Below are positions 1 through 64,000 of a stretch of 64,000 nucleotides of DNA, piece after piece (positions within the stretch are counted from its first letter, which is position 1; every line of letters starts with the position of its first letter). Made by a program: the position numbers and the translations under genes. The notes under the pieces were generated by a model, which searched no databases, had not been told where the DNA came from, and saw nothing but the letters and a program-made list of their open reading frames with translations. Source of the DNA: Alloyangia pacifica (lineage in GTDB: Bacteria > Pseudomonadota > Alphaproteobacteria > Rhodobacterales > Rhodobacteraceae); assembly GCF_020524285.1 (NCBI RefSeq), contig NZ_JAIVKX010000023.1:1-64000 (forward strand). Direction: 5' to 3'.

Positions 1-978
1 CACCGGCCCGATGCAGTCATGCGGGGCGAAGGGCCGGTGGTAGGTGTCGGCCATGGCGGCGATCTTGCGGCCCTCGGTCAGCCCGCCGGTCCAGCACAGG
101 TCTGCCATCACCACATGCGCGGCGTCGCGGTCCATGTATTCCTTATAGGCAAAACGGGAGCCCAGCGTCTCCGAGGCGCAGGTCCAGACCGGCGTCGAGC
201 GGGCGAATTCGGCCAGCGCCTGCGCGTTGTTCATGCGGATCGGATCCTCAAACCAGCGCGGCGCATAGGGCTCGACCGCCCGCGCGATCTCTTTCGCCGT
301 GGGCAGGTTCCACAGCGAATGCATCTCGAGCATGATCTCCATCTTGTCGCCGACCGCCTTGCGGATCAGTTCGAAGGGCTTGATCGCGGCCTTCATCTGC
401 TCGGCTGTGATGTACATGCCCTTGTTCTCGATCCCGGCCGGATCGAAGGGCCAGATCTTCATCGCCGAGATGCCGTTTGACAGAAGATCCTCGGCGAGTT
501 CATCAGCGCGGTTCATGAAGGCGTCGAGATCCTCGTAGGGCGAGGGCTCGGCGTCGAGGTTCCAAGTGTCGACCGGTTTGATCTTATTGGTACGCACATA
601 GCGAGTGCCGGCGCAGGTGTTGTAGACCCGGACCTTTTCCCAGCTCTGGCCGCCGAGGACCTTGTGGACGGGAAGGTCCGCGACCTTGCCAAAGATGTCC
701 CAGAGCGCGATGTCCACGGCCGAAGCGGCGCGATATTCGACGCCGGTCGAAGCCTGCGCGTTGGGCAGGCTGACCATTTCCTTGTGCAGCAGTTCGATGT
801 TCAGCGGGTCTTGACCCAACAGCCGCACTGCAAGCGTGTTGTGTATATGGGCCTCGCAGGCCTCGGCTCCGTAGAAGGTCTCGCCAAGCCCGGTGATGCC
901 AGCGTCGGTCTCGATGTGGACCCAGAGCACGTTCGCAAATTCTTCCGCACGGAAGGTGCGGATCGCGGTGATTTTCAT
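1..978 (-). CDS. Mandelate racemase/muconate lactonizing enzyme family protein (C-terminus outside window)
   Basis: Enolase-superfamily enzyme, probably a sugar-acid dehydratase or related lyase; 326 codons are visible and the end lies beyond base 1. The start at 978 is preceded by a perfect GGAGG site. The N-terminal capping domain covers roughly residues 1-125. The barrel shows MKIWPF (candidate catalytic Lys), then the metal-binding acids in IMLEMHS, RWFEDP and CASETLG, and a PHDC histidine near the edge. This order of ligands is what the family needs for Mg-assisted proton abstraction from a carboxylate substrate. The exact substrate cannot be read from this. A GntR regulator starts divergently 177 bp away and is the likely local controller. 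Confidence 0.9.
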   Translation of the reverse strand, partial: MKITAIRTFRAEEFANVLWVHIETDAGITGLGETFYGAEACEAHIHNTLAVRLLGQDPLNIELLHKEMVSLPNAQASTGVEYRAASAVDIALWDIFGKVADLPVHKVLGGQSWEKVRVYNTCAGTRYVRTNKIKPVDTWNLDAEPSPYEDLDAFMNRADELAEDLLSNGISAMKIWPFDPAGIENKGMYITAEQMKAAIKPFELIRKAVGDKMEIMLEMHSLWNLPTAKEIARAVEPYAPRWFEDPIRMNNAQALAEFARSTPVWTCASETLGSRFAYKEYMDRDAAHVVMADLCWTGGLTEGRKIAAMADTYHRPFAPHDCIGPV

Positions 979-1079
979 GATTTCCTCCAGACCCGGCGGG
1001 CCGAGCTGTCTCTCCGTGTCCCGCGCAGAGCGCATCGGCGTGATGCTTCCGTCGGGTTTCCCGGGACAAGATGTAGACA

Positions 1080-1130
1080 GGCTGTTAGGATATTATCAAG
1101 TTAAAATCCGTTTTCGGTGTTATCAAAATT
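1080..1130. promoter_or_regulatory. Candidate operator/promoter region between the enolase-family gene and gntR
   Basis: The AT-rich divergent intergenic region carries TTATCAA twice, at 1093-1099 and 1120-1126, 27 bp apart and in the same orientation. Repeated elements in a divergent gap beside a GntR gene are plausible regulator sites, but neither is a clean palindrome, so this is only a candidate. Confidence 0.3.
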
Positions 1131-1155
1131 GTGAACCTGTATGAAAGGTTGGGAA

Positions 1156-1857
1156 ATGAGCGCACAGGAGAAGGGTCTCGTAGATCGCGTCGTCGCAGAC
1201 CTTCGGGCCTATATTCGCAAGGAAAACATGAAGGTTGGAGATGCTCTGCCGAGCGAGCAGGCACTGGCGACGCAGCTAGGCGTGTCGCGTACGGTGGCGC
1301 GCGAGGCGATGCGCGCACTGGCGGCGCTTGGAGTGCTGCAGCTCGGCAATGGGCGCCGCGCCCGCGTCGCCGCGATGAATGCCGACGCGATGTCGATTCT
1401 CCTCGATCACACGGTCTATACCGGGCAGCTCTCCATCCAGCAGGTGCTCGACGTGCGCCGCACGCTCGAACTTCGCACGGTCGGGCTCGCCGCGCTGCGC
1501 CGCACGGACGAACAGGCCAAGGAGCTTCTCGAGATCGTAGACCGGATGTTCACCGCCCTGCGGACGGAGCCGACGCAGATCATGGAGCTCGACATTCGGT
1601 TTCACACGCTGATCGCCCGAGCTTCTGGCAACGCGCTCTACGAGCTTCTGGTAGACAGCTACGGGGTGATCACGAGGCAGACATGGTCGATCGGATGGCA
1701 TGCACGCGCCACCGAGGCCAACCGCGAAGAGAACATTCGCTGCCACGAACGCATCGCCACCGCGATCATGATGCAGGACAGCACCAAGGCCGAAGCTGCC
1801 ATGACCGAGCACTTCGAGACCGCGATTTCAGTGCTGATACGCGCAGGCGTAACCTGA
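1156..1857 (+). CDS. GntR family transcriptional regulator, FadR subfamily
   Basis: Predicted 233-residue DNA-binding repressor. Residues about 8-70 form the GntR winged helix, with the typical PSEQALATQLGVSRTVARE stretch, followed by an all-helical FCD ligand domain. The FCD domain keeps the Asp and His positions that usually bind a metal (ELDIRFH, CHERI). An ATG 15 bp upstream is possible, but the AAAGG sequence lies at the right distance only for the ATG at 1156. It is divergent from the enolase-family gene, so a sugar acid or related carboxylate is a likely effector; that is inference. Confidence 0.9.
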   Translation: MSAQEKGLVDRVVADLRAYIRKENMKVGDALPSEQALATQLGVSRTVAREAMRALAALGVLQLGNGRRARVAAMNADAMSILLDHTVYTGQLSIQQVLDVRRTLELRTVGLAALRRTDEQAKELLEIVDRMFTALRTEPTQIMELDIRFHTLIARASGNALYELLVDSYGVITRQTWSIGWHARATEANREENIRCHERIATAIMMQDSTKAEAAMTEHFETAISVLIRAGVT

Positions 1858-1970
1858 AGCGCGACGTGAGCCCGGTCTTCCGGTCACTCGGTATCGAGGA
1901 GCCTGCCAACTCTTGGCGACCGCCCTTGTCTGACGTCAGGGCTTTCGCTTTCCTGGCTTAGGAACGGAGT

Positions 1971-2003
1971 GATGCCCGGATTGCGGTCCGGGCATCCTTT
2001 CTC
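1971..2003. terminator. Bidirectional Rho-independent terminator
   Basis: GATGCCCGGA (1971-1980) pairs perfectly with TCCGGGCATC (1987-1996) around a 6-nt loop, and CTTTCTC follows. It lies between the convergent gntR and NCS1 permease genes. Confidence 0.75.
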
Positions 2004-2019
2004 ATTGGGCGTCAGCGCT

Positions 2020-3432
2020 TCAGGCGTGGCCGAAGGTGTTGAGCGCAGCCTCACGGACCTTTTGCATCTCGGTGGCAAGATCGACCCTGCGGGCAAGGAT
2101 GGCGTAGACAATCGAGGAGACCAGCAGCCCGACGATGAACGACACATCGACCCCGTGCATGCTTGCCGCGAGCGGCCCGGTGTAGATGGCCGAGCTGAAG
2201 AACGGGATCATTGCGACGAAGCCGATGGCGTAGCTCGCAATGCCGATGCCGCCCCACGCGCCGTACATTCCGCCGTCCGGGCGCATGATGTCCGTGATCG
2301 AGTAGCGCCCGCGCCGCACGAGGTAATAGTCGGTCAGGTTCACCGCAGTCCACGGGATCAGGACGTAGCCGAGAATGGCGAGGTAGGCACCGAAGGTGTT
2401 CAGCGTGTCCTGCGACATGGCTAGCGAGCAGGCGAGCGCGAGGATCATGCCGATGGAGATCGACACGGTACGCAGCCGGAGAGTGGGGCGGAGCGGGCGG
2501 AAGGCCTCGAGGCCCGAGATCAGCGCAAGGGTTCCGCTATAGGCGGTGATCGAGATGGTGATCAGGCAGCTCAATGCCGCGACAACCATGGTGAAGGCCC
2601 CGAGCCCATAGCCGAAGCTATCCCCAAGCTGGCGCACCGCGGCGATGGTGTCGAGGTCCGGGAAAGCGGCAGTTACGAAGGCGCCGATGCCCTCCAACCA
2701 GACCGCCGAAAGCGTGGTGCCGAAGAAGACCGAAGCCGAGACCTTGGCGCCGCTGGTCTTTGCCGGAAGGTAGCGGGTGTAGTCCGACACCAGCGGCGCG
2801 ATGGCGAGCTGGTAGATCGCGGACACGCCGAACTGCAGAAAGAACGCATGGGTGCTGAAGCCGCCCTGCTGGAACAGCGTGTCGATCGGCAGCACGGTGA
2901 CGACGGCGATGCTCAGCAGCGCGAAGTTGAGCAGGGTGAGCCAGGACGCGAATTTCTCGACCTTCATCACCAGCCGGAACCCGACAATTGCGATGAGTCC
3001 CGCCACTGCGGCGATGATGACTTGGAGCAGCGTGAAGGAGCCGATCCCGGTCACGTCGCTCACCGCGTAGGACGCGGTCTGGATCAGGAAGACCGCGAAG
3101 CCGAAGGGAGAGAGGGTGGCGGCAAGGATCGGCAGCAGCACCCCGCGGGAGCCGAATTGCACGCGCGACTGGATCATCTGGGGCAGGCCCATGACCGGGC
3201 CCTGCGCGCCGTGGAAGGCTTGGAACAATGTGCCCACCAGAGAGCCGGTGAGGATCGCGACCAGCGCCCAGCCGAGCGACAGACCGGTCGCGACGCCGAC
3301 GGCGCCCGTGTAGATCGTGAGGATCTGGGCGTTGATCATGAACCAGAGTTGTACTTGAGAGCGGACGTTGCCGTGCCTTTCCTCTTCCGGGACATAGTCG
3401 AAGGATCGTGTTTCAAGCAGTGGTTCGGACAT
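2020..3432 (-). CDS. NCS1 family nucleobase:cation symporter (cytosine/purine/hydantoin permease type)
   Basis: 470-residue inner-membrane protein with about 12 hydrophobic segments. The N-terminal soluble tail (FDYVPEEERHGN) and the first helix (FMINAQI) match the NCS1 pattern, as does the helix-bending region QSRVQFGSRGVLLP. The segment SDYTRYLP and the late helix with PWTAVNLTDYYLVRRG are strong family signatures. NCS1 proteins import nucleobases, hydantoins, allantoin or thiamin with a cation; this gene could belong to any of these. EthD-like and AraC genes lie upstream on the same strand. The nitrogen-scavenging setting fits purines, pyrimidines or hydantoins. Confidence 0.92.
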   Translation of the reverse strand: MSEPLLETRSFDYVPEEERHGNVRSQVQLWFMINAQILTIYTGAVGVATGLSLGWALVAILTGSLVGTLFQAFHGAQGPVMGLPQMIQSRVQFGSRGVLLPILAATLSPFGFAVFLIQTASYAVSDVTGIGSFTLLQVIIAAVAGLIAIVGFRLVMKVEKFASWLTLLNFALLSIAVVTVLPIDTLFQQGGFSTHAFFLQFGVSAIYQLAIAPLVSDYTRYLPAKTSGAKVSASVFFGTTLSAVWLEGIGAFVTAAFPDLDTIAAVRQLGDSFGYGLGAFTMVVAALSCLITISITAYSGTLALISGLEAFRPLRPTLRLRTVSISIGMILALACSLAMSQDTLNTFGAYLAILGYVLIPWTAVNLTDYYLVRRGRYSITDIMRPDGGMYGAWGGIGIASYAIGFVAMIPFFSSAIYTGPLAASMHGVDVSFIVGLLVSSIVYAILARRVDLATEMQKVREAALNTFGHA

Positions 3433-3585
3433 TCCTGTCTCCCTGACGAGGCCTTGTGGCGCGCTTCTTGGTGTCGGGCCGCAGCGGCCCGGATGACGCC
3501 AGAATGCTCGGAGAGCCGCAGGGAAACTTGGACTCCGCGGCCAGAGAGTCGCTCACGTCGGCCAAGGAAGGGCAGGGGAATGCGA

Positions 3586-3614
3586 AACGCGCCCGGCCTT
3601 GGAAGGCGGGCGCG
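3586..3614 (-). terminator. Probable terminator after the EthD-like gene
   Basis: CGCGCCCG (3588-3595) pairs with CGGGCGCG (3607-3614), with additional pairing inside the loop. Read on the minus strand it is followed by TTTCGC, a short U tract, just downstream of the EthD-like stop codon. Confidence 0.5.
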
Positions 3615-3641
3615 TCACGAAGGTTGGGGCGGTTGGCGGGA

Positions 3642-3986
3642 TCAGCCGAACATGAACACTGTGCGGCGATTGGTCGGCAGCGCGACCATCGTGTCGAAGT
3701 CGATGAAGGCGGCACTGTCCTCGATCACTTCCGGCATTTCCCAGCACTCTTCAGCCTGGGCTTCGGTCTCGAAGCTGTAGACAGAGACGGCGTCATAGGC
3801 GGGTCCATCCTCGGCCAGATAGCGTCCCTCTTTCTGGGCCGCGACCGGGAAGTGTTCATAGGCCAGCAGCCCCTTGTCCTTGATCAGCTCGACCATGCGC
3901 GGGCCGTGGCGGTCGCGGTAATAGGCAAGGAAGTCTTCCAGCGACATGCCGGGCTTGCGCTTCATGATGAAAGCGACGGTGTACAT
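3642..3986 (-). CDS. EthD-domain (dimeric alpha-beta barrel) protein
   Basis: 114-residue small protein. Residues about 4-100 show the EthD pattern: YTVAFIMKRKPGMSLEDF, then AYYRDRHGPRM with the conserved Tyr and His, and a C-terminal NRRTVFMFG strand. Proteins of this fold are small dimeric ferredoxin-like barrels and include degradative accessory proteins; the molecular role of most members is unknown. It lies between an AraC regulator and an NCS1 permease on the same strand, so a part in catabolism of the imported compound is plausible. No catalytic assignment is justified. Confidence 0.85.
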   Translation of the reverse strand: MYTVAFIMKRKPGMSLEDFLAYYRDRHGPRMVELIKDKGLLAYEHFPVAAQKEGRYLAEDGPAYDAVSVYSFETEAQAEECWEMPEVIEDSAAFIDFDTMVALPTNRRTVFMFG

Positions 3987-4086
3987 GGCGATCTCCGTAT
4001 CTGTTGGTCCCGCGAAGATGCCATGTCAGGTTAGAGCATGCTCGTCTGTGACGGCCAGATAGTTGACCGAGACGGACGCCTGCCGG

Positions 4087-5013
4087 TCAGTGCCGGACGA
4101 CGCAGACCTGACGTGGTGTCTTCCCGTAGGCCTTCTTGAATGCACGGCCGAAGTACGACAGGTCGCGGAACCCGCAGTCATAGGCGGCCTCGGTCACCGA
4201 GCGCGCGCGCCCCTCGGAGAGCATCGCATGCGCCTCGGTCAGGCGGCGATCGCGCAGCCAGTTCATCGGCGTGGTGCCCTCGGCGGCGAAGGCACGGCCC
4301 AGGGAGCGGGCGGAGATGTGCTGCGCTTGCGCAATGTCCGCGACGCCGAGATCCTCGTTCCCCATGTTCTCGATCATGAAGCGTTTGATCCGGTTCAAGG
4401 TATCGTTACGGCCCGCAATCTCGGTGCGCGGGGTCTCTTGTCCGAAGGCTCCGGCAATGAGATCCAGCGTCGGCGCGATGAACTGCTCTGGCAGGTCACC
4501 GTCGCGCGCGGTGTCGAGCAGGTTGACGATGAGGCTCTGGATCAATGCAGCCTGAGGACGGCCCGCCGACATCAGCGTACCGCCAAGGTCGCGCACGCCG
4601 AGCATCCGGGCTTCCATCATCTGTCGTGGCACGCGCAGCAGGGCCGTGCGATAGGCCCCGGGATATTCGTATTCGTAGGGTCGCGCGGAATCGTAGATCA
4701 GCACGGTCCCGGGGGCATGATGCACGGCGCGGTCGTTCTGGCGGAAATAGCCGCCTCCTTCGAGCATTACCGAGACAAAGAAGGCATCCGTGTCGCTCCG
4801 GCGCAGGTGACGCTCGCTGCGCAGGTAGCGCACGGCGTCCGAGGTGAGGGATGTCAGCTCGCTGTTGCCGCAGCGCGCGATCTCGATCTCGGCGCGAAAG
4901 CTGCGGCGGTTCGGCGCGATCCCGTCGCAATGGGCAAAGGAGGATTCAACGATATTGTGCCAGAAGTCGTACTGCATTCCGGGCGCGTGTTCGGCGGTGC
5001 TGAGGCGCTGCAT
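4087..5013 (-). CDS. AraC family transcriptional regulator
   Basis: 308 residues from the ATG at 5013, chosen because GGGGAGATC sits just upstream; the open frame continues further but without family similarity. The N-terminal 190 residues match the AraC_binding_2 sensor type (GTVLIYDSARPYEY is the characteristic turn). The C-terminal 100 residues hold the double helix-turn-helix, ending in VTEAAYDCGFRDLSYFGRAF. It is upstream of the EthD and NCS1 genes and divergent from the arginase-family/ABC operon across about 300 bp, so it could control either. The inducer is unknown. Confidence 0.9.
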   Translation of the reverse strand: MQRLSTAEHAPGMQYDFWHNIVESSFAHCDGIAPNRRSFRAEIEIARCGNSELTSLTSDAVRYLRSERHLRRSDTDAFFVSVMLEGGGYFRQNDRAVHHAPGTVLIYDSARPYEYEYPGAYRTALLRVPRQMMEARMLGVRDLGGTLMSAGRPQAALIQSLIVNLLDTARDGDLPEQFIAPTLDLIAGAFGQETPRTEIAGRNDTLNRIKRFMIENMGNEDLGVADIAQAQHISARSLGRAFAAEGTTPMNWLRDRRLTEAHAMLSEGRARSVTEAAYDCGFRDLSYFGRAFKKAYGKTPRQVCVVRH

Positions 5014-5311
5014 TCTGATCTCCCCGGTGATGGCGGAAGGATCGGAGGGTTCTGACGCACTCGTCTGAGTTTGACGAGAGCGAACGCGGTGGGAGGCGGA
5101 AGTCGGCACCAAGGACGCACAAAAATTAGTCATGCAGCGTTCATTTTGCACGGCGGATGAGCATGTGGCGCGCTGCAGGTGCGCAGACTCGGAACGTAGC
5201 GCCAATCCGGATTGGCCGGTGAGTCCGAGAATCTGACCGTGCGCGCCGAGCCGCGGGGCATCGAAATCGGCAGGGTTGTCGCCAACGACACATCCAGACG
5301 ACGGAGGTCCC
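5014..5311. promoter_or_regulatory. Divergent promoter region, AraC regulator / arginase-family operon
   Basis: 298 bp without a convincing gene. It must hold the promoters of both flanking transcription units. I see no clear palindrome or sigma-54 type -24/-12 element. The GACGGAGGTCCC ribosome-binding site of the rightward operon is at its end. Confidence 0.4.
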
Positions 5312-6196
5312 ATGACCCGCACTCCCGCAAACACCCTGCGCCTCGTAATGCCGCAATGGCAGGGTGGTGACGAACCGGCCTACCGCGTTGGCGCCAAGGT
5401 TCTCGGGGCGCTGCTCCCGGATGCGACCGGTCCGGTCGAGACTATCGAGGTGCCGACCGCCGAGGGCGCGGACCGCGCTCCGGTGGACGGGATCAAGTCC
5501 CGGGCAGCGCTGAAAGCGCAGCTCGACGCCGCGGTGGAGGCCATCGCCTCTCACGCCCCGGAGGCGGTACTGACGGTGGGCGGCGACTGCCTCGTCGACC
5601 TCGCGCCCATCGCCTACCTTTCTGAGAAATACGGCGATGATCTCGCGGTGATCTGGGTCGATGCGCATCCGGACGTGATGAACAAAAGCCAGTTCAGCCA
5701 CGCCCACGCTCACGTTCTCGCCATGCTTCTCGGTGACGGCGACGCGGACTTCACCGCCTGCGTGACACGCCCGGTCGATCCTGCCCGCGTGCTCTATGTC
5801 GGCGTCAACGACGTGATGGAAGGCGAGCAGGCCTATCTCGCCGAGCGCGGTATGCGCAGCATCGACCCGAGCGAATTCCGCGCCGACCCGCAGGCCGTGC
5901 TCGAATGGCTGAAGGCCAGCGGAGCGACGAAGGTGGCGGTCCACTTCGATCTCGACGTGCTCTCACCTGCGGGTCGCGACTACCTCCTTTTTAACAACCC
6001 GCACGCGCCCGCTGGCGCATTCGACGGCATCGCCACGGGCAAGCTCGAACTGCCCGAGATTGTCGACATGCTGCGCGGCGTCGCGGCGCAGGTCGACATG
6101 GTCGGCCTTGCCATTACCGAGTTCCTTCCCTGGGCCATGATCGACCTGTCCAAAGCGCTCGCCGAGCTGCCGCTGGTCGGGAAGGAGGCGACATGA
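5312..6196 (+). CDS. Arginase-family (ureohydrolase superfamily) protein with GGDC in place of GGDH
   Basis: 294 residues; the start is the ATG at 5312 after GGAGG. Arginase-fold enzymes hydrolyse guanidino or formimino groups with a two-manganese centre. Visible metal motifs are GGDC (residues about 91-94), WVDAHPD (about 121-127) and HFDLDVLSP (about 211-219). In arginase and agmatinase the first motif is GGDH, whose His binds manganese; here it is Cys. The other four carboxylate/His positions look intact. The gene overlaps the ABC ATPase start by four bases (ATGA), so it is the first gene of a transport operon; the enzyme probably acts on the imported compound. Agmatine, guanidinobutyrate or similar substrates are guesses. 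Confidence 0.85.
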   Translation: MTRTPANTLRLVMPQWQGGDEPAYRVGAKVLGALLPDATGPVETIEVPTAEGADRAPVDGIKSRAALKAQLDAAVEAIASHAPEAVLTVGGDCLVDLAPIAYLSEKYGDDLAVIWVDAHPDVMNKSQFSHAHAHVLAMLLGDGDADFTACVTRPVDPARVLYVGVNDVMEGEQAYLAERGMRSIDPSEFRADPQAVLEWLKASGATKVAVHFDLDVLSPAGRDYLLFNNPHAPAGAFDGIATGKLELPEIVDMLRGVAAQVDMVGLAITEFLPWAMIDLSKALAELPLVGKEAT

Positions 6197-7710
6197 GCGC
6201 ACCCATCCTGAGTGCCCGCGGGCTGAAGAAAAGCTATGGCGGTGTGCGTGCTCTGCGGGGCATGGACATCGACCTCGCCGAAGGCGAGATCCACGGTCTC
6301 TGCGGCGAGAATGGCGCAGGCAAGAGCACTCTTGTGAAGATCCTCGGCGGGCTGGTCGAGCCCGACGAGGGAGAGCTCGGCATCGGCGGGATGCAGGTCG
6401 AACTCGGCACGCCGGTCGATCCGGCGCTGCTGTCCATCGTTCATCAGGAACTGTCGATCATCCCCCACCTGTCGGTGCTCGACAACGTGATGCTGGGCGC
6501 TCGCGATGTAGGCCGGATCTACCGCCGCGGCCCGTTCCGCGCCCATGTCCGGCAGGTGCTGGATTCGGTCGGGCTGGAGCATGTCTCGCTCGATGTGCAG
6601 GCCGAGACGCTGCCGCTGGCCGAGCGCCAGCTGATCGAGATCGCGCGAGGCATTGCCCGTGGCGCCCGCGTGCTTCTCCTCGACGAGCCAACCGCCACGC
6701 TGTCGGATGGCGAGATCGAGAAGGTCTTTGCCGTGATGCGTCGGCTCAAGGCCGAGCAGGGCACGACTATTGTCATCATCTCGCACCGTCTCAACGAGAT
6801 CTTCGCGCTGACCGACCGTGTCACCGTGCTGCGTTCCGGCCAGCACGTGATGACTGCGAACACTGCCGAGCTGACCAACGCCCGGCTCGTTGAGGCGATG
6901 ATCGGACACGAGCTGCAGACCGGAGAGATCGCGCCGAGCCAAGCCCGCGAGGGTGTTGCGCCGCGCCTGTCGCTCACCGGCTGGAGTCTTCCTGGACGCT
7001 TCGCATCTCTCGAGCTCGACGTGCAGCCGGGGCAGATCGTCTCGCTGGTCGGCCAGCTCGGCTCGGGGGCGGACACGCTGCTCGAAAGCCTTGCCGGACT
7101 GCATCCGGCGCGGGGCGCGCTGTCGCTCGACGGCAAAGCCGCGACGCCGCGCGGGATCGCCGAGGCCTATGCCGCAGGGATCGCCTATGTTTCCGAGGAT
7201 CGCGCCAAGCGCGGGGTCTTCCTCGAGGCGGCCATCGGGACCAACCTCGTGAGCCAGATCCTCGACCGGGTGTCGCGCAATGGTTGGATGGTGAGCTCTG
7301 ATGTCCGCGAGCGCGCGACGCAGCTGGCGCAGAACTTTGCCATCGACCCGGCGCGCCTGCCGCATGACGTCTCCACCTTGTCGGGCGGGAACCAGCAGAA
7401 GGTCTCGCTGGGCAAAGCCGCGGCGCTCGGTCCACGGCTTCTGCTGCTGAACGAGCCGACCCGCGGCGTCGACATCGGTGCGCGTGCCGAGATCTACGCG
7501 CAGCTGCGGCGGCTGGCCGAGGCCGACGGGCTCACCATCCTCTTCTACTCCACTGATCTCGAGGAGGTGCTCGATGCCTCGGACCGAATTGTGACCTTCT
7601 ATCGCGGTGCCATGGTTCGGGACGCGCTGCGCCCACAGATGGATGCCGACGCGATCCTGCACGACATCCTGCATGGTCCCGACACCCCAAATACGGAGGC
7701 AGCGGCATGA
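6193..7710 (+). CDS. Ribose-type ABC transporter, tandem ATP-binding protein
   Basis: 505 residues, RbsA/XylG-like, with two nucleotide-binding domains. Domain 1 has GENGAGKST at residues 38-46 and VLLLDEPTATLSDG. Domain 2 is weaker: its Walker A region reads GQLGSGADT, without GKS/T, and its Walker B region reads LLLLNEPTRGVDIG, with Asn instead of Asp, although LSGGNQQK is intact. A less active second site is normal for this family. The gene sits between the arginase-family hydrolase and two permeases, overlapping both neighbours by four bases. It energises uptake of the substrate bound by the protein encoded at 9681. Confidence 0.93.
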   Translation: MSAPILSARGLKKSYGGVRALRGMDIDLAEGEIHGLCGENGAGKSTLVKILGGLVEPDEGELGIGGMQVELGTPVDPALLSIVHQELSIIPHLSVLDNVMLGARDVGRIYRRGPFRAHVRQVLDSVGLEHVSLDVQAETLPLAERQLIEIARGIARGARVLLLDEPTATLSDGEIEKVFAVMRRLKAEQGTTIVIISHRLNEIFALTDRVTVLRSGQHVMTANTAELTNARLVEAMIGHELQTGEIAPSQAREGVAPRLSLTGWSLPGRFASLELDVQPGQIVSLVGQLGSGADTLLESLAGLHPARGALSLDGKAATPRGIAEAYAAGIAYVSEDRAKRGVFLEAAIGTNLVSQILDRVSRNGWMVSSDVRERATQLAQNFAIDPARLPHDVSTLSGGNQQKVSLGKAAALGPRLLLLNEPTRGVDIGARAEIYAQLRRLAEADGLTILFYSTDLEEVLDASDRIVTFYRGAMVRDALRPQMDADAILHDILHGPDTPNTEAAA

Positions 7711-8681
7711 GCGCAGCAACCCTTTCCCGGACCTCTGGCTTTGGAGGCCTTTTCGCCCCCGCGCGTGTGCAGGCCACAGTGATCCAGATCGCCACGGTGG
7801 TGATGTTTCTGGCGGCTTGTGCCTTCATCGAGAACTTCGCCAGCGCCTCGAACATCTCTTCGATCCTCTACGCGGCCTCGACCGTGGGGATTGCGGCGGT
7901 CGGACTGGCCAGCGTCACGATCAGCGGCAACCTCTTTGCGTTGTCGCTCGGCAGCACGGCGGCCTTCGCATCGATCGTTTACATTGCGGCCTCCGGCTGG
8001 GGCGTGCTGCCCGCGCTGGCGGCGAGCGTTGCGCTGGGTCTGGTCTTCGGGCTGCTGCAGGGCCTTGTCGTGGGCTGGCTGCGCTGCAACGCGATCATCT
8101 CGACAATCGCCGCAGGCTCGCTGATCGCGGGTCTGGCGACCTGGGTCTCCGACGGGCGCACCGTGCTGGCGGAGGGTGGGCCAAGCTGGCTGGGCAGCGG
8201 CACCCTCATTCCGGGCGTGCCGTGGCAGGCGGTGCTTTTTCTGCTCATCGTGATCGTGGGCGAGGTGCTGATGCAGCGCACCCGCGCCGGATGGGAGCTG
8301 CGTCTGCGTGGCACCAACCCCGACGCCGCGGAACTGGCCGGTCTGCGGGTCACCCGCATGGTCGTGCTGTCTTACGTTCTGGCCGGTGCCGGCGCGGCCA
8401 TTGCCGGAGCGCTGATCGCGGCGCAGTCCGGGACGGGCAACTTGCGGGTCGGCGCGGACCTCGACTTCAGCGCCATCGCGGCAATGCTGGTCGGCGGTGT
8501 CGCCATCGGCGGCGGTCGCGGTCGGATCATCGACGTGGCCTCGGGCACGCTGTTCCTTGCCGTGCTCACCAACATCCTGCTCGTCAACAATTTCGCCTAC
8601 GAGGTGCAGCTCATGGTCAAAGGGCTCGCCGTTCTGGTGGCGGTCACAGCCGGCGCCCTGCTGGCCCGCAAGAAACGTTGA
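7707..8681 (+). CDS. Ribose-type ABC transporter permease (first)
   Basis: 324-residue RbsC-family membrane protein with 8-10 hydrophobic segments. The region GTNPDAAELAGLRVTRM is the conserved cytoplasmic loop that contacts the ATPase, and ALSLGSTAAFASIVY occupies the place of the conserved early helix. It overlaps the ATPase gene by four bases and is followed after 14 bp by a second, different permease. The two probably form a heterodimeric channel. Substrate unknown; the co-transcribed hydrolase suggests a guanidino or other nitrogenous compound. Confidence 0.92.
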   Translation: MSAATLSRTSGFGGLFAPARVQATVIQIATVVMFLAACAFIENFASASNISSILYAASTVGIAAVGLASVTISGNLFALSLGSTAAFASIVYIAASGWGVLPALAASVALGLVFGLLQGLVVGWLRCNAIISTIAAGSLIAGLATWVSDGRTVLAEGGPSWLGSGTLIPGVPWQAVLFLLIVIVGEVLMQRTRAGWELRLRGTNPDAAELAGLRVTRMVVLSYVLAGAGAAIAGALIAAQSGTGNLRVGADLDFSAIAAMLVGGVAIGGGRGRIIDVASGTLFLAVLTNILLVNNFAYEVQLMVKGLAVLVAVTAGALLARKKR

Positions 8682-8695
8682 GAAGGGAGAGCTTC

Positions 8696-9643
8696 ATGAA
8701 AACGCTTGCCGAAAACCCGCTTCTCGCCCTGCGCTGGCTGCTACTGCTTGGCATGGCAGTGATCTTCACCGCCGCCAACAGCTACTTCCCCGCGGCGGGC
8801 AATATCTTTGCTCTCGGCGAGAGTTTCGCGCTGCTGGGTCTTGTCGCGCTCGGGCTGGCCCTGACGATACTGGCGGGGGAGTTCGACCTCTCGGGCGGCG
8901 CGATGGTCGCGGTCTCGGGCCTCATCATGCTGAAATGCGGAGCCGACAATGCCGTTCTGGGGCTGCTTGCCGCGCTCGCTTTCGGCGGGTTGGTCGGGCT
9001 CTTCAATGGCATCGTGACGCTGAAGCTTGGTGTTTCGTCGCTGGTCACCACGCTGGGCGTGATGATCCTGCTCTCGGGCTTCGCCGTCTGGCTTGAGGGC
9101 GGTCAGGCCATCAACTTCGAGAACTACGACCTCACCGACGCCTTCAACATGGACTGGTTCGGCGTCCTCTCACCACGCTCGGTCATCACCATCGTGCTCT
9201 TCGTGGTCACGGGGCTGATGTTGGCCTTCACGCGAATGGGGCGGGACATCATTGCCGCCGGCAGCCACCGCAAGGCCGCGGGCATGGCCGGGGCGGACGT
9301 GCGCGGCGCGGTGGTCACGACCTTCGTGCTGAGCGGGCTCTTCGCCGCACTGGCGGGCGCTCTGCTGGCGATCACGCTGGGCCGCGCCTCGTCGACCTTT
9401 GGCGCGAACCTGCTGCTGCAGGGTGCTTCGGCGGCGATCCTCGGAGGCGTGGCGCTCTCCGGGGGTGTCGGGCGCCCCTTCGGCGTCGCCATCGGGGTGC
9501 TGGTGCTGGCCGTTCTGAACAACGGGTTGGGGCTGATTGGTGCCAGCTCCCCCGCGATCCTGCTGCTGAATGGTGGCGTGCTGCTGATCGCGGTCCTTGC
9601 CGGGGGCGCACCCGCCACCTGGCTCCGGGCCAGACTGGCCTGA
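8696..9643 (+). CDS. Ribose-type ABC transporter permease (second)
   Basis: 315 residues, starting at ATG 8696 after AGAAGGGAGAGC. RbsC family: the early segment ILAGEFDLSGGAMVAVSG is the conserved substrate-channel helix, and GSHRKAAGMAGADVRG the ATPase-contact loop. It is the partner of the preceding permease. The 37-bp gap to the binding-protein gene contains only a ribosome-binding site, consistent with one operon. Confidence 0.92.
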   Translation: MKTLAENPLLALRWLLLLGMAVIFTAANSYFPAAGNIFALGESFALLGLVALGLALTILAGEFDLSGGAMVAVSGLIMLKCGADNAVLGLLAALAFGGLVGLFNGIVTLKLGVSSLVTTLGVMILLSGFAVWLEGGQAINFENYDLTDAFNMDWFGVLSPRSVITIVLFVVTGLMLAFTRMGRDIIAAGSHRKAAGMAGADVRGAVVTTFVLSGLFAALAGALLAITLGRASSTFGANLLLQGASAAILGGVALSGGVGRPFGVAIGVLVLAVLNNGLGLIGASSPAILLLNGGVLLIAVLAGGAPATWLRARLA

Positions 9644-9680
9644 AATTTCCAACAGAATAACCAACAGGAAGGACTACCCA

Positions 9681-10658
9681 ATGAACATCATCCGATCGAC
9701 TTTCGGCGCACTGCTCGCCGGCTCGCTCCTCGCCTCCGCAAGTGTCGCCGCAGAGGGCGCGCAGGCTGGCAAGAAGGTCATCTTCCTCGGCGCAGACGAT
9801 ATCTGCGAGTATTGCGCCGTCTACAACGACCAGATCCGCAAGCTGGCCGCCGAGAAGGGCATCGACCTTGAAGTCGTGACCAACAAGTTCGACCCGGCAC
9901 AACAGGCGACGCAGGTCGATCAGGCGATCGCCAAGCGCCCCGATGCCATCCTGCTGTGGACCATCGACGGCACCGCGCTCTTCCCGGCGATGCGCAAGGT
10001 TCAGCGCGCCGACATCCCGCTGCTGCTGACCGACGTGCAGCCCGACAAGGCGCGCGAGGACCTCTGGGTGCAATACACCGGGGGCAACTACGAGGAACAA
10101 GGCTCGAAGTCGGCACAGCTTCTGATCAACGCGCTGGAGGCGAAGGGCAAACCGCTGGAAGGTGGCGTGATCATGATCACCGGCATCGTGGGTCAGGCGC
10201 AGACCATTTCGATGACCAAAGGCTTCACCGAAACGCTGGCAGATCTGGCGCCCAATCTCGAGATCCTCGGTGCGCAGCCGGGAAATTGGGACACTGGAAC
10301 TTCGACACAGGCCGCGGCTGGCCTCTTTACCAAGTACGGTGATGAGATCGTCGGCGTCTATGCCGCAGAAGACATCATGATGCAGGGTGTTCTGATCGCC
10401 GCGGAGCGTGCCGGGCTCGACCCCACCGAGATGGCGATGGTCGGCGGCGGCTGCGAGCCGGTCGGCATCAAGAACATCAAAGCGGGCCTTCAGTACGGCA
10501 CCGTCCTGCAATCGCCGGTCGACGAGGCGACCTATGCGGTGCAGAGCATCGTCGATCTTTTCAACGGTGCCGAGATGTCCAAATCCGTCTACGTGCCGCA
10601 CCCGATGGTCACGGCCGAAAACGTTGACGAGGTCTGCCAGCCCTGGCCGACCAACTAA
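9681..10658 (+). CDS. Periplasmic sugar-type ABC substrate-binding protein
   Basis: 325 residues with a Sec signal peptide (hydrophobic residues 8-22, cleavage near SVAAEG). The mature part matches the ribose/galactose-binding fold (Peripla_BP_4): FDPAQQATQVDQAIAKRPD, then the hinge and a C-terminal lobe with MVGGGCEPVGIKNI. Two Cys pairs may form a disulphide near ICEYC. It is the last gene of the operon and is followed by a strong terminator. The family name says sugar, but the operon hydrolase suggests a nitrogenous ligand. Confidence 0.92.
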   Translation: MNIIRSTFGALLAGSLLASASVAAEGAQAGKKVIFLGADDICEYCAVYNDQIRKLAAEKGIDLEVVTNKFDPAQQATQVDQAIAKRPDAILLWTIDGTALFPAMRKVQRADIPLLLTDVQPDKAREDLWVQYTGGNYEEQGSKSAQLLINALEAKGKPLEGGVIMITGIVGQAQTISMTKGFTETLADLAPNLEILGAQPGNWDTGTSTQAAAGLFTKYGDEIVGVYAAEDIMMQGVLIAAERAGLDPTEMAMVGGGCEPVGIKNIKAGLQYGTVLQSPVDEATYAVQSIVDLFNGAEMSKSVYVPHPMVTAENVDEVCQPWPTN

Positions 10659-10685
10659 GGCGGCTGCTCCCTCATGCCGGCCGGA

Positions 10686-10717
10686 GGGCAGCACCTTGTG
10701 TGCTGCCCTTTTGCTTT
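10686..10717 (+). terminator. Strong Rho-independent terminator of the arginase-family/ABC operon
   Basis: GGGCAGCAC (10686-10694) and GTGCTGCCC (10700-10708) form a perfect 9-bp stem with a CTTGT loop, followed by TTTTGCTTTT. Confidence 0.9.
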
Positions 10718-10791
10718 TCTCGCGGCGGCAGGGGGCAATTCGATCCTCGGCTACGGAGCAGGCAAACCTTGATCAAACTCGCAAACAAGAC

Positions 10792-11727
10792 CTATCTAGG
10801 GGCCTGATCCGGAAGCCGCCATTGGCCTGACCGCGTCCCCATCCTGTCGGCCAGGAAATCAACCAAGGCCCGCACCCGGGCGGGGATCGGGTCCCCGCCG
10901 ACGAATAAGGCGTGAACTTCATGGCCTTCGTCGATGGTGTCGCCCGGGAGCACTTCACGCAGGCGGCCAGCTGCCAGGTCGTCTTCCACGGCGAAGCGTG
11001 CCACGCGCGCAATTCCGAGGCCGGAAACCGCCAGCATTCCGAGCGCTTCGCCGCTATTTGCGGTGAACCTGCCGCTGACGTGCACCTCGGTTCGCCTGCC
11101 TTGGCTGCGAAAGGGCCAACGGGCTCGGGTTGGATCGAAGTTGAACAGCAGGCAGTCGTGGCTCCGCAGGTCCTCGGGCTTTGCCGGCGTCCCCCTTGCG
11201 TCCAGATAAGAGGGGGCGGCGACCACGACCATCGGCTCTTCTCCCAATTTGCGGGCGATCAGCCCGCTGTCCGGAAGGCGTCCGAACCGGATTGCGACAT
11301 CCGTGGCGCCCCGAGCGGGGTCTTCCGTCAGGTCGGTCAGCGTCAGGTCGATGTCGACCGCCGGGTAGAGCCGGGCAAATTCCTCCAGTTGAGGCACGAT
11401 CCGCAGCCGGCCATGCGAGACGGCCGCCGACACCCTAAGCAGGCCAGAGGGCGCCAGTCCCGCGGTGATCTCATCCTCCGCCCGGTCAAGCTCGGCGAGG
11501 ATCTTGCGCGCGAGGACGGCGTAGCGCTGCCCCTCCTGTGTGAGCTTGAGAGATCGCGTGGAGCGGGTGAGTAGGCGCACCCCCAGCCTGGCCTCACACC
11601 TGTCTAGCGTGCGGCTTATGCCTGAAGGGGTCATGCCGAGGCGCCGCGCGGCGCCGGAAAAGCTGCCTTCCTCGAGGCTTGCGAGAAAGGCTTCCATTTC
11701 CCCGAAGCGGTCAGATTGCGAGGTCAT
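10792..11727 (-). CDS. LysR family transcriptional regulator
   Basis: 311 residues from ATG 11727; an upstream in-frame TTG is less likely. Residues 1-65 hold the helix-turn-helix (SLEEGSFSGAARRLGMTPSGISR), and the rest a type-2 periplasmic-binding-like sensor domain (GLLRVSAAVSHGRLRI, LARKLGEEPMVVV). The gene is divergent from the MFS exporter at 11857 across 129 bp, the classical arrangement for a LysR activator and its target. Inducer unknown. Confidence 0.9.
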   Translation of the reverse strand: MTSQSDRFGEMEAFLASLEEGSFSGAARRLGMTPSGISRTLDRCEARLGVRLLTRSTRSLKLTQEGQRYAVLARKILAELDRAEDEITAGLAPSGLLRVSAAVSHGRLRIVPQLEEFARLYPAVDIDLTLTDLTEDPARGATDVAIRFGRLPDSGLIARKLGEEPMVVVAAPSYLDARGTPAKPEDLRSHDCLLFNFDPTRARWPFRSQGRRTEVHVSGRFTANSGEALGMLAVSGLGIARVARFAVEDDLAAGRLREVLPGDTIDEGHEVHALFVGGDPIPARVRALVDFLADRMGTRSGQWRLPDQAPR

Positions 11728-11856
11728 CTTTGCCCATGCCTCAAAAATGAAGTGCTGCGACAAGCTCTAATCCCGGGGCCCGAGTTCGTCCAGTTTGCCG
11801 TGAACGCAGACATCGGGTGTCAGGCCGACACCCAGAGACATACGAAAGACGACAGA

Positions 11857-13017
11857 ATGAAGATAAATCCTGCCCTTGCGGCACTCTCTCTCGGCTCATT
11901 CGCGATCGGATTGACGGAATTCTCTCCCATGGGCCTTCTGCCCGTGATCGCGAACGACCTTGAAATTTCCATCCCCACCGCGGGTCTGATCGTGACGGCC
12001 TATGCCTTCGGCGTGATGGTCTTTGCGCCGATTGTCACGCTCGCGGCGGGCCGTATGGCGCGCAACCGATTGCTGATCCTGCTGGCCGTTATCCTTGCCG
12101 CGGGCAACGTTATGGCCGCGGTTGCGCCGAGCTATGAGGTCCTGCTCGCAGCGCGGGTCATGACGGCTCTCTGCCAGGGCACGTTCTTCGGTGTCGGCTC
12201 CATCGTGGCCGCTGGCCTCGTCGCGCCGGGCCGCCAGGCGGGCGCCGTGGCGGCGGTCTTCATGGGCCTTACCGTGGCGAACGTCGCCGGGGTTCCCGCG
12301 CTGACCTACCTCGGCGATCTGGCCGGCTGGCGCGTGCCCTTCATGTTCATCGCCGCCCTGGGGCTCGCCACGGCCTTCGCCTTGATGAAAGCGCTGCCGC
12401 ATCTTCGGTCCTCTGGCGACACCAACGCCAAGGCCGAGATCCGGGTCATGTTGCGCCGGCCCGTGCTCGCTGCCCTGGGCATGACGGTGCTGACCTCGAC
12501 CGGTCAGTTCACCGTCTTCACCTATATCGCTCCGATGTTGCAAGACGGGGTCGGCGCCTCTGCCGCCCTGGTGACGATTGCGCTGATCGTCGTTGGCCTG
12601 GGCATGACGGTGGGCAATCATTTCGGCGGGATCGCTGCGGACAAGTCACTGCGCGGCACCTTGATCGGCACGCTTGTGGCCCTAATCGTGCTTCTTGGCG
12701 CCATGTCAGTGCTTCACACCAACCTGATCGCCATGCTGGTGTTGCTGTTTATCTGGGGCGGGCTTTGCTTTGCCTTGGTGCCGACGATGCAGATGCGGGT
12801 GATGGGCGCGGCGCAAGACGCCCCGAGCCTCGCCTCTTCGGTCAACATCGGTGCTTTCAACCTAGGCAATGGTCTTGGTGCCGTGGTCGGCGGTGCGGTG
12901 ATCCGGGCGGGGTATGACTACGCCGCGGTGCCGCTGGCCAGCGCGGTCGTTTTCGCCATTCCCCTCGTCCTCGTGCTCCTTCAGGGGCGCCGCGGGATGG
13001 AGGCCGTAGGCGCCTGA
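11857..13017 (+). CDS. MFS transporter, AraJ/drug-efflux type
   Basis: 386-residue inner-membrane protein with 12 predicted helices. The start FAIGLTEFSPMGLLPVIANDL is the signature of the DHA1/AraJ-like exporters, with the cytoplasmic loop GRMARNRLL after helix 2. The start codon is ATG 11857 with a weak Shine-Dalgarno-like GAAAGACGA. It is divergent from a LysR gene that probably controls it. Efflux of small organic compounds is likely; no substrate can be inferred. Confidence 0.9.
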   Translation: MKINPALAALSLGSFAIGLTEFSPMGLLPVIANDLEISIPTAGLIVTAYAFGVMVFAPIVTLAAGRMARNRLLILLAVILAAGNVMAAVAPSYEVLLAARVMTALCQGTFFGVGSIVAAGLVAPGRQAGAVAAVFMGLTVANVAGVPALTYLGDLAGWRVPFMFIAALGLATAFALMKALPHLRSSGDTNAKAEIRVMLRRPVLAALGMTVLTSTGQFTVFTYIAPMLQDGVGASAALVTIALIVVGLGMTVGNHFGGIAADKSLRGTLIGTLVALIVLLGAMSVLHTNLIAMLVLLFIWGGLCFALVPTMQMRVMGAAQDAPSLASSVNIGAFNLGNGLGAVVGGAVIRAGYDYAAVPLASAVVFAIPLVLVLLQGRRGMEAVGA

Positions 13018-13108
13018 CCAGGGTGTCCGCGAGATGAGACGGTCGAGGCTCCGCTGTGGAGAGGAGGGTGTCGACCTCCCAATCAAGAGCGCGGCTAAAG
13101 ACTGGAAA

Positions 13109-14398
13109 TCAGGCCTCCGCCGGTGTGGCGGCGGCCTGTTGTTCAGTGAAGCCACGTCCGACAGCGCGCCAGGCGAGGCCCGAAAGCGCGACCGCTATGA
13201 TGCCCGCGATCACGAAAGGCAGTTGGAGGGCAAGCGGACGTGCCAACGATGGCTCCGCGAGTTTGACAATCCATCCGGAAAGCGCCAGCCCTACCGGCAT
13301 CATGCCCCAAGACGTCAGCCGGTAGAGCGATGTCACCCGTCCAAGAATTTCGTCGGGCACCATCCGCTGCCGGAACGCGGCCGAAACGGAATCCCAGGTC
13401 ACGCCGAAAAGGCCGAAGCCCGCGAGCAGAAGTGCGAGCGACACAGGCCCCGGCATCAGAGGGACGAACAGGAAGCTGGCCGAGCCTAGCAGGAGCGCCC
13501 ATTGGGCGGTGCGTCCCCGACCGAAACGCATTGCGAGCCGTCCACCCGCCAGGCCCCCCGCGATCCCGCCGACCGCGGCGGCGGCAAGCACGGCCCCATA
13601 GGCGCGCGCGCCGGTGCCCAGATTTTCCTGCATGTGCAGCACCAGCGCGATCATCATCATCTGGTGGCACATGTTCCAAAGGCCGGTAAGCAACGCCAAC
13701 ATGCGCAGCATCGGGGCCCGCAGGAGGAAGCCAAGGCCCTCACGGAACTCGCGCTTCCAGTTCCGGTTGGCGTATTGCGCTCCACGCGAAGCGAGCGGGA
13801 TGCGCGACACGAGCATGACGGCACAGGCGTAGGCCAGCATGTTGAAGACGAAGGGCACTGCCAAGGCCTCTGCGATCAGGAAGGCGCCAAGCGCGGGTCC
13901 GGCCAGAGAATTTGCGGTAAGCTCCGCGCTCCACAGCCTGCCATTGGCCATCTCGAGATCTGCGGCGGGCACGATGGATGGCAGGACAGTCTGGGCAGCA
14001 TTGTCGCGAAAGACCTCTGCCGCGCCGATCATCAGGGCGCAGCCGGCGAGGATGGCAAAGAGCAGCGCATCGGCGACGCCTGTCTCCGGCGGCGGGGCCA
14101 GCGGCGCGGCGCGGGAGATCGCCAGGGCCGCGACCGCGAACGCTGCGGCGCGCAGCACGTCGGCCCCGAGGATCAGCGATCTGCGGCTGACCCTGTCGGT
14201 GATAATCCCGGCGGGAATGGCGAAGATCGCCCAGGGCAAGCGCAGCGCCACGGGGATCATTGCGACAAGCAATGGGTCACGGGTCAGCAGTGTGCCAATC
14301 CAGGCCCAGACCACCACCGCTACCCCATCCCCAAGGTTGCTGAGGCCGCTTGCGGCGATGAAACGGTTCAGGGTGGATCGGTTCGCAGCGCTGGTCAT
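13109..14398 (-). CDS. MFS transporter, enterobactin-exporter/MFS_3 type
   Basis: 429 residues starting at MTSAANRSTLNRF (14398). About 10-12 hydrophobic segments; the early helix region GDGVAVVVWAWIGTLLTRDP and IPAGIITDRVSRR (loop 2-3 motif) fit the MFS_3 exporters. Proteins of this group often export siderophores, macrolides or other bulky compounds. The C-terminus is a short Ala-rich tail. It is divergent from the LysR gene at 14531 and unrelated to the MFS gene before it. The 92-bp gap to that convergent gene shows no clear T-tailed terminator. Confidence 0.9.
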   Translation of the reverse strand: MTSAANRSTLNRFIAASGLSNLGDGVAVVVWAWIGTLLTRDPLLVAMIPVALRLPWAIFAIPAGIITDRVSRRSLILGADVLRAAAFAVAALAISRAAPLAPPPETGVADALLFAILAGCALMIGAAEVFRDNAAQTVLPSIVPAADLEMANGRLWSAELTANSLAGPALGAFLIAEALAVPFVFNMLAYACAVMLVSRIPLASRGAQYANRNWKREFREGLGFLLRAPMLRMLALLTGLWNMCHQMMMIALVLHMQENLGTGARAYGAVLAAAAVGGIAGGLAGGRLAMRFGRGRTAQWALLLGSASFLFVPLMPGPVSLALLLAGFGLFGVTWDSVSAAFRQRMVPDEILGRVTSLYRLTSWGMMPVGLALSGWIVKLAEPSLARPLALQLPFVIAGIIAVALSGLAWRAVGRGFTEQQAAATPAEA

Positions 14399-14515
14399 GA
14401 TCTTTTGTCCCAACAAGGAGCAGGCGCGCGTCATCTGGGAAGCTACGCAATGAGTTGTATGCGGTTTCTCTATCCAGTGGCCCGAGGATGCGCTACTCGG
14501 GAATAATAATCGGAC

Positions 14516-14530
14516 GATAGGTGAACTATC
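14516..14530. promoter_or_regulatory. Candidate LysR autoregulatory palindrome
   Basis: GATAG (14516-14520), five bases, then CTATC (14526-14530) is a perfect inverted repeat ending directly at the lysR start codon and including its ribosome-binding site. Binding there would block translation start or transcription of the regulator. Confidence 0.3.
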
Positions 14531-15418
14531 ATGCAATCCCCTGGCCGAGTAGCGCAGCCCTCGCTCACCGCGCTGCGCGCTTTCGATCAGACCGCGCGCC
14601 ATGGCAGCTTTGCCGAAGCGGCGCGGGCGCTGAATGTCACGCAGGCGGCGGTGGCGCAGCAGGTCCGCGCGCTCGAGGCCGATCTTGGCGTGCCCCTTGC
14701 CCGGCGAGCGGGCCGCCGGGTCGAGTTGACCGAGACTGGCCGCCGTTTCGCGACTGCCCTGGCCGAGGGATTCGACGCGATCAGGTGGGCTGTTGCGGAT
14801 ATGCGCGCGGAACAGGCGGCGCTGCCGGTCCGTCTGGGAACGACAATCTATCTGTCGCAAACCGTCATCCTCCCGCGGTTGCATGAGTTCTGGCACCAGC
14901 ATCCCGGCGTAAGTGTCTCGGTGCAGCCTTCGCCGGACGTGGCGGCGCTGCAGAGCGAGCAGCTCGACCTTGCGATCTGCGCGGGCCGCACGAAGCCTGA
15001 CTGGCCGGGGTATGACATGGAGCTCCTGCTGGAATGCTCTCTGCTGCCGGTCGCCGCGCCGCGGCTTCTGCAAGATCGTCGCGCGCCGGGCGATCTGCCT
15101 TGGGTCTGGACGGCGGGTGACGCGGGCGAGGAGACGCTGCTTCGGGAGATGGGGCTCGACCCGGCCGCGCTGCGAAACGTCGATTTGGGGTCACCCTTCC
15201 TTCAGCTTTCTGCGGTGCAACAGGGGCTGGGTGCGGCTTTCGTGCCGGAAATCATCATCGGCAGCGAGCTTGCGGAGGGGCGCCTTAGAGTGCTTCCGCG
15301 GCCCCAGGGTCTGGAGGGATGGGGCACTCGCTATTATCTCGCGATCCCGTCGGGACCGCTCCGGAGCAATGTCCGGTTGTTCGTTGACTGGCTGCGCAAG
15401 ACGCTTCCCAGCAGGTGA
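14531..15418 (+). CDS. LysR family transcriptional regulator, GcvA-like
   Basis: 295 residues. The opening PSLTALRAFDQTARHGSF followed by ALNVTQAAVAQQVRALE is the GcvA/AmpR-like helix-turn-helix, and a sensor domain follows (LDLAICAGRTKPDWPGYD). AGGTGA lies just before ATG 14531. It is divergent from the MFS_3 exporter at 14398 and probably regulates it. Confidence 0.9.
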   Translation: MQSPGRVAQPSLTALRAFDQTARHGSFAEAARALNVTQAAVAQQVRALEADLGVPLARRAGRRVELTETGRRFATALAEGFDAIRWAVADMRAEQAALPVRLGTTIYLSQTVILPRLHEFWHQHPGVSVSVQPSPDVAALQSEQLDLAICAGRTKPDWPGYDMELLLECSLLPVAAPRLLQDRRAPGDLPWVWTAGDAGEETLLREMGLDPAALRNVDLGSPFLQLSAVQQGLGAAFVPEIIIGSELAEGRLRVLPRPQGLEGWGTRYYLAIPSGPLRSNVRLFVDWLRKTLPSR

Positions 15419-15478
15419 GGAGGCCGCTTGACGAGCCCCCGTGTTTATCTGACGGAGCGGACCGCGCGCGGATTGGGA

Positions 15479-15510
15479 GGAGCGGCCTCTCGGCCGCTCC
15501 GATTTCGTTT
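15479..15510. terminator. Bidirectional terminator between lysR and the M20 gene
   Basis: GGAGCGGCC (15479-15487), loop TCTC, GGCCGCTCC (15492-15500), then GATTTCGTTT. The stem is perfect and lies between two convergent genes. Confidence 0.75.
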
Positions 15511-16784
15511 CAGGTGTCCCGGTTGCAGTAGTCGATCGCCGTCTTCACCAGAATACGGCTGTGCGCTTCCATATCGTCAATGCTCATGAACTCGTCGGCA
15601 AAGGCGCTGCGGATGCCGTTCGGATGGCCCGGTCCGAAGAGAACGCAGGGGATACCGAACTTCCACAGGTGCGATGTGTCGTCGCCCGAGTAGGAGCCCG
15701 GGTTATGCACGCCCACCAGTTCGGGGGGCTCGCCCATGATCTGTGTGCGGTTTTCGACTACTAGCTGGACGATCTCCTCCTCGGCATCGATCTCGTAGGG
15801 CTCGTGGCCTTTGGTCAGGCCGGTCCCGAAAAAGGCGGGCGCTGGGATGTCGATCTTGTATTCAAGTTCGGGGTCGTCCGACGCGACCTTGTCGATGGCA
15901 CGCTTGAGATCTGCGGTGACGGACTCGATTGTCTGGCCCGGCAGGAAGCGCACGTCGCACAGGATGGTGGCATAGTCCGAAACGTAGTTCGGCCCCTTGA
16001 GATTGTAGTCCGTGCCGCGCCCGGCAATCACCGCGCCAACGTGGATGCAGGGGATATCGGGCAGGTCCGCGCGCGGCTCATAGGTGAACTCGATGGCGTC
16101 GATCGCCGGGATCACCTTGAGCATCTTCTGGATCGCGTCCACTGCGTTGTGCTTGTACATGATGTGCTCGGTCTTGCCTGTGATCGACACGCCGAAGATC
16201 GCGGTGCCGACGTTCATGGTCAGCACATTCCATGTTCCGAAGGGTTCGCAGCAGATCGCGGCATCGGTGCGGTAGCCGGTTTTCAGCAGCTCTTCCATGC
16301 CGTATCCGCCCTGAAGCTCGCCGCAGACCAGCGCCACTACGAGATCACCCTTGAGCTTGACGCCAGACTTGCGGATTGCCTCCGCCGCTTCGATCAGAGC
16401 CGCATCGGGGCCCTTCATGTTGATGATACCCGCACCGTAGAGCTTATCTCCGTCTATATGCGGTTCGAAGGGATCCCGGCTCCAGCCGAATGTGGTGACA
16501 GGGTCGGTGTCGAGGTGGCCGTTGAGCATCAGACTGCGCCCGCCGCCGGTGCCCTTGAGCGTGGCGACAACCTGCGCAAGGCCATGATCCAGCTCGTGCA
16601 ACCAAACCTCGTATCCGCGTGCGCGGAACCATTCGGCCATTTTGTATGCGAGCGCCGCCTCGGCGCCCTTCACGCTGTTGCTGCGCACCATGTCGCAGGC
16701 GATATCGACCATCTCTGCACGGTCGACATGCTCGAGCGCTTTGGTCGTATCCGCATCGAAAGTCTTGGTGATGGGGGAGTTCAT
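15510..16784 (-). CDS. M20 family hydrolase (ArgE/DapE-like) with altered metal site
   Basis: 424 residues, normal length for the two-domain M20 fold. The family removes acyl groups or cleaves dipeptides with two zinc ions. NGHLDTDPVT (residues about 87-96) keeps the first His and Asp, and ICCEPFG keeps a metal Glu. The bridging Asp of the usual DMKG is Asn (IINMKG). The usual Glu-Glu pair reads GELQGG, so the metal Glu is Leu. The usual final His before xxDE reads SAFADEF, so it is Phe. It is the last gene of the leftward dipeptide-type ABC operon, so it should act on the imported compound, but a standard two-zinc mechanism is doubtful. A related non-canonical subfamily may exist. Confidence 0.87.
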   Translation of the reverse strand: MNSPITKTFDADTTKALEHVDRAEMVDIACDMVRSNSVKGAEAALAYKMAEWFRARGYEVWLHELDHGLAQVVATLKGTGGGRSLMLNGHLDTDPVTTFGWSRDPFEPHIDGDKLYGAGIINMKGPDAALIEAAEAIRKSGVKLKGDLVVALVCGELQGGYGMEELLKTGYRTDAAICCEPFGTWNVLTMNVGTAIFGVSITGKTEHIMYKHNAVDAIQKMLKVIPAIDAIEFTYEPRADLPDIPCIHVGAVIAGRGTDYNLKGPNYVSDYATILCDVRFLPGQTIESVTADLKRAIDKVASDDPELEYKIDIPAPAFFGTGLTKGHEPYEIDAEEEIVQLVVENRTQIMGEPPELVGVHNPGSYSGDDTSHLWKFGIPCVLFGPGHPNGIRSAFADEFMSIDDMEAHSRILVKTAIDYCNRDT

Positions 16785-16858
16785 CTTCGTTTCCTCATCT
16801 GGTTGAAAGTCATGCCGCCGCCGTGCCGCAAACAGGGAACACGGCCCGGCAGCGGCAC

Positions 16859-18457
16859 TTACTGCACCCTTAGGGTGCTCGACGCCGAAATCAGGTCGCG
16901 CACGTAGCCGTGGGCAGGACGCAGGAAGATTTCCTCCGTCGGGCCTGTTTCGACGATCCGACCTTGCAGCATCACCGCCACGCGGTCGGCGATGTATCGA
17001 ACGACACCAAGGTCATGGGTGACGAAGAGGATCGTCATCCGGTGCCGCTCGCGCAAATCGAGCATGAGTTCGAGGATCGCCTTCTGCACCGAGACGTCGA
17101 GAGCAGAGGTCGGCTCGTCGAGGATCATGATCGACGGATCCTGTGCCAGCGCGCGGGCGATGCTGACGCGCTGGCGCTCGCCACCCGAAAGTTGGCCAGG
17201 GCGACGGGAGAGGTAGGTTTCTGGCAGCTGCACGTCGCGCAGGAGGGCGCGGGCCCGGCCATCGCGCTCGGTACGTGGAACCCCACGGAGCTTCAGCGTG
17301 CGCTTCAGCATCCAGCCGATGCTGCGCGCCGGATTGAGGGTGCTGGTCGGATCCTGGAAGACCATTGCAATGCTTGCGCTGCGCGGGCGGGCAGGGCGGA
17401 TATCGATGGAATCGGGCCGGTCTGGCGCGTGCAATCCGGTGAGCACCCGGCTGAGTGTGGTCTTGCCCGAGCCGCTTTCCCCGACAAGGGCGAGGATTTC
17501 TCCCTCGCGCAGCTCGAAAGACACCTTATCGAGCCCTTTCACCTGCCGCCCGCGGGAGCCACGGAAGGTGACGTCTAGGTCACTGACCTGCAGAACTTGC
17601 CGAGGCGTGGGCGCCTCTCCGACAGGCGCGCGAGTGCGTCCCCCGTGTGCTAGGTCTCCCTTGGGGATCGCGTCAATCAGCTTCCGGGTATAGGCGTGGC
17701 GTGGCGCTCCGAAGACTGCGCGGCTCGGGCCTTCCTCCACCAACTCACCCCTGAGCATCACCATCACTCGGTCGGCGTGGCGCGAGACCAGCCCGAGGTT
17801 GTGGCTGATCAGAATGATCGCTGTGCCGGTTTCGGCGCGCAGCCGATCTATCAGTTCGAGGATTGCGCGCTCAGTGCGCACGTCGAGACCGGTGGTCGGC
17901 TCGTCCATGATGATCACGTCGGGCTCGTTGGCCAAAGCCATGGCGATTACCACCCGCTGCAGTTGTCCGCCCGACAGCTGGTGCGGGTATCGCGTGCCAA
18001 TGCGCTCGGGTTCCGGCAGGCGGACTTGGCGGAAGATTGCGATGGCGCGCTTGGCGGCCGCGTCCGGATCTCTCGAACTGCCGCGAATTGCCTCGCGTAG
18101 CTGTGCGCCGACGGTCATCAGAGGGTTCAGCGCAGTCATCGGGCTCTGATAAACCATCGAGATCCGCCGGCCCCACCATTTCCGTCGCTCAGTCGCACTG
18201 GCCTGGCTGGTCTCACGACCGGCGATCGACAGGCGCTCGTAGGTCAGGCGGGCCGTGGCGGGCAGGTAGCCGATGAGCGCAAGGCCCAGTGTTGACTTGC
18301 CCGAACCGGATTCACCGACAATGGCAAGGCATTCGCCCCTGGCCAGCCGCAGGGACACGTTCTTGACGGCCATCGGCCCGGAGGTGCCGTAGCGAACCGT
18401 CAAGTCGTTCACTTGGACCACTCGGGTCGCGTCGAGGGTTTGGGACAACACGTTCAT
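16859..18457 (-). CDS. Dipeptide/oligopeptide-type ABC transporter, fused DppD-DppF ATPase
   Basis: 532 residues with two complete nucleotide-binding domains. Domain 1: GESGSGKST near residues 46-54, LSGGQLQRV, IIMDEPTTGLD. Domain 2: GESGSGKTT, LSGGERQRV, MILDEPTSALD. Each is normally a separate Dpp/Opp ATPase; fused forms such as GsiA and YejF are common. ATGA overlap with the upstream permease stop shows translational coupling. It supplies energy for uptake of the ligand of the binding protein at 20252. Confidence 0.93.
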   Translation of the reverse strand: MNVLSQTLDATRVVQVNDLTVRYGTSGPMAVKNVSLRLARGECLAIVGESGSGKSTLGLALIGYLPATARLTYERLSIAGRETSQASATERRKWWGRRISMVYQSPMTALNPLMTVGAQLREAIRGSSRDPDAAAKRAIAIFRQVRLPEPERIGTRYPHQLSGGQLQRVVIAMALANEPDVIIMDEPTTGLDVRTERAILELIDRLRAETGTAIILISHNLGLVSRHADRVMVMLRGELVEEGPSRAVFGAPRHAYTRKLIDAIPKGDLAHGGRTRAPVGEAPTPRQVLQVSDLDVTFRGSRGRQVKGLDKVSFELREGEILALVGESGSGKTTLSRVLTGLHAPDRPDSIDIRPARPRSASIAMVFQDPTSTLNPARSIGWMLKRTLKLRGVPRTERDGRARALLRDVQLPETYLSRRPGQLSGGERQRVSIARALAQDPSIMILDEPTSALDVSVQKAILELMLDLRERHRMTILFVTHDLGVVRYIADRVAVMLQGRIVETGPTEEIFLRPAHGYVRDLISASSTLRVQ

Positions 18458-19296
18458 GTGGTGAGCTCGTCGATCAGGATGTTGACGCAAAGTACGAGGA
18501 GGACGATCGCAGCGGTCGGGCCGATCGCTAGCCAAGGCGCAGTGGTGAGAAAGCCATTGGCCTCGCTTATCATCAGGCCCCAATCCGGGGTCGGCGGCTG
18601 CACTCCAAGCCCGAGAAAGCCGAGAGCCGCGAGGTTGAGCAGTGTGTAACTGACCCGGATTCCAGCCTCGACGCCGAGCACCGGCATCATGTTCGGCAGC
18701 ATCTCGTAGAACATGATGCCCAAGGCGCGCTCGTTGCGAAGACGGGCAGCGTCGACGAAGGGCAGATGGGCGACCTGCATGGCGGCGGTGCGGGCAACGC
18801 GCGACACTGGCGGGACGAACATCACCGTGATCGCCAGGACCAGAACGTCGAGGCCGCTGCCGAAAACCGCAAGAACGAGAAGTGCGATTAACAACGAGGG
18901 CAGTGCCAGCAGAACGTCCATGACGCGCATCAGGACGAGGTCGACCGTTCCGCCGCAATAACCGCAGACCAGTCCGATCAGCGTTCCGAGGGTCATTGCG
19001 CTGAGCGTACAGATCGCGGTCAGCGTCAGTGTCGTGCGGCCACCGGTCAACACGCGGGTCAGGATATCCCGTCCAAAGAGATCGGTGCCCAGCCAATGCG
19101 CGACAGACGGGCCCTTCAGGGCTTCGGCAGGAGCGATGTTGAAGGCATCGTAGGGGGAAACCGAAGGCCCGATCGCAATCATTGCGACGAGGACCAGCAG
19201 CAGGCCGAGGGCGATCTGGGCGGCGGGGCTTAGGCGCCGGAAGGCCGGGAAGACCGGGAGCGGGAGCCGTGGCTTTCGAAGGGTCTCAGCGACCAT
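18454..19296 (-). CDS. Dipeptide-type ABC transporter permease, DppC-like
   Basis: 280 residues from ATG 19296, eight bases after GAGGAG; the GTG nine bases upstream would leave no spacing. Five to six membrane segments. HWLGTDLFGRDILTRV is the DppC signature, and the EAA loop region is DAARLRNERALGIMFYEMLPN. The start overlaps the end of the DppB-like gene by 11 bases. Confidence 0.93.
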   Translation of the reverse strand: MVAETLRKPRLPLPVFPAFRRLSPAAQIALGLLLVLVAMIAIGPSVSPYDAFNIAPAEALKGPSVAHWLGTDLFGRDILTRVLTGGRTTLTLTAICTLSAMTLGTLIGLVCGYCGGTVDLVLMRVMDVLLALPSLLIALLVLAVFGSGLDVLVLAITVMFVPPVSRVARTAAMQVAHLPFVDAARLRNERALGIMFYEMLPNMMPVLGVEAGIRVSYTLLNLAALGFLGLGVQPPTPDWGLMISEANGFLTTAPWLAIGPTAAIVLLVLCVNILIDELTT

Positions 19297-20236
19297 GCGG
19301 TACACTCCTCAGTCGGGGGTCGAGGCTGATGATGACGAGATCGGCGACGAGGTTGCCGAGGCAGACGACCACGGCCACCGCAAGCACCGCCGCTTGCAGC
19401 AATGCGATGTCGCGGTTCTGCACGGCGAAGACGATCAGGCTGCCCAAGCCCTGGAAGGAAAACAGCGTCTCGACCACAGCGAGGCTGCCGAACATCCAGC
19501 CGAAGTTGAGCCCGACGGCGCTGATCGCCGGCGGCACAGCGTTGGGAAAGACATGACGCAGCACGACGCGTCGCTCGGCAATACCCTTGAGCCGGGCGGT
19601 GCGCACGAAGTCGCGGCGCAGCGTCGTCACCGTGCCCGACCGCATGAGCCTTCCAACCTGCGCCAGCATGAGCAAGGTCAGGGTGAGCACTGGCAGCACT
19701 AGAACCACCGGCTCTGCCAAGGGGGAGGCGTCGGTTATGCTGGCGGCGGGCACGAGGTGTAGAATGTCGGCCAGAACCGTGATCAGCAGCACGCCCACCA
19801 CGAACTCGGGAACCGAGATGCCAAGCAACCCGACGACGGTCATAAGGTGATCAGGCAAACGGTTGCGGAACAGCCCCGACAATGTGCCCATCAGCAGCGC
19901 GCAAGGTACGCTCAGCAGCATCGCGGCAATGGTCAGGATCGCGCTCTGTTGCAGCCGCTGGAGCACGATCGGACCGATCGGGCCGTTAAAGCTCGTCGAG
20001 ACGCCGAAATCCCCCTGCACGGCTCCGACGAGCCAGCGCAGATAGCGCAGGGCGAGCGGCTGATCGAGGCCCAGCTGCGCGCGCAGCGCAGCCAGGTTCT
20101 CGTCGTTGGCGTAGAGGTTTAACCGCATCTGCGCGGCGTCATTTGGCAGGAACGATCCCATCACGAAGATGAGGAGCGAGATTGCCAGGAGTGTGCCGAA
20201 AAGAAAGGCCAACCGTGACAGGAGGAACCGCGACAT
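19286..20236 (-). CDS. Dipeptide-type ABC transporter permease, DppB-like
   Basis: 316 residues with six membrane segments. The N-terminus (RLAFLFGTLLAISLLIFVMG), the LGLDQPLALRYLRWL periplasmic region and the EAA loop DFVRTARLKGIAERRVVLRH are all typical of DppB/OppB. It is the partner of the DppC-like permease in the same operon, 15 bases after the binding-protein gene. Confidence 0.93.
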   Translation of the reverse strand: MSRFLLSRLAFLFGTLLAISLLIFVMGSFLPNDAAQMRLNLYANDENLAALRAQLGLDQPLALRYLRWLVGAVQGDFGVSTSFNGPIGPIVLQRLQQSAILTIAAMLLSVPCALLMGTLSGLFRNRLPDHLMTVVGLLGISVPEFVVGVLLITVLADILHLVPAASITDASPLAEPVVLVLPVLTLTLLMLAQVGRLMRSGTVTTLRRDFVRTARLKGIAERRVVLRHVFPNAVPPAISAVGLNFGWMFGSLAVVETLFSFQGLGSLIVFAVQNRDIALLQAAVLAVAVVVCLGNLVADLVIISLDPRLRSVPHGR

Positions 20237-20251
20237 AAGAACGCCTCCGGT

Positions 20252-21793
20252 TCAAACCAGGGTGACGTATTTGAAGTCATGGAAGCCGCGGGGGAAGGGA
20301 TGGAAGCCCCGCACCTTGTCCGACAGAGCCACGACGAGCGGCGTCTCATAGGGCACCAGGATGTAGCCGCGCCGCGCGGTGAGTTCTTGCAACTTGGTAT
20401 AGATTTCCGCGCGCTTCTCGGGATCGAGTTCGGTTTTGCCTGCAAGGATAAGCGCGTCGATCTCCGGGTCCGAGAAATAGGGCGGTTCGCTGGCGCCGCC
20501 ATTGAACGAGCCGTTCGACTCGTAGAAGGGGGCGATCGAGGCGTCGGCTCCCAGCTGCAGTCCCCAGAAGAAGGTCACGAGCTCCTTTTTGCGGTATCCC
20601 TGCGTGCCCAGATCGCCATTGGACCAGGTCACGATGCTCAGCCGGATGCCGATCTGCTCGAGCATGGCGGCGTAGGCCACGGTCATCGGCTGCAAGCCGT
20701 GTCGGTCATTGGTGGTGTAGATGTTGGCCTCGAAACCGTCGGGGTAGCCGGCCTCGGCCATCAGCGCCTTCGCCTTGTCGACGTCGATCGCAGGAATTGG
20801 GAGATCGGCGTCATAGTAGGGGTTTGATGAGAGGATCACGTTGTCGGGCTTGGCCATGGCGAGGCCCGAGTAGGCGATTTGCGCCAAGGCCTCGCGGTCC
20901 ATCACCAGCCGCATCGCATCGCGCACCCGGGCGTCGGAGAAGCGCGCGTCCGAGGTGTTGATGTAGATGCTGTGAAAACCGGCACCGTTGGAGCGGACGA
21001 CATCGACACCGGGAGAGTTTTCCAGCACGGGAACGAATTGGGGCGCGACCGAGGGGATCATGTCGACCTGGCCGCCGCGCAGCAGCGACACCTGCGAATT
21101 GCCCTGCGCGACCGTCTCCTGGCGGATCACGTCGAGACCGACAGCCTCGGGATTCCGGTAGCTTTTGTTCGCGCGATAGACGATGACACTGCCCGGGATC
21201 ATTTGCTCAAGGAGGAATGGGCCGGTCCCGTCGGGGGCAGAGGCGAGGCTCTCGGCTGTTGCCCCTTCCGGCACGATCGAGCCGTAGTTGATGGCCAGCG
21301 CAGTCAGGAAGTCGGCGTAGGGGTATTTGAGTGTGAATTCGACCTGATGCGCGTCGAGCGCCTTCACGCCTGCCACCGCATCGAAGAAGCTGGTGCCGTT
21401 GAGCGCCTCTTCTGGGTTGGTCAACCGCTCGAAGGTGTAGACCACGTCGCTCGCGCCGAAGGGTTTTCCAGAGTGAAAGGTCGCGCCCTCCACGAGGTCG
21501 AAGGTCCAGACCAAACCGTCCTCCGAGGTCGACCAGCTACGCGCCAGAAGCGGCTTTGGCACGAGGTTTTCGTCGAATTCTGTCAGTGTCTCGTAGACGA
21601 GACGGGTGAACTGGAATTCATCGAGCAAGTTTTGGGCTGCGGGGTCGAGGATTTGGGAGGCCCCAGTCCAGGCCATACGGAGTGTCTTCTCTCCGGGCCC
21701 GGCGATGGCCGGACCGGAGGCGAGCCCAAGTACTGTGACGGTGGAGGTGGCGCCTGCAAGGCGCAAGAAATCACGGCGGAAAAGACCCTTCAT
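20252..21793 (-). CDS. Family 5 ABC substrate-binding protein with Tat signal
   Basis: 513 residues, the first gene of the leftward operon. The N-terminus MKGLFRRDFLRLAG is a twin-arginine signal, followed by a hydrophobic stretch to AIAGPG, so the protein is probably exported folded. The mature part is SBP_bac_5: TLRMAWTGASQILDPAAQN, FHSGKPFGASDVVYTFERL and AIDVDKAKALMAEAGYPDGF are conserved regions. These proteins bind peptides, glutathione, nickel or plant opines; the downstream M20 hydrolase suggests an acylated amino acid or dipeptide-like ligand. Confidence 0.93.
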   Translation of the reverse strand: MKGLFRRDFLRLAGATSTVTVLGLASGPAIAGPGEKTLRMAWTGASQILDPAAQNLLDEFQFTRLVYETLTEFDENLVPKPLLARSWSTSEDGLVWTFDLVEGATFHSGKPFGASDVVYTFERLTNPEEALNGTSFFDAVAGVKALDAHQVEFTLKYPYADFLTALAINYGSIVPEGATAESLASAPDGTGPFLLEQMIPGSVIVYRANKSYRNPEAVGLDVIRQETVAQGNSQVSLLRGGQVDMIPSVAPQFVPVLENSPGVDVVRSNGAGFHSIYINTSDARFSDARVRDAMRLVMDREALAQIAYSGLAMAKPDNVILSSNPYYDADLPIPAIDVDKAKALMAEAGYPDGFEANIYTTNDRHGLQPMTVAYAAMLEQIGIRLSIVTWSNGDLGTQGYRKKELVTFFWGLQLGADASIAPFYESNGSFNGGASEPPYFSDPEIDALILAGKTELDPEKRAEIYTKLQELTARRGYILVPYETPLVVALSDKVRGFHPFPRGFHDFKYVTLV

Positions 21794-22197
21794 CTGGGGA
21801 ACTCCCTTTGCGGATTGCTGTTGGAATACGTGGCGTTGTTCTTGTCCCCCGAGAGTTCCCCAGCGCCGCGATTTTCGGAATTGTCCCCCGTGCCACTTCT
21901 TTTGCCTCAGAGTGCCAGCCTGTTCGGAGGTGCCGTTCGTGACTGTTCCGGCGCTGAAATGGCGTTGACGGGGCGGTTGGAGCGGCTTGTCTGGTTTCGT
22001 GTTTGATTATTTTTTTGTCATATGGCCGATTCAGTGGGCATTGCGTGCGTGCCGATGCCGCGGGATCAGGGAAACGCGGCGGTGCCACATTTTGTGACAT
22101 GACAGCTGGGTCATAGGGTCGGCTGTTTCCTTGGCATTCCTTGCGCGGAGATGGCCTGCCCGTCCTGCCGCGCCGCTCTTGCCGAAGGAGAGCCGCG
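21794..22197. promoter_or_regulatory. Divergent promoter region, dipeptide-type ABC operon / AraC gene
   Basis: 404 bp without a supported gene. It contains an AT-rich stretch around 22005-22025 and a small inverted repeat, ATGAC (22099-22103), six bases, GTCAT (22110-22114), about 85 bp before the araC start. The repeat could be a regulator site. The ribosome-binding site GAAGGAGAGC precedes 22198. Confidence 0.4.
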
Positions 22198-23151
22198 ATG
22201 AGCATCGCCCTGAACACCAGCACCTGCAGCCCGAACGAGCGCTTGGTGTGCTGGCACGAGCTGATTAACCAGCACCACATATCGGTCGAGAGCGGCCCTC
22301 TAAGCCCGGTTGCCGCGATGAACGCCCCAGATTTCGTGGGTGTCGGTCAGATCGACGAATGGGCGTCGATGCAAGTCCTGAAGAGCCGGACCAGCGCAGT
22401 GACCTACACGCATGGCGTCGGACAGCTGCGCAGCGCGTCGCACGACGATTTCATCTGCATGCTTGTGATCGCTGGAGCTGGGGTCTTCGAGATCAACGGC
22501 AGCAAGCGTGACTTTGGGCAGGGGGATCTGCTCTTCTACGACAGCTTGCAGCTTTACACGCTGTATTTTCCGCAAGGCACCACGACGATCACCCTGCGTA
22601 TTCCCCGGCCGATGATCCTGAGCCGCGTACCGCAGGCCGATGGGCAGATGGCGCTGCGGATGGAAGCCGAACGGCCCATGGTCCGGGTCATGTCGGGACT
22701 GCTGAAGGGAATCGCTGAACTGGACGGCTATCCTGACCCGGCGCATTGCCGTGAGGCGGAGGCGCCGATCCTTGATGTGCTGTGCCTTGCGGTACGGGAG
22801 AGCTATGGAGAAACCCGCCGGGCCTCGCCGGGGCAGGGGCGGCTGTTGTCGCGGATCAAGTCGGACCTCATACACCATCTCGGAGAAAGCGAGCTGAGCA
22901 TTCGCCATATTGCCGAAATGTATGATGTCTCGCCGCGCACGCTGAACAGGCTCTTCTCGGCCGAGGGTACCACAGTGATGCGCTGGGTATGGGAGCAGCG
23001 GCTGCTGGCAAGCTATCGTGCGCTGTCGGACGGGTCCGTCCGACAGGTCACCGAGGCGGCCTACGTTTTCGGCTTCAAAGATGTGTCCCACTTCACCCGA
23101 GCCTTCAAACGTGAGTTTCAGCTTGCACCTAGCTCGCTGCTGACCTTCTGA
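22198..23151 (+). CDS. AraC family transcriptional regulator
   Basis: 317 residues from ATG 22198, which has an excellent GAAGGAG site. AraC_binding_2 sensor in the first two thirds (GDLLFYDSLQLYTLYFP), and an AraC double helix-turn-helix at the end (IAEMYDVSPRTLNRLF; VTEAAYVFGFKDVSHFTRAF). It is clearly paralogous to the AraC gene at 34748: both start with a CWHELINQHHISVES/YWQNMISQHHVSVVS element and share the HTH region. It is divergent from the dipeptide-type ABC operon and probably regulates it. Confidence 0.92.
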   Translation: MSIALNTSTCSPNERLVCWHELINQHHISVESGPLSPVAAMNAPDFVGVGQIDEWASMQVLKSRTSAVTYTHGVGQLRSASHDDFICMLVIAGAGVFEINGSKRDFGQGDLLFYDSLQLYTLYFPQGTTTITLRIPRPMILSRVPQADGQMALRMEAERPMVRVMSGLLKGIAELDGYPDPAHCREAEAPILDVLCLAVRESYGETRRASPGQGRLLSRIKSDLIHHLGESELSIRHIAEMYDVSPRTLNRLFSAEGTTVMRWVWEQRLLASYRALSDGSVRQVTEAAYVFGFKDVSHFTRAFKREFQLAPSSLLTF

Positions 23152-23478
23152 AACTGCCTGAACCCGGGCACCCGTCGTTGGCGTCGCCGGTGGCCCGGGG
23201 GCGGCGCGGAGCTCCGCGCTGCGGACAGGGCGACATTCGGCGCGCCTGAAGCGTGGATCCCGCGCACGACCTTACCGGTAGCGTGGCCCGCTCAGTCAGG
23301 TGAATTGGCGCGTGGGTGCAGGCTCTGATTTCCGAGTGGATCTACGCTTGACCCTAGGGCCAGCGCTGCCGCGGCTCCGATGCGGGAAGCGCCCCGAGAG
23401 CTCGGGATTAGAAACGCCCGAACGTTCCAAGAAGAAAAAATGGCATCCTCCTCCGATGTCGTCCAACAGGAGTTCACC
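23152..23478. promoter_or_regulatory. Intergenic region, araC to branched-chain-type ABC operon
   Basis: 327 bp without a supported gene. It contains a GC-rich imperfect hairpin right after the araC stop (CCCGGGCACC with GGTGGCCCGGG, no T tract) and a self-complementary GCGCGGAGCTCCGCGC near 23205. The promoter of the operon starting at 23479 must lie in the distal part. Confidence 0.4.
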
Positions 23479-24675
23479 ATGAAAAGACCAATTATATCAG
23501 GCCTCTTGGCCGCATCTCTATCTGTCGCGGGAGCCCAAGGGACCCTGGCGCAGGATGATCCGATCAAGCTCGGCTTCGCAATCGCCCTTTCGGGCCGTCA
23601 ATCAGTGACCGACACCGATGGCTATCGCTTCGCGCAGCTCTGGATCAAAGCGCGCAACGAGAATGGCGGGCTTCTGGGGCGTGAGATCGAGTTTGTTACC
23701 GCCGACAATAAGACCGACCTCGGCGAGTCGGTGAAGGCGGGTCAGAAGGTGCTGGCCGAGGATCCCGACCTAGTCGTCGTGAGTTGCGACTACGACTTCG
23801 GCGCTCCGGCAGCCGTGCAGGTTCAGAAAGCCGGCAAGATCTCGGTCTTCATGTGTGCGGTCGACCCCAAGGCGGGCGTTCTTGGCGTTGGTCCGGCCTC
23901 TTTCTCGGGCGGCACCGCCTCCCAACTTGACGGCGCGATCATTGCCGACTGGGCGCTTGAGAAGAAAGAGCTGAAAAAGACCTTCGTGCTGGAGGATGTT
24001 GCTGGCGAGGCTCAGAAATCTTCCTGCGCCGGCTTCGAGTGGATGTACGAGCAACTGGGTGGCGAGATCACTGGCTGGGAGCAATTCCGCTTCGACGACG
24101 CCTCGATCTCGGCGCAGGTCAGCGAACTGTCGAAATCAATCGCCGATGACGGCACCGAGGCGGTGATGCTCTGCTCGCACCTCGGCGCGGGCGGTGCAGT
24201 GCGCCAGATCCGTTCGGCAGGTATCGACGTGCCGCTCCTGGGTCCGTCGATGTTCGACGGCGTCGCCTGGACTTCCGCCGTGCCCGGCCTCACCGACTTC
24301 TACATCCCAACGCAGGTGCTGATCGATGGCGACGCCCGTCCCGAGGTCACGGCACTGACCGAGAGCTTTGTGGACGCCTACGGTGACAAGCCGTCGAGCA
24401 TGTTCGCCTACCCGATCTACGCCTGGCTCGAACTCTGGGCCAAGGCAGTAGAAACCGCGGGAACGACCGAGACACAGGCGGTGGTAGAGGTGATGAACGG
24501 CTTCACCAACGAGGCGACCACACTAGGACCGCGCACCTTCACGCCACAGCTGCACATCCAGACCTCGATGCCGATGCAGATCTCCGAGTTCACCGACGGC
24601 AAACAGGTCTACGTCGAGGAATGGGGCATCAACGAGGAGATCCCCAACAACATCCTCTACCGCGTCGGGAACTGA
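23479..24675 (+). CDS. Branched-chain-amino-acid-type ABC substrate-binding protein
   Basis: 398 residues; the start at 23479 follows CAGGAG and gives a proper Sec signal peptide (MKRPIISGLLAASLSVAGA, cleavage near TLAQDD). The mature part is Peripla_BP_6, LivJ/LivK-like: KLGFAIALSGRQSVTDTDG at the start and the KTDLGESVKAGQKVL region. This fold binds amino acids, amides, urea or aromatic acids. It is the first gene of a five-gene uptake operon next to hydantoinase genes, so a hydantoin or derived amide is a possible ligand (inference). Confidence 0.92.
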   Translation: MKRPIISGLLAASLSVAGAQGTLAQDDPIKLGFAIALSGRQSVTDTDGYRFAQLWIKARNENGGLLGREIEFVTADNKTDLGESVKAGQKVLAEDPDLVVVSCDYDFGAPAAVQVQKAGKISVFMCAVDPKAGVLGVGPASFSGGTASQLDGAIIADWALEKKELKKTFVLEDVAGEAQKSSCAGFEWMYEQLGGEITGWEQFRFDDASISAQVSELSKSIADDGTEAVMLCSHLGAGGAVRQIRSAGIDVPLLGPSMFDGVAWTSAVPGLTDFYIPTQVLIDGDARPEVTALTESFVDAYGDKPSSMFAYPIYAWLELWAKAVETAGTTETQAVVEVMNGFTNEATTLGPRTFTPQLHIQTSMPMQISEFTDGKQVYVEEWGINEEIPNNILYRVGN

Positions 24676-24690
24676 CAGAGAACCTCTACA

Positions 24691-24722
24691 GGCGTCAGGC
24701 TCATCGCGCCTGACGCCCTTTC
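24691..24722 (+). terminator. Intra-operon hairpin after the binding-protein gene
   Basis: GGCGTCAGG (24691-24699) pairs with CCTGACGCC (24709-24717), then CTTTCC. It is probably a partial terminator or mRNA stabiliser that keeps binding-protein expression above that of the transporter genes. Confidence 0.65.
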
Positions 24723-24744
24723 CATTCAGACAGGGAACAACGCT

Positions 24745-25515
24745 TTGAATTCAATGGCGGAACCACTCGCAGAAACGGCGACCAGGGCGAGGGAGGCGCT
24801 CGAGATCAAGCACGTCTCGGTGCTGTTCGATGGTCTCGCCGCGATCAGCGACGTCAGCCTGCGGCTCGCTCCGCGGGAAATCGTCGGCCTCGTGGGGCCG
24901 AACGGTGCCGGCAAGACCACGCTGGTCAACGTGCTCACGGGCTTTCAGAAGCCCACCAAGGGCACGCTGCATCTCGATGGCGCAGATGCGCGTGGCTGGT
25001 CGCCGGCACGGGTACGCGGCGCGGGCGTGGCACGGACCTTCCAGGCCGGGCGGCTGTTCAAGAAGCTCGACGTGCTCGAGAACGCGCAGGTCGCCGGGAT
25101 CGCAAGTGGGCTGTCGAAAGCTGGGGCACGGCGCCGGGCGCAGGACGTGCTCGAACAGGTGGGGCTGGCGGATGCGCACGACAAAATCGCCGGCAGCCTG
25201 CCTTACACCGATCAGCGACGCCTGGACATCGCGCGGGCGCTGTGCTCGGCGCCGAAATACATCCTGCTCGACGAGCCCGCTGCCGGCATGTCGGACTCCG
25301 AATGCGAGGAATTGATGGGCATCATCCGATCCTTGCCGGCGGTCCATGGCTGTGCGGTGCTGCTGATCGAACACAACATGCATGTGGTGATGTCGCTGAG
25401 TGACCGCCTGCATGTCCTCGACGGCGGGCGGACCATCATCGAAGGACTGCCCGAGGAGGTCCAGAAACACGAGGCCTTCCTGAGCGCCTATCTCGGAGCG
25501 GAGGTGGCCGAATGA
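24745..25515 (+). CDS. Branched-chain-type ABC transporter ATPase, LivG-like
   Basis: 256 residues if translation starts at TTG 24745, eight bases after AGGGA; the ATG at 24754 is the alternative. Walker A is GPNGAGKTT, the signature region is the LivG variant LPYTDQRRLDIARAL, and Walker B is ILLDEPAAGMSDSE. The C-terminal GLPEEVQKHEAFLSAYLG is typical of LivG. It overlaps the LivF-like gene by four bases. Confidence 0.92.
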   Translation: MNSMAEPLAETATRAREALEIKHVSVLFDGLAAISDVSLRLAPREIVGLVGPNGAGKTTLVNVLTGFQKPTKGTLHLDGADARGWSPARVRGAGVARTFQAGRLFKKLDVLENAQVAGIASGLSKAGARRRAQDVLEQVGLADAHDKIAGSLPYTDQRRLDIARALCSAPKYILLDEPAAGMSDSECEELMGIIRSLPAVHGCAVLLIEHNMHVVMSLSDRLHVLDGGRTIIEGLPEEVQKHEAFLSAYLGAEVAE

Positions 25516-26246
25516 CCGAACCCTATCTCGAAGTCCGCGACCTCTTCGTCAGCTATGGCCAGATCGCCGCCCTGCGCGGCGTGTCTCTGCATGTCGACCC
25601 TGGCGAGACGGTCTGCGTCGTCGGCCCTAACGGCGCTGGAAAATCGACCCTCATGGCCGCCATTGCTGGCGGCGCCCGTGCTCAACGCGGTGGGGTCTAC
25701 CTCGCGGGGCAGGACATCAGTTCCGGTAAGCCGGAAGACATTGCGCGTCGTGGCTTGTCGCTCGTTCCGGAGGGGCGCCAGATCTTCTCGACGCTGACGG
25801 TGGCAGAGAACCTCAAGCTCGGCGGCTTCATGCAGGGCAATGCCGGTAATGCGCGCTGGATGATGAATGATCTGATGGATCTCTTCCCCATCCTGCGCCA
25901 ACGCGCCAACTATCCTGCGGGTCGGCTCTCGGGGGGCGAGCAGCAGATGCTAGCCATCGCCCGCGCCATCATGACCGACCCTCAGCTCATCATGATCGAT
26001 GAGCCTTCGCTGGGTCTTGCGCCAAAAATCGTCGATCAGGTCTACGAGATCCTCGCCGAGATCAAGGCGCGGCGGGGAGTGACGCTTCTGATCAATGAAC
26101 AGAGCTCGGCACGCGTCCTGAAATATGCCGACCGCATTTATGTGCTGCGCGGCGGGCAGGTGCAGCTTTGCGACCGTGCCGAGAACCTCACCGATGGCGA
26201 AGCGATCAAGCGCGCCTATTTCGGCTTCGACAAGGAAGGTGTCTGA
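25512..26246 (+). CDS. Branched-chain-type ABC transporter ATPase, LivF-like
   Basis: 244 residues with Walker A GPNGAGKST, LSGGEQQMLAIARA and Walker B LIMIDEPSLGLAP, all as in LivF. The region RRGLSLVPEGRQIF is the LivF-specific loop. It pairs with the LivG-like ATPase to drive uptake. The permease starts two bases after the stop. Confidence 0.93.
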   Translation: MTEPYLEVRDLFVSYGQIAALRGVSLHVDPGETVCVVGPNGAGKSTLMAAIAGGARAQRGGVYLAGQDISSGKPEDIARRGLSLVPEGRQIFSTLTVAENLKLGGFMQGNAGNARWMMNDLMDLFPILRQRANYPAGRLSGGEQQMLAIARAIMTDPQLIMIDEPSLGLAPKIVDQVYEILAEIKARRGVTLLINEQSSARVLKYADRIYVLRGGQVQLCDRAENLTDGEAIKRAYFGFDKEGV

Positions 26247-26247
26247 C

Positions 26248-27168
26248 ATGATTGCGTTCTTCCAGACTATTCTCGACGCACTCAGCCTCGGATCGATCTT
26301 CGCGCTGGCAGCTTTGGGCGTTGGCCTTTTGTTCGGCATCCTGAGGCTTGCCAACATCGCCCATGGCGATTTCATCACGGCCGGGGCCTACTCGTTGATC
26401 GTGCCCTTCACCTCGGTGGCAGCCGCTTCGGAGCTGTTCATCGGCAGCTGGCACTGGACCCTCGTCATCCCCACAGTCGGGATGATCGTAGTGATCATTG
26501 CGCTGCTGACCGAACGCTTTGTGTTCCGGCCCCTGCGCAATGCCTCGGCGCCGACGCTGATGATGGCGTCCTTCACCGTGAGTTACATCCTTCAACACAT
26601 CATGCTGCTGGTCTACGGCAGCCAAGCGCGCGGGGTAAACCTCTGGTACGGGCTGACCGAACCGATCTTCATCGCCGGCCTGCGCATCCCGATGATCCAG
26701 CTTATCACCATCGGGGTGACCGCCGCGCTGATGATTGCGCTGAGCCTCTTCCTCAAGTTCTCGCGGTTCGGCATCGAAGTGCGGGCTGCGGCCGAGGATT
26801 TCCGCATGGCGCAATATCTCGGCGTGCGGGCCAACCGGGTGATCGGTGTCGCCTTTGCGATCAGCGGCATCCTGGCGGCGGTCGTGGCACTGCTCTACCT
26901 GCCGCAGAGTGGCACTGTGAGCTACGCTTGGGGCTCTCCGTTGGCGCTCTACGCCTTCGTGGCGGTGGTCGTCGGAGGCATGGGCTCGCTCGTCGGCGCA
27001 GTGGTGGGAGGCTTTCTCATCGGTGCAGCGATCACTTTCCTTCAGGTCTACCTGCCGTCCGACCTCAAGCCCTTCCGCGATGCCTTTGCCTTCGGCTTCG
27101 TGATCCTTGCTCTGGTGGTCCGTCCCGATGGGCTCTTCCCCAACAAATCCGTCCACAAGAGGGTCTGA
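26248..27168 (+). CDS. Branched-chain-type ABC transporter permease, LivH-like
   Basis: 306 residues, ATG at 26248 after CAAGGAAGG. Eight membrane segments; LANIAHGDFITAGAYS is the LivH signature helix, and EVRAAAEDFRMAQYLGV the ATPase-contact loop. One half of the heterodimeric channel. Confidence 0.93.
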   Translation: MIAFFQTILDALSLGSIFALAALGVGLLFGILRLANIAHGDFITAGAYSLIVPFTSVAAASELFIGSWHWTLVIPTVGMIVVIIALLTERFVFRPLRNASAPTLMMASFTVSYILQHIMLLVYGSQARGVNLWYGLTEPIFIAGLRIPMIQLITIGVTAALMIALSLFLKFSRFGIEVRAAAEDFRMAQYLGVRANRVIGVAFAISGILAAVVALLYLPQSGTVSYAWGSPLALYAFVAVVVGGMGSLVGAVVGGFLIGAAITFLQVYLPSDLKPFRDAFAFGFVILALVVRPDGLFPNKSVHKRV

Positions 27169-27171
27169 TCC

Positions 27172-28245
27172 ATGCAGAATGACAAGCTGAAATCCCTGCT
27201 GGAAACGGTCTGGACCCCGTTCGGGCTGATTGCCGGACTGGCCGTCGTGACGCTGTTTGTGCAGCTGATGGGCACGGGGACGGTGCAGAGTTTCTGGACC
27301 GAAATCCTGATCCGCATCATCTTGGTCACAGGCTTCTACATCTTCATCGGCAATTCGGGCGTCTTCGCCTTCGGTCACGCAGCTTTTGCCTGCGTCGGGG
27401 GCTATGTGGCGGCGTGGCTGTCGATGGACGCGATGTTCAAGCAGATCATGCTAACGGGTTTGCCGGGCTGGGTGCAGAGCGCGCATGTCGCGCCATGGCT
27501 GTCGGTCTTCGCGGCTATGGCGGCTGCAGCCGTTGCAGCGCTTGTCGTGGGAGCAGTCATAGTGCGGCTTTCCGACATCGCCGCCTCAATCGCGACATTT
27601 GCTTTCCTGCTCGTCGTGAACCGGATCTATTCGAACTGGGACTCGGTCACCGGCGGTGCGGCACCGCTGACCAACATACCCTCGCTGGGCGGCATCTGGG
27701 CGAGCTTCGTCTTCATGGCCGGCGCCCTGGTCATCGCTTGGCTGTTCCAGCAATCGCGGTTCGGCCTGATGTTGCGGGCGAGCCGGGATGACGAGGTCGC
27801 AGCCATGGCGACAGGCATTTCGGTTTACCGCATGCGCCTCGTAGCTTTTGTGCTCTCCGGCGCGGTCATGGGCTGCGGCGGCGCGGTCTACAGCTTCTTC
27901 CTTGGCATCCTTACCGCCGACGTCTTCTACATGAGCCTGACCTTCTTGCTTCTGGTCATGCTGGTGGTCGGCGGTGCGGAAAGCCTCACGGGCGTCGTCG
28001 TTGGCGTCGTGGCAGTGAGCTGCGTTTCCGAGGTGCTGCGGCTTGGCGAGGAGGGCGTCGCGCTGCCCAATGGGGACATGCTGGCCCTGCCGCTCGGCAT
28101 GCAGCAGATTTTGCTCGGAATCTTCATGGTCTTCGTGCTGATCAACCGGGCGGACGGGATCACTCGCGGTTCCGAGCTGCCCTTGCCGAAAGCCTTCCGC
28201 AAGCCGCAATCGATCGTTTCCGGCGAGCGCAAGACCGCTTCCTGA
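27172..28245 (+). CDS. Branched-chain-type ABC transporter permease, LivM-like
   Basis: 357 residues with about ten hydrophobic segments. FIFIGNSGVFAFGHAAFACVG is the LivM signature, and LMLRASRDDEVAAMATGI the contact loop. The gene starts three bases after the LivH-like stop and ends the operon, with a terminator downstream. Confidence 0.93.
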   Translation: MQNDKLKSLLETVWTPFGLIAGLAVVTLFVQLMGTGTVQSFWTEILIRIILVTGFYIFIGNSGVFAFGHAAFACVGGYVAAWLSMDAMFKQIMLTGLPGWVQSAHVAPWLSVFAAMAAAAVAALVVGAVIVRLSDIAASIATFAFLLVVNRIYSNWDSVTGGAAPLTNIPSLGGIWASFVFMAGALVIAWLFQQSRFGLMLRASRDDEVAAMATGISVYRMRLVAFVLSGAVMGCGGAVYSFFLGILTADVFYMSLTFLLLVMLVVGGAESLTGVVVGVVAVSCVSEVLRLGEEGVALPNGDMLALPLGMQQILLGIFMVFVLINRADGITRGSELPLPKAFRKPQSIVSGERKTAS

Positions 28246-28267
28246 CGCCTCTGAGATTTCCAAGTAT

Positions 28268-28302
28268 GGCCCCGCCGGTGACGGTGGGGCCTTTGCGGTT
28301 TC
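28268..28302 (+). terminator. Terminator of the branched-chain-type ABC operon
   Basis: GGCCCCGCC (28268-28276) pairs with GGTGGGGCC (28283-28291) with one G-T pair, followed by TTTGCGGTTT. Confidence 0.7.
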
Positions 28303-28397
28303 TGGCGCGCGGAGGCAACGCTTGTGGCGCGGTGGAGCGGGGCGCAGTGCTTTTGATTGGCTAGTCTGCATGGCAGATCGGCAAGATGGAGGCTTCC

Positions 28398-29507
28398 ATG
28401 TCGCAGCGACAACTTCAGGCACAGCGCATTCTTGGGGCGGCGGATCACGCGTTGGGACAACGCCGCTTTGCCGAGGCTTTGGCCCAGTACGAGGCTGTCT
28501 TCCAGATGGGATTCGAGTCCTGGGCTATCCACGTCAACGCCGCGCAGTGCTGCAAGCGTATGGGCGATATCGAAGGAGCGTTCCGCCACTTCGAGCGGGG
28601 GTTCCGGATCAAGCGACGGCCCGACCTCTGGGCCAGAGGTGCGGCAGAGGTGCGGGCGGCTGGCGATGAAGCCCGCCTGTCCTTGACCTATCGCCGCAAC
28701 CTTTCGGATCAGCTTGCGTGGTTGCGCGCGCAAGGTGAGATCGACTGGTTCGATGCTGCCCTTGAAGACGACCTGCGCAAGGGTGTCCTAACCGGCAAGA
28801 CCCGCGCGTTGCGTGACGGTTGCAGCCATTATCCCGAGATTTCTTCGCCTTGCGAGATCCTATCGCCGGATGCGGTGATCGAGCGAGTGGAACTGTCGGG
28901 CAAGCCCGGCGACTGCTTTTTCATTCTCGACAATGTGCTGACAGGAGAGGGCCGGCAGGCTCTGCTCGACCAACTACTCAAGGCGGCCATCTGGTTCGAC
29001 GTGCGCGACGAGCGCGGGTATCTCGGCGCGCACCTGCACGAGGGATTTGCAACGCCTTTCGTGCTGGGACTCGCGCGGGAGATGCAGGCGACGATCAGCC
29101 GGCTCGCGGAGCCAGTGGAGGTCGCGCAGCTCTGGGCCTTCCGTTACCTGCAGGAATCCCAGGGCATCGACATCCATGCCGATCAGGGCGACTGGAACCT
29201 CAACATCTGGCCGGTTGACGAAACGCACCTGCAGGAGGGCGACGGGGTCGGGGGCATGACGCTCTATGACCTGCGGATCGGTGAAGACATCGCCTTCGAG
29301 GATTACAACGCGCGCCCGGAGCTGAACCGCGGTCGAATTGCGGCGTCCGGCGCGGCGGAACACGTTGTGCCCTATCGCGGTAACCGTGCCGTGCTCTTCC
29401 CGTCAAGATACCTGCACAAGACAAACGCCGCGCGCTTTTCCGACAGCCACGAGGGCCGCAGGATCAACGTCACGATGATGGCCGACCGCGCCGTAGCAGC
29501 CGCGTGA
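28398..29507 (+). CDS. TPR protein with putative 2-oxoglutarate/Fe(II) oxygenase domain
   Basis: 369 residues; the ATG at 28398 is chosen because GGAGG lies six bases before it (another ATG is 12 bases upstream). Residues about 5-100 look like three helical TPR units (AEALAQYEAVFQMGFESWAIHV, then RMGDIEGAFRHFERGF). From about 165 a beta-rich domain begins (CFFILDNVLTGEGRQALL). It carries an iron-binding pattern: HAD at 260-262, a distal His at 340 (RYLHKTN) and Arg355 (EGRRINVT), the order of 2-oxoglutarate-binding jelly-roll oxygenases. Substrate is unknown. It lies between an amino-acid-type ABC operon and hydantoinase genes, so oxidation of an imported compound or of a peptide are both possible. 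Confidence 0.7.
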   Translation: MSQRQLQAQRILGAADHALGQRRFAEALAQYEAVFQMGFESWAIHVNAAQCCKRMGDIEGAFRHFERGFRIKRRPDLWARGAAEVRAAGDEARLSLTYRRNLSDQLAWLRAQGEIDWFDAALEDDLRKGVLTGKTRALRDGCSHYPEISSPCEILSPDAVIERVELSGKPGDCFFILDNVLTGEGRQALLDQLLKAAIWFDVRDERGYLGAHLHEGFATPFVLGLAREMQATISRLAEPVEVAQLWAFRYLQESQGIDIHADQGDWNLNIWPVDETHLQEGDGVGGMTLYDLRIGEDIAFEDYNARPELNRGRIAASGAAEHVVPYRGNRAVLFPSRYLHKTNAARFSDSHEGRRINVTMMADRAVAAA

Positions 29508-29638
29508 CCTTTGCAGACCTATGCCCTGTCGCGCCGGGACGCGCGGCGGCAGTGCGGGTCAGGTAGCTAGAATACACAAAGTTTCAGAAGAACCGGCCGC
29601 GCGGATTTTTCCCCGGCAAGCAAAGACTTGGAGGTCTT

Positions 29639-31720
29639 ATGTACCGAATTTCCGTCGACACCGGGGGCACGTTCACCGATGTCGTTGTCACCGATGATCA
29701 GGGCCGCCTGACCGTCGGCAAGGCGCTCACCACGCCCGAACGCAGCTTCACCGGCCTGTCGAACTCGATCACCAATGCTGCCGACCAACTGGGCATCTCG
29801 CTTTCGCAGCTGCTCGCCGAAACGCGGGTGATGGTCTACGGCACGACCCGGGCGACGAATGCCATCGTCGAGCGCAAGACCGCCAAGACCGCACTTCTGG
29901 TCACCGAAGGTTTCCCCGACGTTCTGGTGTTCCGCAAGGGCGGCAAACTCAACGCGCTCGAGATCAACGCCAAGGTCGAGCCGCCTTACATCCCGCGCAG
30001 CCTGACCTTCGAGATCCCCGAGAGGATGAACGCCGAAGGCGGCGTCGAGACAGCACTAGACGAGGCGAACGCGCGCGCAACGCTGGAGAAGCTGGGGCGC
30101 GTGGGCGTCGAGGCGGTGGCCGTGGCGCTGCTGTGGTCGATTGCCAACCCCGCGCACGAGCGGCGTCTGGGTGAGCTGATCGAGGAAATTCTTCCCGGCG
30201 TACCCTACACGCTGTCGTCCTCGCTGAACCCGACCATCCGAGAATATCCGCGCAGCTCGGCGACGGCGATCGACGCCTCGCTCAAGCCGTTAATGCAGAA
30301 GCATCTGCGCGACCTCAAAATTGACCTCTCCGAGGCGGGCTTCGGTGGCGAGCTGCTGATTTCCGCCTCCTCGGGCGGCGTGATGCACATCGACGACGTG
30401 GTGCAGAAGCCGGTCTACATGGCCAAGTCCGGCCCTGCCATGGCGCCGCTCGCGGGCATCGCCTACACACGCGCCGAAGACCTCGACGATGATGTCATCA
30501 TCGTCGACACCGGTGGGACCACGTTCGACGTCAGCCTGATCCGCGATGGTGCCATCAAGTACACCCGAGAGACCTGGCTCGGCACGCCCATGGCCTCGAC
30601 GATGCTCGGCATGGCGACGGTCGATATCCGCTCGGTGGGCGCGGGCGGCGGCTCGATCGCATGGGTCGATGCCGGCGGCATGTTGCGCGTCGGTCCGCAT
30701 TCGGCGGGTTCGGAGCCCGGCCCGGCCTGCTATGGTCGAGGCGGCGACAAACCGACCGTGACCGACGCGGCCGTGGTGCTGGGCTACATCGATCCCGATC
30801 GCTTCCTCGGCGGGCGTATGAAGCTCGACAAGCCCGCGGCCGAGGCCGCCATGCGCACCGTCGCCGACCGGCTGGGCAAGTCGATCTGGGAGACCGCGGG
30901 AGCGATCCTGCAGATCTCGTCGGAGATCATGATCAAGGCGATCGAAGACATCACCACCAATGACGGCGTGAACCCCGGCGACAGCACGATCGTCGCGGGC
31001 GGCGGCGCCGCCGGCCTGAACCTGCTATCGATTGCGCGCTCGATGAAGGTCAAGAACGTGATCATTCCCAAGACGGCGGGCGCGATCTCGGCGGCGGGCG
31101 GCCAATTCTCGGACATCGCAACGGATTTCTCCACCTCTTGCTATGCCGCGTCGAATGCCTTCGACAGCGCACAGGTGCGCGAGACGCTGAACGGGTTGCT
31201 GGCCCAGAGCGGTGAGTTCGAGAGCGGGCTGCGTGCCAAGGGCGTCGAGACTTTCCGCTATCAGCTCTTCGTCGAAGCCCGCTACGCACGGCAGCAGTGG
31301 GAACTCGAGGTCGAACTGCCCGTCGAATGGGCTCAGAGCTGTGACGACGTCGCGCTTCTCGAAAAGCTTTTCGCCGAGCAGTACAAGCGGCTCTATGCGG
31401 TCGACCGTCTTGGTACGGTGGTCGAGGCGATCAACTGGCGTCTGCGCGTCGCGGCGGTGCTGTCCTCGCCGCAGGTGTCCTGGCAGGGACCGGGCTCTGA
31501 TATCGACCTAAACAGCCGCGACAACGACGCTTACTTTCTCGAGACCGGCCACACCAAGACACGGGTGATCAACGGCACGACCATCCCGCTTGGCTTCGAG
31601 ATCAAGGGCCCGCTGATCATCGAAGAGCCGACCACAACCATCGTGGTCGAGCCGGGAATGACCGGGCGTCTCTCGCCTCAGGGCAACTACATTTTCGAAT
31701 TCGGAGGCACCCATGCCTAA
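29639..31720 (+). CDS. hyuA: Hydantoinase/oxoprolinase subunit A
   Basis: 693 residues, the usual length. The N-terminal MYRISVDTGGTFTDVVV and the internal IIVDTGGTTFDVSL are the two phosphate-binding loops of the ASKHA-like HyuA fold. The protein couples ATP hydrolysis to ring opening of hydantoins, oxoproline or related cyclic amides, together with subunit B. GGAGGTCTT precedes the start. It overlaps hyuB by eight bases, so the two are translated together. The exact substrate cannot be deduced: N-methylhydantoin, oxoproline and caprolactam-like substrates share this family, and acetone carboxylase subunits are also related. Confidence 0.92.
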   Translation: MYRISVDTGGTFTDVVVTDDQGRLTVGKALTTPERSFTGLSNSITNAADQLGISLSQLLAETRVMVYGTTRATNAIVERKTAKTALLVTEGFPDVLVFRKGGKLNALEINAKVEPPYIPRSLTFEIPERMNAEGGVETALDEANARATLEKLGRVGVEAVAVALLWSIANPAHERRLGELIEEILPGVPYTLSSSLNPTIREYPRSSATAIDASLKPLMQKHLRDLKIDLSEAGFGGELLISASSGGVMHIDDVVQKPVYMAKSGPAMAPLAGIAYTRAEDLDDDVIIVDTGGTTFDVSLIRDGAIKYTRETWLGTPMASTMLGMATVDIRSVGAGGGSIAWVDAGGMLRVGPHSAGSEPGPACYGRGGDKPTVTDAAVVLGYIDPDRFLGGRMKLDKPAAEAAMRTVADRLGKSIWETAGAILQISSEIMIKAIEDITTNDGVNPGDSTIVAGGGAAGLNLLSIARSMKVKNVIIPKTAGAISAAGGQFSDIATDFSTSCYAASNAFDSAQVRETLNGLLAQSGEFESGLRAKGVETFRYQLFVEARYARQQWELEVELPVEWAQSCDDVALLEKLFAEQYKRLYAVDRLGTVVEAINWRLRVAAVLSSPQVSWQGPGSDIDLNSRDNDAYFLETGHTKTRVINGTTIPLGFEIKGPLIIEEPTTTIVVEPGMTGRLSPQGNYIFEFGGTHA

Positions 31721-33491
31721 GGACTTCCCGGACACCGGCTTCGATCCGGTCGAACTCGCGATCATGGGCAACCGTCTCGACGCAATCGTGCGCGAGATGA
31801 CCTCGACCGTGATCCTTACCGCAAACTCCTCGGTGATCGGCATGGCGCGGGACTTCTCCTGTTCCATCCTCTCGTCCAATCACGACATCATCGGCGTCGC
31901 CGAGGCCCTGCCAGTGCATGCTTTTGGCTCGAATCTGCAGGGGCAGGCGATGGAGAACTTTCATCCCGGCTTCAAGGAAGGCGACGCCTTCCTCAACAAC
32001 GACCCCTACAATGGCAACACCCACGCCGCGGACCATACGATCCTCGTGCCGGTGTTTTTCGAGGGCGAGCACCTGTTCACCTCGGTGGTCAAGTGCCATC
32101 AGGCGGACTGCGGCAACTCGGTGCCGACCACCTATTTCGCCGCGGCGACCGACGTCTATAATGAAGGGGCGCTGGTCTTCCCGATGGTGCAGATCCAGAA
32201 GGATTTCACCGATAACGAAGACATCATTCGGATGTGCAAGGCGCGCATCCGGGTGCCGGACCAGTGGTATGGCGATCTGCAGTCGGCACTGGCCGCGGCC
32301 CGCACCGGTGAGCGCTCGCTGAAAAAGTTCGCCGAAAAGTTCGGCGCGGAGCGGGTCAAGGCCTTCGTGAAGGCCTGGCTCGACTATTCCGAACGCCGCG
32401 CAGCGGCGGCGATCGCCAAGCTGCCGCCCGCGACACTCGAGCGCCGCGGCAAGCTGGACGAACTGGGAGAGTTTCTGCCCGACGGTGTGGAAATTTTTGT
32501 CAAGATCACCATCGACCCAGCCGAGCAGCGCGCCATCGTCGATCTGCGCGACAACTTGGATTGCGTGAACGCTGGGGTAAATCTCTGTCAGGCCACGGCC
32601 ACAGGCATGGCGATCACCGGCATCGTCAACTGCCTCGAGCATGATTTGCCGCTGAATTCCGGAACGTTCCGCCGTATCGAGGTGCTGCTGCGCGAGAACT
32701 GCGTGGTCGGCATCCCGAAGTTTCCGCACTCGGCATCTACCTCGACGACGCTCCTGGCCGACGTGATCTGCAATACGGCGCAAAGCTCGATCTCCGAGCT
32801 GGGCGATGGATACGGCCTGTCGGAATCGAACATGTTCCTGGGCGTCTCGACCGGGGTGATCTCGGGCAAGGATGAGCGCGTGGGCGACGAGGATTACGTC
32901 AACCAGCTGTTCCTCATGGGCGGCGGCGGTCCGGCCTCGGCAACGGCGGATGGAATCGATACCTTCACCGTGATCGCCGGGGCTGGCCTGTGCTATCGCG
33001 ACAGCGTCGAGATCTCGGAGCAGCGGCTGCCGCTCATCGTGAAGTCGATGAAGCTGGTGCCCGGCACCGCCGGTGCAGGCCGCCAGCGCGGCGGCGTCGC
33101 GACCCGGACCGAATTCGGCCCGCGCGGCAACGAGATGGTGGTGATGCAGGTGACCAACGGTGTTTCGACCGGACCGCGCGGCGTCCAGAAAGGGCATGAC
33201 GCCTACCCGGGTGCCAACATCAAGGTCCACGCCGACGGTACCGAAGAAGTGCTGCCGGGCTACCTGCACACTGTGCTCCAGCCGGGCGAAACCATCGTCG
33301 GCTTCGACAGCGGCGGTGGCGGCTACGGCGATCCGGCGTGCCGTGATCCGCAGGCAGTGCTCTACGATGTGGCCGAGGGCTACGAGACCGTCGAGCGGGC
33401 GCGCGACATCTACCGCGTGGCTGTGCTCCTAGATGCGGAGGGCTTCGCCAGTGGCATCGACGAAGCGGAAACCGCGCGCCTGCGCAGCTGA
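31713..33491 (+). CDS. hyuB: Hydantoinase/oxoprolinase subunit B
   Basis: 592 residues, full length. The first residues (FDPVELAIMGNRLDAIVREMTST) and the FLNNDPYNGNTHAADHTILVP region, with its His and Asp residues, are typical of HyuB, as is FGPRGNEMVVMQ near residue 470. Subunit B works with the ATP-dependent subunit A. It is followed by a terminator with a hydroxyacid dehydrogenase gene just beyond. Confidence 0.93.
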   Translation: MPKDFPDTGFDPVELAIMGNRLDAIVREMTSTVILTANSSVIGMARDFSCSILSSNHDIIGVAEALPVHAFGSNLQGQAMENFHPGFKEGDAFLNNDPYNGNTHAADHTILVPVFFEGEHLFTSVVKCHQADCGNSVPTTYFAAATDVYNEGALVFPMVQIQKDFTDNEDIIRMCKARIRVPDQWYGDLQSALAAARTGERSLKKFAEKFGAERVKAFVKAWLDYSERRAAAAIAKLPPATLERRGKLDELGEFLPDGVEIFVKITIDPAEQRAIVDLRDNLDCVNAGVNLCQATATGMAITGIVNCLEHDLPLNSGTFRRIEVLLRENCVVGIPKFPHSASTSTTLLADVICNTAQSSISELGDGYGLSESNMFLGVSTGVISGKDERVGDEDYVNQLFLMGGGGPASATADGIDTFTVIAGAGLCYRDSVEISEQRLPLIVKSMKLVPGTAGAGRQRGGVATRTEFGPRGNEMVVMQVTNGVSTGPRGVQKGHDAYPGANIKVHADGTEEVLPGYLHTVLQPGETIVGFDSGGGGYGDPACRDPQAVLYDVAEGYETVERARDIYRVAVLLDAEGFASGIDEAETARLRS

Positions 33492-33512
33492 GCCTTCCTT
33501 TCCTTGCTCCCT

Positions 33513-33543
33513 GGGGTCGCGGCCGCGCCGTGGCCCCTTTTTT
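33513..33543 (+). terminator. Terminator after hyuB
   Basis: GGGGTCGCG (33513-33521) pairs with CGTGGCCCC (33529-33537), including two G-T pairs, followed by six T. The next gene starts 13 bases later, so its expression depends on read-through or on a promoter overlapping hyuB. Confidence 0.75.
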
Positions 33544-33555
33544 GATGAGGCCCAA

Positions 33556-34488
33556 ATGAAACTTGCGATAATCGACGACTACCAGTCGGTCGCGCTGGAG
33601 ATGGCCGATTGGTCCACAGTGAAGGAACGCTGCGAGATCACAGTCTTTAGCGACCACCTCTCTGAGCCGGAGGCGCTCGCCCAGCGGCTGCAGGACTTCG
33701 ATATCATCTGCGTCATGCGTGAGCGAACCCAATTCGACCGCGCGCTGCTGAGCCAGCTACCCAAGCTCAAAATGATCGCTTCGAACTCGGCGGCGAATGC
33801 CGCTATCGACATCTCCGCCTGCGAGGAAATGGGCATCCATGTCAGCCACACCGAGTTCCTGCTCTACGGCACGACCGAGCTGACCTGGGGGCTGATCCTC
33901 TCGGCGATCCGGCGCCTGCCGCAGGAAATTGACAATTTCCGTGCGGGCCGCTGGCAACAGCACGTTGGGCAGGACATCCATGGGCGGACGCTCGGAATCG
34001 TCGGTCTCGGCAATTTCGGACGCGCGGTTGCCAAGGTCGGACAGGCCTTCGGCATGGACGTCGTGGCCTGGAGCCAGAATCTCGATTCGGCTTTTGCGGC
34101 GGAACTTGGTGTGCGCGCAGTCAGCAAAGAAGAGCTTTTCTCGGGCTCCGACGTGATCAGCATCCACATGAAGCTCAGCGAACGATCGCACCACATGGTC
34201 GGCGCGGCGGAACTGGCACTCATGAAACCATCAGCCTGGCTAGTTAACGCCTCACGGGGGCCCTTGGTGGATGAGGCGGCCCTAATCGCGGCGCTCAAAG
34301 CAGAGCAGATCGCCGGCGCGGCGCTCGACACTTATGACCAGGAACCGCTGCCCGTGGATCACCCATTCCGGGTCCTTGAGAGCGTTATCGCGACGCCGCA
34401 TATCGGCTTCGTGACTGAGGACACATACAGACTATTCTATGGCCGGATGGTCACACGCATTGGCGAGTGGCTGGAACGCTCGCAATAA
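33556..34488 (+). CDS. D-2-hydroxyacid dehydrogenase (NAD(P)-dependent)
   Basis: 310 residues from ATG 33556. The Rossmann domain carries LGIVGLGNFGRAVAKVG near residue 146; the catalytic Arg lies in NASRGPLVDE and the catalytic His in TPHIGFVT. The family interconverts 2-keto acids and D-2-hydroxyacids; phosphoglycerate dehydrogenase-like sequences also belong here. As the neighbour of hydantoinase genes it could reduce a keto acid formed from an amino acid product. This is inference, because a terminator separates it from hyuB. Confidence 0.92.
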   Translation: MKLAIIDDYQSVALEMADWSTVKERCEITVFSDHLSEPEALAQRLQDFDIICVMRERTQFDRALLSQLPKLKMIASNSAANAAIDISACEEMGIHVSHTEFLLYGTTELTWGLILSAIRRLPQEIDNFRAGRWQQHVGQDIHGRTLGIVGLGNFGRAVAKVGQAFGMDVVAWSQNLDSAFAAELGVRAVSKEELFSGSDVISIHMKLSERSHHMVGAAELALMKPSAWLVNASRGPLVDEAALIAALKAEQIAGAALDTYDQEPLPVDHPFRVLESVIATPHIGFVTEDTYRLFYGRMVTRIGEWLERSQ

Positions 34489-34494
34489 TCGACA

Positions 34495-34518
34495 CGGCGC
34501 CCGGACGGGCGCCGTTTT
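34495..34518 (+). terminator. Terminator after the hydroxyacid dehydrogenase gene
   Basis: CGGCGCCC (34495-34502), loop GGAC, GGGCGCCG (34507-34514), then TTTT. Perfect 8-bp GC stem. Confidence 0.85.
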
Positions 34519-34747
34519 CGCTTCGAGGGTCCGGGAAAATGCGCCCCGAGAGTGAAAGATTCATTTCGCTTTGATGTTGGGCGTTTTCACCCGAGTTCGC
34601 TTGTTTTGCAGCATCTGCGGGTTTGGTGTGCGCTTTGCGCGGCGCGCTTCCGGCATCGACTGCCATAGAGACTTTGCCTGCGGTAATCTTGGTTCCAGAG
34701 CGCCTCAATAGGTGTGATTTGGACGAACGGCCGCAAGGGAAGCTGCC

Positions 34748-35683
34748 ATGACACTCATCTTCCAGACCGACGATTTCGAGGGGGCCGACCGGCTCGAATA
34801 CTGGCAAAACATGATAAGCCAGCACCATGTTTCCGTGGTCTCGCCCGGCGGTGCCGCGCAAGATTTCAGCGGGCGCATGAAGATCGACGACTGGGGTGGG
34901 TTACAGTTCTCGGATACCACGTTCAGCCCGATTTCCTACAGCCACGGGGTCGAGGAAATACGTCAGTCCGAGCGCGACGACTTTCTCTGCGTGCTGAGCC
35001 TCGAGGGGGGCGGGCGGTTCTGCAACAACGACAGTTCATTCGCCTTCAGCGCCGGCGACATGGTGGTCTACGACACCGACCAAATCTATGCGATCGAATT
35101 CCCCGAGAAGGCGCGGACGATTTCGCTTCGCATCCCACGCCCCCTGATCATCAGTCGCCTATCCGGTGCCGACCGCCAGTTCGCCCTGCACATCGACGGC
35201 GCGCAACCTATGGCGCAGCTAGCTGCCGGTCTCATGAAAAACGTCTGCGCGCTCGACGAGCTGCCCGGCAGCCAGCGCTGCCGCGATGCCGAGGCACCCA
35301 TTCTCGACCTGCTGAGCCTTGCCGCCAGGGACCTGCGCGGCGAAGAGCAGCGCCCCACTCCCGGCCAGCATATGCTACTTAAGCGGATCAAGGCCGAGCT
35401 GATGGAGCGTCTTGAAGACAGCACGATTTCGGTGACCTCGATCGCCCAGGAGAACCGGATCTCGCCGCGCACGCTCAATCGTCTCTTCGCGTCCGAAGGG
35501 ACGACGGTGATGCGCTGGATCTGGTCGCAGCGTCTGGCGGCAAGCTATCGCGCCATGTCCGAGGGTTCGGTGCGGCAGGTGACCGAGGCGGCATTCCGCT
35601 TCGGCTTCAAGGACTCGTCGCATTTTGCGCGGGCTTTCCGCAAGGAATTCAACATTCCGCCAAGCAAGCTGATCGGTTCCTGA
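34748..35683 (+). CDS. AraC family transcriptional regulator
   Basis: 311 residues; AAGGGAAGC precedes the start. AraC_binding_2 sensor (GDMVVYDTDQIYAIEFP) and C-terminal double helix-turn-helix (ENRISPRTLNRLFASEGTT; VTEAAFRFGFKDSSHFARAF). It closely resembles the AraC protein at 22198 along its whole length. It is followed by the convergent transporter of the nitrile hydratase cluster and preceded by the hydantoinase genes; which of the two it controls is unclear. Confidence 0.92.
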   Translation: MTLIFQTDDFEGADRLEYWQNMISQHHVSVVSPGGAAQDFSGRMKIDDWGGLQFSDTTFSPISYSHGVEEIRQSERDDFLCVLSLEGGGRFCNNDSSFAFSAGDMVVYDTDQIYAIEFPEKARTISLRIPRPLIISRLSGADRQFALHIDGAQPMAQLAAGLMKNVCALDELPGSQRCRDAEAPILDLLSLAARDLRGEEQRPTPGQHMLLKRIKAELMERLEDSTISVTSIAQENRISPRTLNRLFASEGTTVMRWIWSQRLAASYRAMSEGSVRQVTEAAFRFGFKDSSHFARAFRKEFNIPPSKLIGS

Positions 35684-35745
35684 GCTTGTCCGGGGGCGTG
35701 ACGTGAGGCGCCGAGCGGTCCCCGGCGTCGCAAACGAGATCACCA

Positions 35746-35787
35746 AGAGAATGGCCCGCCCGGAGCGATCCGGGCGGGCCATTCTCT
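35746..35787. terminator. Long bidirectional hairpin terminator between araC and the ABC operon end
   Basis: AGAGAATGGCCCGCCCGGA pairs almost base for base with TCCGGGCGGGCCATTCTCT around a GCGA loop. The stem of about 19 bp lies between the convergent araC and fused ABC genes. There is no long T tract. Confidence 0.75.
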
Positions 35788-35805
35788 CGGTGTGGGCGAT
35801 TGCGC

Positions 35806-38328
35806 TCAGTGCGCGGGTTTGGCCGGCTTGCGCATCTGGCTGAAGAGTCCTGCCGCGATGAAGGTCGCGCCACCGATCAACACATATTGCCAGACCGATC
35901 CGAGGTTCAGGAAGGGCAGGGCGGCAATGATCGATTGGATGAACAAGGCCCCGGCCAGTGTGGCGAGGAACGAGCCGCGCCCGCCCGTGATCTGTGCGCC
36001 GCCCAGCACCACGGCGGTCACGCTCATGAGGGTGTAGCTGACGCCCGTTGTGGGAGAGCCGATCCCGACCTGCGCTGCCAGAAGCAGCCCGGCGACGCCC
36101 GCAAAAAGACCACTCCCGACGAAGGCGAGAACAACGATCTTGCCGCGCTGCAGGCCAATCATCTCGGCAGCCTTGGGGCGCGAGCCGACGGCGCGCAGGG
36201 CGCGGCCGACCGGGCGCCGGAAGAGGCCGAATTCGGCGCCCAGGGTTAGGGCGATGACGAACACGAAGACCAGTGGCACCGGGCCGACCAGCATCTGCAC
36301 CGTCTCCATGTAGCCATCGGAGAGAAGCCCATCGGGTGAGGGCCGCAGAATGAGCGACAGCCCCTGCAGGCCAGTATAGGTCGCAAGCGTCACCACGATG
36401 GCCGGCAGCTTGAGGCGCTCTACGAGAACACCGTGCAACAGGCCAACTGCCGTACATATGACAAGGACGACGAGCGCGCCGCCGACATAGCCGACCGGCG
36501 GTTCTTCCCCCAGCAAGTACGAGGACAGGACGACGGCAAAACCGATGAGCGGCCCCACGGCAAGGTCGATGCCGCCCTTGATGATCACGAAGAGCTGGGC
36601 GAAGGCTGCCAGCGCAAGGATGCTGGTCAGCGTAGCAATGCTCTGCAGACTGAATGCCGAGAGGAACCACGGGTTGATAGCCTGCGTGACACCCATCACC
36701 AGAACGGACAGCAGCACGAGGATCGCCGCGGGCATCTGGTCGGAGCTCCAGAAGGCGGAGCGTTTTCTGCCTCCTGCATCGGCGTCCGAGCCATCGCGAA
36801 TACCGGTAGCCTTAAGATTGGCCTCGGTGATCTTGGCATCATTGACATCCGCGCCGGTCAGCTCGGTCACCACCGAGCCGCGCGAGAATACCAAAACGCG
36901 GTCGCACAGGCCCTCGATCTCTACGCCGTCCGCCGAGGAGACGATCACCGCACAGCCGGAATCGGCCATTTCGCGTAGCTTGTTGTAGATGTCCGAGCGC
37001 GAGCCCACGTCGACCCCTTTGGTCGGCTCGTCGACGAGCAGTACGCGCGGTTTCATCGCGATCTCACGGCCGATGAGAACCTTCTGCTGGTTGCCGCCCG
37101 AAAGCTGGCCGACCGTCGACTCTACGGTCGGAGCCTTGACCCGCAGATCGGCATGGATCTGCTCGGCAAGCTCCTTTTCGCGGCGGGCGGATAGCAGGCC
37201 GTGGTCCGAGATCGCGGCGAGCTGGCCGAGCCCCTCGTTCTCGCGGATGGTGAGCGAGAGGACAAGCCCTTCGGCGTGACGGTCGTCGGGCACGAAGGCC
37301 ACGCCGGCGCGGCGGAAGTTGGCGACACCGGGTTTCGGCTCGTCTATATCGACGCGGATGTCGCCGGAGGTTTTCGGATTGATCCCAGCGAGGGCGCGCA
37401 GGAAGTCGCGCTGGCCTTGTCCTTCGACACCGGCCAGACCGATGATCTCGCCCGGACGTACCGCCAGTGACACGTCGCGGAAGCCCTTGCCCGACAGAGC
37501 TGCCACGGTGAGCAGCTTGGGGCCGGTGCCGATCTTGCCTTTGGGCGGGAAGACCTGCCCGAGGGGGCGCCCGACGATCAGGTTGACGATCTCGTCGGGG
37601 GTGAAGTCGGCGGCGGGCCGGGTCTCAATCAGGTCGCCGTCACGCAGCACCGACACGCGGTCGGCGATAGCCATGACTTCGTGCAGGCGGTGCGAGATGT
37701 AGATGATCGCGGTGCCCTGCGCCTTCAGCTCGGCAATGAGATGGAACAGGTGCCGCACCTCAGGGTCCTGGAAAGGCTCGGTGGGTTCGTCGAAGATGAA
37801 GACGGCGGGGCGGCTCGCAAGCGCGCGGGCGATCTCCAGAACGTGGCCCTGCGCCAACGAGAGGTCGGCGGCGCGAGTAGAGAGGTCCATCGCCAACGCC
37901 TTGGTGGAGACCCGGTCGAGCAGCTCCTGTGCCTCGGAAGGCGTCAGGTCCTGTCGTGCCAGCTGCAAGTTCTCGAGCACCGTCAAATCGGGAGCCAGCG
38001 CCGGGTGCTGGAAGGCCACCGACAGGCCCATCTCGCGCACCTGCGCGGCCTGCGACCGGGCGGTCTCGCCCTTGATCGACACGGTGCCGGTGTCGGGAGT
38101 GAGCACGCCTGCAGCACAGTTGATCAGCGTGGACTTGCCCGCACCGTTCTCGCCGACGATGGCGTGAACCTCTCCCGGCCATGCCTTGAGGTCGATACCC
38201 TTGAGCGCCTTCACCGGGCCGAAGGACTTGGTAATTGCGTCGAGGATCAGGGCGGGCGGCGCAACGAGCTCTGCTGCGGCGACGGGTTGTGCGTTTGCGG
38301 TCATGGGAACTGCTTTCATGTCGGTCAC
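35806..38328 (-). CDS. Ribose-type ABC transporter, fused ATPase-permease (840 residues)
   Basis: A single 840-residue frame combines an RbsA-like tandem ATPase (residues about 25-515) and an RbsC-like permease (about 530-840). ATPase part: VGENGAGKST, FIFDEPTEPFQDP, then LSGGNQQKVLIG and LLVDEPTKGVDVG in the second domain, which also has GVEGQGQRD in place of Walker A. Permease part: IIKGGIDLAVGPLIGF and GSRPKAAEMIGLQRGK. The two are normally separate proteins. The fused gene starts with GTG overlapping the separate permease by four bases (ATG 38319 is the alternative start), so the channel would combine a fused and a free permease. It is the distal gene of the leftward nitrile hydratase cluster. 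Confidence 0.9.
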   Translation of the reverse strand: MTDMKAVPMTANAQPVAAAELVAPPALILDAITKSFGPVKALKGIDLKAWPGEVHAIVGENGAGKSTLINCAAGVLTPDTGTVSIKGETARSQAAQVREMGLSVAFQHPALAPDLTVLENLQLARQDLTPSEAQELLDRVSTKALAMDLSTRAADLSLAQGHVLEIARALASRPAVFIFDEPTEPFQDPEVRHLFHLIAELKAQGTAIIYISHRLHEVMAIADRVSVLRDGDLIETRPAADFTPDEIVNLIVGRPLGQVFPPKGKIGTGPKLLTVAALSGKGFRDVSLAVRPGEIIGLAGVEGQGQRDFLRALAGINPKTSGDIRVDIDEPKPGVANFRRAGVAFVPDDRHAEGLVLSLTIRENEGLGQLAAISDHGLLSARREKELAEQIHADLRVKAPTVESTVGQLSGGNQQKVLIGREIAMKPRVLLVDEPTKGVDVGSRSDIYNKLREMADSGCAVIVSSADGVEIEGLCDRVLVFSRGSVVTELTGADVNDAKITEANLKATGIRDGSDADAGGRKRSAFWSSDQMPAAILVLLSVLVMGVTQAINPWFLSAFSLQSIATLTSILALAAFAQLFVIIKGGIDLAVGPLIGFAVVLSSYLLGEEPPVGYVGGALVVLVICTAVGLLHGVLVERLKLPAIVVTLATYTGLQGLSLILRPSPDGLLSDGYMETVQMLVGPVPLVFVFVIALTLGAEFGLFRRPVGRALRAVGSRPKAAEMIGLQRGKIVVLAFVGSGLFAGVAGLLLAAQVGIGSPTTGVSYTLMSVTAVVLGGAQITGGRGSFLATLAGALFIQSIIAALPFLNLGSVWQYVLIGGATFIAAGLFSQMRKPAKPAH

Positions 38329-39269
38329 GCGGTCTTGAGACGGTTCGCGATGGACGGAAGGCTTACGCCGAGAAGGACGATGGCTGCCTGAATGAGGTAC
38401 TGCACGGCGGTGTCGAACCCGAGGCTGATCACCAACTGTCCCAGATAGGTCAGAAAGAAAGCGCCGATCCCGGTCGCCAGCACCGAGCCGCGCTCACCGG
38501 TGAGGGAGTTGCCTCCCACTACATAGGCGGCGACGGTGGCCAGCATGTAGTCGTTGCCAGCGAAAAGCGTCGGAACGTTCGACAGGCCTGCGAAGAGCAC
38601 GCCCGCGGCGGCGAAGAGAATGCCGGCCCCGATGTAGGCGCCGACTTGGAAAAGCTCGACACGGAAGCCGAGGGCGAGCCCGACGTTCGGGCTGAGCCCG
38701 GAAACCGAGAAGCGGCGGCCAAGCGCGGTGCGCGAGATTACCAAGGCTACCAGGGCAACCAGTACGAGCGCGACAAGGAAAGGCACCGGGATACCGACGA
38801 CGCGCGAAGCAGCGAGGTCGGCGATCGGTTTCGCGACCGTCGAGGCACGGCCACCGGACAGAGCCAGGACCAGGCCGAAAACGATGGAGTTCATGGCGAT
38901 GGTGACAACCAGAGGAGGCACGCCGAGACGCGTAACGGTCAGCCCGTTGGCGAGCCCGACGCCGGCGCCGGTCAGCAGGGCGAGGCCGACGAGACCCATG
39001 GCCTCCAGCGTGCCGCCCCCTCCGGATTGGAAAGCGGTGACGACGACGGCGGCGAGGGAGAAGACCCCCGCGACCGAGATGTCCATGCCTCGTTGCTGAA
39101 TGACGAGGTGCTGACCGATGGAGGCCACCGCGAGGATCCCCGCAAAAGGCAGGAGCCCGGAGATGGAAGCGGGGCGGATCGTGGACGGGGCGATCACCCC
39201 GCCGATGACCAACAGGAGGATCAGGGCGGCCAGCGCCCTGAACTCGTTGCGTTTGAAGAGGTTGCCCAT
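38325..39269 (-). CDS. Ribose-type ABC transporter permease
   Basis: 314 residues, RbsC-like, with 8-10 hydrophobic segments. LVIQQRGMDISVAGVFSLAA is the conserved helix, and GLSPNVGLALGFRVELFQVG takes the place of the contact loop. It lies between the binding protein and the fused ATPase-permease; it presumably forms the second half of the channel. The GTGA overlap with the next gene indicates coupling. Confidence 0.92.
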   Translation of the reverse strand: MGNLFKRNEFRALAALILLLVIGGVIAPSTIRPASISGLLPFAGILAVASIGQHLVIQQRGMDISVAGVFSLAAVVVTAFQSGGGGTLEAMGLVGLALLTGAGVGLANGLTVTRLGVPPLVVTIAMNSIVFGLVLALSGGRASTVAKPIADLAASRVVGIPVPFLVALVLVALVALVISRTALGRRFSVSGLSPNVGLALGFRVELFQVGAYIGAGILFAAAGVLFAGLSNVPTLFAGNDYMLATVAAYVVGGNSLTGERGSVLATGIGAFFLTYLGQLVISLGFDTAVQYLIQAAIVLLGVSLPSIANRLKTA

Positions 39270-39294
39270 TGGGTGGTCTCCTTCGGTCGTGGGG

Positions 39295-40401
39295 TTATTC
39301 GAAGATCGCGCGCATCTCGTCCTTCGTCATCGTGAAGGTCGAGACATGGGCACCCATCGGAAGTTCAGGATCGCAGACCGGGTTGAACTTCGCATCTTCG
39401 CTGGCGGTGTTGTCGATCACCGGGTCGATGATGATCGTCGGCTCGTCGTTCTCGACGTCGTTGGCGGCGGCAACGCCCTTGCGCAGGGCAAGGCGGGTCA
39501 GCCAGGTTCCGGCCGAGGTGGTGAAGAGCTCGAAATCGGGGTTGGCGTCGTGGTTTTCCTGCCAGTAGCAGGCCAGCTCGTTGCCATCACGCGTGGTCCA
39601 GAGCGGGAGCTTCTCGCCAGCGATCTCATAGGCACGGATAGCGCCCATCGACCCGATGCCGTAGTCCGACATGACCGCGTCGATCTTGTCATGCTTGGCG
39701 AGCAGGCTGGTCATGACCTTCTGGTACTCGGCGCGATCCCAGTTGGTTGTCACGGGGCCGTCTTCGAGCATCTTGATCCCCGGGTGCTTGGCAAAAACCT
39801 CCATGGCACCATTGTAGGTGTTGCGGGTCGAGACCGCGCCAGGCGCGCCGCCGAGCATCACAACGTTACCTTCGCCGCCAAGTTGCTCGACGATCCATTC
39901 CGCCGCCATTTTGCCTTCGATGTTCTGGTCAGCCGTGACCATGCCGACGTAATCCTTGCCGGGAGTGCCAGGCCAGGAGGTCCCGCCGTAGAAGGGCACG
40001 ACCTTTGCGCCGCGCTTCATTGCCTGCGACATCGCACGCAGCAGCGCTTCACCGCCGTCGGGACGCACGACGATCACGTCGAAGCCTTGCGCCGCGAGGC
40101 CGGTGATGTCCGAGATCTGTTGCTCCACGCTGCCCTGCGCATCAACGTAGCGAGCTTCCTTGATGTTGTCGCACTTGGCGGCTTCAAGTTCGAACTCGGC
40201 ACGCGAGATCAGGCGCCAAGGGTCCGTGGAGGAGCCGGTGGAGTAGGCGACACGCATCGGCTTGTCGCCGCAGAAGTCGGTGATCGGGTGGAATTCCTCG
40301 ATGCCCCCGACCTTCTTCGGGTGCTGGTCGGCAGCGGCATGCGCCGCGCCCGAGGTGAGCAGGCCGAGCAGGCCGGCGGTGGCGAATTTGCGGAAAGACA
40401 T
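39295..40401 (-). CDS. Sugar-type ABC substrate-binding protein of the nitrile hydratase cluster
   Basis: 368 residues with a Sec signal peptide (cleavage near GAAHAAAD). Peripla_BP_4 fold: MRVAYSTGSSTDPWRL, VEQQISDITGLAAQGFDVIVV, and VTADQNIEGKMAAEWIVEQLGG. Two Cys near DFCGDK and VCDPE may form a disulphide. It follows the amidase gene by 63 bp on the same strand, so the ligand is probably a nitrile, amide or precursor rather than a sugar. That is contextual only. Confidence 0.92.
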   Translation of the reverse strand: MSFRKFATAGLLGLLTSGAAHAAADQHPKKVGGIEEFHPITDFCGDKPMRVAYSTGSSTDPWRLISRAEFELEAAKCDNIKEARYVDAQGSVEQQISDITGLAAQGFDVIVVRPDGGEALLRAMSQAMKRGAKVVPFYGGTSWPGTPGKDYVGMVTADQNIEGKMAAEWIVEQLGGEGNVVMLGGAPGAVSTRNTYNGAMEVFAKHPGIKMLEDGPVTTNWDRAEYQKVMTSLLAKHDKIDAVMSDYGIGSMGAIRAYEIAGEKLPLWTTRDGNELACYWQENHDANPDFELFTTSAGTWLTRLALRKGVAAANDVENDEPTIIIDPVIDNTASEDAKFNPVCDPELPMGAHVSTFTMTKDEMRAIFE

Positions 40402-40464
40402 TGTTGTTTCCTTTTCTGGTTTCTGTCAGCCGATGCGGCTGATCCCTGTTGAAGTTCGGCAAGT

Positions 40465-41850
40465 TCAGGAGGCGAGAGGAGGCTGCCGGAGGTGCCAGTC
40501 GGTGGCTTTCTGGAAGGCCGAACCGGCTCTCACGAGCCGCCCTTCGCAGAGCTGCGGGGCGACAAGCTGCACGGCGACGGGCAGACCGTTTCGGTCGAAG
40601 CCGCCTGGCATCGTGACGGTGGGCGACCCCGACATGTCGAAGGGGCCGGTGAAGCGGATGAATTCGGAGTTGTCGCCCTCGGCGTAGTCGGCCCAGTTGG
40701 CGAGATCCGGAACCCGCCAGATGGTGGCGGGGATGAGCAGCAGATCGACCTGCCGGAAGAGCGCATTCAGCTTGGCAGTGAACCCCAGCCGGGTCTGATG
40801 GGCCCGGGCGACCTCGCGCGAGCTGTAGCCGTCGCCCATGTCGATGAGCGCGGCGAGGGTCTCGCCATAGTCATCGCGGCGGGAGGGGAAGGTGGCCGCA
40901 TGTGCCGCGGCGGTCTCGGGGGCGCAGATCGGCAGCCAGGCCTTGGCGGCGGCCTTCCAGTCTTCGACCGTCACGTCGACCAGAACCGCGCCCAGAGATT
41001 GCAGCACCCGCGCGGCCTCTTCGATGGCGGCCACGTTGGCGGCGTCGATGCCCTCGGAGATATAGGCGCGGTCGATGCCGATGCGCAGCCCGGCAATCGA
41101 CTGGCCAGCCTCGGCGCCGTAGTCCGGAACCGGCGCGGTGAGCGCCGTGGGATCATTGATATCCGCGCCGGCCATGGCCTGCAGGACGAGGCCGGCATCT
41201 TCCGCGCTGCGCGCGAAGGGTCCGATGTGATCGAGCGAGGCGGCCAGTTCGAAGGCGCCGTGGCGGCTGGTGCGGCCCCAGGTGGGCTTGAGGCCCGTCA
41301 CCCCGTTCGCCGCCGCAGGAAAGCGGATCGAGCCGCCGGTGTCGGAGCCGAGCGAGGCGAAGGCGAGCCCCGCCGCGACCGACACGCCCGAGCCCGAGGA
41401 GGAGGAGCCCGCCCAGTGTCCGGCATTCCAGGGGTTCGACGGGGCGGTCACATCGGGATGGTGATTGGCATAGGCCTGCTCAGTGGTCTTCACCTTGCCC
41501 AGCGTCACGGCGCCAGCGGCCTCGAGCCGCTGAATGACGGTGGCGGTGTAGCCCGGACGGAAATCCTTGTGAATCCGGGTGCCGGCAGTGGTTTTGGCGA
41601 AATCGGTGTAAAGGATGTCTTTGTACGATAGGGGCACGCCGTGCAGCGGACCTCGGTATTTCCCCGCGGCAATCTCCGCTTCGGCGGTAGCGGCCTGCTC
41701 CAGCGCCCGTTCCGCGGTCACGGTGACATAGGCATTCAGTTGCGGCTCGAGCGCCTCGATCCGGCTCAGCATGTGCCGGGTGACTTCGACCGGCGAGACC
41801 TTGCGGGCTGAGAGGTCACGGGCGAGGGCGGTGATGGAGCTGTAGTGCAT
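40465..41850 (-). CDS. Amidase signature family hydrolase
   Basis: 461 residues. The Ser-cisSer-Lys triad is visible: Lys in SYKDILY (residue about 74), the Gly/Ser loop AGSSSSGSG, and the nucleophile Ser in GSDTGGSIRFPA. These enzymes hydrolyse amides to acid and ammonia. It sits downstream of nitrile hydratase and a cysteine hydrolase in the same direction, so it likely hydrolyses the amide formed there. It is not closely similar to the two other amidases in this window and lacks the NHase-linked signature seen at 49389. Confidence 0.92.
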   Translation of the reverse strand: MHYSSITALARDLSARKVSPVEVTRHMLSRIEALEPQLNAYVTVTAERALEQAATAEAEIAAGKYRGPLHGVPLSYKDILYTDFAKTTAGTRIHKDFRPGYTATVIQRLEAAGAVTLGKVKTTEQAYANHHPDVTAPSNPWNAGHWAGSSSSGSGVSVAAGLAFASLGSDTGGSIRFPAAANGVTGLKPTWGRTSRHGAFELAASLDHIGPFARSAEDAGLVLQAMAGADINDPTALTAPVPDYGAEAGQSIAGLRIGIDRAYISEGIDAANVAAIEEAARVLQSLGAVLVDVTVEDWKAAAKAWLPICAPETAAAHAATFPSRRDDYGETLAALIDMGDGYSSREVARAHQTRLGFTAKLNALFRQVDLLLIPATIWRVPDLANWADYAEGDNSEFIRFTGPFDMSGSPTVTMPGGFDRNGLPVAVQLVAPQLCEGRLVRAGSAFQKATDWHLRQPPLAS

Positions 41851-41870
41851 CGGCTTGTCTTTCGGCAGGG

Positions 41871-42563
41871 TCAGGCGGCGTTCGCGGAGATGAGGCTCAG
41901 AACCTCGCTGGTGGGCACCACGTCGGCGTAGACGACATAGAGATTGCCGAGCGTGGCGTTGTGCTCCTCGTCGGTGATCGTGGCGTTGGCATCCGAGACG
42001 AAGATCACGTCGTAGTTCATCTGCGCCGCGTCACGGGCGGTAGCTTCCGAGCAGCAGTTGGTCAGCGTGCCGGTGACGATCACCGTCTCGATGCCGTTCG
42101 CCTGCAGTTCCTCGTTCAGTCGCGAGGTGCCGGGGGTGAAGCCGGAGAAGCGGGTCTTGCGGACAACCAGATCGCCCTCCTGCCGGTCGAGTTGGGGGGC
42201 CAGGTCATGCAGCGGGTTGCCGGGCGTTAGCGCGGCGACGAGATCGGTCGAGAAGGGGCTGCCCAGCAAATTGCGGTAGAAGCTGGTCCAGACCACCGGC
42301 TCGGAGCCGTCATAGGTGTTCTGGATGAAGATCACCTTGCCACCGGCCTCGCGCAGTGCGGCGGCAATGGCGTTGACGTTGGGCACGATCTCGCGCGCCA
42401 CCGGCACCTCGGCGCAGGTGCCTTCGTCGAGGTAGGCGCGCTGCATGTCGACCACCAGCAGCGCAGTCTTGCTCAGGTCGAACTCGGTGAAGGCCTGGTC
42501 GCGGCCATCGCGGTTCCAGCGGCCGCGTTCGAGCATGACGGGATTGATGTCGGTCTTGTGCAT
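41871..42563 (-). CDS. Isochorismatase-like cysteine hydrolase
   Basis: 230 residues from MHKTDINPV (42563), aligned with the start of its paralogue at 58239; an ATG 39 bases upstream lacks a better ribosome site. Catalytic triad positions are visible: Asp in LLVVDMQ, Lys in VVRKTRFSGF, Cys in TLTNCCSEATARDA. Members include N-carbamoylsarcosine amidase, ureidoacrylate and biuret hydrolases, and isochorismatase. Its place between nitrile hydratase and amidase argues for C-N cleavage rather than isochorismate. It is clearly related to the protein at 57529. Confidence 0.9.
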   Translation of the reverse strand: MHKTDINPVMLERGRWNRDGRDQAFTEFDLSKTALLVVDMQRAYLDEGTCAEVPVAREIVPNVNAIAAALREAGGKVIFIQNTYDGSEPVVWTSFYRNLLGSPFSTDLVAALTPGNPLHDLAPQLDRQEGDLVVRKTRFSGFTPGTSRLNEELQANGIETVIVTGTLTNCCSEATARDAAQMNYDVIFVSDANATITDEEHNATLGNLYVVYADVVPTSEVLSLISANAA

Positions 42564-42614
42564 GGAGTCGGGTCTCGTCAGATGTGGCCTTGGAGCGGGC
42601 ATGGCTCGCCCGGG

Positions 42615-42694
42615 CCGCTGGCGAAGATGCCAGCGGGAGTTTGGGGAAGGTGTGCGGAATTGGCGCCCCGGATGAGGCTCTGGGGAAGAGCCTC
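42615..42694 (-). other. Two tandem hairpins between the NHase accessory gene and the cysteine hydrolase gene
   Basis: CCGCTGGC (42615-42622) pairs with GCCAGCGG (42629-42636), and GAGGCTCT (42674-42681) with AGAGCCTC (42687-42694). Neither has a T tract on the minus strand. They may mark mRNA processing or stability control within the operon, or slow read-through. Confidence 0.5.
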
Positions 42695-42712
42695 GGTCGG
42701 ACGTGCGGCGGA

Positions 42713-43189
42713 TCAGGCCTCGGCGGGACTTACCGAGACTGGCTCGGCCGGCGTGCTCGGCGCATGGTGGTGATGGTGGTCATCGTCGATGTCGGGCAGG
42801 TTCGGCAGGTCGCGGCGAAATTCGATCGGTTTGCCGTGCTCGGTGGCGATGTAGGAGCGCCGCCAGTGCTCAGCGGTCTCGGAGATCTCCTCGTCTGTCG
42901 CCGCCCCGGTCTTGCGCAGGAGGGTGATCAGCGCCTCGGACCATTGCCGGTAATAGGCTTCTTCCGAGGTCTCGATGCCGCTCTGCGGGTGCGTGCGGAT
43001 CTCGGTCGAGAAGGTCTCGACCCATTCCGCCCAGCTGAACACACCGGCCTGCGCGAGCGCCATGGCAAGCCCGAAGACCTGCGCGTGCCAGGGCTCGCCG
43101 AAGCCCGGGGCGCCGACGTCGGCCTGTCCCAGAGAGGTCAGGTCGGTGCGGCAGGGATCGAGCGCCGAGATGATACTGCGCGTGTCCAT
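42713..43189 (-). CDS. Nitrile hydratase accessory protein (P14K/NhlE-like)
   Basis: 158 residues, starting within the TGATG overlap with the beta-subunit stop. It is related to the N-terminal part of NHase beta (PWHAQVFGLAMALAQAGVFSWAEWVETF; EEAYYRQWSEALITLL), which is the known feature of NHase accessory proteins such as NhlE/P14K. For cobalt-type enzymes the accessory protein swaps metal-loaded alpha subunit into the enzyme and helps cysteine oxidation. A His-rich tail (DIDDDHHHHH) could bind metal. Operon position after alpha and beta is typical. Confidence 0.9.
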   Translation of the reverse strand: MDTRSIISALDPCRTDLTSLGQADVGAPGFGEPWHAQVFGLAMALAQAGVFSWAEWVETFSTEIRTHPQSGIETSEEAYYRQWSEALITLLRKTGAATDEEISETAEHWRRSYIATEHGKPIEFRRDLPNLPDIDDDHHHHHAPSTPAEPVSVSPAEA

Positions 43190-43857
43190 CACAGGTCCTC
43201 CAGATAGGTCTCGTAGAGGTCGATGTAGACGGCATCTTTGCCGCCGGCGTCGGGCCCCCAGAGGTCGGCCGCCTCGAAACGGACGGTGTACGTGTGGTCC
43301 AGCGCCTCGTAGTCGCCCTGCGAGCGGGCATCTGCATAGAGGCAGGCGCCGCGGTAGGCGATGATGGTGCAGGGCTTGCCGCGGGTGTAGCGCGGCAGAC
43401 GGGTGTGGGTCTTCGGGTTGATGTTCAGCGACCGGACCCTGTCCCCTTCCTTGTAGCGCGGCTGGGTCTTGGACTCGCCGGTGACCGGGTGGTTGGTGGT
43501 GAACATCTTGGTGACGGCTTCGGGCTCCAGTGCCTCGAGCCTGGCGGCCCAATCGGGAAGCGGCGCGCTGGCCTTTCCCGAGGCCAGCTCCTCGGCGGTC
43601 GCGATGCCCTTTTCCTGCAGGTAGGTCTCGGTCCCGTCGAGCCAGTGCTCATAGTAGGGCGAGGCCAGCCAGTGCAGAGCCTCGATCCGTTCCATGGAGT
43701 GGCGCGCCTCGTCGGCGACCGCGAGGCCGGTCATCAGGGTTAGCAAGTGGGCGCCGCAGATACGCCGCTCCCAATCCTCGTGGAACATGGGCTCATTCTC
43801 GTCGAAGGGCAGGGGCCCCATGCCGTGCATGCCGCCGAGATCGTGAATGCTGTTCAT
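43189..43857 (-). CDS. nthB: Nitrile hydratase subunit beta
   Basis: 222 residues. [16 protein letters not shown] is the NHase beta start, and [15 protein letters not shown] with [14 protein letters not shown] the SH3-like C-terminal half. The beta subunit forms the substrate channel and holds Arg residues that contact the modified cysteines of alpha. It overlaps the alpha stop by four bases and the accessory gene by one. Confidence 0.95.
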
Positions 43858-44483
43858 GCGGTCTCTCCCTTGGTCAGCGCATCGGGGGTTAGTGGCAGGC
43901 CGGTGCCGATCATCGAGTCGCGAGTGACCAGTTCGGCCAGCTGCGCCTCGGTCCAGCCCTCGGTGCCCTCAGGGCGCATCGGCAGGATGAGGTAGCGCAG
44001 CTCATTGTTTGAGTCCCAGACTCGGACTTCTACCTCGTCGGGAATCGTCAGACCGAATTCCTCGAGTACCGCACGCGGTTCGATCACCACGCGCGAGCGG
44101 TAGGGGGCGGTCTTGTACCAGGTCGGCGGCAGGCCGAGGACCGGCCACGGGTAGCACGAGCACAGCGTGCAAACGACGACGTTGTGGATCTCGGGGGTGT
44201 TCTCGCAGACCACCATGTATTCGCCTTGGAAACCGGCGAAGCCGAACTCCTCGATCGCGGCGGAGGCATCGGTCATCAGCCGGACCTTGTACTCGGGATC
44301 GCTCCAGGCGCGGGCGATGACCATGGCGCCGTTCTTGGGCCCCAGCTTCTGTTCGAAAATATCGACGATGGCGTCGACCGCGCCTTCCTTGATCAGTCCC
44401 TTCTCGGTGAGCAGTTGCTCAAGCGCGCGAACGCGCAGTGCCTTATCGGAGGGCGGCTTGGTGCCGTGGTGATGGTCGGACAT
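43854..44483 (-). CDS. nthA: Cobalt-type nitrile hydratase subunit alpha
   Basis: 209 residues from ATG 44483. The claw motif VCTLCSC is at residues 104-110 with Cys at 105, 108 and 110, followed by [10 protein letters not shown]. Thr in VCTLCSC marks the cobalt type; iron-type enzymes have VCSLCSC. The two later Cys are normally oxidised to sulphinic and sulphenic forms. The enzyme hydrates nitriles to amides in the cytoplasm. It is the first gene of the leftward cluster. The divergent HupE-like permease is the likely metal source. The N-terminus (MSDHHHGTK) is His-rich. Confidence 0.96.
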
Positions 44484-44801
44484 GTTCTTCACCCTGTCGT
44501 AGGAAGTCGAGGTTTCGTGGTTCTTGTTTCTCTCACTATGACTCGATTTGGCCGTGCCTGTCTGTGCTGAGTGTGCCCGTTTGCTCGACTGGATTGGCCA
44601 AAATGCCCCGCTCTGTATGGTGAGAAAGCCATAAAAATATGAGCAAGAACCGGCATTGGACTCTATGTGCCAATCTATCCGGATGGATCGGCCAGCATGG
44701 CATTCGCGCTTGATCGGCGAGGCTGTGCAGGTCTGGATTGTGCGTATCCCGGCATGCAACGCGCCGGATGCCACAGTACCGACAGCAAAGAGGACCGCCC
44801 C
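44484..44801. promoter_or_regulatory. Divergent control region, nitrile hydratase operon / HupE-type permease
   Basis: 318 bp without a gene. Two related elements lie in it: GATTGGCCAAAATGCC (44592-44607) and GATCGGCCAGCATGGC (44686-44701), matching at 12 of 16 bases and 94 bp apart in the same orientation. Direct repeats of this size fit an AraC-type regulator, and an araC gene follows the HupE gene. This is a candidate, not a proven site. Confidence 0.4.
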
Positions 44802-45437
44802 ATGCTCCGCACATCTCATCGTCTTGGCCTTGCCGCGCTCGGCCTTCTTGCACCGCTGCCCGCGCATGCACACCACGCCATGGGGGGGGAGCTGCCGACC
44901 AACGCCCTCGAGTCCGCAATCAGTGGCCTCGCGCACCCGGTCATCGGTATCGATCACTTGGCCTTCGTTGTGCTGGTCGGCCTACTAGCGGCCCGCAGCG
45001 GTCAGCGGCTGGCGTTGAGCGGGAGCTTCGCGGCGGCGACGGTGGTTGGCTGTTTGCTGTTGTTGGCGGGTGTGACGCTGCCTCTCACCGAAGTGGTCAT
45101 CGGCGGCTCGGTCGTCGCTCTGGGCGCGGTCCTGCTGCGCGCCGAGCTGCCCAAGGTCAAGGCCCTCGGGATCGTCGTCCCGGTCATCGGCCTGTTCCAC
45201 GGCTGGGCCTACGGCGAGGCCATTCTCGGGGCTGAGACCGGTGTAATCCCGGCCTATCTACTGGGCTTCGGTCTGGTCCAGTTCGCCATCGCGGCCGGTG
45301 TGGCGACGCTGGTGGTGGCGGCGCGCGAGAGCGCGGGTCTTGCCGCCACCCGCGAGCGCATCACCGCGGCGGCCTGCATGGGTATTGGTTGCGCTGTAAT
45401 GATCGAGACCGTCGAGGCGATGGTCTTCACGGTCTGA
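44802..45437 (+). CDS. HupE/UreJ family cobalt (or nickel) permease
   Basis: 211 residues; ATG 44802 is eight bases after GAGG and gives a signal-like helix ending AHAHH. The family signatures are present: [16 protein letters not shown] near residue 43 and [16 protein letters not shown] near 125. The membrane protein has six to seven helices and His residues able to guide Ni or Co. It is divergent from a cobalt-type nitrile hydratase, so cobalt import for that enzyme is the natural reading, comparable in role to NhlF of Rhodococcus, which belongs to another family. Confidence 0.92.
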
Positions 45438-45478
45438 CAATTTCTCCCTGGGGGCACATTGCCGTGCCCTGACTCGAA

Positions 45479-45508
45479 CGGCCCGGGATATCCCGGGCCG
45501 CTTTTTTT
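45479..45508. terminator. Strong terminator between hupE and araC
   Basis: The 22-base perfect palindrome from 45479 to 45500 (CGGCCCGGGAT and its complement) is followed by CTTTTTTT. It lies between convergent genes and serves mainly the rightward hupE transcript. Confidence 0.9.
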
Positions 45509-45530
45509 CATGCTGCCCTGCCGCAAGGGG

Positions 45531-46502
45531 TCAGTGAGTCTGGGCGAGAAGACTGCGCGGAGTGATCCCGAACTCGCTCTTGAAGGCGCGGGCGAAGTGC
45601 GAGAAGTCGCTGAAGCCACATTTCAATGCAACATCCGAGACGCGGTATTCTCCGCCCGCGAGGAGCAATTCATGAGCCCGCTGCAAACGCTGTTGCCAGA
45701 GCCAGCGGATCGGCGTGGTATCCTCGATCGCGAAGACCCGGTTCAGCGTCCGTCGCGACACGCCGAGCTCTTTCACCAGAAGATCGGAATTCAGTTCGGT
45801 GTCTTCGAGGTGTGCCAGGATGTGCGATTTGGCGCGGTCGAGCAGCGCACCATGGCGGCTGGTGTCAAAGTCCGAGAGTCCGGCCTCGCTTTCGAACGCA
45901 GCGGCAAGCAGGTCGATTAAGGACATGGCGACGCGGTTCGACGACGAACAGTCGCCTGTCAGATCGAGGCCATGCGCCTCGCGCAGCATGTTAGTGGCAA
46001 GCCGTCCTATCGGCGAGGTGCTCGACATCGGTCGGGCCGTCAGACGTTCGGCGTTCGGCATGCGGTTGAGCATCACGGAGCGCGGAATCTTGACCCAGTA
46101 ACCACCATAGTAGCCGTCCATGTGGTTATGAAACGGACGCGCGGAGTCGTAGATGCAGAATTCTCCAGCCTGCTGGTGACCTGACCGGCCATTCTGGTCG
46201 ACCTTCATCGCGCCTTCCGTCAGTAGGGCGATGTAGAAGCAGTCCAGCGTGTCGCGGCGAATGTCATTCTGATCGCGCCGGCTGACCATGCCGCTAGTCG
46301 CCAGCCGGCTCAGGCCTAGGCTGCCGAGGCTGCGCATGGAAATCTTGGCCCGGAAGGCGTCGGCTTCCTGCAGTGGCGTGTTCTCGGCAGGGGAAAAATG
46401 CTTGCAGATAACTTCGTTCCAGAATTGGAAGCGATCTCGCGCAGGAAGGGCTGCGGAGTCGATCGTCGTGATGGCCTTGAGCTGCTGTGTGACGGGGATC
46501 AT
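45531..46502 (-). CDS. AraC family transcriptional regulator near the nitrile hydratase cluster
   Basis: 323 residues from ATG 46502, which follows GGAAAG at the usual spacing; ATG 46523 is an alternative. AraC_binding_2 sensor (GEFCIYDSARPFHNHMDG) and C-terminal double helix-turn-helix (ELGVSRRTLNRVF; SDVALKCGFSDFSHFARAF). It resembles regulators of nitrile- and amine-using operons such as NitR and FeaR in general architecture. It is next to hupE and the NHase operon and is the best candidate for their control. Confidence 0.92.
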   Translation of the reverse strand: MIPVTQQLKAITTIDSAALPARDRFQFWNEVICKHFSPAENTPLQEADAFRAKISMRSLGSLGLSRLATSGMVSRRDQNDIRRDTLDCFYIALLTEGAMKVDQNGRSGHQQAGEFCIYDSARPFHNHMDGYYGGYWVKIPRSVMLNRMPNAERLTARPMSSTSPIGRLATNMLREAHGLDLTGDCSSSNRVAMSLIDLLAAAFESEAGLSDFDTSRHGALLDRAKSHILAHLEDTELNSDLLVKELGVSRRTLNRVFAIEDTTPIRWLWQQRLQRAHELLLAGGEYRVSDVALKCGFSDFSHFARAFKSEFGITPRSLLAQTH

Positions 46503-46756
46503 ATCGCGCTTTCCGATGGGCATGATCCAAGAATTCCACCGCGTCCAAATTGCGCAACGGAGGGCCGTCAGGCAACGATCACAATGAGATCGGGTGCGTG
46601 AGAAATATGCGCATGGCGCGAGGTGTGCTTAGTTTTGCGTCGATGGCCGAAGCGCGTGAACTGGGTTAGTTTCCCCACAAAAAAAGGGGGATTCGCGTGA
46701 AAATGGCGCGCCTTGGGGAAGGCGCGCCGCGAAAGTCCCTCAATTGTGCGCAGAAT
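46503..46756. promoter_or_regulatory. Promoter region of araC and 3' end of the MFS gene
   Basis: 254 bp without a gene. It contains a run of seven A/T near 46680 and the hairpin described separately; the araC promoter should lie between the two. Confidence 0.35.
46705..46728 (-). terminator. Probable terminator of the MFS gene
   Basis: GGCGCGCCTT (46705-46714), loop GGGG, AAGGCGCGCC (46719-46728): perfect 10-bp stem; on the minus strand ATTTTCACG follows. Confidence 0.6.
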
Positions 46757-48013
46757 TTAGGCTGGAAGCTGGCTGCGTCGCCGCGCCGCTGTGGCGCTAG
46801 TGAGCAGCGCCAGAGCGATGAGCACCAAAGAGAAGATGGTGAAGGCCGTAGAGAGACCGAGGCCGTCGATCAGGAAACCGAAGGCAAAGGTCGGAATCGC
46901 GTTCGACAGGTAGCCGACAACGTAGAATTTAGCGATCTGCGAGGCGTGGGTGCCCGGGGCTGCGGTCTGGTTGACGAGCGCCGCCCCGCCGACGAAAGCT
47001 GCTCCGTAGAACAGGCCGCAGAGCGGCATGGCTAGGATGAAGATGGCCGATACGCTGGCCAACGCTCCGACCAACGTCATGGCCTGCAGAGCCGCAAGTG
47101 TCCCGCAGCCAATGACGATCGCTGTCAGCGGGCGAATGCGCCCGCTCATCATCTGGCCGATACCTGCGAAGAGTTGAAAGATGGCTGGAAGTAGCCCTGC
47201 CAAGGCGTGGATATTGAGATGGAAGAGGTCGGTCGCGAGGCTGACTGCGGTCGCCATGAGGATCGAGCCAAGCATCCAGGCCACTGCGACCGACAGGCAC
47301 GCCAGACGCAGGAAGCGCGCACGTTCCCGATCGTCGAGCGACGCCCTGGCATCGCGGGCCGGCGTGTTGGATGCGCGCTTGCCCTTTGGCCAAGGCGCCA
47401 GTGTAAGCCCGAGGAAAGCGAATGCAGCGACCGCGGCAATGCACAGGAAGGGTGTGACCAGCGGGGCAGCGTTTGTCGCGAGAGCGGCCGAGGACAGACA
47501 GGGACCGGCCGCTGCGCCGCCGGTGAAGGCAATTGTCGAGACCGTGGCCGCGCGGCCGCGCTTATCTTCGCTGTCGAGGTCGAAAAGAGCGGTGGAGGCT
47601 GTCGAGGTGATCAGTCCTGTGCTGATGCCGGACAGGAACCGTCCGACGAGCAGCATCCAGACCTGGTCGGCCAAGGCAAAGAGGATCGCGCCGGTCGCTG
47701 TGATCAGTAGCGCTGGCAGCAGGATCTGGCGCCGGTCTGTCACAAGACGATCAAGCCGCCCGGCCAGAAACAGCGAGATCAGCGTGCCGACTGCGTAGAC
47801 CGAGAAGATGGTGGTGCCCGCGCTCTGCGGCAGGCCCCATTCGCTTATATACACGGAGTAGAGTGGGCTGGGTGTAGTGCTTGCAAGGAGGGCCGCGAAG
47901 ATTGCCAGCGCACAGAAGGCTCGGCCCACGAAGAAACTCGAGCTTCGTGACGCGGAGGCTGTGCTCTGGCTGAACGTGTTGGCGTGAGAAGCGATGCTTT
48001 GTGACGTCGCCAT
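46757..48013 (-). CDS. MFS transporter
   Basis: 418 residues from ATG 48013, which follows TGGAG; the frame opens 27 codons earlier without a ribosome site. Twelve hydrophobic segments. AGRLDRLVTDRRQILLPAL is the loop 2-3 motif, and GISTGLITSTASTALFDLD a helix-5-like motif. Probably exporting small molecules; substrate unknown. It is divergent from an oxidoreductase gene. Confidence 0.9.
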   Translation of the reverse strand: MATSQSIASHANTFSQSTASASRSSSFFVGRAFCALAIFAALLASTTPSPLYSVYISEWGLPQSAGTTIFSVYAVGTLISLFLAGRLDRLVTDRRQILLPALLITATGAILFALADQVWMLLVGRFLSGISTGLITSTASTALFDLDSEDKRGRAATVSTIAFTGGAAAGPCLSSAALATNAAPLVTPFLCIAAVAAFAFLGLTLAPWPKGKRASNTPARDARASLDDRERARFLRLACLSVAVAWMLGSILMATAVSLATDLFHLNIHALAGLLPAIFQLFAGIGQMMSGRIRPLTAIVIGCGTLAALQAMTLVGALASVSAIFILAMPLCGLFYGAAFVGGAALVNQTAAPGTHASQIAKFYVVGYLSNAIPTFAFGFLIDGLGLSTAFTIFSLVLIALALLTSATAARRRSQLPA

Positions 48014-48095
48014 GTGGCGGCTGCTCCAGGCTATGCGGACGATGGATTGTCGGACTTGGCCACTGGTCAACATCAGCAAGAGTGGTATAGCCATG

Positions 48096-48109
48096 GCAAA
48101 CTAATTTGC
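48096..48109. promoter_or_regulatory. Candidate operator between MFS and oxidoreductase genes
   Basis: GCAAA (48096-48100), CTAA, TTTGC (48105-48109) is a perfect short inverted repeat in the 151-bp divergent gap. A copy-like TTTGG element follows at about 48123. The regulator is not encoded next to it. Confidence 0.3.
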
Positions 48110-48164
48110 AAATGCCGAACTATTTGGCGCGTGTCAACGGCCGATCCCGTTCCAGGAGAAAGAG

Positions 48165-49103
48165 ATGACCCAGATGAAAGCGATCCAGTTCTCGGCCTTT
48201 GGCGATACCGGAGTACTCGCCCTTGTCGACATACCGCGCCCCGTGCCTGCTGCGGGGCAGTTGCTGGTGCGGCAACAGGGTAGCAGCATCAACCCGGTCG
48301 ACCTGATGATTAGGCGCGGAGGCTACCCCTCGGTTCCCCCGAAGCTGCTGCCCTATGTCGGCGGGCGGGACGTGGGTGGTGTCGTCGAGGCGGTGGGCGA
48401 AGGCGTGGACACGGGTTGGATCGGGCGCCCGGTCTTCGGTGCGCCGGACTTCAGCCGCGGTGCCTTTGCCGAATGTATCGTCATGGGAACCGAGGAGGTC
48501 GCCGAGGTGCCCGACGGGCTGACACCGCGCGAGGCTGCACTTCTCCCGATCGCCGCGCTTACGGCGTGGCAGGGGCTCTTCCGTCAGGGCGGACTGCAAG
48601 CGGGCGAGACCGTTCTGATCCATGGTGGCTCGGGGGGCGTCGGGCACTATGCGGTTCAGATGGCGGCGCGCGCGGGTGCGAAGGTGATCGCGACGGCGTC
48701 CGAGCGAAACAAGGACTTCCTCAGCGCGCAGGGCGCGGAGCGTGTGGTTGCCTATGATACAGAGGAGTTCGACGAGGTTCTGGCTGACGTCGATCTGGTA
48801 CTTGACTTGATCGGTGGTGAGACTCAGCAACGCTCTTGGCGAATTCTCAAAGAGGGTGGCCGGCTGATCTCCGCCGTGGCAGCGCCAGACGCCGAAAGCG
48901 CGCGCGAAAAGAAGGCAAAGGTTGCGAAGTTCTTCATTGCGGAGTCCCGCCAGGACGATCTCCTTCGTATCGCCGCGGAGGTCGCGGCAGGCACCCTGAA
49001 GAGCCACGTGGCGCAGTGGTGTCCGCTTGCCGAAGTCCCTGCGGCGCAGGCCGCGCTGGAAGAGGGCGGGATCCGTGGCAAAATCGGCGTTGAAATCGGC
49101 TGA
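48165..49103 (+). CDS. NADP-dependent quinone-oxidoreductase-like MDR protein
   Basis: 312 residues with CAGGAGAAAG before the start. Zinc-free medium-chain dehydrogenase type: SSINPVDLMIRRGGYP in the catalytic domain and LIHGGSGGVGHYAVQMAARAG in the NADPH fold. These reduce quinones, enones or aldehydes. It is divergent from the MFS exporter, a pairing seen in detoxification modules. No Cys-rich structural zinc motif is present. Confidence 0.92.
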   Translation: MTQMKAIQFSAFGDTGVLALVDIPRPVPAAGQLLVRQQGSSINPVDLMIRRGGYPSVPPKLLPYVGGRDVGGVVEAVGEGVDTGWIGRPVFGAPDFSRGAFAECIVMGTEEVAEVPDGLTPREAALLPIAALTAWQGLFRQGGLQAGETVLIHGGSGGVGHYAVQMAARAGAKVIATASERNKDFLSAQGAERVVAYDTEEFDEVLADVDLVLDLIGGETQQRSWRILKEGGRLISAVAAPDAESAREKKAKVAKFFIAESRQDDLLRIAAEVAAGTLKSHVAQWCPLAEVPAAQAALEEGGIRGKIGVEIG

Positions 49104-49388
49104 TCCAAGGGGGCGGTTCCGTCCTCGGACCGCCCGGCTGTATCGGGACGGTCGCGCGATTTGCGGCCGTCGCCGTGGCGACGCAGGTCTCGCGGCGAGA
49201 CTGGCTGCTGGAGGTGCGTCAGCCCGCTTTCCGCCGGGCCATGCCGCTAGGGGGGCAGGCCGTCTGCGGTCCGGCCGGCGGCGACCTGTTTGGCCAGACT
49301 ATACATGTCTTTTGGCACACCGAGCAAAGCCGGGCGTTCAGGCGCGCAGTAGCCTCTCGGCAACGCAACGACGACCCGAGGATCGAGA

Positions 49389-50903
49389 ATGGCCGTACAT
49401 GCGCCGACAAAAGACGAGCTGAGAGCCACTGCGGCCCACTACGGGATCGCCTTTACCGACGCTGAACTTGAGGAATACCAGGCTGCGATCGCCGCAAGAC
49501 TGTCCTCCTATGAGGTGGTGTCCCGGATGCCAGACGAAGTGCCAGAGGTGCAGTATCCGCGCACGCCCGGGCATCGACCGTTGCCCGAGGATAACCCGCA
49601 TAATGCCTGGTACTGGAAGACCTCTGTGAAAGGTGCGGCAAGCGGTAAGCTGACGGGCAAGAAGGTTTCGCTCAAGGACAACATCATGCTGGCCGGTGTC
49701 CCGATGATGAACGGCACGCCGCAGCTCGAAGGTTATGTACCGGAGTTCGACGCGACGATTGTGACCCGCATCCTCGACGCGGGCGGCGAGATCCTCGGTA
49801 AGGCGCATTGCGAGCTGCTGTGCATGACCGGAAGCTCCTTCACCAATGCCACAGGTCCGGTTCACAATCCTTGGCGGCACGGCTACTCGGCGGGGGGCTC
49901 CTCCTCGGGATCCGCGGTCACCGTGGCGACCGGCGAGGTCGACATGTCTGTCGGATGCGATCAGGGCGGCTCGATCCGCATGCCTGCGTCCTTCTGCGGC
50001 ATCTACGGCATGAAGCCGACCCACGGACTGGTGCCCTATACCGGGATCATGCCGATCGAGATCGAGATCGACCATGCCGGCCCGATGACCGCCACGGTCG
50101 AGGACAACGCGCTGCTGCTCGAAGTCATCGCTGGTGACGACGGCTATGATCCGCGGATAAAGGCACCTGACGTGCGCGAGTATACCAAGGCGCTGACCGG
50201 CGACATCCGGGGGATGAAGATCGGTGTCCTCAAGGAGGGCTTCGAGGACCGTTTCGCCGATCCCGACGTCAACGAGAAGGTCCGCGCCGCGGCTAAGCGG
50301 CTCGAGGCGCTGGGAGCCGAGGTGATCGAGGTCTCGGTGCCAATGCACAAGATTGCGGGCGCCATCTTCGAGCCGATCGTGACCGAGGGTTCGTTCATGA
50401 CGATGTTCGAGGGCGACGGCTATGGCGCTTCGCGGCGAGATCTATACGCGGTTTCGATGATGGATCATTACCGTGGCTGGCGCCGCACGGCGAATGACCT
50501 ATCACCCACCGCCAAGATCGCCCTTCTCGCAGGCCGCTACATCACCGACACCTACGGCACGCGGTTCTACGGCAAGGCGATGAACATCAGCCGCCGTCTT
50601 CGCGCAGCCTATGACGCTAAGTTGGCCGAGGTAGATCTTCTTCTGATGCCCACAACAGCCGTCACTTCGAAGAAAATGCCGGAACCGGATGCGCCGCTGG
50701 CTGAAATCCTCGATCGCGCGCATGAGATGGTCGGCATCACCTGTCCCTTCGACATTACCCACCACCCGGCCATGTCCGTGCCCTGCGGCCTGTCGGAGGG
50801 GCTGCCGGTGGGGATGATGCTGGTGGGGCGGCACTTTGACGAGGAGACCATCTACCGCGCCGCCCACGCATTTGAGCAGTCGGGCGACTGGAAGACCTTC
50901 TGA
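49389..50903 (+). CDS. Amidase, related to nitrile-hydratase-linked Rhodococcus amidases
   Basis: 504 residues. Triad regions: VSLKDNIMLAGVPMMNG (Lys), AGGSSSGSAVTVA (cis-Ser) and GCDQGGSIRMPASFCG (nucleophile Ser), continuing into MKPTHGLVPYTG. The last two stretches and SLKDN...GVPMMNG are those of enantioselective amidases coupled to nitrile hydratase in Rhodococcus, judged from memory of those proteins. It hydrolyses amides to acids plus ammonia. The window's nitrile hydratase cluster carries a different amidase, so this one may take the same products or serve the amide importer downstream. Confidence 0.92.
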   Translation: MAVHAPTKDELRATAAHYGIAFTDAELEEYQAAIAARLSSYEVVSRMPDEVPEVQYPRTPGHRPLPEDNPHNAWYWKTSVKGAASGKLTGKKVSLKDNIMLAGVPMMNGTPQLEGYVPEFDATIVTRILDAGGEILGKAHCELLCMTGSSFTNATGPVHNPWRHGYSAGGSSSGSAVTVATGEVDMSVGCDQGGSIRMPASFCGIYGMKPTHGLVPYTGIMPIEIEIDHAGPMTATVEDNALLLEVIAGDDGYDPRIKAPDVREYTKALTGDIRGMKIGVLKEGFEDRFADPDVNEKVRAAAKRLEALGAEVIEVSVPMHKIAGAIFEPIVTEGSFMTMFEGDGYGASRRDLYAVSMMDHYRGWRRTANDLSPTAKIALLAGRYITDTYGTRFYGKAMNISRRLRAAYDAKLAEVDLLLMPTTAVTSKKMPEPDAPLAEILDRAHEMVGITCPFDITHHPAMSVPCGLSEGLPVGMMLVGRHFDEETIYRAAHAFEQSGDWKTF

Positions 50904-51099
50904 TCGGCGCATCTGGTCAATCGTTTTGGCCGATAGGGTAAAGCGTACGCCGGGCCTCTTGCTAAGTTCATTGCAAGAATGCCCGCCGGGACGCTTTCTC
51001 GCCGCTTGTGAGAAACGCTTTCGGAACACCCCATAACTTTTTGCATGGCGCGTTCCCTGGGGGCGACGCGACGCGCCGTGCCTATCGCGAGGACACGAT

Positions 51100-52470
51100 A
51101 TGAAAGATGTATGTGCCAATCGGATGACCATCGATGAAGCCCGCCGCGAGATTTCCCGCTCCGGCGCGGCTGGGCTCGCGGACCGCCTTGGTGCCATTGC
51201 CGTGGGCAATCCTCTGAACGCGACAACTCAGGTGGACTACCGTGTGCCCGAAGGGTTGACCGGACAGTTGGCCGGCCTTCCGATCGCTGTGAAAGACAAC
51301 GTCGACGTTCTTGGTTTCGCGACCACGGGCGCTTCACCCGCGCTCAAGAACTTTCGTCCGGGCGCAGACGCGCCGGTGGTGGCCCGGCTGAAAGCGGCGG
51401 GAGCCTGGGTTCCGGCGAAATTGAACATGCATGAGCTGGCCTTCGGCATTACATCGGACAACGCTGCTTACGGGCGGGTGATCAACCCTTTCGACGCGGG
51501 GAGGACGGCAGGGGGCTCCTCGGGCGGCTCGGGGGCAGCGGTTGCGGCCGGGTTGGTCCCAGTGGCGCTCGGCACGGATACGGGTGCGTCGGTCCGCATT
51601 CCGGCGGCCTTCTGCGGAACCGTCGGCCTGCGTCCCTCGACCGGACGCTATTCAACAGATGGCGTCATCGCGATTTCCTGGATGCGCGACACAATTGGTG
51701 TGCTTGCTAACTCGGTCAGTGATATCTCGGAAATCGACGCCGTGATCTGCCCCGATGATGCCGCCGATATTACCGTTCCGAGGCGCCCGCTGCGCCTCGG
51801 TCTGCCGGCGGATGCGTTGCCTGGCTATTGCCCAGCGACCGAAGACCGATTCCGCGCGGCGCTGGAAGAGCTCGTTTCCGGTGGCACGGTCGAGATCGTA
51901 CCGCTTCCGGCACTCGGCTACGAGGAAATTCAGAGCCGGTTCGATGCCCCAACGGCGCAAACTGAGGCGTTGACGTGGTGGCGGGAATTTTGCACGGACA
52001 AGCTCGAAATCACCCTACAGGAATTCCGCGAGGGGCTTGCCAGCCCGGACGTTGTCGAGATCTTCGCCACCATGGAGGCCGCCGCGTCCGACGGCGCCGT
52101 CATCTACCGCGATCTCGTGCGCAAGGGCCGCTCGGCCTTGCAGGCGTGCATCGGCGCCCTGTTTACGCAGTACGAAATCGACCTGATCGCTGCGCCCACC
52201 TCGCCTGTACAACCACCCAAGGTCGAGGACTATTCTCAGATCAAGGTCAGGGGCGAATTGCGACCCACGCTCCCAGTGGTCGTGCAGAACACCTCCCTGG
52301 CCACAATCGCCGGAACCCCCTCGCTCACGCTTCCGGCAGGCTTCGACGCAGACGGGCTCCCTGTCGGCCTGATGCTGGAGGCGCCGATCGGGTGCGACCG
52401 GCAGCTTCTGGCCATGGCCGCGCGCATCGAAGCCGAGCTTTCGCCGGGGTGCTTTGAATCTTTGAGATGA
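51100..52470 (+). CDS. Amidase signature family protein
   Basis: 456 residues. LPIAVKDNVDVLGF holds the catalytic Lys, AGGSSGGSGAAVAAG the cis-Ser loop, and LGTDTGASVRIPAAFCG the nucleophile Ser. Similar sequences are called indoleacetamide hydrolases or allophanate-hydrolase-like amidases. It shares the amidase core with the gene before it but is distinct. It lies 196 bp after that gene on the same strand and before a urea/amide-type ABC operon, so hydrolysis of an imported amide or ureide is likely. Confidence 0.92.
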   Translation: MKDVCANRMTIDEARREISRSGAAGLADRLGAIAVGNPLNATTQVDYRVPEGLTGQLAGLPIAVKDNVDVLGFATTGASPALKNFRPGADAPVVARLKAAGAWVPAKLNMHELAFGITSDNAAYGRVINPFDAGRTAGGSSGGSGAAVAAGLVPVALGTDTGASVRIPAAFCGTVGLRPSTGRYSTDGVIAISWMRDTIGVLANSVSDISEIDAVICPDDAADITVPRRPLRLGLPADALPGYCPATEDRFRAALEELVSGGTVEIVPLPALGYEEIQSRFDAPTAQTEALTWWREFCTDKLEITLQEFREGLASPDVVEIFATMEAAASDGAVIYRDLVRKGRSALQACIGALFTQYEIDLIAAPTSPVQPPKVEDYSQIKVRGELRPTLPVVVQNTSLATIAGTPSLTLPAGFDADGLPVGLMLEAPIGCDRQLLAMAARIEAELSPGCFESLR

Positions 52471-52474
52471 CTGC

Positions 52475-52510
52475 AAAGGTCCCGGCGTAGTGGCGGGGCC
52501 TTTGGATTTT
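52475..52510 (+). terminator. Terminator of the second amidase gene
   Basis: AAAGGTCCCG (52475-52484) pairs with CGGGGCCTTT (52494-52503) with one G-T pair, followed by GGATTTT. Confidence 0.7.
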
Positions 52511-52775
52511 ACGCCGAGGGGATCGATGATTCCCGTAGGCAGTTTCAACGGCTCCGGTTCTTCAAGTGAGGCGGCCTAAGCGGGTCGCTCCAGCGCAAGA
52601 TCGACAAAGGTGCTCGTCGGACTTGAACACTCATCAGCTCTGGGCCCGGTTCTTGCGCCAAAATGCGGCACCAAATATTTTATGTCCGTAAATGACATAT
52701 TAAATTGTCAAAACCGATTTCATTTATCCCGACCATCTCGGAAACTCGACGAGAAGCAGCAACAGGGATCTTCAC
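52511..52775 (+). promoter_or_regulatory. Promoter region of the urea/amide-type ABC operon
   Basis: No gene is supported in this part of the 305-bp intergenic gap. An AT-rich block at 52670-52715 contains TATGTC (52681-52686), seven bases, GACATA (52694-52699), a perfect inverted repeat. It is a good candidate operator for one of the IclR or other local regulators. Confidence 0.4.
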
Positions 52776-54005
52776 ATGACTTTCTCCAGACGGACCTTTC
52801 TCCAGACTTCCGCGGCGCTTACCGCCACGCTTTCTGCGCCTACGATCCTGCGCGCGCAGGACGACGTGATCCGCATCGGTGGCCTTCACGATCTGTCGGG
52901 CGCGATCGACTCCAGCGGCATTCCTATGAACCAGGCGATGCAATACGCGGTGGCGCAGATCAACGAGGCGGGCGGTCTTCTCGGCCGTCAGGTCGAGGCG
53001 GTCACTTACGATCCGCAGTCGAACATGTCGCTCTATTCGCAATACGCGACCCAGCTTGCGCTGCGTGACAAGGTGACGGCAGTTTTCGGTGGCATCACCT
53101 CGGCTAGTCGCGAGACCATCCGCCCGATCTTCCATCGCTACCAGACGCCCTATTTTTACAGCTGCCTCTACGAAGGCGGTGTCTGCGACCGAAACGAAAT
53201 CACGCTGGGTACCACTCCGGCCCAGACTGTGGCGCAGCTCATTCCCAACGCGATGAACCTCTGGGGTAAGAAGGTCTATACTGTCGCCGCTGACTACAAC
53301 TACGGTCACATCACCGCGGCATGGATTAAGCGCTACGTGGAAGAGAACGGCGGCGAGTTGATCGAGACCGAGTTCTTCCCCCTCGACACCACACAGTTTG
53401 GCTCGACGATCTCGAAGATTCAGGCGGCCAAGCCTGACATGGTGATGTCGGTGCTTGTCGGAACCGCGCATTTGGGCTTTTACCGCCAGTGGGTCGCCTC
53501 CGGGATGAAGGGCGAGATCCCGATCGCCTCTACCAGCTTCGGCGGCAACGGCACCGAGAACGTCATGCTGACGCCGGAAGAGGGCAACGGAATCCTCACT
53601 GCCTTCGGCTACTATGAGACTGTCGAAAACGAGAAGAATGCCGAATTCCGTGAAGGTATTAAGGCTTTCTATCCGGACAATCCGCCTGTGCTGGGTGAGA
53701 CGTCGGAAGTTACTTACGAGGCAGTGATGATCTGGGCCGACGCGGTCAAAGAAGCGGGCTCGACGGACCGGGACGCAATTCTCGAGGTGATCGAAACCGG
53801 CAAGTCCTATTTGCTGCCCGCGGGAAATGTAGCCATCGACCCGCTGACCCACCACGCTGTGCGCGACGTCTACATCGCCGAGCTCAGGGATCAGAAAATG
53901 GATATCCAGCAAAAATTCGAAGCGGTGCAGCCGACCGATACGCAGATGGTCTGCAACCTGCAGGAAACGCCGGATGCCAACGTCCATCACGAGATCAGCC
54001 TCTGA
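52776..54005 (+). CDS. Urea/short-amide-type ABC substrate-binding protein with Tat signal
   Basis: 409 residues. SRRTFLQ gives a twin-arginine signal with cleavage near LRAQDD. The mature part matches Peripla_BP_5, the UrtA/FmdD/AmiC branch: RIGGLHDLSGAIDSSGIPMN, the long FGGITSASRETIRPI and TPYFYSCLYEGGVCDRN. That branch binds urea, short amides or related ligands, unlike the LivJ-type protein at 23479. Combined with the two amidases upstream and a cysteine hydrolase downstream, amide or urea uptake is likely. Confidence 0.92.
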   Translation: MTFSRRTFLQTSAALTATLSAPTILRAQDDVIRIGGLHDLSGAIDSSGIPMNQAMQYAVAQINEAGGLLGRQVEAVTYDPQSNMSLYSQYATQLALRDKVTAVFGGITSASRETIRPIFHRYQTPYFYSCLYEGGVCDRNEITLGTTPAQTVAQLIPNAMNLWGKKVYTVAADYNYGHITAAWIKRYVEENGGELIETEFFPLDTTQFGSTISKIQAAKPDMVMSVLVGTAHLGFYRQWVASGMKGEIPIASTSFGGNGTENVMLTPEEGNGILTAFGYYETVENEKNAEFREGIKAFYPDNPPVLGETSEVTYEAVMIWADAVKEAGSTDRDAILEVIETGKSYLLPAGNVAIDPLTHHAVRDVYIAELRDQKMDIQQKFEAVQPTDTQMVCNLQETPDANVHHEISL

Positions 54006-54072
54006 GTAAACTGAGCTGGTCTGCCGCAAATCGCGGCGGGCCGGTCCGGCCAATCCGAACACGGAGCGCCAA

Positions 54073-54939
54073 ATGGACTACACTATAATTGTCTTCCTCG
54101 AAATCCTACGCGCCATCTCCTGGCTCGTGATCCTCGCCGCGGGGCTGGCCATCATCTTCGGGATGATGAAGGTCATTAACTTCGCCCACGGCGAGTTCCT
54201 GATGCTGGGAGGATACATCACCATCATGTCGCACAACGCCGGGGTGCCGCTATGGATCTCCATGGGTGTCCTTGCACCGCTGGTCGTTGGCGTCTTCGGC
54301 ATTATCGTCGAACGTCTGGTGATCCGGCACCTTTACGGTCGCATCATCGACAGCCTGCTCGCCACATGGGGCCTGAGCTTGCTGATGATTGGCGGGGTGA
54401 CCATGGTCTTCGGCAATACTGTGCAGGGCGTGTCGACGCCGCTCGGCAGCCTTTCGATCGGGGCCTACCAGGTGCCCGGCTATAACCTTCTGCTCATTGG
54501 CATTGCGGTGGCGATGATGATGGCGATCTGGTTGGTGCTGCGGTTTACCTCGGCAGGGCTGATCGCGCGCGCAACGATGCAGAATCCGGACATGGCCGAG
54601 ACGCTGGGCGTGCGCACGAGCTGGGTCTACATGGCGACCTTCGGCTTGGGATCGGCAGTGACGGGTCTGGCGGGCGGTCTGCTGGCTCCCTTGACCGGCG
54701 TGGCCCCCTCAATGGGCGTGAATTTCGTCGCCCAGAGTTTCATCACCGTTATCACCGGCGGTGCCTCAATGATTGCCGGGACGCTGTCGGCGGGCACACT
54801 TCTTGGCACGATCAGCCAGGGCGTGACCTTCGCTACCGGGCCCGTCTATGGCGATGCGGCGCTGCTGCTGGCCGCGCTAATCCTGCTGCGCTTGCTGCCG
54901 CAGGGCATCACCGGGCGCATCTTCCGAAAATCCCTCTGA
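54073..54939 (+). CDS. Urea/amide-type ABC permease (UrtB/LivH-like)
   Basis: 288 residues with eight membrane segments. MMKVINFAHGEFLMLGGYI is the LivH/UrtB signature, and IARATMQNPDMAETLGV the contact loop. It follows the binding protein by 67 bp and forms one channel half. Confidence 0.93.
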   Translation: MDYTIIVFLEILRAISWLVILAAGLAIIFGMMKVINFAHGEFLMLGGYITIMSHNAGVPLWISMGVLAPLVVGVFGIIVERLVIRHLYGRIIDSLLATWGLSLLMIGGVTMVFGNTVQGVSTPLGSLSIGAYQVPGYNLLLIGIAVAMMMAIWLVLRFTSAGLIARATMQNPDMAETLGVRTSWVYMATFGLGSAVTGLAGGLLAPLTGVAPSMGVNFVAQSFITVITGGASMIAGTLSAGTLLGTISQGVTFATGPVYGDAALLLAALILLRLLPQGITGRIFRKSL

Positions 54940-54964
54940 CCCGCCGTTCCAAAGGAGTCATCAA

Positions 54965-56005
54965 ATGGAAACCTCTCTCCGCACGGATCCGGGCTTTTGG
55001 TTCATGACAGCTCTGGGCCTTGTGCTTCTGTTCCTAGGGCCTCTCTTCTGGGACCTCTTCCAGATCATGCAGATCACGCAATACGTGGTGCTTTCGGTCT
55101 ATGTGCTCTCGCTGGCTTACATCTGGGGGTTCGGCGGAATCCTGAGCTTCGGGCAGGCTGCCTTCTTCGGGCTGGGCGCCTACACCTTCTCGGTCGCGGC
55201 GATCAACATGGGCGAGACGACCTTTCCCTTCGTGCTGGCCTTCGCCATCCCAGCCATCTTCGGTGCGGCACTCGGCTACTTCATGTTCTACGGCAAATTG
55301 TCGGACGTCTACATGGGCGTCGTGACCATGGTAGTCACGCTGATCTTCTGGAAGCTAATCAACCATACGGCCGGCCCTGAATACGCTATCGGCGACGCGC
55401 GCCTCGGCGGGTTCAACGGCATCCCCTCAGTGCCGGTGCTGAACGTGCCAGGCGACGCGCAGGCTTGGCTCGACCCGGGACAGATGTTTCAGGTCTTCAT
55501 GGCCATCCTGACACTACTCTACGTGCTGCTGCGGATCCTCATTGCCTCGGACTTCGGGCGCATTTCGATGGGAATTCGCGAAAATGAGACCCGGGCCGCG
55601 TTGCTGGGCTACGACGTGCGCCGGCACAAGGTGATCATGTTCGCGCTCGGCGCAGGCATTGCCGGGATGGCAGGAGGTATGTGGGCCACGTACCAGACCT
55701 TCATCGATCCCAATGTCTTCTCGCTGGAGATGTCGGCCAAGGCACTGATTTGGACCATGGCCGGGGGTGTCGGAACGCTGGCGGGGCCGATCGTCGCGGT
55801 GGTGCTGCTGCAGTACCTGTCGCTGAAGTTGGGCGAGATGCACATTCTCAACAACAACTTCATCCTTGGCGGGATCATGATGGTCCTCGTCCTTCTGGTG
55901 CCCAAGGGCGGGCTTCCGACGCTTCGCGATGGCATCGCTGCGCTGCGCGTACGGGGCTCGGTGCGGCGCTCAGGAACCCCCGGAAAGGTAGCTCCCGATG
56001 TCTGA
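54965..56005 (+). CDS. Urea/amide-type ABC permease (UrtC/LivM-like)
   Basis: 346 residues. AYIWGFGGILSFGQAAFFGLGA is the LivM/UrtC signature, and ISMGIRENETRAALLGYDVRRHK the contact loop. Overlaps the ATPase gene by eight bases. Confidence 0.93.
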   Translation: METSLRTDPGFWFMTALGLVLLFLGPLFWDLFQIMQITQYVVLSVYVLSLAYIWGFGGILSFGQAAFFGLGAYTFSVAAINMGETTFPFVLAFAIPAIFGAALGYFMFYGKLSDVYMGVVTMVVTLIFWKLINHTAGPEYAIGDARLGGFNGIPSVPVLNVPGDAQAWLDPGQMFQVFMAILTLLYVLLRILIASDFGRISMGIRENETRAALLGYDVRRHKVIMFALGAGIAGMAGGMWATYQTFIDPNVFSLEMSAKALIWTMAGGVGTLAGPIVAVVLLQYLSLKLGEMHILNNNFILGGIMMVLVLLVPKGGLPTLRDGIAALRVRGSVRRSGTPGKVAPDV

Positions 56006-56732
56006 TCTTCGTCCGATCCTCACCACCGAGAAGCTCGTCATGCAGTTCGGCGGGGTGACCGCCGTAGACAATGTCGATTTCAGCCTGCGCGAGGGCGAGC
56101 TGCGCTGCCTTCTGGGTCCAAATGGTGCCGGCAAGTCGACGTTCTTCAAGTGCCTGACCGGCCAGTTGACTCCCACGTCCGGAAGGGTCCGGTTCGACGG
56201 GCAGGACATCACCGGCTGGGAAACCCATGCGATCGTCGGAATGGGTGTCGGCATCAAGACACAGGTGCCGAACCTTTTCGACGGGCTATCGGCCTATGAG
56301 AACGTGCGTATGTCGGCGCGTCGCAAGCACTTGCGCCCGATGGCAAAAGAGAAGGCCGAAGAGATGCTGGAGAAATGCGGCATCGCCCATCTCGCCCGGC
56401 GCGAAGTCGGGCTACTGGCGCATGGCCAGCGGCAACTGGTGGAGCTAGCAACTGTGCTGGCGGGCGAGCCGCGGCTGGTGTTGCTCGATGAGCCGGCGGC
56501 CGGCATGGCCGGCGACGAGCGAGACCGTTTGGCCGATCTCGTGCTCGAAACTTCTCGGCGCGCCGCGGTCGTGGTGGTCGAACACGACATGGCCTTCATC
56601 CGCCGCATCGCCAAATTCACTACCGTCTTCAACCGAGGCGCGATTTTCCGTGAGGCGATGATCGACGAGATCATGTCCGACCGTGCCGTTCAAGAAATCT
56701 ACTTGGGGAAACAGGCCGATGTCGCTGCTTGA
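55998..56732 (+). CDS. Urea/amide-type ABC ATPase (UrtD/LivG-like)
   Basis: 244 residues with GPNGAGKST, the signature variant LAHGQRQLVELATVLAG and LVLLDEPAAGMAGDE. The HGQ in place of GGQ is normal for UrtD and LivG. It overlaps the next gene by 14 bases. Confidence 0.93.
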   Translation: MSDLRPILTTEKLVMQFGGVTAVDNVDFSLREGELRCLLGPNGAGKSTFFKCLTGQLTPTSGRVRFDGQDITGWETHAIVGMGVGIKTQVPNLFDGLSAYENVRMSARRKHLRPMAKEKAEEMLEKCGIAHLARREVGLLAHGQRQLVELATVLAGEPRLVLLDEPAAGMAGDERDRLADLVLETSRRAAVVVVEHDMAFIRRIAKFTTVFNRGAIFREAMIDEIMSDRAVQEIYLGKQADVAA

Positions 56733-57426
56733 AGTTCGCAATCTTAAGGCCGCTTACGGCGCGGTGCCGGCCTTGCACCAGGTCGACATGACCGTTGCGC
56801 CGGGCGAGGTCGTCGGGGTGCTGGGCCACAACGGCATGGGCAAGACGACCCTGCTGCGTGCGCTCATGGGCTTCGTGAAGGTGACCAGCGGGGATATTGT
56901 CTTCGACGGGCAAAAGCTGAATGCCCTGCCGGTCAACGCTCGGGCGCGGATGGGTTTGGGGCTTGTGCCGCAAGGCCGAATGATCTTTCCGACCCTTTCG
57001 GTGCGCGAGAACCTTGAGAGCGGGATCGCGGGTCAGAAGGATGCAGACACAGTGATCGAGGAAATCCTCACGATCTTTCCGCGTCTGACCCGCCTGCTTG
57101 ATCGTAGTGGCGGTGCTCTGTCGGGGGGCGAGCAGCAACTGCTCGCGCTGGCCCGGTGCCTGTGCCGAAAGCCGCGGCTGATGCTGCTGGACGAGCCGAC
57201 CGAAGGGATACAGCCGTCGATCATCGACGAGATCTCGGAGACTCTGCAGGCCCTGACCCGCAACACGGACATCACCATCGTTCTGGTCGAGCAAAACCTC
57301 GATTTCATCACAGGCCTTTCGGATCGTGTCTATACCATCTCGAACGGTGTGCTGGATCGACAGATTCCCAAAGACCAGCTGACCGACAGCCGGGCGGTGA
57401 GTGAGTTTATGGGCTTCGCGGCCTGA
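56719..57426 (+). CDS. Urea/amide-type ABC ATPase (UrtE/LivF-like)
   Basis: 235 residues from ATG 56719. GHNGMGKTT is Walker A, LSGGEQQLLALARCL the signature, and LMLLDEPTEGIQPSIIDEI the Walker B with the extension seen in UrtE. This points to the urea/amide branch rather than branched-chain amino acids. Last gene of the operon. Confidence 0.92.
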   Translation: MSLLEVRNLKAAYGAVPALHQVDMTVAPGEVVGVLGHNGMGKTTLLRALMGFVKVTSGDIVFDGQKLNALPVNARARMGLGLVPQGRMIFPTLSVRENLESGIAGQKDADTVIEEILTIFPRLTRLLDRSGGALSGGEQQLLALARCLCRKPRLMLLDEPTEGIQPSIIDEISETLQALTRNTDITIVLVEQNLDFITGLSDRVYTISNGVLDRQIPKDQLTDSRAVSEFMGFAA

Positions 57427-57449
57427 CTCGTAGAGCCCAAGAGCATTGA

Positions 57450-57483
57450 GACCCCGGCGTGATCACCATGCCGGGGTCTTTCT
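57450..57483. terminator. Terminator of the urea/amide-type ABC operon
   Basis: GACCCCGGC (57450-57458) pairs with GCCGGGGTC (57470-57478), followed by TTTCT. It lies between convergent genes. Confidence 0.85.
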
Positions 57484-57528
57484 AGTGACGTCTGGGGTCC
57501 TCGGGCATGGGCCCTTCGGCTCGAGTTG

Positions 57529-58239
57529 TCACTCGGCGGCCGTGCGAGTCGCTGCTCCGGCATTCAACAGTCCGATCACCTCCTTGGTGGTGCGGACATC
57601 GGCGAAGACCGGATAGAGGCTGTCGAGCGTGCCATTGTGCTCGTCGTCGTTGAGCGCAGCATTTCCGTCGGACAGGAAGATCACCTTATAGCTCAGCTGC
57701 TGCGCGTCGCGCGCGGTCGCCTCCGAGCAGCAGTTGGTCACCGTTCCGGTGATCAGCACGGTATCCACGTCAAGTTCCTGCAGCACTTTGTGCAGATCAC
57801 AGGTGCCCTGAGTGAAACCGCTGAAACGGGTTTTGTCGAGCACGGGCTCGCCTTCGGCAACGTCAAGCTCTGGCCAGAGCGCATGGTCGTGCTCACCGGC
57901 GGCGAAGCCTTTCCTGAGACCTTCCGAGAAAGGTGTGCCAAGCATATCGCCGTACCAGCTGGTCCAGGCGATCTTCTCATTCGGATCGTAGGTGTAGCGA
58001 AGGAAAATGTTCGTACCTCCGGCCGCCCGGATTGCTTGGGAAAGGGCGTTCACATTCGGGACGATGTCGCGCGCTACGGGGATCTCGGAAACAGCACCCT
58101 CTTCCATGAAGCCATTTTGCAGATCGACAATCACATGGGCCGTACGGGCGGGGTCGAACGTCTCGAAGGCATGGTCGCGACCGCCTCGGTTCTTCTTGCC
58201 GCGCTCAAGTGCGGCGGCGGACATCTTGATGGTATGCAT
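57529..58239 (-). CDS. Isochorismatase-like cysteine hydrolase (second copy)
   Basis: 236 residues. Triad: Asp in VIVDLQNGF, Lys in VLDKTRFSGF, Cys in TVTNCCSEATARDAQQ. It is paralogous to the protein at 41871 over the whole length, including the shared ALERGKKNRGGRDHAF-like beginning. It lies next to the urea/amide importer, as the first copy lies in the NHase cluster. N-carbamoyl amide, biuret or other amide hydrolysis is more likely than isochorismate. Tandem IclR genes precede it on the same strand. Confidence 0.9.
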   Translation of the reverse strand: MHTIKMSAAALERGKKNRGGRDHAFETFDPARTAHVIVDLQNGFMEEGAVSEIPVARDIVPNVNALSQAIRAAGGTNIFLRYTYDPNEKIAWTSWYGDMLGTPFSEGLRKGFAAGEHDHALWPELDVAEGEPVLDKTRFSGFTQGTCDLHKVLQELDVDTVLITGTVTNCCSEATARDAQQLSYKVIFLSDGNAALNDDEHNGTLDSLYPVFADVRTTKEVIGLLNAGAATRTAAE

Positions 58240-58409
58240 GCGAGCTCCTTGAAGTCGAATGGGGTACGAAATCGCCCCGGCTAGGCCGAAGTGATGTATG
58301 TATATAGCGAAATGCTTTGCTTATTAGAGATAACTTGGAATTCGTGCGTGTTCCGCCGCAGCCCTTGCTCTGGATGCCCACGAGATGTGCAGGGAAGGGG
58401 AGGAGACGA

Positions 58410-59216
58410 TCAGGCGCCGGATGCTTTTCCGATGAATCCGAGCTTTCTGGAGATGGTCGCGGCGAGCGCGCGCAGCGGAGCCACATGGTTGCCCTCCAGC
58501 GAGATGTCGATCTCCTCGGCAGGGCCGATCATTGTTACGGCAAGTTCAAGCTCGTCCGAGAAGTTGTATACCGGTGCGGAGATGGCAGTGACACCTGGCT
58601 GCGGGAAGGAGTAGGTGATCGAGACACCAGTGCGCCGGACGGTCTCCAGTGGCTCGTGGATTTCGTCGAAAGGCGGGCAGGCTCCAACGTATCTCGGCGG
58701 TGTGACCTCGGCCATCTGCAGTTTAGCGATCTCACGGGCTTCTGCTTCGTTCGTCAGCGCGGCAAAGAGCCGGCCAGTTGCCGTGCCGGTCACTGAATAG
58801 ACCGTACCTGGTTGAGCCGAGTTGAGGAGCTGGTCATTGGCCTGAACAACGGCTGTCACCACGGGGCCATAGCGCCCCCAGACCGCGATGGAAATCGACT
58901 GTCCAAGCTTGCGGGCAACCTTAAGAGCTTCTTCCGAAGCAGTGATCTGCGGGTCGAGAGTAAGCAGACGTGACATGCCAAGTTCAAGACTGAAAGGGCC
59001 GATCGCGTAGCGTCCCGTCTGCGGATCACGGACCACCATGTTCCCACGTTGCAGGCTAACCAGGTAGGCATGGACCTGCGCCTTGCTGAGGCCAGAGCGC
59101 AAGGCCAAATCTGCGGCGCTGAGCGGGCCATCGCTATCCAAAAAGAGCCCCAGAAGCGAGAGCCCGGTCTCGACGGCGCGAACGCCACGCCCTTCCTTTT
59201 CAGTCGCGTCGCTCAT
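58410..59216 (-). CDS. IclR family transcriptional regulator
   Basis: 268 residues. Helix-turn-helix at about 13-70 (VRAVETGLSLLGLFLDSDGPLSAADLALRSGLSK) and an IclR effector domain from about 85 (LKVARKLGQSISIAVWG; TATGRLFAAL). It starts inside a four-base overlap with the IclR gene upstream, so the two are translated together. Confidence 0.92.
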   Translation of the reverse strand: MSDATEKEGRGVRAVETGLSLLGLFLDSDGPLSAADLALRSGLSKAQVHAYLVSLQRGNMVVRDPQTGRYAIGPFSLELGMSRLLTLDPQITASEEALKVARKLGQSISIAVWGRYGPVVTAVVQANDQLLNSAQPGTVYSVTGTATGRLFAALTNEAEAREIAKLQMAEVTPPRYVGACPPFDEIHEPLETVRRTGVSITYSFPQPGVTAISAPVYNFSDELELAVTMIGPAEEIDISLEGNHVAPLRALAATISRKLGFIGKASGA

Positions 59217-59914
59217 GCCGACGAACCTCCAAGAGAGGATACCGCAGCCAGCAAGGCCCGCAGAACCGGCCGTTCCGGCTCCGGCGCCATGGCGTCGGGA
59301 AACCCGATGACCGAGATCGATGCGACTAGCGCGCCTTCGCGGAACACCGGGGCGGCAAGGGATGCAAGATGGGGGACCGGGGTGCCTTCGGCATGCGCGT
59401 ATCCGCTCGCTCGGATGATCCGGCTAAGGTTCGGGTTCATCTCTGGGGTATCGCTCCAAGCATCGAAAATGCGTGCTGCTGCGCTGTTGCCAATCCGGCT
59501 TCGGGTGCCGGGTCTCAGGCTGAGACTGGGGGTGCGCGGGCCCTGTACTGCGAAGATCACTGTCGGCTGCTCTTGGACAAGGCAATCCACGGTGACCATT
59601 TCCTGGATCTCGGCAGACAGGCTGCGCGCGACATTGATGTTGGCGTTGAGCGTTGCATCGTTCCGGATCACGTGCCGCGCAAACGTCAGTGTCGCGTCCG
59701 AAAGCGCGTAGCGCCCTGCGTCGCCGAGTTGCTCGATCATCCCGAACTTCTTTAGAGAACTCATATAGGTATGTGCCTGCGCAGAGGTGATACCCGCGCT
59801 GACGGCAATGTCGCGCAGCATCATCGGCTGGCTTTCCTTCCGAACGATCTCGAGAAGGCGGATCGCCATGTCCACCGATTGGACGCCACGCTGCCGTTCC
59901 GGGCTCTTGACCAT
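59213..59914 (-). CDS. IclR family transcriptional regulator
   Basis: 233 residues. Helix-turn-helix: VQSVDMAIRLLEIVRKESQPMMLRDIAVSAGITS; effector domain: IGNSAAARIFDAW and ASLAAPVFREGALVASISV. It is distinct from, and overlaps, the IclR gene at 58410. Its own promoter must lie upstream of 59914. Confidence 0.92.
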   Translation of the reverse strand: MVKSPERQRGVQSVDMAIRLLEIVRKESQPMMLRDIAVSAGITSAQAHTYMSSLKKFGMIEQLGDAGRYALSDATLTFARHVIRNDATLNANINVARSLSAEIQEMVTVDCLVQEQPTVIFAVQGPRTPSLSLRPGTRSRIGNSAAARIFDAWSDTPEMNPNLSRIIRASGYAHAEGTPVPHLASLAAPVFREGALVASISVIGFPDAMAPEPERPVLRALLAAVSSLGGSSA

Positions 59915-60713
59915 TCATACTCCGCTTTTCGCTGTGGCTCGGCCTTCTGCGCCGCTGGTGCGCCAGTTTTCGAAGCTTTGCGTGCCGGGTGCAAGCCTTT
60001 GCAAGCAAGTCTTTTCTACGCCATTTCACCTCGCACGCCACATAGGCCTGACGAAGCGGCGCGCTGTACCATTGTTTTGCCGTTGTGCAGGTTCCAATGA
60101 ACGTACCCATAATCAGGATGTCGCATTCGCCAATTCCGGTCTCGTGAAGTGGTTTATCGAGGTCACGCCAATTCTGAAAAAGGTGCCGCCATTATAAAAA
60201 AATCTGGCACGCCGAATTGCTTGACGGCTTCCTCGGCTACCGAGGAAGATCAACGACAAAACGACGAGTACGCTATTCTGCTGCCGGCGATCATGTAAAG
60301 CTGCCCTGAGTCGACAAGTGGGGCATGCTGACATGCTGGCTCATTGCCGTGCCCATTCTGCTGAAGCTGCCGTATGTCGGACTGATGTTGCCGGGCAGTT
60401 GGGAGAGTTCCGCTTCAACGCTTGTCGGTGCAGCGCACTCTTGAAATGGCAGGACTGGTGGGATAGGTCGCAGGGCGGTTTAGGGGCTGTCAACCAATAA
60501 TGGCGTAGAAGAGATTTTGTTCGCTCAACCTCCCGGAACTCGAGTCGTTTGCAAATCCGACGATCCGCCACAAGAAGGTGATAGCTGGCGTATTTCTGGT
60601 GGGTGTTTGCACAATTGGGGTGGTTTTTCGCGTCATATCAAAGTGATGCTAAAGCACCGGAGCCGCCATTTCCTTCGTGATGCAATGCGCCACCGGCGTC
60701 GCGCAGGATATGT
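59915..60713. other. Gene-poor region between module F and the zinc cluster
   Basis: About 0.8 kb with no frame resembling a known protein, and lower GC with scattered stops. A stem TTCCTCGG/CCGAGGAA occurs at 60229-60247 without a T tract. The iclR promoter should lie near 59920-60000. The region may be a degraded remnant or a recombination junction, since the RibD-like frame ends at its border. Confidence 0.5.
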
Positions 60714-61217
60714 TCAGACCAGTTGACGCACGACCGCGGCAGCGCGCAGCATCGGCGCGCCGGTCCGGACTTGATGCAGAAACCCCGCCATGATCTCGCG
60801 CGCGTCCTGAGCGCCAAGCCCGATGTCGACAGCGATCCCTGCCGCGCGCAGCCGGGCAAATCCCTTTCCGTCGACGCGCGGATCCGGATCCCGGAGTGCG
60901 GCCACAACCCGCGTCACACCCGCCGCGATGATCGCGTCGGCGCAGGGCGGTGTTCGGCCCCAATGGCTGCAGGGTTCAAGTGTCACATAAAGGGTTGTTC
61001 CCTGCGCGCGGAGCCCGGCGCGGGTGAGCGCAAGGCGTTCGGCGTGGGATCGGCCGCCGGGCTGGGTTTCGGCCTCGGCAGCGATCTTGTCGCCGCGCAC
61101 CAGAACGCAGCCCACCGGCGGGTTCGGCCAGACCCGCCCGCGCGCGCCCCGCGCCAGCGCGAGCGCGCGGCGCATCCAATGTGCGTCGCCCTCAGAGTTG
61201 GGTAGGGTTGGGCACAT
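60714..61217 (-). CDS. RibD deaminase-domain protein without reductase domain
   Basis: 167 residues from ATG 61217, which overlaps hisI by 26 bases and restores the usual few residues before the conserved [12 protein letters not shown] 61175 is a shorter alternative. The zinc deaminase motifs are intact: [11 protein letters not shown] and [13 protein letters not shown]. In riboflavin synthesis this domain deaminates the pyrimidine made by GTP cyclohydrolase II. Normal RibD is about 360 residues; here the frame ends just after [13 protein letters not shown] where the reductase domain should begin. No reductase remnant was found in the other frames. It may be a stand-alone zinc-starvation paralogue or a truncated gene. 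Confidence 0.75.
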
Positions 61218-61656
61218 CGCCATAGACCTCGAGCGGGTCGAAGACCTTTTCGCTTTCGGTAAAGTCCAGGGTGCCTGCATCCGCGGTCCCGAGCGGCACG
61301 CTGCGGTAAAAGCACGAGCGATATCCGACGTGGCAGTTTGCGCCGCCCTCGGTCCGCACGCGCAACCAGACGGCATCCTGATCGTCGTCGATGCGCAATT
61401 CCACGATCCGCTGCACCAAACCACTGGTCGCCCCCTTGTGCCACAGGCACTGGCGCGAGCGGCTCCAATAATGCGCCTCGGCGGTTTCGACGCTGCGGCT
61501 GAGCGCCTCTGGGGTCATCACGCCCATCATCAGCACCTCGCCGGTGTCGGCATCGGTGGTGACGACGGGGATCAGCCCGTTTGCATCGAATTTTGGCGCT
61601 AGATCGGAACCTTCCTCGACCTGTTCGACAGTGAGGCGGGGGGAGAATTCAAGCAT
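61192..61656 (-). CDS. hisI: Phosphoribosyl-AMP cyclohydrolase paralogue (HisI-type) with altered zinc ligand
   Basis: 154 residues; AAAGGAAG precedes ATG 61656. The HisI pattern is clear: [40 protein letters not shown] and [15 protein letters not shown]. This enzyme opens the pyrimidine ring in histidine synthesis and normally uses zinc bound by three Cys. Two (CHVGYRSC) are present, but the first, in the usual DCDxD, is Asp here ([10 protein letters not shown]). Upstream is znuA, separated by a hairpin. Duplicate HisI genes under Zur control are known in other bacteria as backups that tolerate low zinc; this fits that role. Confidence 0.88.
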
Positions 61657-61687
61657 CGGTCTTCCTTTGGCATGGTGCTGAGGCTTG

Positions 61688-61716
61688 AAAGGGCGCCGCG
61701 TGGCACGGCGCCCTTT
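61688..61716 (-). terminator. Hairpin between znuA and hisI
   Basis: AAAGGGCGCCG (61688-61698) and CGGCGCCCTTT (61706-61716) form a perfect 11-bp stem with a 7-base loop. On the minus strand it ends TTTCAAGC, so it is probably a partial terminator that lowers hisI expression relative to znuA. Confidence 0.65.
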
Positions 61717-61723
61717 GGCGATG

Positions 61724-62767
61724 TCAGCCGAGGCAGCCGGTCAGGCTGTTTGCAAGGTTGCGCAGAAGCTGCGGGTAGAGGTCCTTGCCCGGCTCCAGAT
61801 CCGCGCCCAGCGGGTCCATCACGCCGGTCTTTGCGTCGCTGCCGCGGAAGACGGTGGCGACAAGATCGCCATTGAACTGCGGTTCGGTGAAGGCACATGT
61901 GACGCCCAGCTCTGCCACCTTATCCTGGATCTCCTCGATCCGGGCCGGGCTGGGGTCCGATGCATCACCGATCGAGATCGAACCGCTTGCCGGGAATTCG
62001 AAACGGTTCTCGAAATAGTGGTAGGCGTCGTGGAACACGATGAAGTTCTTGCCGCGCACCGGCTCGAGCTGCGCCGAGATCTCGCCGATCAGCGTTTCGA
62101 TGTCGGCCTTTCCGGCGTCGGCATTCGCGCGATAGGTGGCGGCGTTTTCCGGATCCAGCTCTGACAGTTCCGCTGCGATCACGTCGAGCCAGACGCGCGC
62201 GTTCTCCGGGTCGAGCCAAGCGTGCGGGTCGTGGCCGTGGTGGTCATGGCCATGCGCGTCATGATCGTGCTCGTCGTGATCATGCGCCTCGTCGTGATCA
62301 TGATCGTCGTCGTGGCCCTCATGGTCATGCTCGTCGTGATCATGATCGCCCGCGTGCTCTTCGTGCTCGTGTTCCTCGTGCGCGCCGTGATCATGGCTGT
62401 GCGCCTCGAAGGTCGCGCCTTCGCGGAATTCCAGCTCGGTGGTGCCATCGGTTTCCGCCAGTTCGACCACATGGGCATCCTCGGCCAGAGCGTCGATTGA
62501 GCCTTCCAGCCAAGGTTCCAGCCCCTCGCCGATCCAGAACACCGCGTCGGCCCGCTCGAGGGCTTCGGCCTCGGAGGGGCGCAGCGAATAGCCATGCGGA
62601 GACGCGCCGGGCTGTACCAGAAGGTCGGGCGTGCCGACCCCATCCATCACAATCGACACGAGAGAGTGAACAGGCGGGATATCCGCGGCAACCGAGGGCA
62701 CCTCGGCGGCAACGGCGCTGGCGAGACCGAAGGCGGACACGGTGCCGAGGATCAGTTTTCTGGACAT
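61724..62767 (-). CDS. znuA: Zinc ABC transporter periplasmic binding protein ZnuA
   Basis: 347 residues from ATG 62767 (GGAGTTCCCC before it), with a Sec signal peptide cleaved near AVAAEVP. ZnuA/SsuA-type zinc-binding protein: [22 protein letters not shown] holds the first His, the [15 protein letters not shown] region the second, and [13 protein letters not shown] the third. Residues about 123-183 are a long His/Asp/Glu-rich loop, the usual zinc-collecting loop of ZnuA. It is divergent from zur and znuC. Confidence 0.95.
62225..62405 (-). repeat. Degenerate GAT/CAT/GAC repeats encoding the His-rich loop of ZnuA
   Basis: A run of near-repeated CATGATCACGACGAG-like codons inside znuA encodes alternating His, Asp and Glu residues. 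Such low-complexity runs vary in length between strains. Confidence 0.8.
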
Positions 62768-62782
62768 GGGGAACTCCACGTT

Positions 62783-62826
62783 ATGTTGTAACATGCGCTG
62801 GACTCGTAGATGTAATGTTATTACAT
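62783..62826. promoter_or_regulatory. Two candidate Zur boxes in the znuA-zur divergent promoter
   Basis: ATGTTGTAACAT (62783-62794) and ATGTTATTACAT (62815-62826) match at 10 of 12 bases and are inverted repeats with centres 32 bp apart, three helical turns. Their sequence resembles alphaproteobacterial Zur sites, and they lie between znuA and zur. Zinc-dependent repression of both directions is likely. Confidence 0.7.
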
Positions 62827-62853
62827 AGCAACCCACATAATTTGGAGAGCGAG

Positions 62854-63339
62854 ATGAGAGCCGTCGGATTCACCGATCATGATCATGACGCCTGCGTCGC
62901 AGAGAGGGTGGCCGCCGCAGAGATTTACTGCGCGGACAAGCGTCTTCAGTTCACGGCGGCCCGGCGTCGGGTGCTCGAAATCCTTTTGGATGAGCACAAG
63001 GCGCTCGGTGCCTATGAGATCCTGGACCGGCTGAAGCGCGAGGGCCGGGGATCGCAGCCGCCGGTGGCCTACCGGGCGCTCGATTTTCTGGTGACCCATG
63101 GCTTTGCGCATCGGGTCGAGCGGCTGAATGCCTATGTCGCCTGCACGCATCCCTGCGAGAGCCATTTTCCCGCCTTCATGATCTGCCGGGTTTGCGACTC
63201 TGTGGCCGAGGCGACCTCGGCCCCCTCCAAGGGGCTGCTCGGCGCAGCCGCGCGCGATGCCGGGTTCCGGATCGAGCAGACGGTTGTCGAAGCCATCGGG
63301 GTCTGCCCGGCCTGCATCGAGGCAGAGGCTAGGCAATGA
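62854..63339 (+). CDS. zur: Zinc uptake regulator Zur (Fur family)
   Basis: 161 residues from ATG 62854, with TTTGGAGAG upstream. Fur-family winged helix at about 25-90 (LQFTAARRRVLEILL; VAYRALDFLVTHGFAHRVERL). Two CxxC pairs, ICRVC and VCPAC, bind structural zinc, and CTHPCESHFPAF fits the regulatory metal site. The gene overlaps znuC by four bases. With zinc bound it should repress znuA, znuC and hisI through the boxes upstream. Confidence 0.92.
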   Translation: MRAVGFTDHDHDACVAERVAAAEIYCADKRLQFTAARRRVLEILLDEHKALGAYEILDRLKREGRGSQPPVAYRALDFLVTHGFAHRVERLNAYVACTHPCESHFPAFMICRVCDSVAEATSAPSKGLLGAAARDAGFRIEQTVVEAIGVCPACIEAEARQ

Positions 63340-64000
63340 CTCTTTTCGAATTTACCGGCGTCAGCCTGCGGCTGGGGGAAAGCCGGATCCTTTCCAATGT
63401 TTCGATGCAGATGGCGGCGGGCGAGATCGTCACCATCGTCGGGCCGAACGGCTCGGGCAAATCGACCCTGCTACGCCTGCTGATCGGCTCGCTTGCGCCG
63501 AGCGATGGCCGGATCACCACCGCGCCGGGGCTGCGCATTGGCTATGTGCCGCAGCGGCTGGCGCTCGACCCGACGCTGCCGATGACCGTCGCCCGGCTGC
63601 TGGGGCTTCGCCGCAAGGTAAGCGCCGGGCAGATCGAACAGGCGCTGGCCGAGGCCGGGGTCGCGGGGCTGTCGCGGCGGCAGATCAGCGCTCTATCGGG
63701 CGGACAGTTGCAGCGGGTGATGCTGGCCCGCGCGCTGCTGGCCGAGCCCAATCTGCTGGTGCTGGACGAGGCCACACAAGGGCTCGACCAGCCGGGCGTC
63801 GCGGCTTTCTACCGCCAGATCGAAGAGGTCCGGCAGAGCCGCGGTTGCGGCGTGCTGATGGTCAGCCACGACCTGCACGTGGTGATGAGCGCCAGTGACC
63901 GTGTCATCTGTCTGAACGGTCATGTCTGCTGCCAGGGCGCGCCGCAGCATGTCGCCTCGGCCCCCGAATATCGCGCGCTCTTCGGCGAGGGCACAGGCGG
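63336..64000 (+). CDS. znuC: Zinc ABC transporter ATPase ZnuC (C-terminus outside window)
   Basis: 221 codons are visible; the end is beyond base 64000. Walker A is GPNGSGKST (residues 37-45), LSGGQLQRVMLARALL the signature and LLVLDEATQGLD the Walker B. The LDEATQGLD and HDLHVVMSASDRVICL regions match ZnuC. It overlaps zur by four bases; znuB should follow outside the window. Together with ZnuA it takes up zinc. Confidence 0.93.
   Translation, partial: MTLFEFTGVSLRLGESRILSNVSMQMAAGEIVTIVGPNGSGKSTLLRLLIGSLAPSDGRITTAPGLRIGYVPQRLALDPTLPMTVARLLGLRRKVSAGQIEQALAEAGVAGLSRRQISALSGGQLQRVMLARALLAEPNLLVLDEATQGLDQPGVAAFYRQIEEVRQSRGCGVLMVSHDLHVVMSASDRVICLNGHVCCQGAPQHVASAPEYRALFGEGTG

Follow-up and report, generated by a model that had tools for sequence, protein, structure and literature searches.

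Introduction

On plasmids of Rhodococcus, Pantoea and Klebsiella, the operons of cobalt-type nitrile hydratases (NHases) combine genes for the alpha and beta subunits and an accessory protein with an amidase and a cobalt-type permease, as does the operon reported here. In Pantoea At-9b and Klebsiella michiganensis, the plasmid regions share the order amidase-nthA-nthB-accessory-CbtB-CbtA, and no ABC importer is annotated in either, a lone 'substrate-binding domain-containing protein' in the Pantoea region lying beside sucrose genes. The natural substrates of nitrile hydratases are, to our knowledge, largely unknown, and small nitriles may cross membranes without a transporter. For Rhodococcus BAA-870, the accessible part of the published account describes a plasmid cluster with NHase, amidases and cobalt transport genes (PMC6941271). 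In the literature searched, whose coverage mostly excluded subscription journals, we found no binding-protein importer within an NHase operon.

Among named importers, a relative of the one described here is Teu of Rhizobium (teuB-teuA-teuC1-teuC2), a CUT2-like system for the uptake of bean exudate, whose genes are plasmid-borne and lie among dehydrogenase genes; NHase is unannotated in both teu regions read. An aromatic substrate, phthalate esters, is given for another CUT2-family binding protein, Rhodococcus protein 4497, in the portion of its source available to us (PMC13188901). Here we describe an Alloyangia operon that joins an NHase to a CUT2-like importer.

Organization of the operon and its island

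The window is the 64,000-nucleotide stretch analysed, positions 1-64,000 (forward strand) of contig NZ_JAIVKX010000023.1 of Alloyangia pacifica (GCF_020524285.1). Genes were called with Pfam and NCBIfam models, the latter at their curated cut-offs, and the starts of nthA (most likely 44483, MSDHHHG) and hupE (44802) were picked by eye, which defines a divergent intergenic region of 318 bases (Table 1). Every gene named in the original prediction, which was made from the sequence alone, was recovered by Pfam or NCBIfam as an intact frame where it had been placed. Eight genes on the minus strand (35806-44483) encode NHase alpha, beta and accessory protein, together with an amidase, a cysteine hydrolase and, in three genes, an ABC importer. 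From the ATPase-permease gene to alpha, with the accessory gene starting at the ATG at 43189, their junctions measure -4, 25, 63, 20, 110, -1 and -4 bases, the 110-base gap lying between the accessory and cysteine hydrolase genes. The leftward run with small gaps originally described is therefore operon-like in layout, and the eight genes probably share one transcript; the HupE-type permease gene does diverge from them, as had been claimed.

Table 1. Features of the nitrile hydratase operon and the surrounding island, in window coordinates.
Feature	Coordinates	Strand	Remarks
Liv-type ABC importer: binding protein, two ATPases, permease	23380..28245	+	76-83% identical in Thioclava
Hydantoinase A/B-type pair and D-2-hydroxyacid dehydrogenase-like gene	29639..34488	+	73-88% identical in Thioclava
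Second AraC-type regulator	34748..35683	+	Faces importer end of operon
Fused double-ABC ATPase-permease	35806..38328	-	Spans TeuA plus TeuC1
ABC permease	38325..39269	-	BPD_transp_2
Substrate-binding protein	39295..40401	-	Peripla_BP_4, four-cysteine subfamily; signal peptide by eye
Amidase-signature amidase	40465..41850	-	
Isochorismatase-type cysteine hydrolase	41871..42602	-	Alternative start 42566
NHase accessory (activator/chaperone) protein	42713..43189	-	158 aa, beta-N-like, C-terminal His run
nthB, NHase beta	43189..43857	-	222 aa
nthA, Co-type NHase alpha	43854..44483	-	209 aa, VCTLCSC
Divergent intergenic region nthA/hupE	44484..44801	.	Presumed promoters
HupE/UreJ-type permease	44802..45437	+	Putative cobalt (or nickel) uptake
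Terminator-like hairpin, 9 pairs	45479..45500	+	Between hupE and AraC gene
AraC/XylS-type regulator	45531..46523	-	FeaR-like but below cut-off
MFS permease	46757..48094	-	Relative in Thioclava island, 45%
Quinone-oxidoreductase-like protein	48165..49103	+	Relative in Thioclava island, 48%
Amidase resembling solved amidase 3a1k	49389..50903	+	NCBIfam PRK07235, over cut-off
Third amidase	51100..52470	+	58% in Thioclava
Liv/urea-type ABC importer	52776..57426	+	
Its binding protein	52776-54005	+	
Its permeases	54073-54939, 54965-56005	+	
Its ATPases	55998-56732, 56683-57426	+	

The alpha subunit (Pfam 3.8e-89; NCBIfam 311.1 bits, cut-off 249.9), the beta subunit (NCBIfam 200.4 bits, cut-off 152.2) and the accessory protein (TIGR03889, 78.5 bits, cut-off 46) were all recognized. 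Residues 104-110 of alpha read VCTLCSC, which we take to be the Co-type metal site of nitrile hydratase, and the top-ranking solved relatives are annotated as chains of a Co-type nitrile hydratase (3qxe); both bear out the cobalt-type enzyme that had been proposed, and the NHase is probably cobalt-specific. Thiocyanate hydrolase was ruled out, the gamma model TIGR03887 scoring 205.8 bits, below its cut-off of 291.5. Median identity to the other NHases of the family and class is 57% for alpha and only about 34% for beta. In alignments the operon enzymes keep their active-site residues: Asp-Lys-Cys of the cysteine hydrolase (PF00857, 7.4e-38, 130.8 bits; below the RutB and biuret hydrolase cut-offs) align with solved relatives, and Lys and Ser of the amidase (PF01425, 1.7e-97, 327.8 bits) with GatA.

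The divergent permease (PF04955, 4.1e-28, 98.5 bits, cut-off 23) carries HPVIGIDH at residue 45, fitting the HPXXGXDH motif given for HupE/UreJ in the accessible text of PMC7689651, and is a putative source of cobalt for the NHase. Two further HupE/UreJ matches lie elsewhere in the genome, and a search of the 64,000-nt window for cobalt control returned no Rfam match, riboswitch or other, at gathering scores. Both AraC-type regulators had been absent from the original description; relatives of the one beyond hupE adjoin both of the Thioclava nth operons described below (57.6% and 50.5%).

That description was also narrow in scope, covering the operon and leaving out the larger, largely Thioclava-conserved island of about 23.4-57.4 kb within which it sits. 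The island contains amidases, hydantoinase-type genes (for the A/B-type pair the nearest model is caprolactamase, below cut-off) and two more ABC importers, and an 81% relative of its amidase at 49389-50903 abuts the second Thioclava nth operon.

The ABC importer

The importer parts match the CUT2 set, namely a Peripla_BP_4 binding protein (Pfam 1.4e-37), a BPD_transp_2 permease (7.3e-22) and a double ABC protein, the latter joined to a BPD_transp_2 permease and bearing an altered second P-loop and LSGGNQQK. None of them reaches an NCBIfam sugar equivalog, the best scores being 60.9 bits against 335 for the binding protein, 374.2 against 689 for the ATPase and 88.3 against 388 for the permease. 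The original label 'ribose-type' consequently holds at the superfamily level only, the binding protein at that score belonging to a subfamily of its own, with four cysteines, W62-R63, W221 and N274 invariant. Judged by sequence, the importer is CUT2-like but stands apart as a subfamily marked by four cysteines and by the fusion of ATPase and permease. An AlphaFold model of the binding protein made with two sequences (pLDDT 50, pTM 0.50) was too poor for pocket reading, and the ligand and the direction of transport discussed below are predicted. Two subfamily relatives have a sugar-acid kinase or Gfo/Idh/MocA gene at most 10 kb away, other members in annotated plasmid regions sit among catabolic genes, and relatives of the importer adjoin catabolic genes in rhizobia, Shinella, Aminobacter, Rhodococcus and Nocardioides.

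Distribution and origin of the pairing

The original prediction had called the pairing unusual and proposed a neighbourhood survey as its check. We surveyed 140 NHase neighbourhoods of the same family and class, drawn from 78 of 158 matching family genomes and 50 of 136 matching class genomes. One carried such an importer, near-identical and from the same genus, and a clear importer of the same kind was absent from the other 139, in agreement with the claim. At another NHase (L089) a weak, generic binding protein lies 9 kb off; scoring 39 bits and truncated where the region stops, it was not counted. At E <= 1e-40, the binding protein matched 8 of 293 relatives, the own genome and that labelled G016 included; at the same threshold one genome matched among 385 of the class and one among 328 of the phylum, in both cases the own genome. 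A scan of genome contigs gave one locus, in Nocardioides, where the NHase queries matched nothing. In a plasmid collection 19 records matched the binding protein, and the regions of seven were read, one of them Thioclava. A possible pairing on pUSP2 of Aminobacter MSH1 was set aside, the importer lying some 85 kb from the best NHase beta match on this circular plasmid, for which a second match was listed as well; the strain originates from dichlobenil-treated soil.

The pairing is not a one-off, for Thioclava has two such operons. Plasmid p2 of Thioclava sp. GXIMD2076 carries an orthologous operon (72-84% identity) that keeps the order nthA-nthB-accessory-amidase-SBP-permease-ATPase/permease. 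A second NHase operon (amidase-nthA-nthB-SBP-ATPase/permease-permease) lies at a distance of 12 kb, and its importer is another member of the subfamily to which the Alloyangia importer belongs. Neither Thioclava locus gave a match to HupE or to the cysteine hydrolase. The NHases of the two operon types are sisters (FastTree 0.997), and their binding proteins belong to separate lineages, with two label changes forced by the starred branches and a single label change in 0% of 200 bootstrap trees. The pairing was therefore, most simply, made twice, by the same enzyme lineage with different importer lineages. Since the deep binding-protein branches stay open when the Teu rows are added to the tree, there may instead have been one old pairing followed by several losses. 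The NHase-linked binding proteins form one group against the Teu rows only, a result that has no bearing on one or two origins.

Discussion

We lean towards the view that this is a substrate-dedicated operon for the uptake and two-step hydrolysis of a single nitrile or amide compound; that the pairing is seen twice in a relative suggests that the importer feeds the NHase. What a secreted binding protein would catch is a nitrogen compound, the likeliest candidates being the nitrile and its amide; the compound would then pass to a CUT2-like channel in which the lone permease is joined by the fused ATPase-permease. Within the cytoplasm, the cobalt NHase, matured by its accessory protein and supplied with cobalt by HupE, would hydrate the nitrile, whereupon the amidase would release ammonia and the acid, with the cysteine hydrolase acting on a second amide or ureido bond. 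The AraC-type regulators would presumably turn the operon on. In favour of this view are the compact layout on one strand, the gene order kept in Thioclava, the second Thioclava operon and the retained active-site residues. Weighing against it are the 139 surveyed neighbourhoods without a clear importer of the kind, the possible entry of small nitriles without a transporter, the sugar-binding names of most solved structures related to the binding protein, the sugar-acid kinase or Gfo/Idh/MocA gene near two subfamily relatives, and the missing matches to HupE and the cysteine hydrolase in Thioclava. More tentatively, the importer might be a high-affinity system for the natural nitrile (or amide) of this NHase lineage, recruited twice from the four-cysteine fused CUT2 branch.

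It is also conceivable, if rather unlikely, that the importer carries a precursor, such as an aryl alcohol, a lactam or a glycoside-like plant or algal compound, and that the NHase acts on a later intermediate. Importer relatives that occur without NHase adjoin a gentisate-dioxygenase-like frame (named by eye) in Shinella, an intradiol dioxygenase in Sinorhizobium, and EthD proteins and dehydrogenases elsewhere; the related Teu, tied to bean exudate, adjoins aryl-alcohol dehydrogenase-type genes, and hydantoinase-type genes are present in the window's island too. However, nitrile hydratase, amidase and cysteine hydrolase are the only enzymes of the eight-gene run, and the second Thioclava operon consists of amidase, NHase and importer only. 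That an ordinary sugar-type importer stands beside the NHase by chance, or by hitchhiking in the island, seems improbable: its superfamily is sugar-type and the pairing is rare, but the gene junctions overlap or are short, the gene order is kept in another genus, and another importer of the four-cysteine subfamily is found in a second NHase operon.

We consider it very improbable that the importer's chief task is to bring in an amide for its nitrogen, with the NHase secondary and the island a general amide-scavenging system, since both Thioclava operons join the importer to NHase genes and not to amidases alone. Such a system would be in keeping with the two Liv/urea-type importers within about 13 kb, one on each side of the operon, with the two more amidases after it (three in the island), with the Thioclava-island relatives of most of these genes, and with Liv-type importer genes downstream of the NHase accessory gene, on the same strand, in one surveyed neighbourhood (L094). 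If, as we favour, the importer serves the natural nitrile or amide, then its binding protein is a handle on the natural substrate of the NHase. An importer tied to an NHase offers a soluble protein for direct ligand screening, which makes that substrate testable and might help to bring its true identity to light; and because the same importer subfamily adjoins other catabolic genes, one solved ligand would help in reading other loci.

Set beside known systems, the Alloyangia operon differs from those of Pantoea and Klebsiella in its metal permease, which is HupE-type and divergent, and in the binding-protein importer at its end. With CUT2 importers of the RbsB/RbsA/RbsC type it shares Peripla_BP_4, the double ABC with both of its sequence features and BPD_transp_2, but it differs in falling far under the sugar equivalog cut-offs, in its fused ATPase-permease and in its four invariant cysteines. 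Membership of Teu was considered and rejected: TeuB is only 24-25% identical to the binding protein, with one cysteine against four (two TeuB sequences), the ATPase identity is 40%, and the three Teu rows group on a separate branch (100/99). TeuA corresponds to the ATPase half of the fused protein (39.7%) and TeuC1 to its permease half (34.1%), so that what Teu encodes in two separate genes is fused in Alloyangia.

Organization of the operon and its predicted pathway

Eight intact minus-strand genes span 35806-44483, with three overlapping junctions and gaps of 110, 20, 63 and 25 bases at the other four, and hupE is divergent. The gene description of the original prediction was correct. Both nitrile hydratase (NHase) subunits score above their NCBIfam cut-offs, the nthA product carries VCTLCSC, and the closest solved relatives of alpha and beta are the 3qxe chains, named Co-type nitrile hydratase. 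Thiocyanate hydrolase was considered and rejected, its NCBIfam model staying under its own cut-off. The accessory protein is beta-N-like, and its C-terminal tail (42713-42787), which starts DDDHHHHH and places a five-histidine run near the protein end, is suggestive of metal handling. The amidase aligns with GatA across the Lys and Ser residues; in alignments with 3irv and RutB the cysteine hydrolase matches at Asp, Lys and Cys, and it scores far under the cut-offs of the named equivalogs it matched.

Features of the NHase operon and adjacent island, with identity to Thioclava relatives where compared
Feature	Coordinates	Strand	Context	Identity
Liv-type importer	23380-28245			76-83%
373-aa protein, weak TPR matches only	28386-29507		between Liv-type importer and hydantoinase pair	63%
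Hydantoinase A/B-type pair	29639-33491		close to nth operon	88%
AraC-type regulator	34748-35683		flanks operon and hupE set
Fused ATPase-permease	35806-38328	-	8th in transcription order	76.1%
Permease	38325-39269	-	7th	71.7%
Binding protein	39295-40401	-	6th	83.8%
Amidase	40465-41850	-	5th	80.9%
Cysteine hydrolase	41871-42602	-	4th
Accessory	42713-43189	-	3rd	78.1%
nthB	43189-43857	-	2nd	79.3%
nthA	43854-44483	-	1st	76.8%
hupE	44802-45437		divergent to nthA across 318 bases
Terminator-like hairpin, 9-pair	45479-45500		after hupE
AraC-type regulator	45531-46523		flanks operon and hupE set at other end

We favour a pathway in which the importer would take up a putative nitrile or amide, NHase would hydrate the nitrile, amide hydrolysis would follow, and HupE would be the metal source. 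HupE/UreJ members are described as nickel or cobalt carriers, with cobalt transport documented for one cyanobacterial member (PMC7689651), and the family has predicted Ni and Co branches (PMC2667541); the genome itself holds two family members besides this hupE. The binding protein would give direct access to the natural substrate.

Many further genes around the operon have Thioclava plasmid relatives. Identities are 76-81% and 58% for two more amidases, 73% for a D-2-hydroxyacid dehydrogenase-like gene, 50-70% for AraC genes, 48% for an oxidoreductase, 45% for an MFS gene and 48-59% across the permeases and ATPases of a second Liv/urea-type importer. For the hydantoinase pair the nearest NCBIfam model is caprolactamase, with scores of 508.7 and 240.7 bits, each well below the cut-off of 1000. 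We read the region as an island concerned with amides and nitriles, and perhaps also with lactams or hydantoins. At 7607-9643 lies a 678-aa frame whose Liv-type permease domain is confined to its last part, residues 406-662.

Rarity and recurrence of the pairing

PF02979 found matches in 158 of the 295 family genomes searched, in 136 of 366 at class level (presumably Alphaproteobacteria, as Thioclava is the nearest named record) and in 2 of 20 from the genus, own genome included. We surveyed 140 NHase neighbourhoods, each at most about 20 kb long, several of them cut short where a contig ended, and chosen mostly among the highest scorers in each list: 80 regions from 79 family genomes, counting in G016 of the same genus, and 60 regions from 50 class genomes. 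Alpha was matched in all 140 and beta in 139. Sought with profiles for the binding-protein subfamily and the fused protein, the importer stood beside NHase in only one, that of G016, whose operon proteins and HupE are 98-100% identical to those of the window. The pairing is rare among surveyed loci, and the original prediction that such an importer is unusual in an NHase operon is borne out. Locus L089 gave a single weak generic match to the importer profiles.

Other NHase loci lie near different transporters. The surroundings of L190 include CbiM, an amidase and a Liv-type binding protein. At L094 the genes that follow NHase on the same strand match the parts of a Liv-type importer (one binding protein, two ATPases, two permeases), which makes this locus another candidate for an NHase-tied importer. 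On a Pseudoroseomonas plasmid (L133:9351-14070), NikR lies upstream of NHase and tripartite tricarboxylate transporter genes lie downstream on the other strand. Alpha matches numbered eight in class genomes G344 and G570, six in G569 and five in G472 and G674; G344, G472 and G569 belong to one genus.

Plasmid p2 of Thioclava sp. GXIMD2076 keeps the order nthA-nthB-accessory-amidase-binding protein-permease-fused protein, and at this orthologous operon neither the cysteine hydrolase nor HupE found a match. A second p2 operon (L134:22431-30015) lies 12.5 kb away. Its amidase is 81% identical to the one encoded at 49389 in the window; nthA (70% to the window) and nthB (49%) follow, and then genes for a binding protein (38%), a fused protein (41%) and a permease (39%). 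The annotation shows no accessory gene in the interval from nthB to the binding-protein gene. Both binding proteins also occur in a second Thioclava record. The original observation is thus confirmed as real. Because the pairing recurs in Thioclava, a chance association is unlikely.

Origin of the pairing

In a FastTree phylogeny of 139 concatenated alpha-beta pairs, the NHases of the window, G016 and both Thioclava operons form one group (support 0.997), with L189 and L190, of one genus, as nearest outside relatives (0.984). The NHase-linked binding proteins, in a tree of 23 sequences, are not one group: starred branches force two changes, a single change is seen in 0% of 200 bootstrap trees, and the second Thioclava binding protein clusters with rhizobial and same-family proteins that have no NHase link. 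The program's long-branch warning for this tree covers two outgroup rows and Rhodococcus. On the simplest account of these phylogenies, a single NHase lineage acquired two distinct importers from one subfamily. An old NHase-importer pairing followed by several losses may apply instead. The deep binding-protein branches become open once rows of Teu, the Rhizobium bean-exudate importer, are added; the second Thioclava binding protein keeps its group even then (100/99).

Comparison with known importers

Pfam assigns the importer parts to the ribose-type CUT2 group, and all score far under the sugar equivalog cut-offs. Binding-protein matches occur in 19 plasmid records, seven of which we examined; in six (Aminobacter, Rhodococcus, Mesorhizobium, Rhizobium AB2/73, Sinorhizobium B11 and Shinella, all but Thioclava) NHase was neither annotated nor matched beside the importer. 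Genes of the unannotated Shinella record, like those of a Nocardioides genome locus, were read from frames. Among the neighbours are alcohol and aldehyde dehydrogenases, EthD proteins, an intradiol dioxygenase and a CoA ester lyase, an amidase in Aminobacter, a gentisate-dioxygenase-like frame in Shinella (named by eye), and a sugar-acid kinase or Gfo/Idh/MocA gene in Mesorhizobium and Sinorhizobium; such neighbours point to small catabolic substrates in general, without singling out nitriles. The Shinella importer (L045:8557-17333) is flanked by SDR genes and a ketosteroid-dehydrogenase-like flavoprotein, again named by eye.

Eleven aligned binding proteins (the window, two from Thioclava and eight from other records) share 29 invariant columns, among them C44, C77, C278, C343, W62-R63, W221 and N274. 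In contrast to these four invariant cysteines, each of the two TeuB sequences checked carries a single one. Two generic CUT2 binding proteins carry none and four, respectively, as plain counts and not by alignment column. The window fused protein spans both TeuA and TeuC1 of Sinorhizobium fredii, at 39.7% and 34.1% identity.
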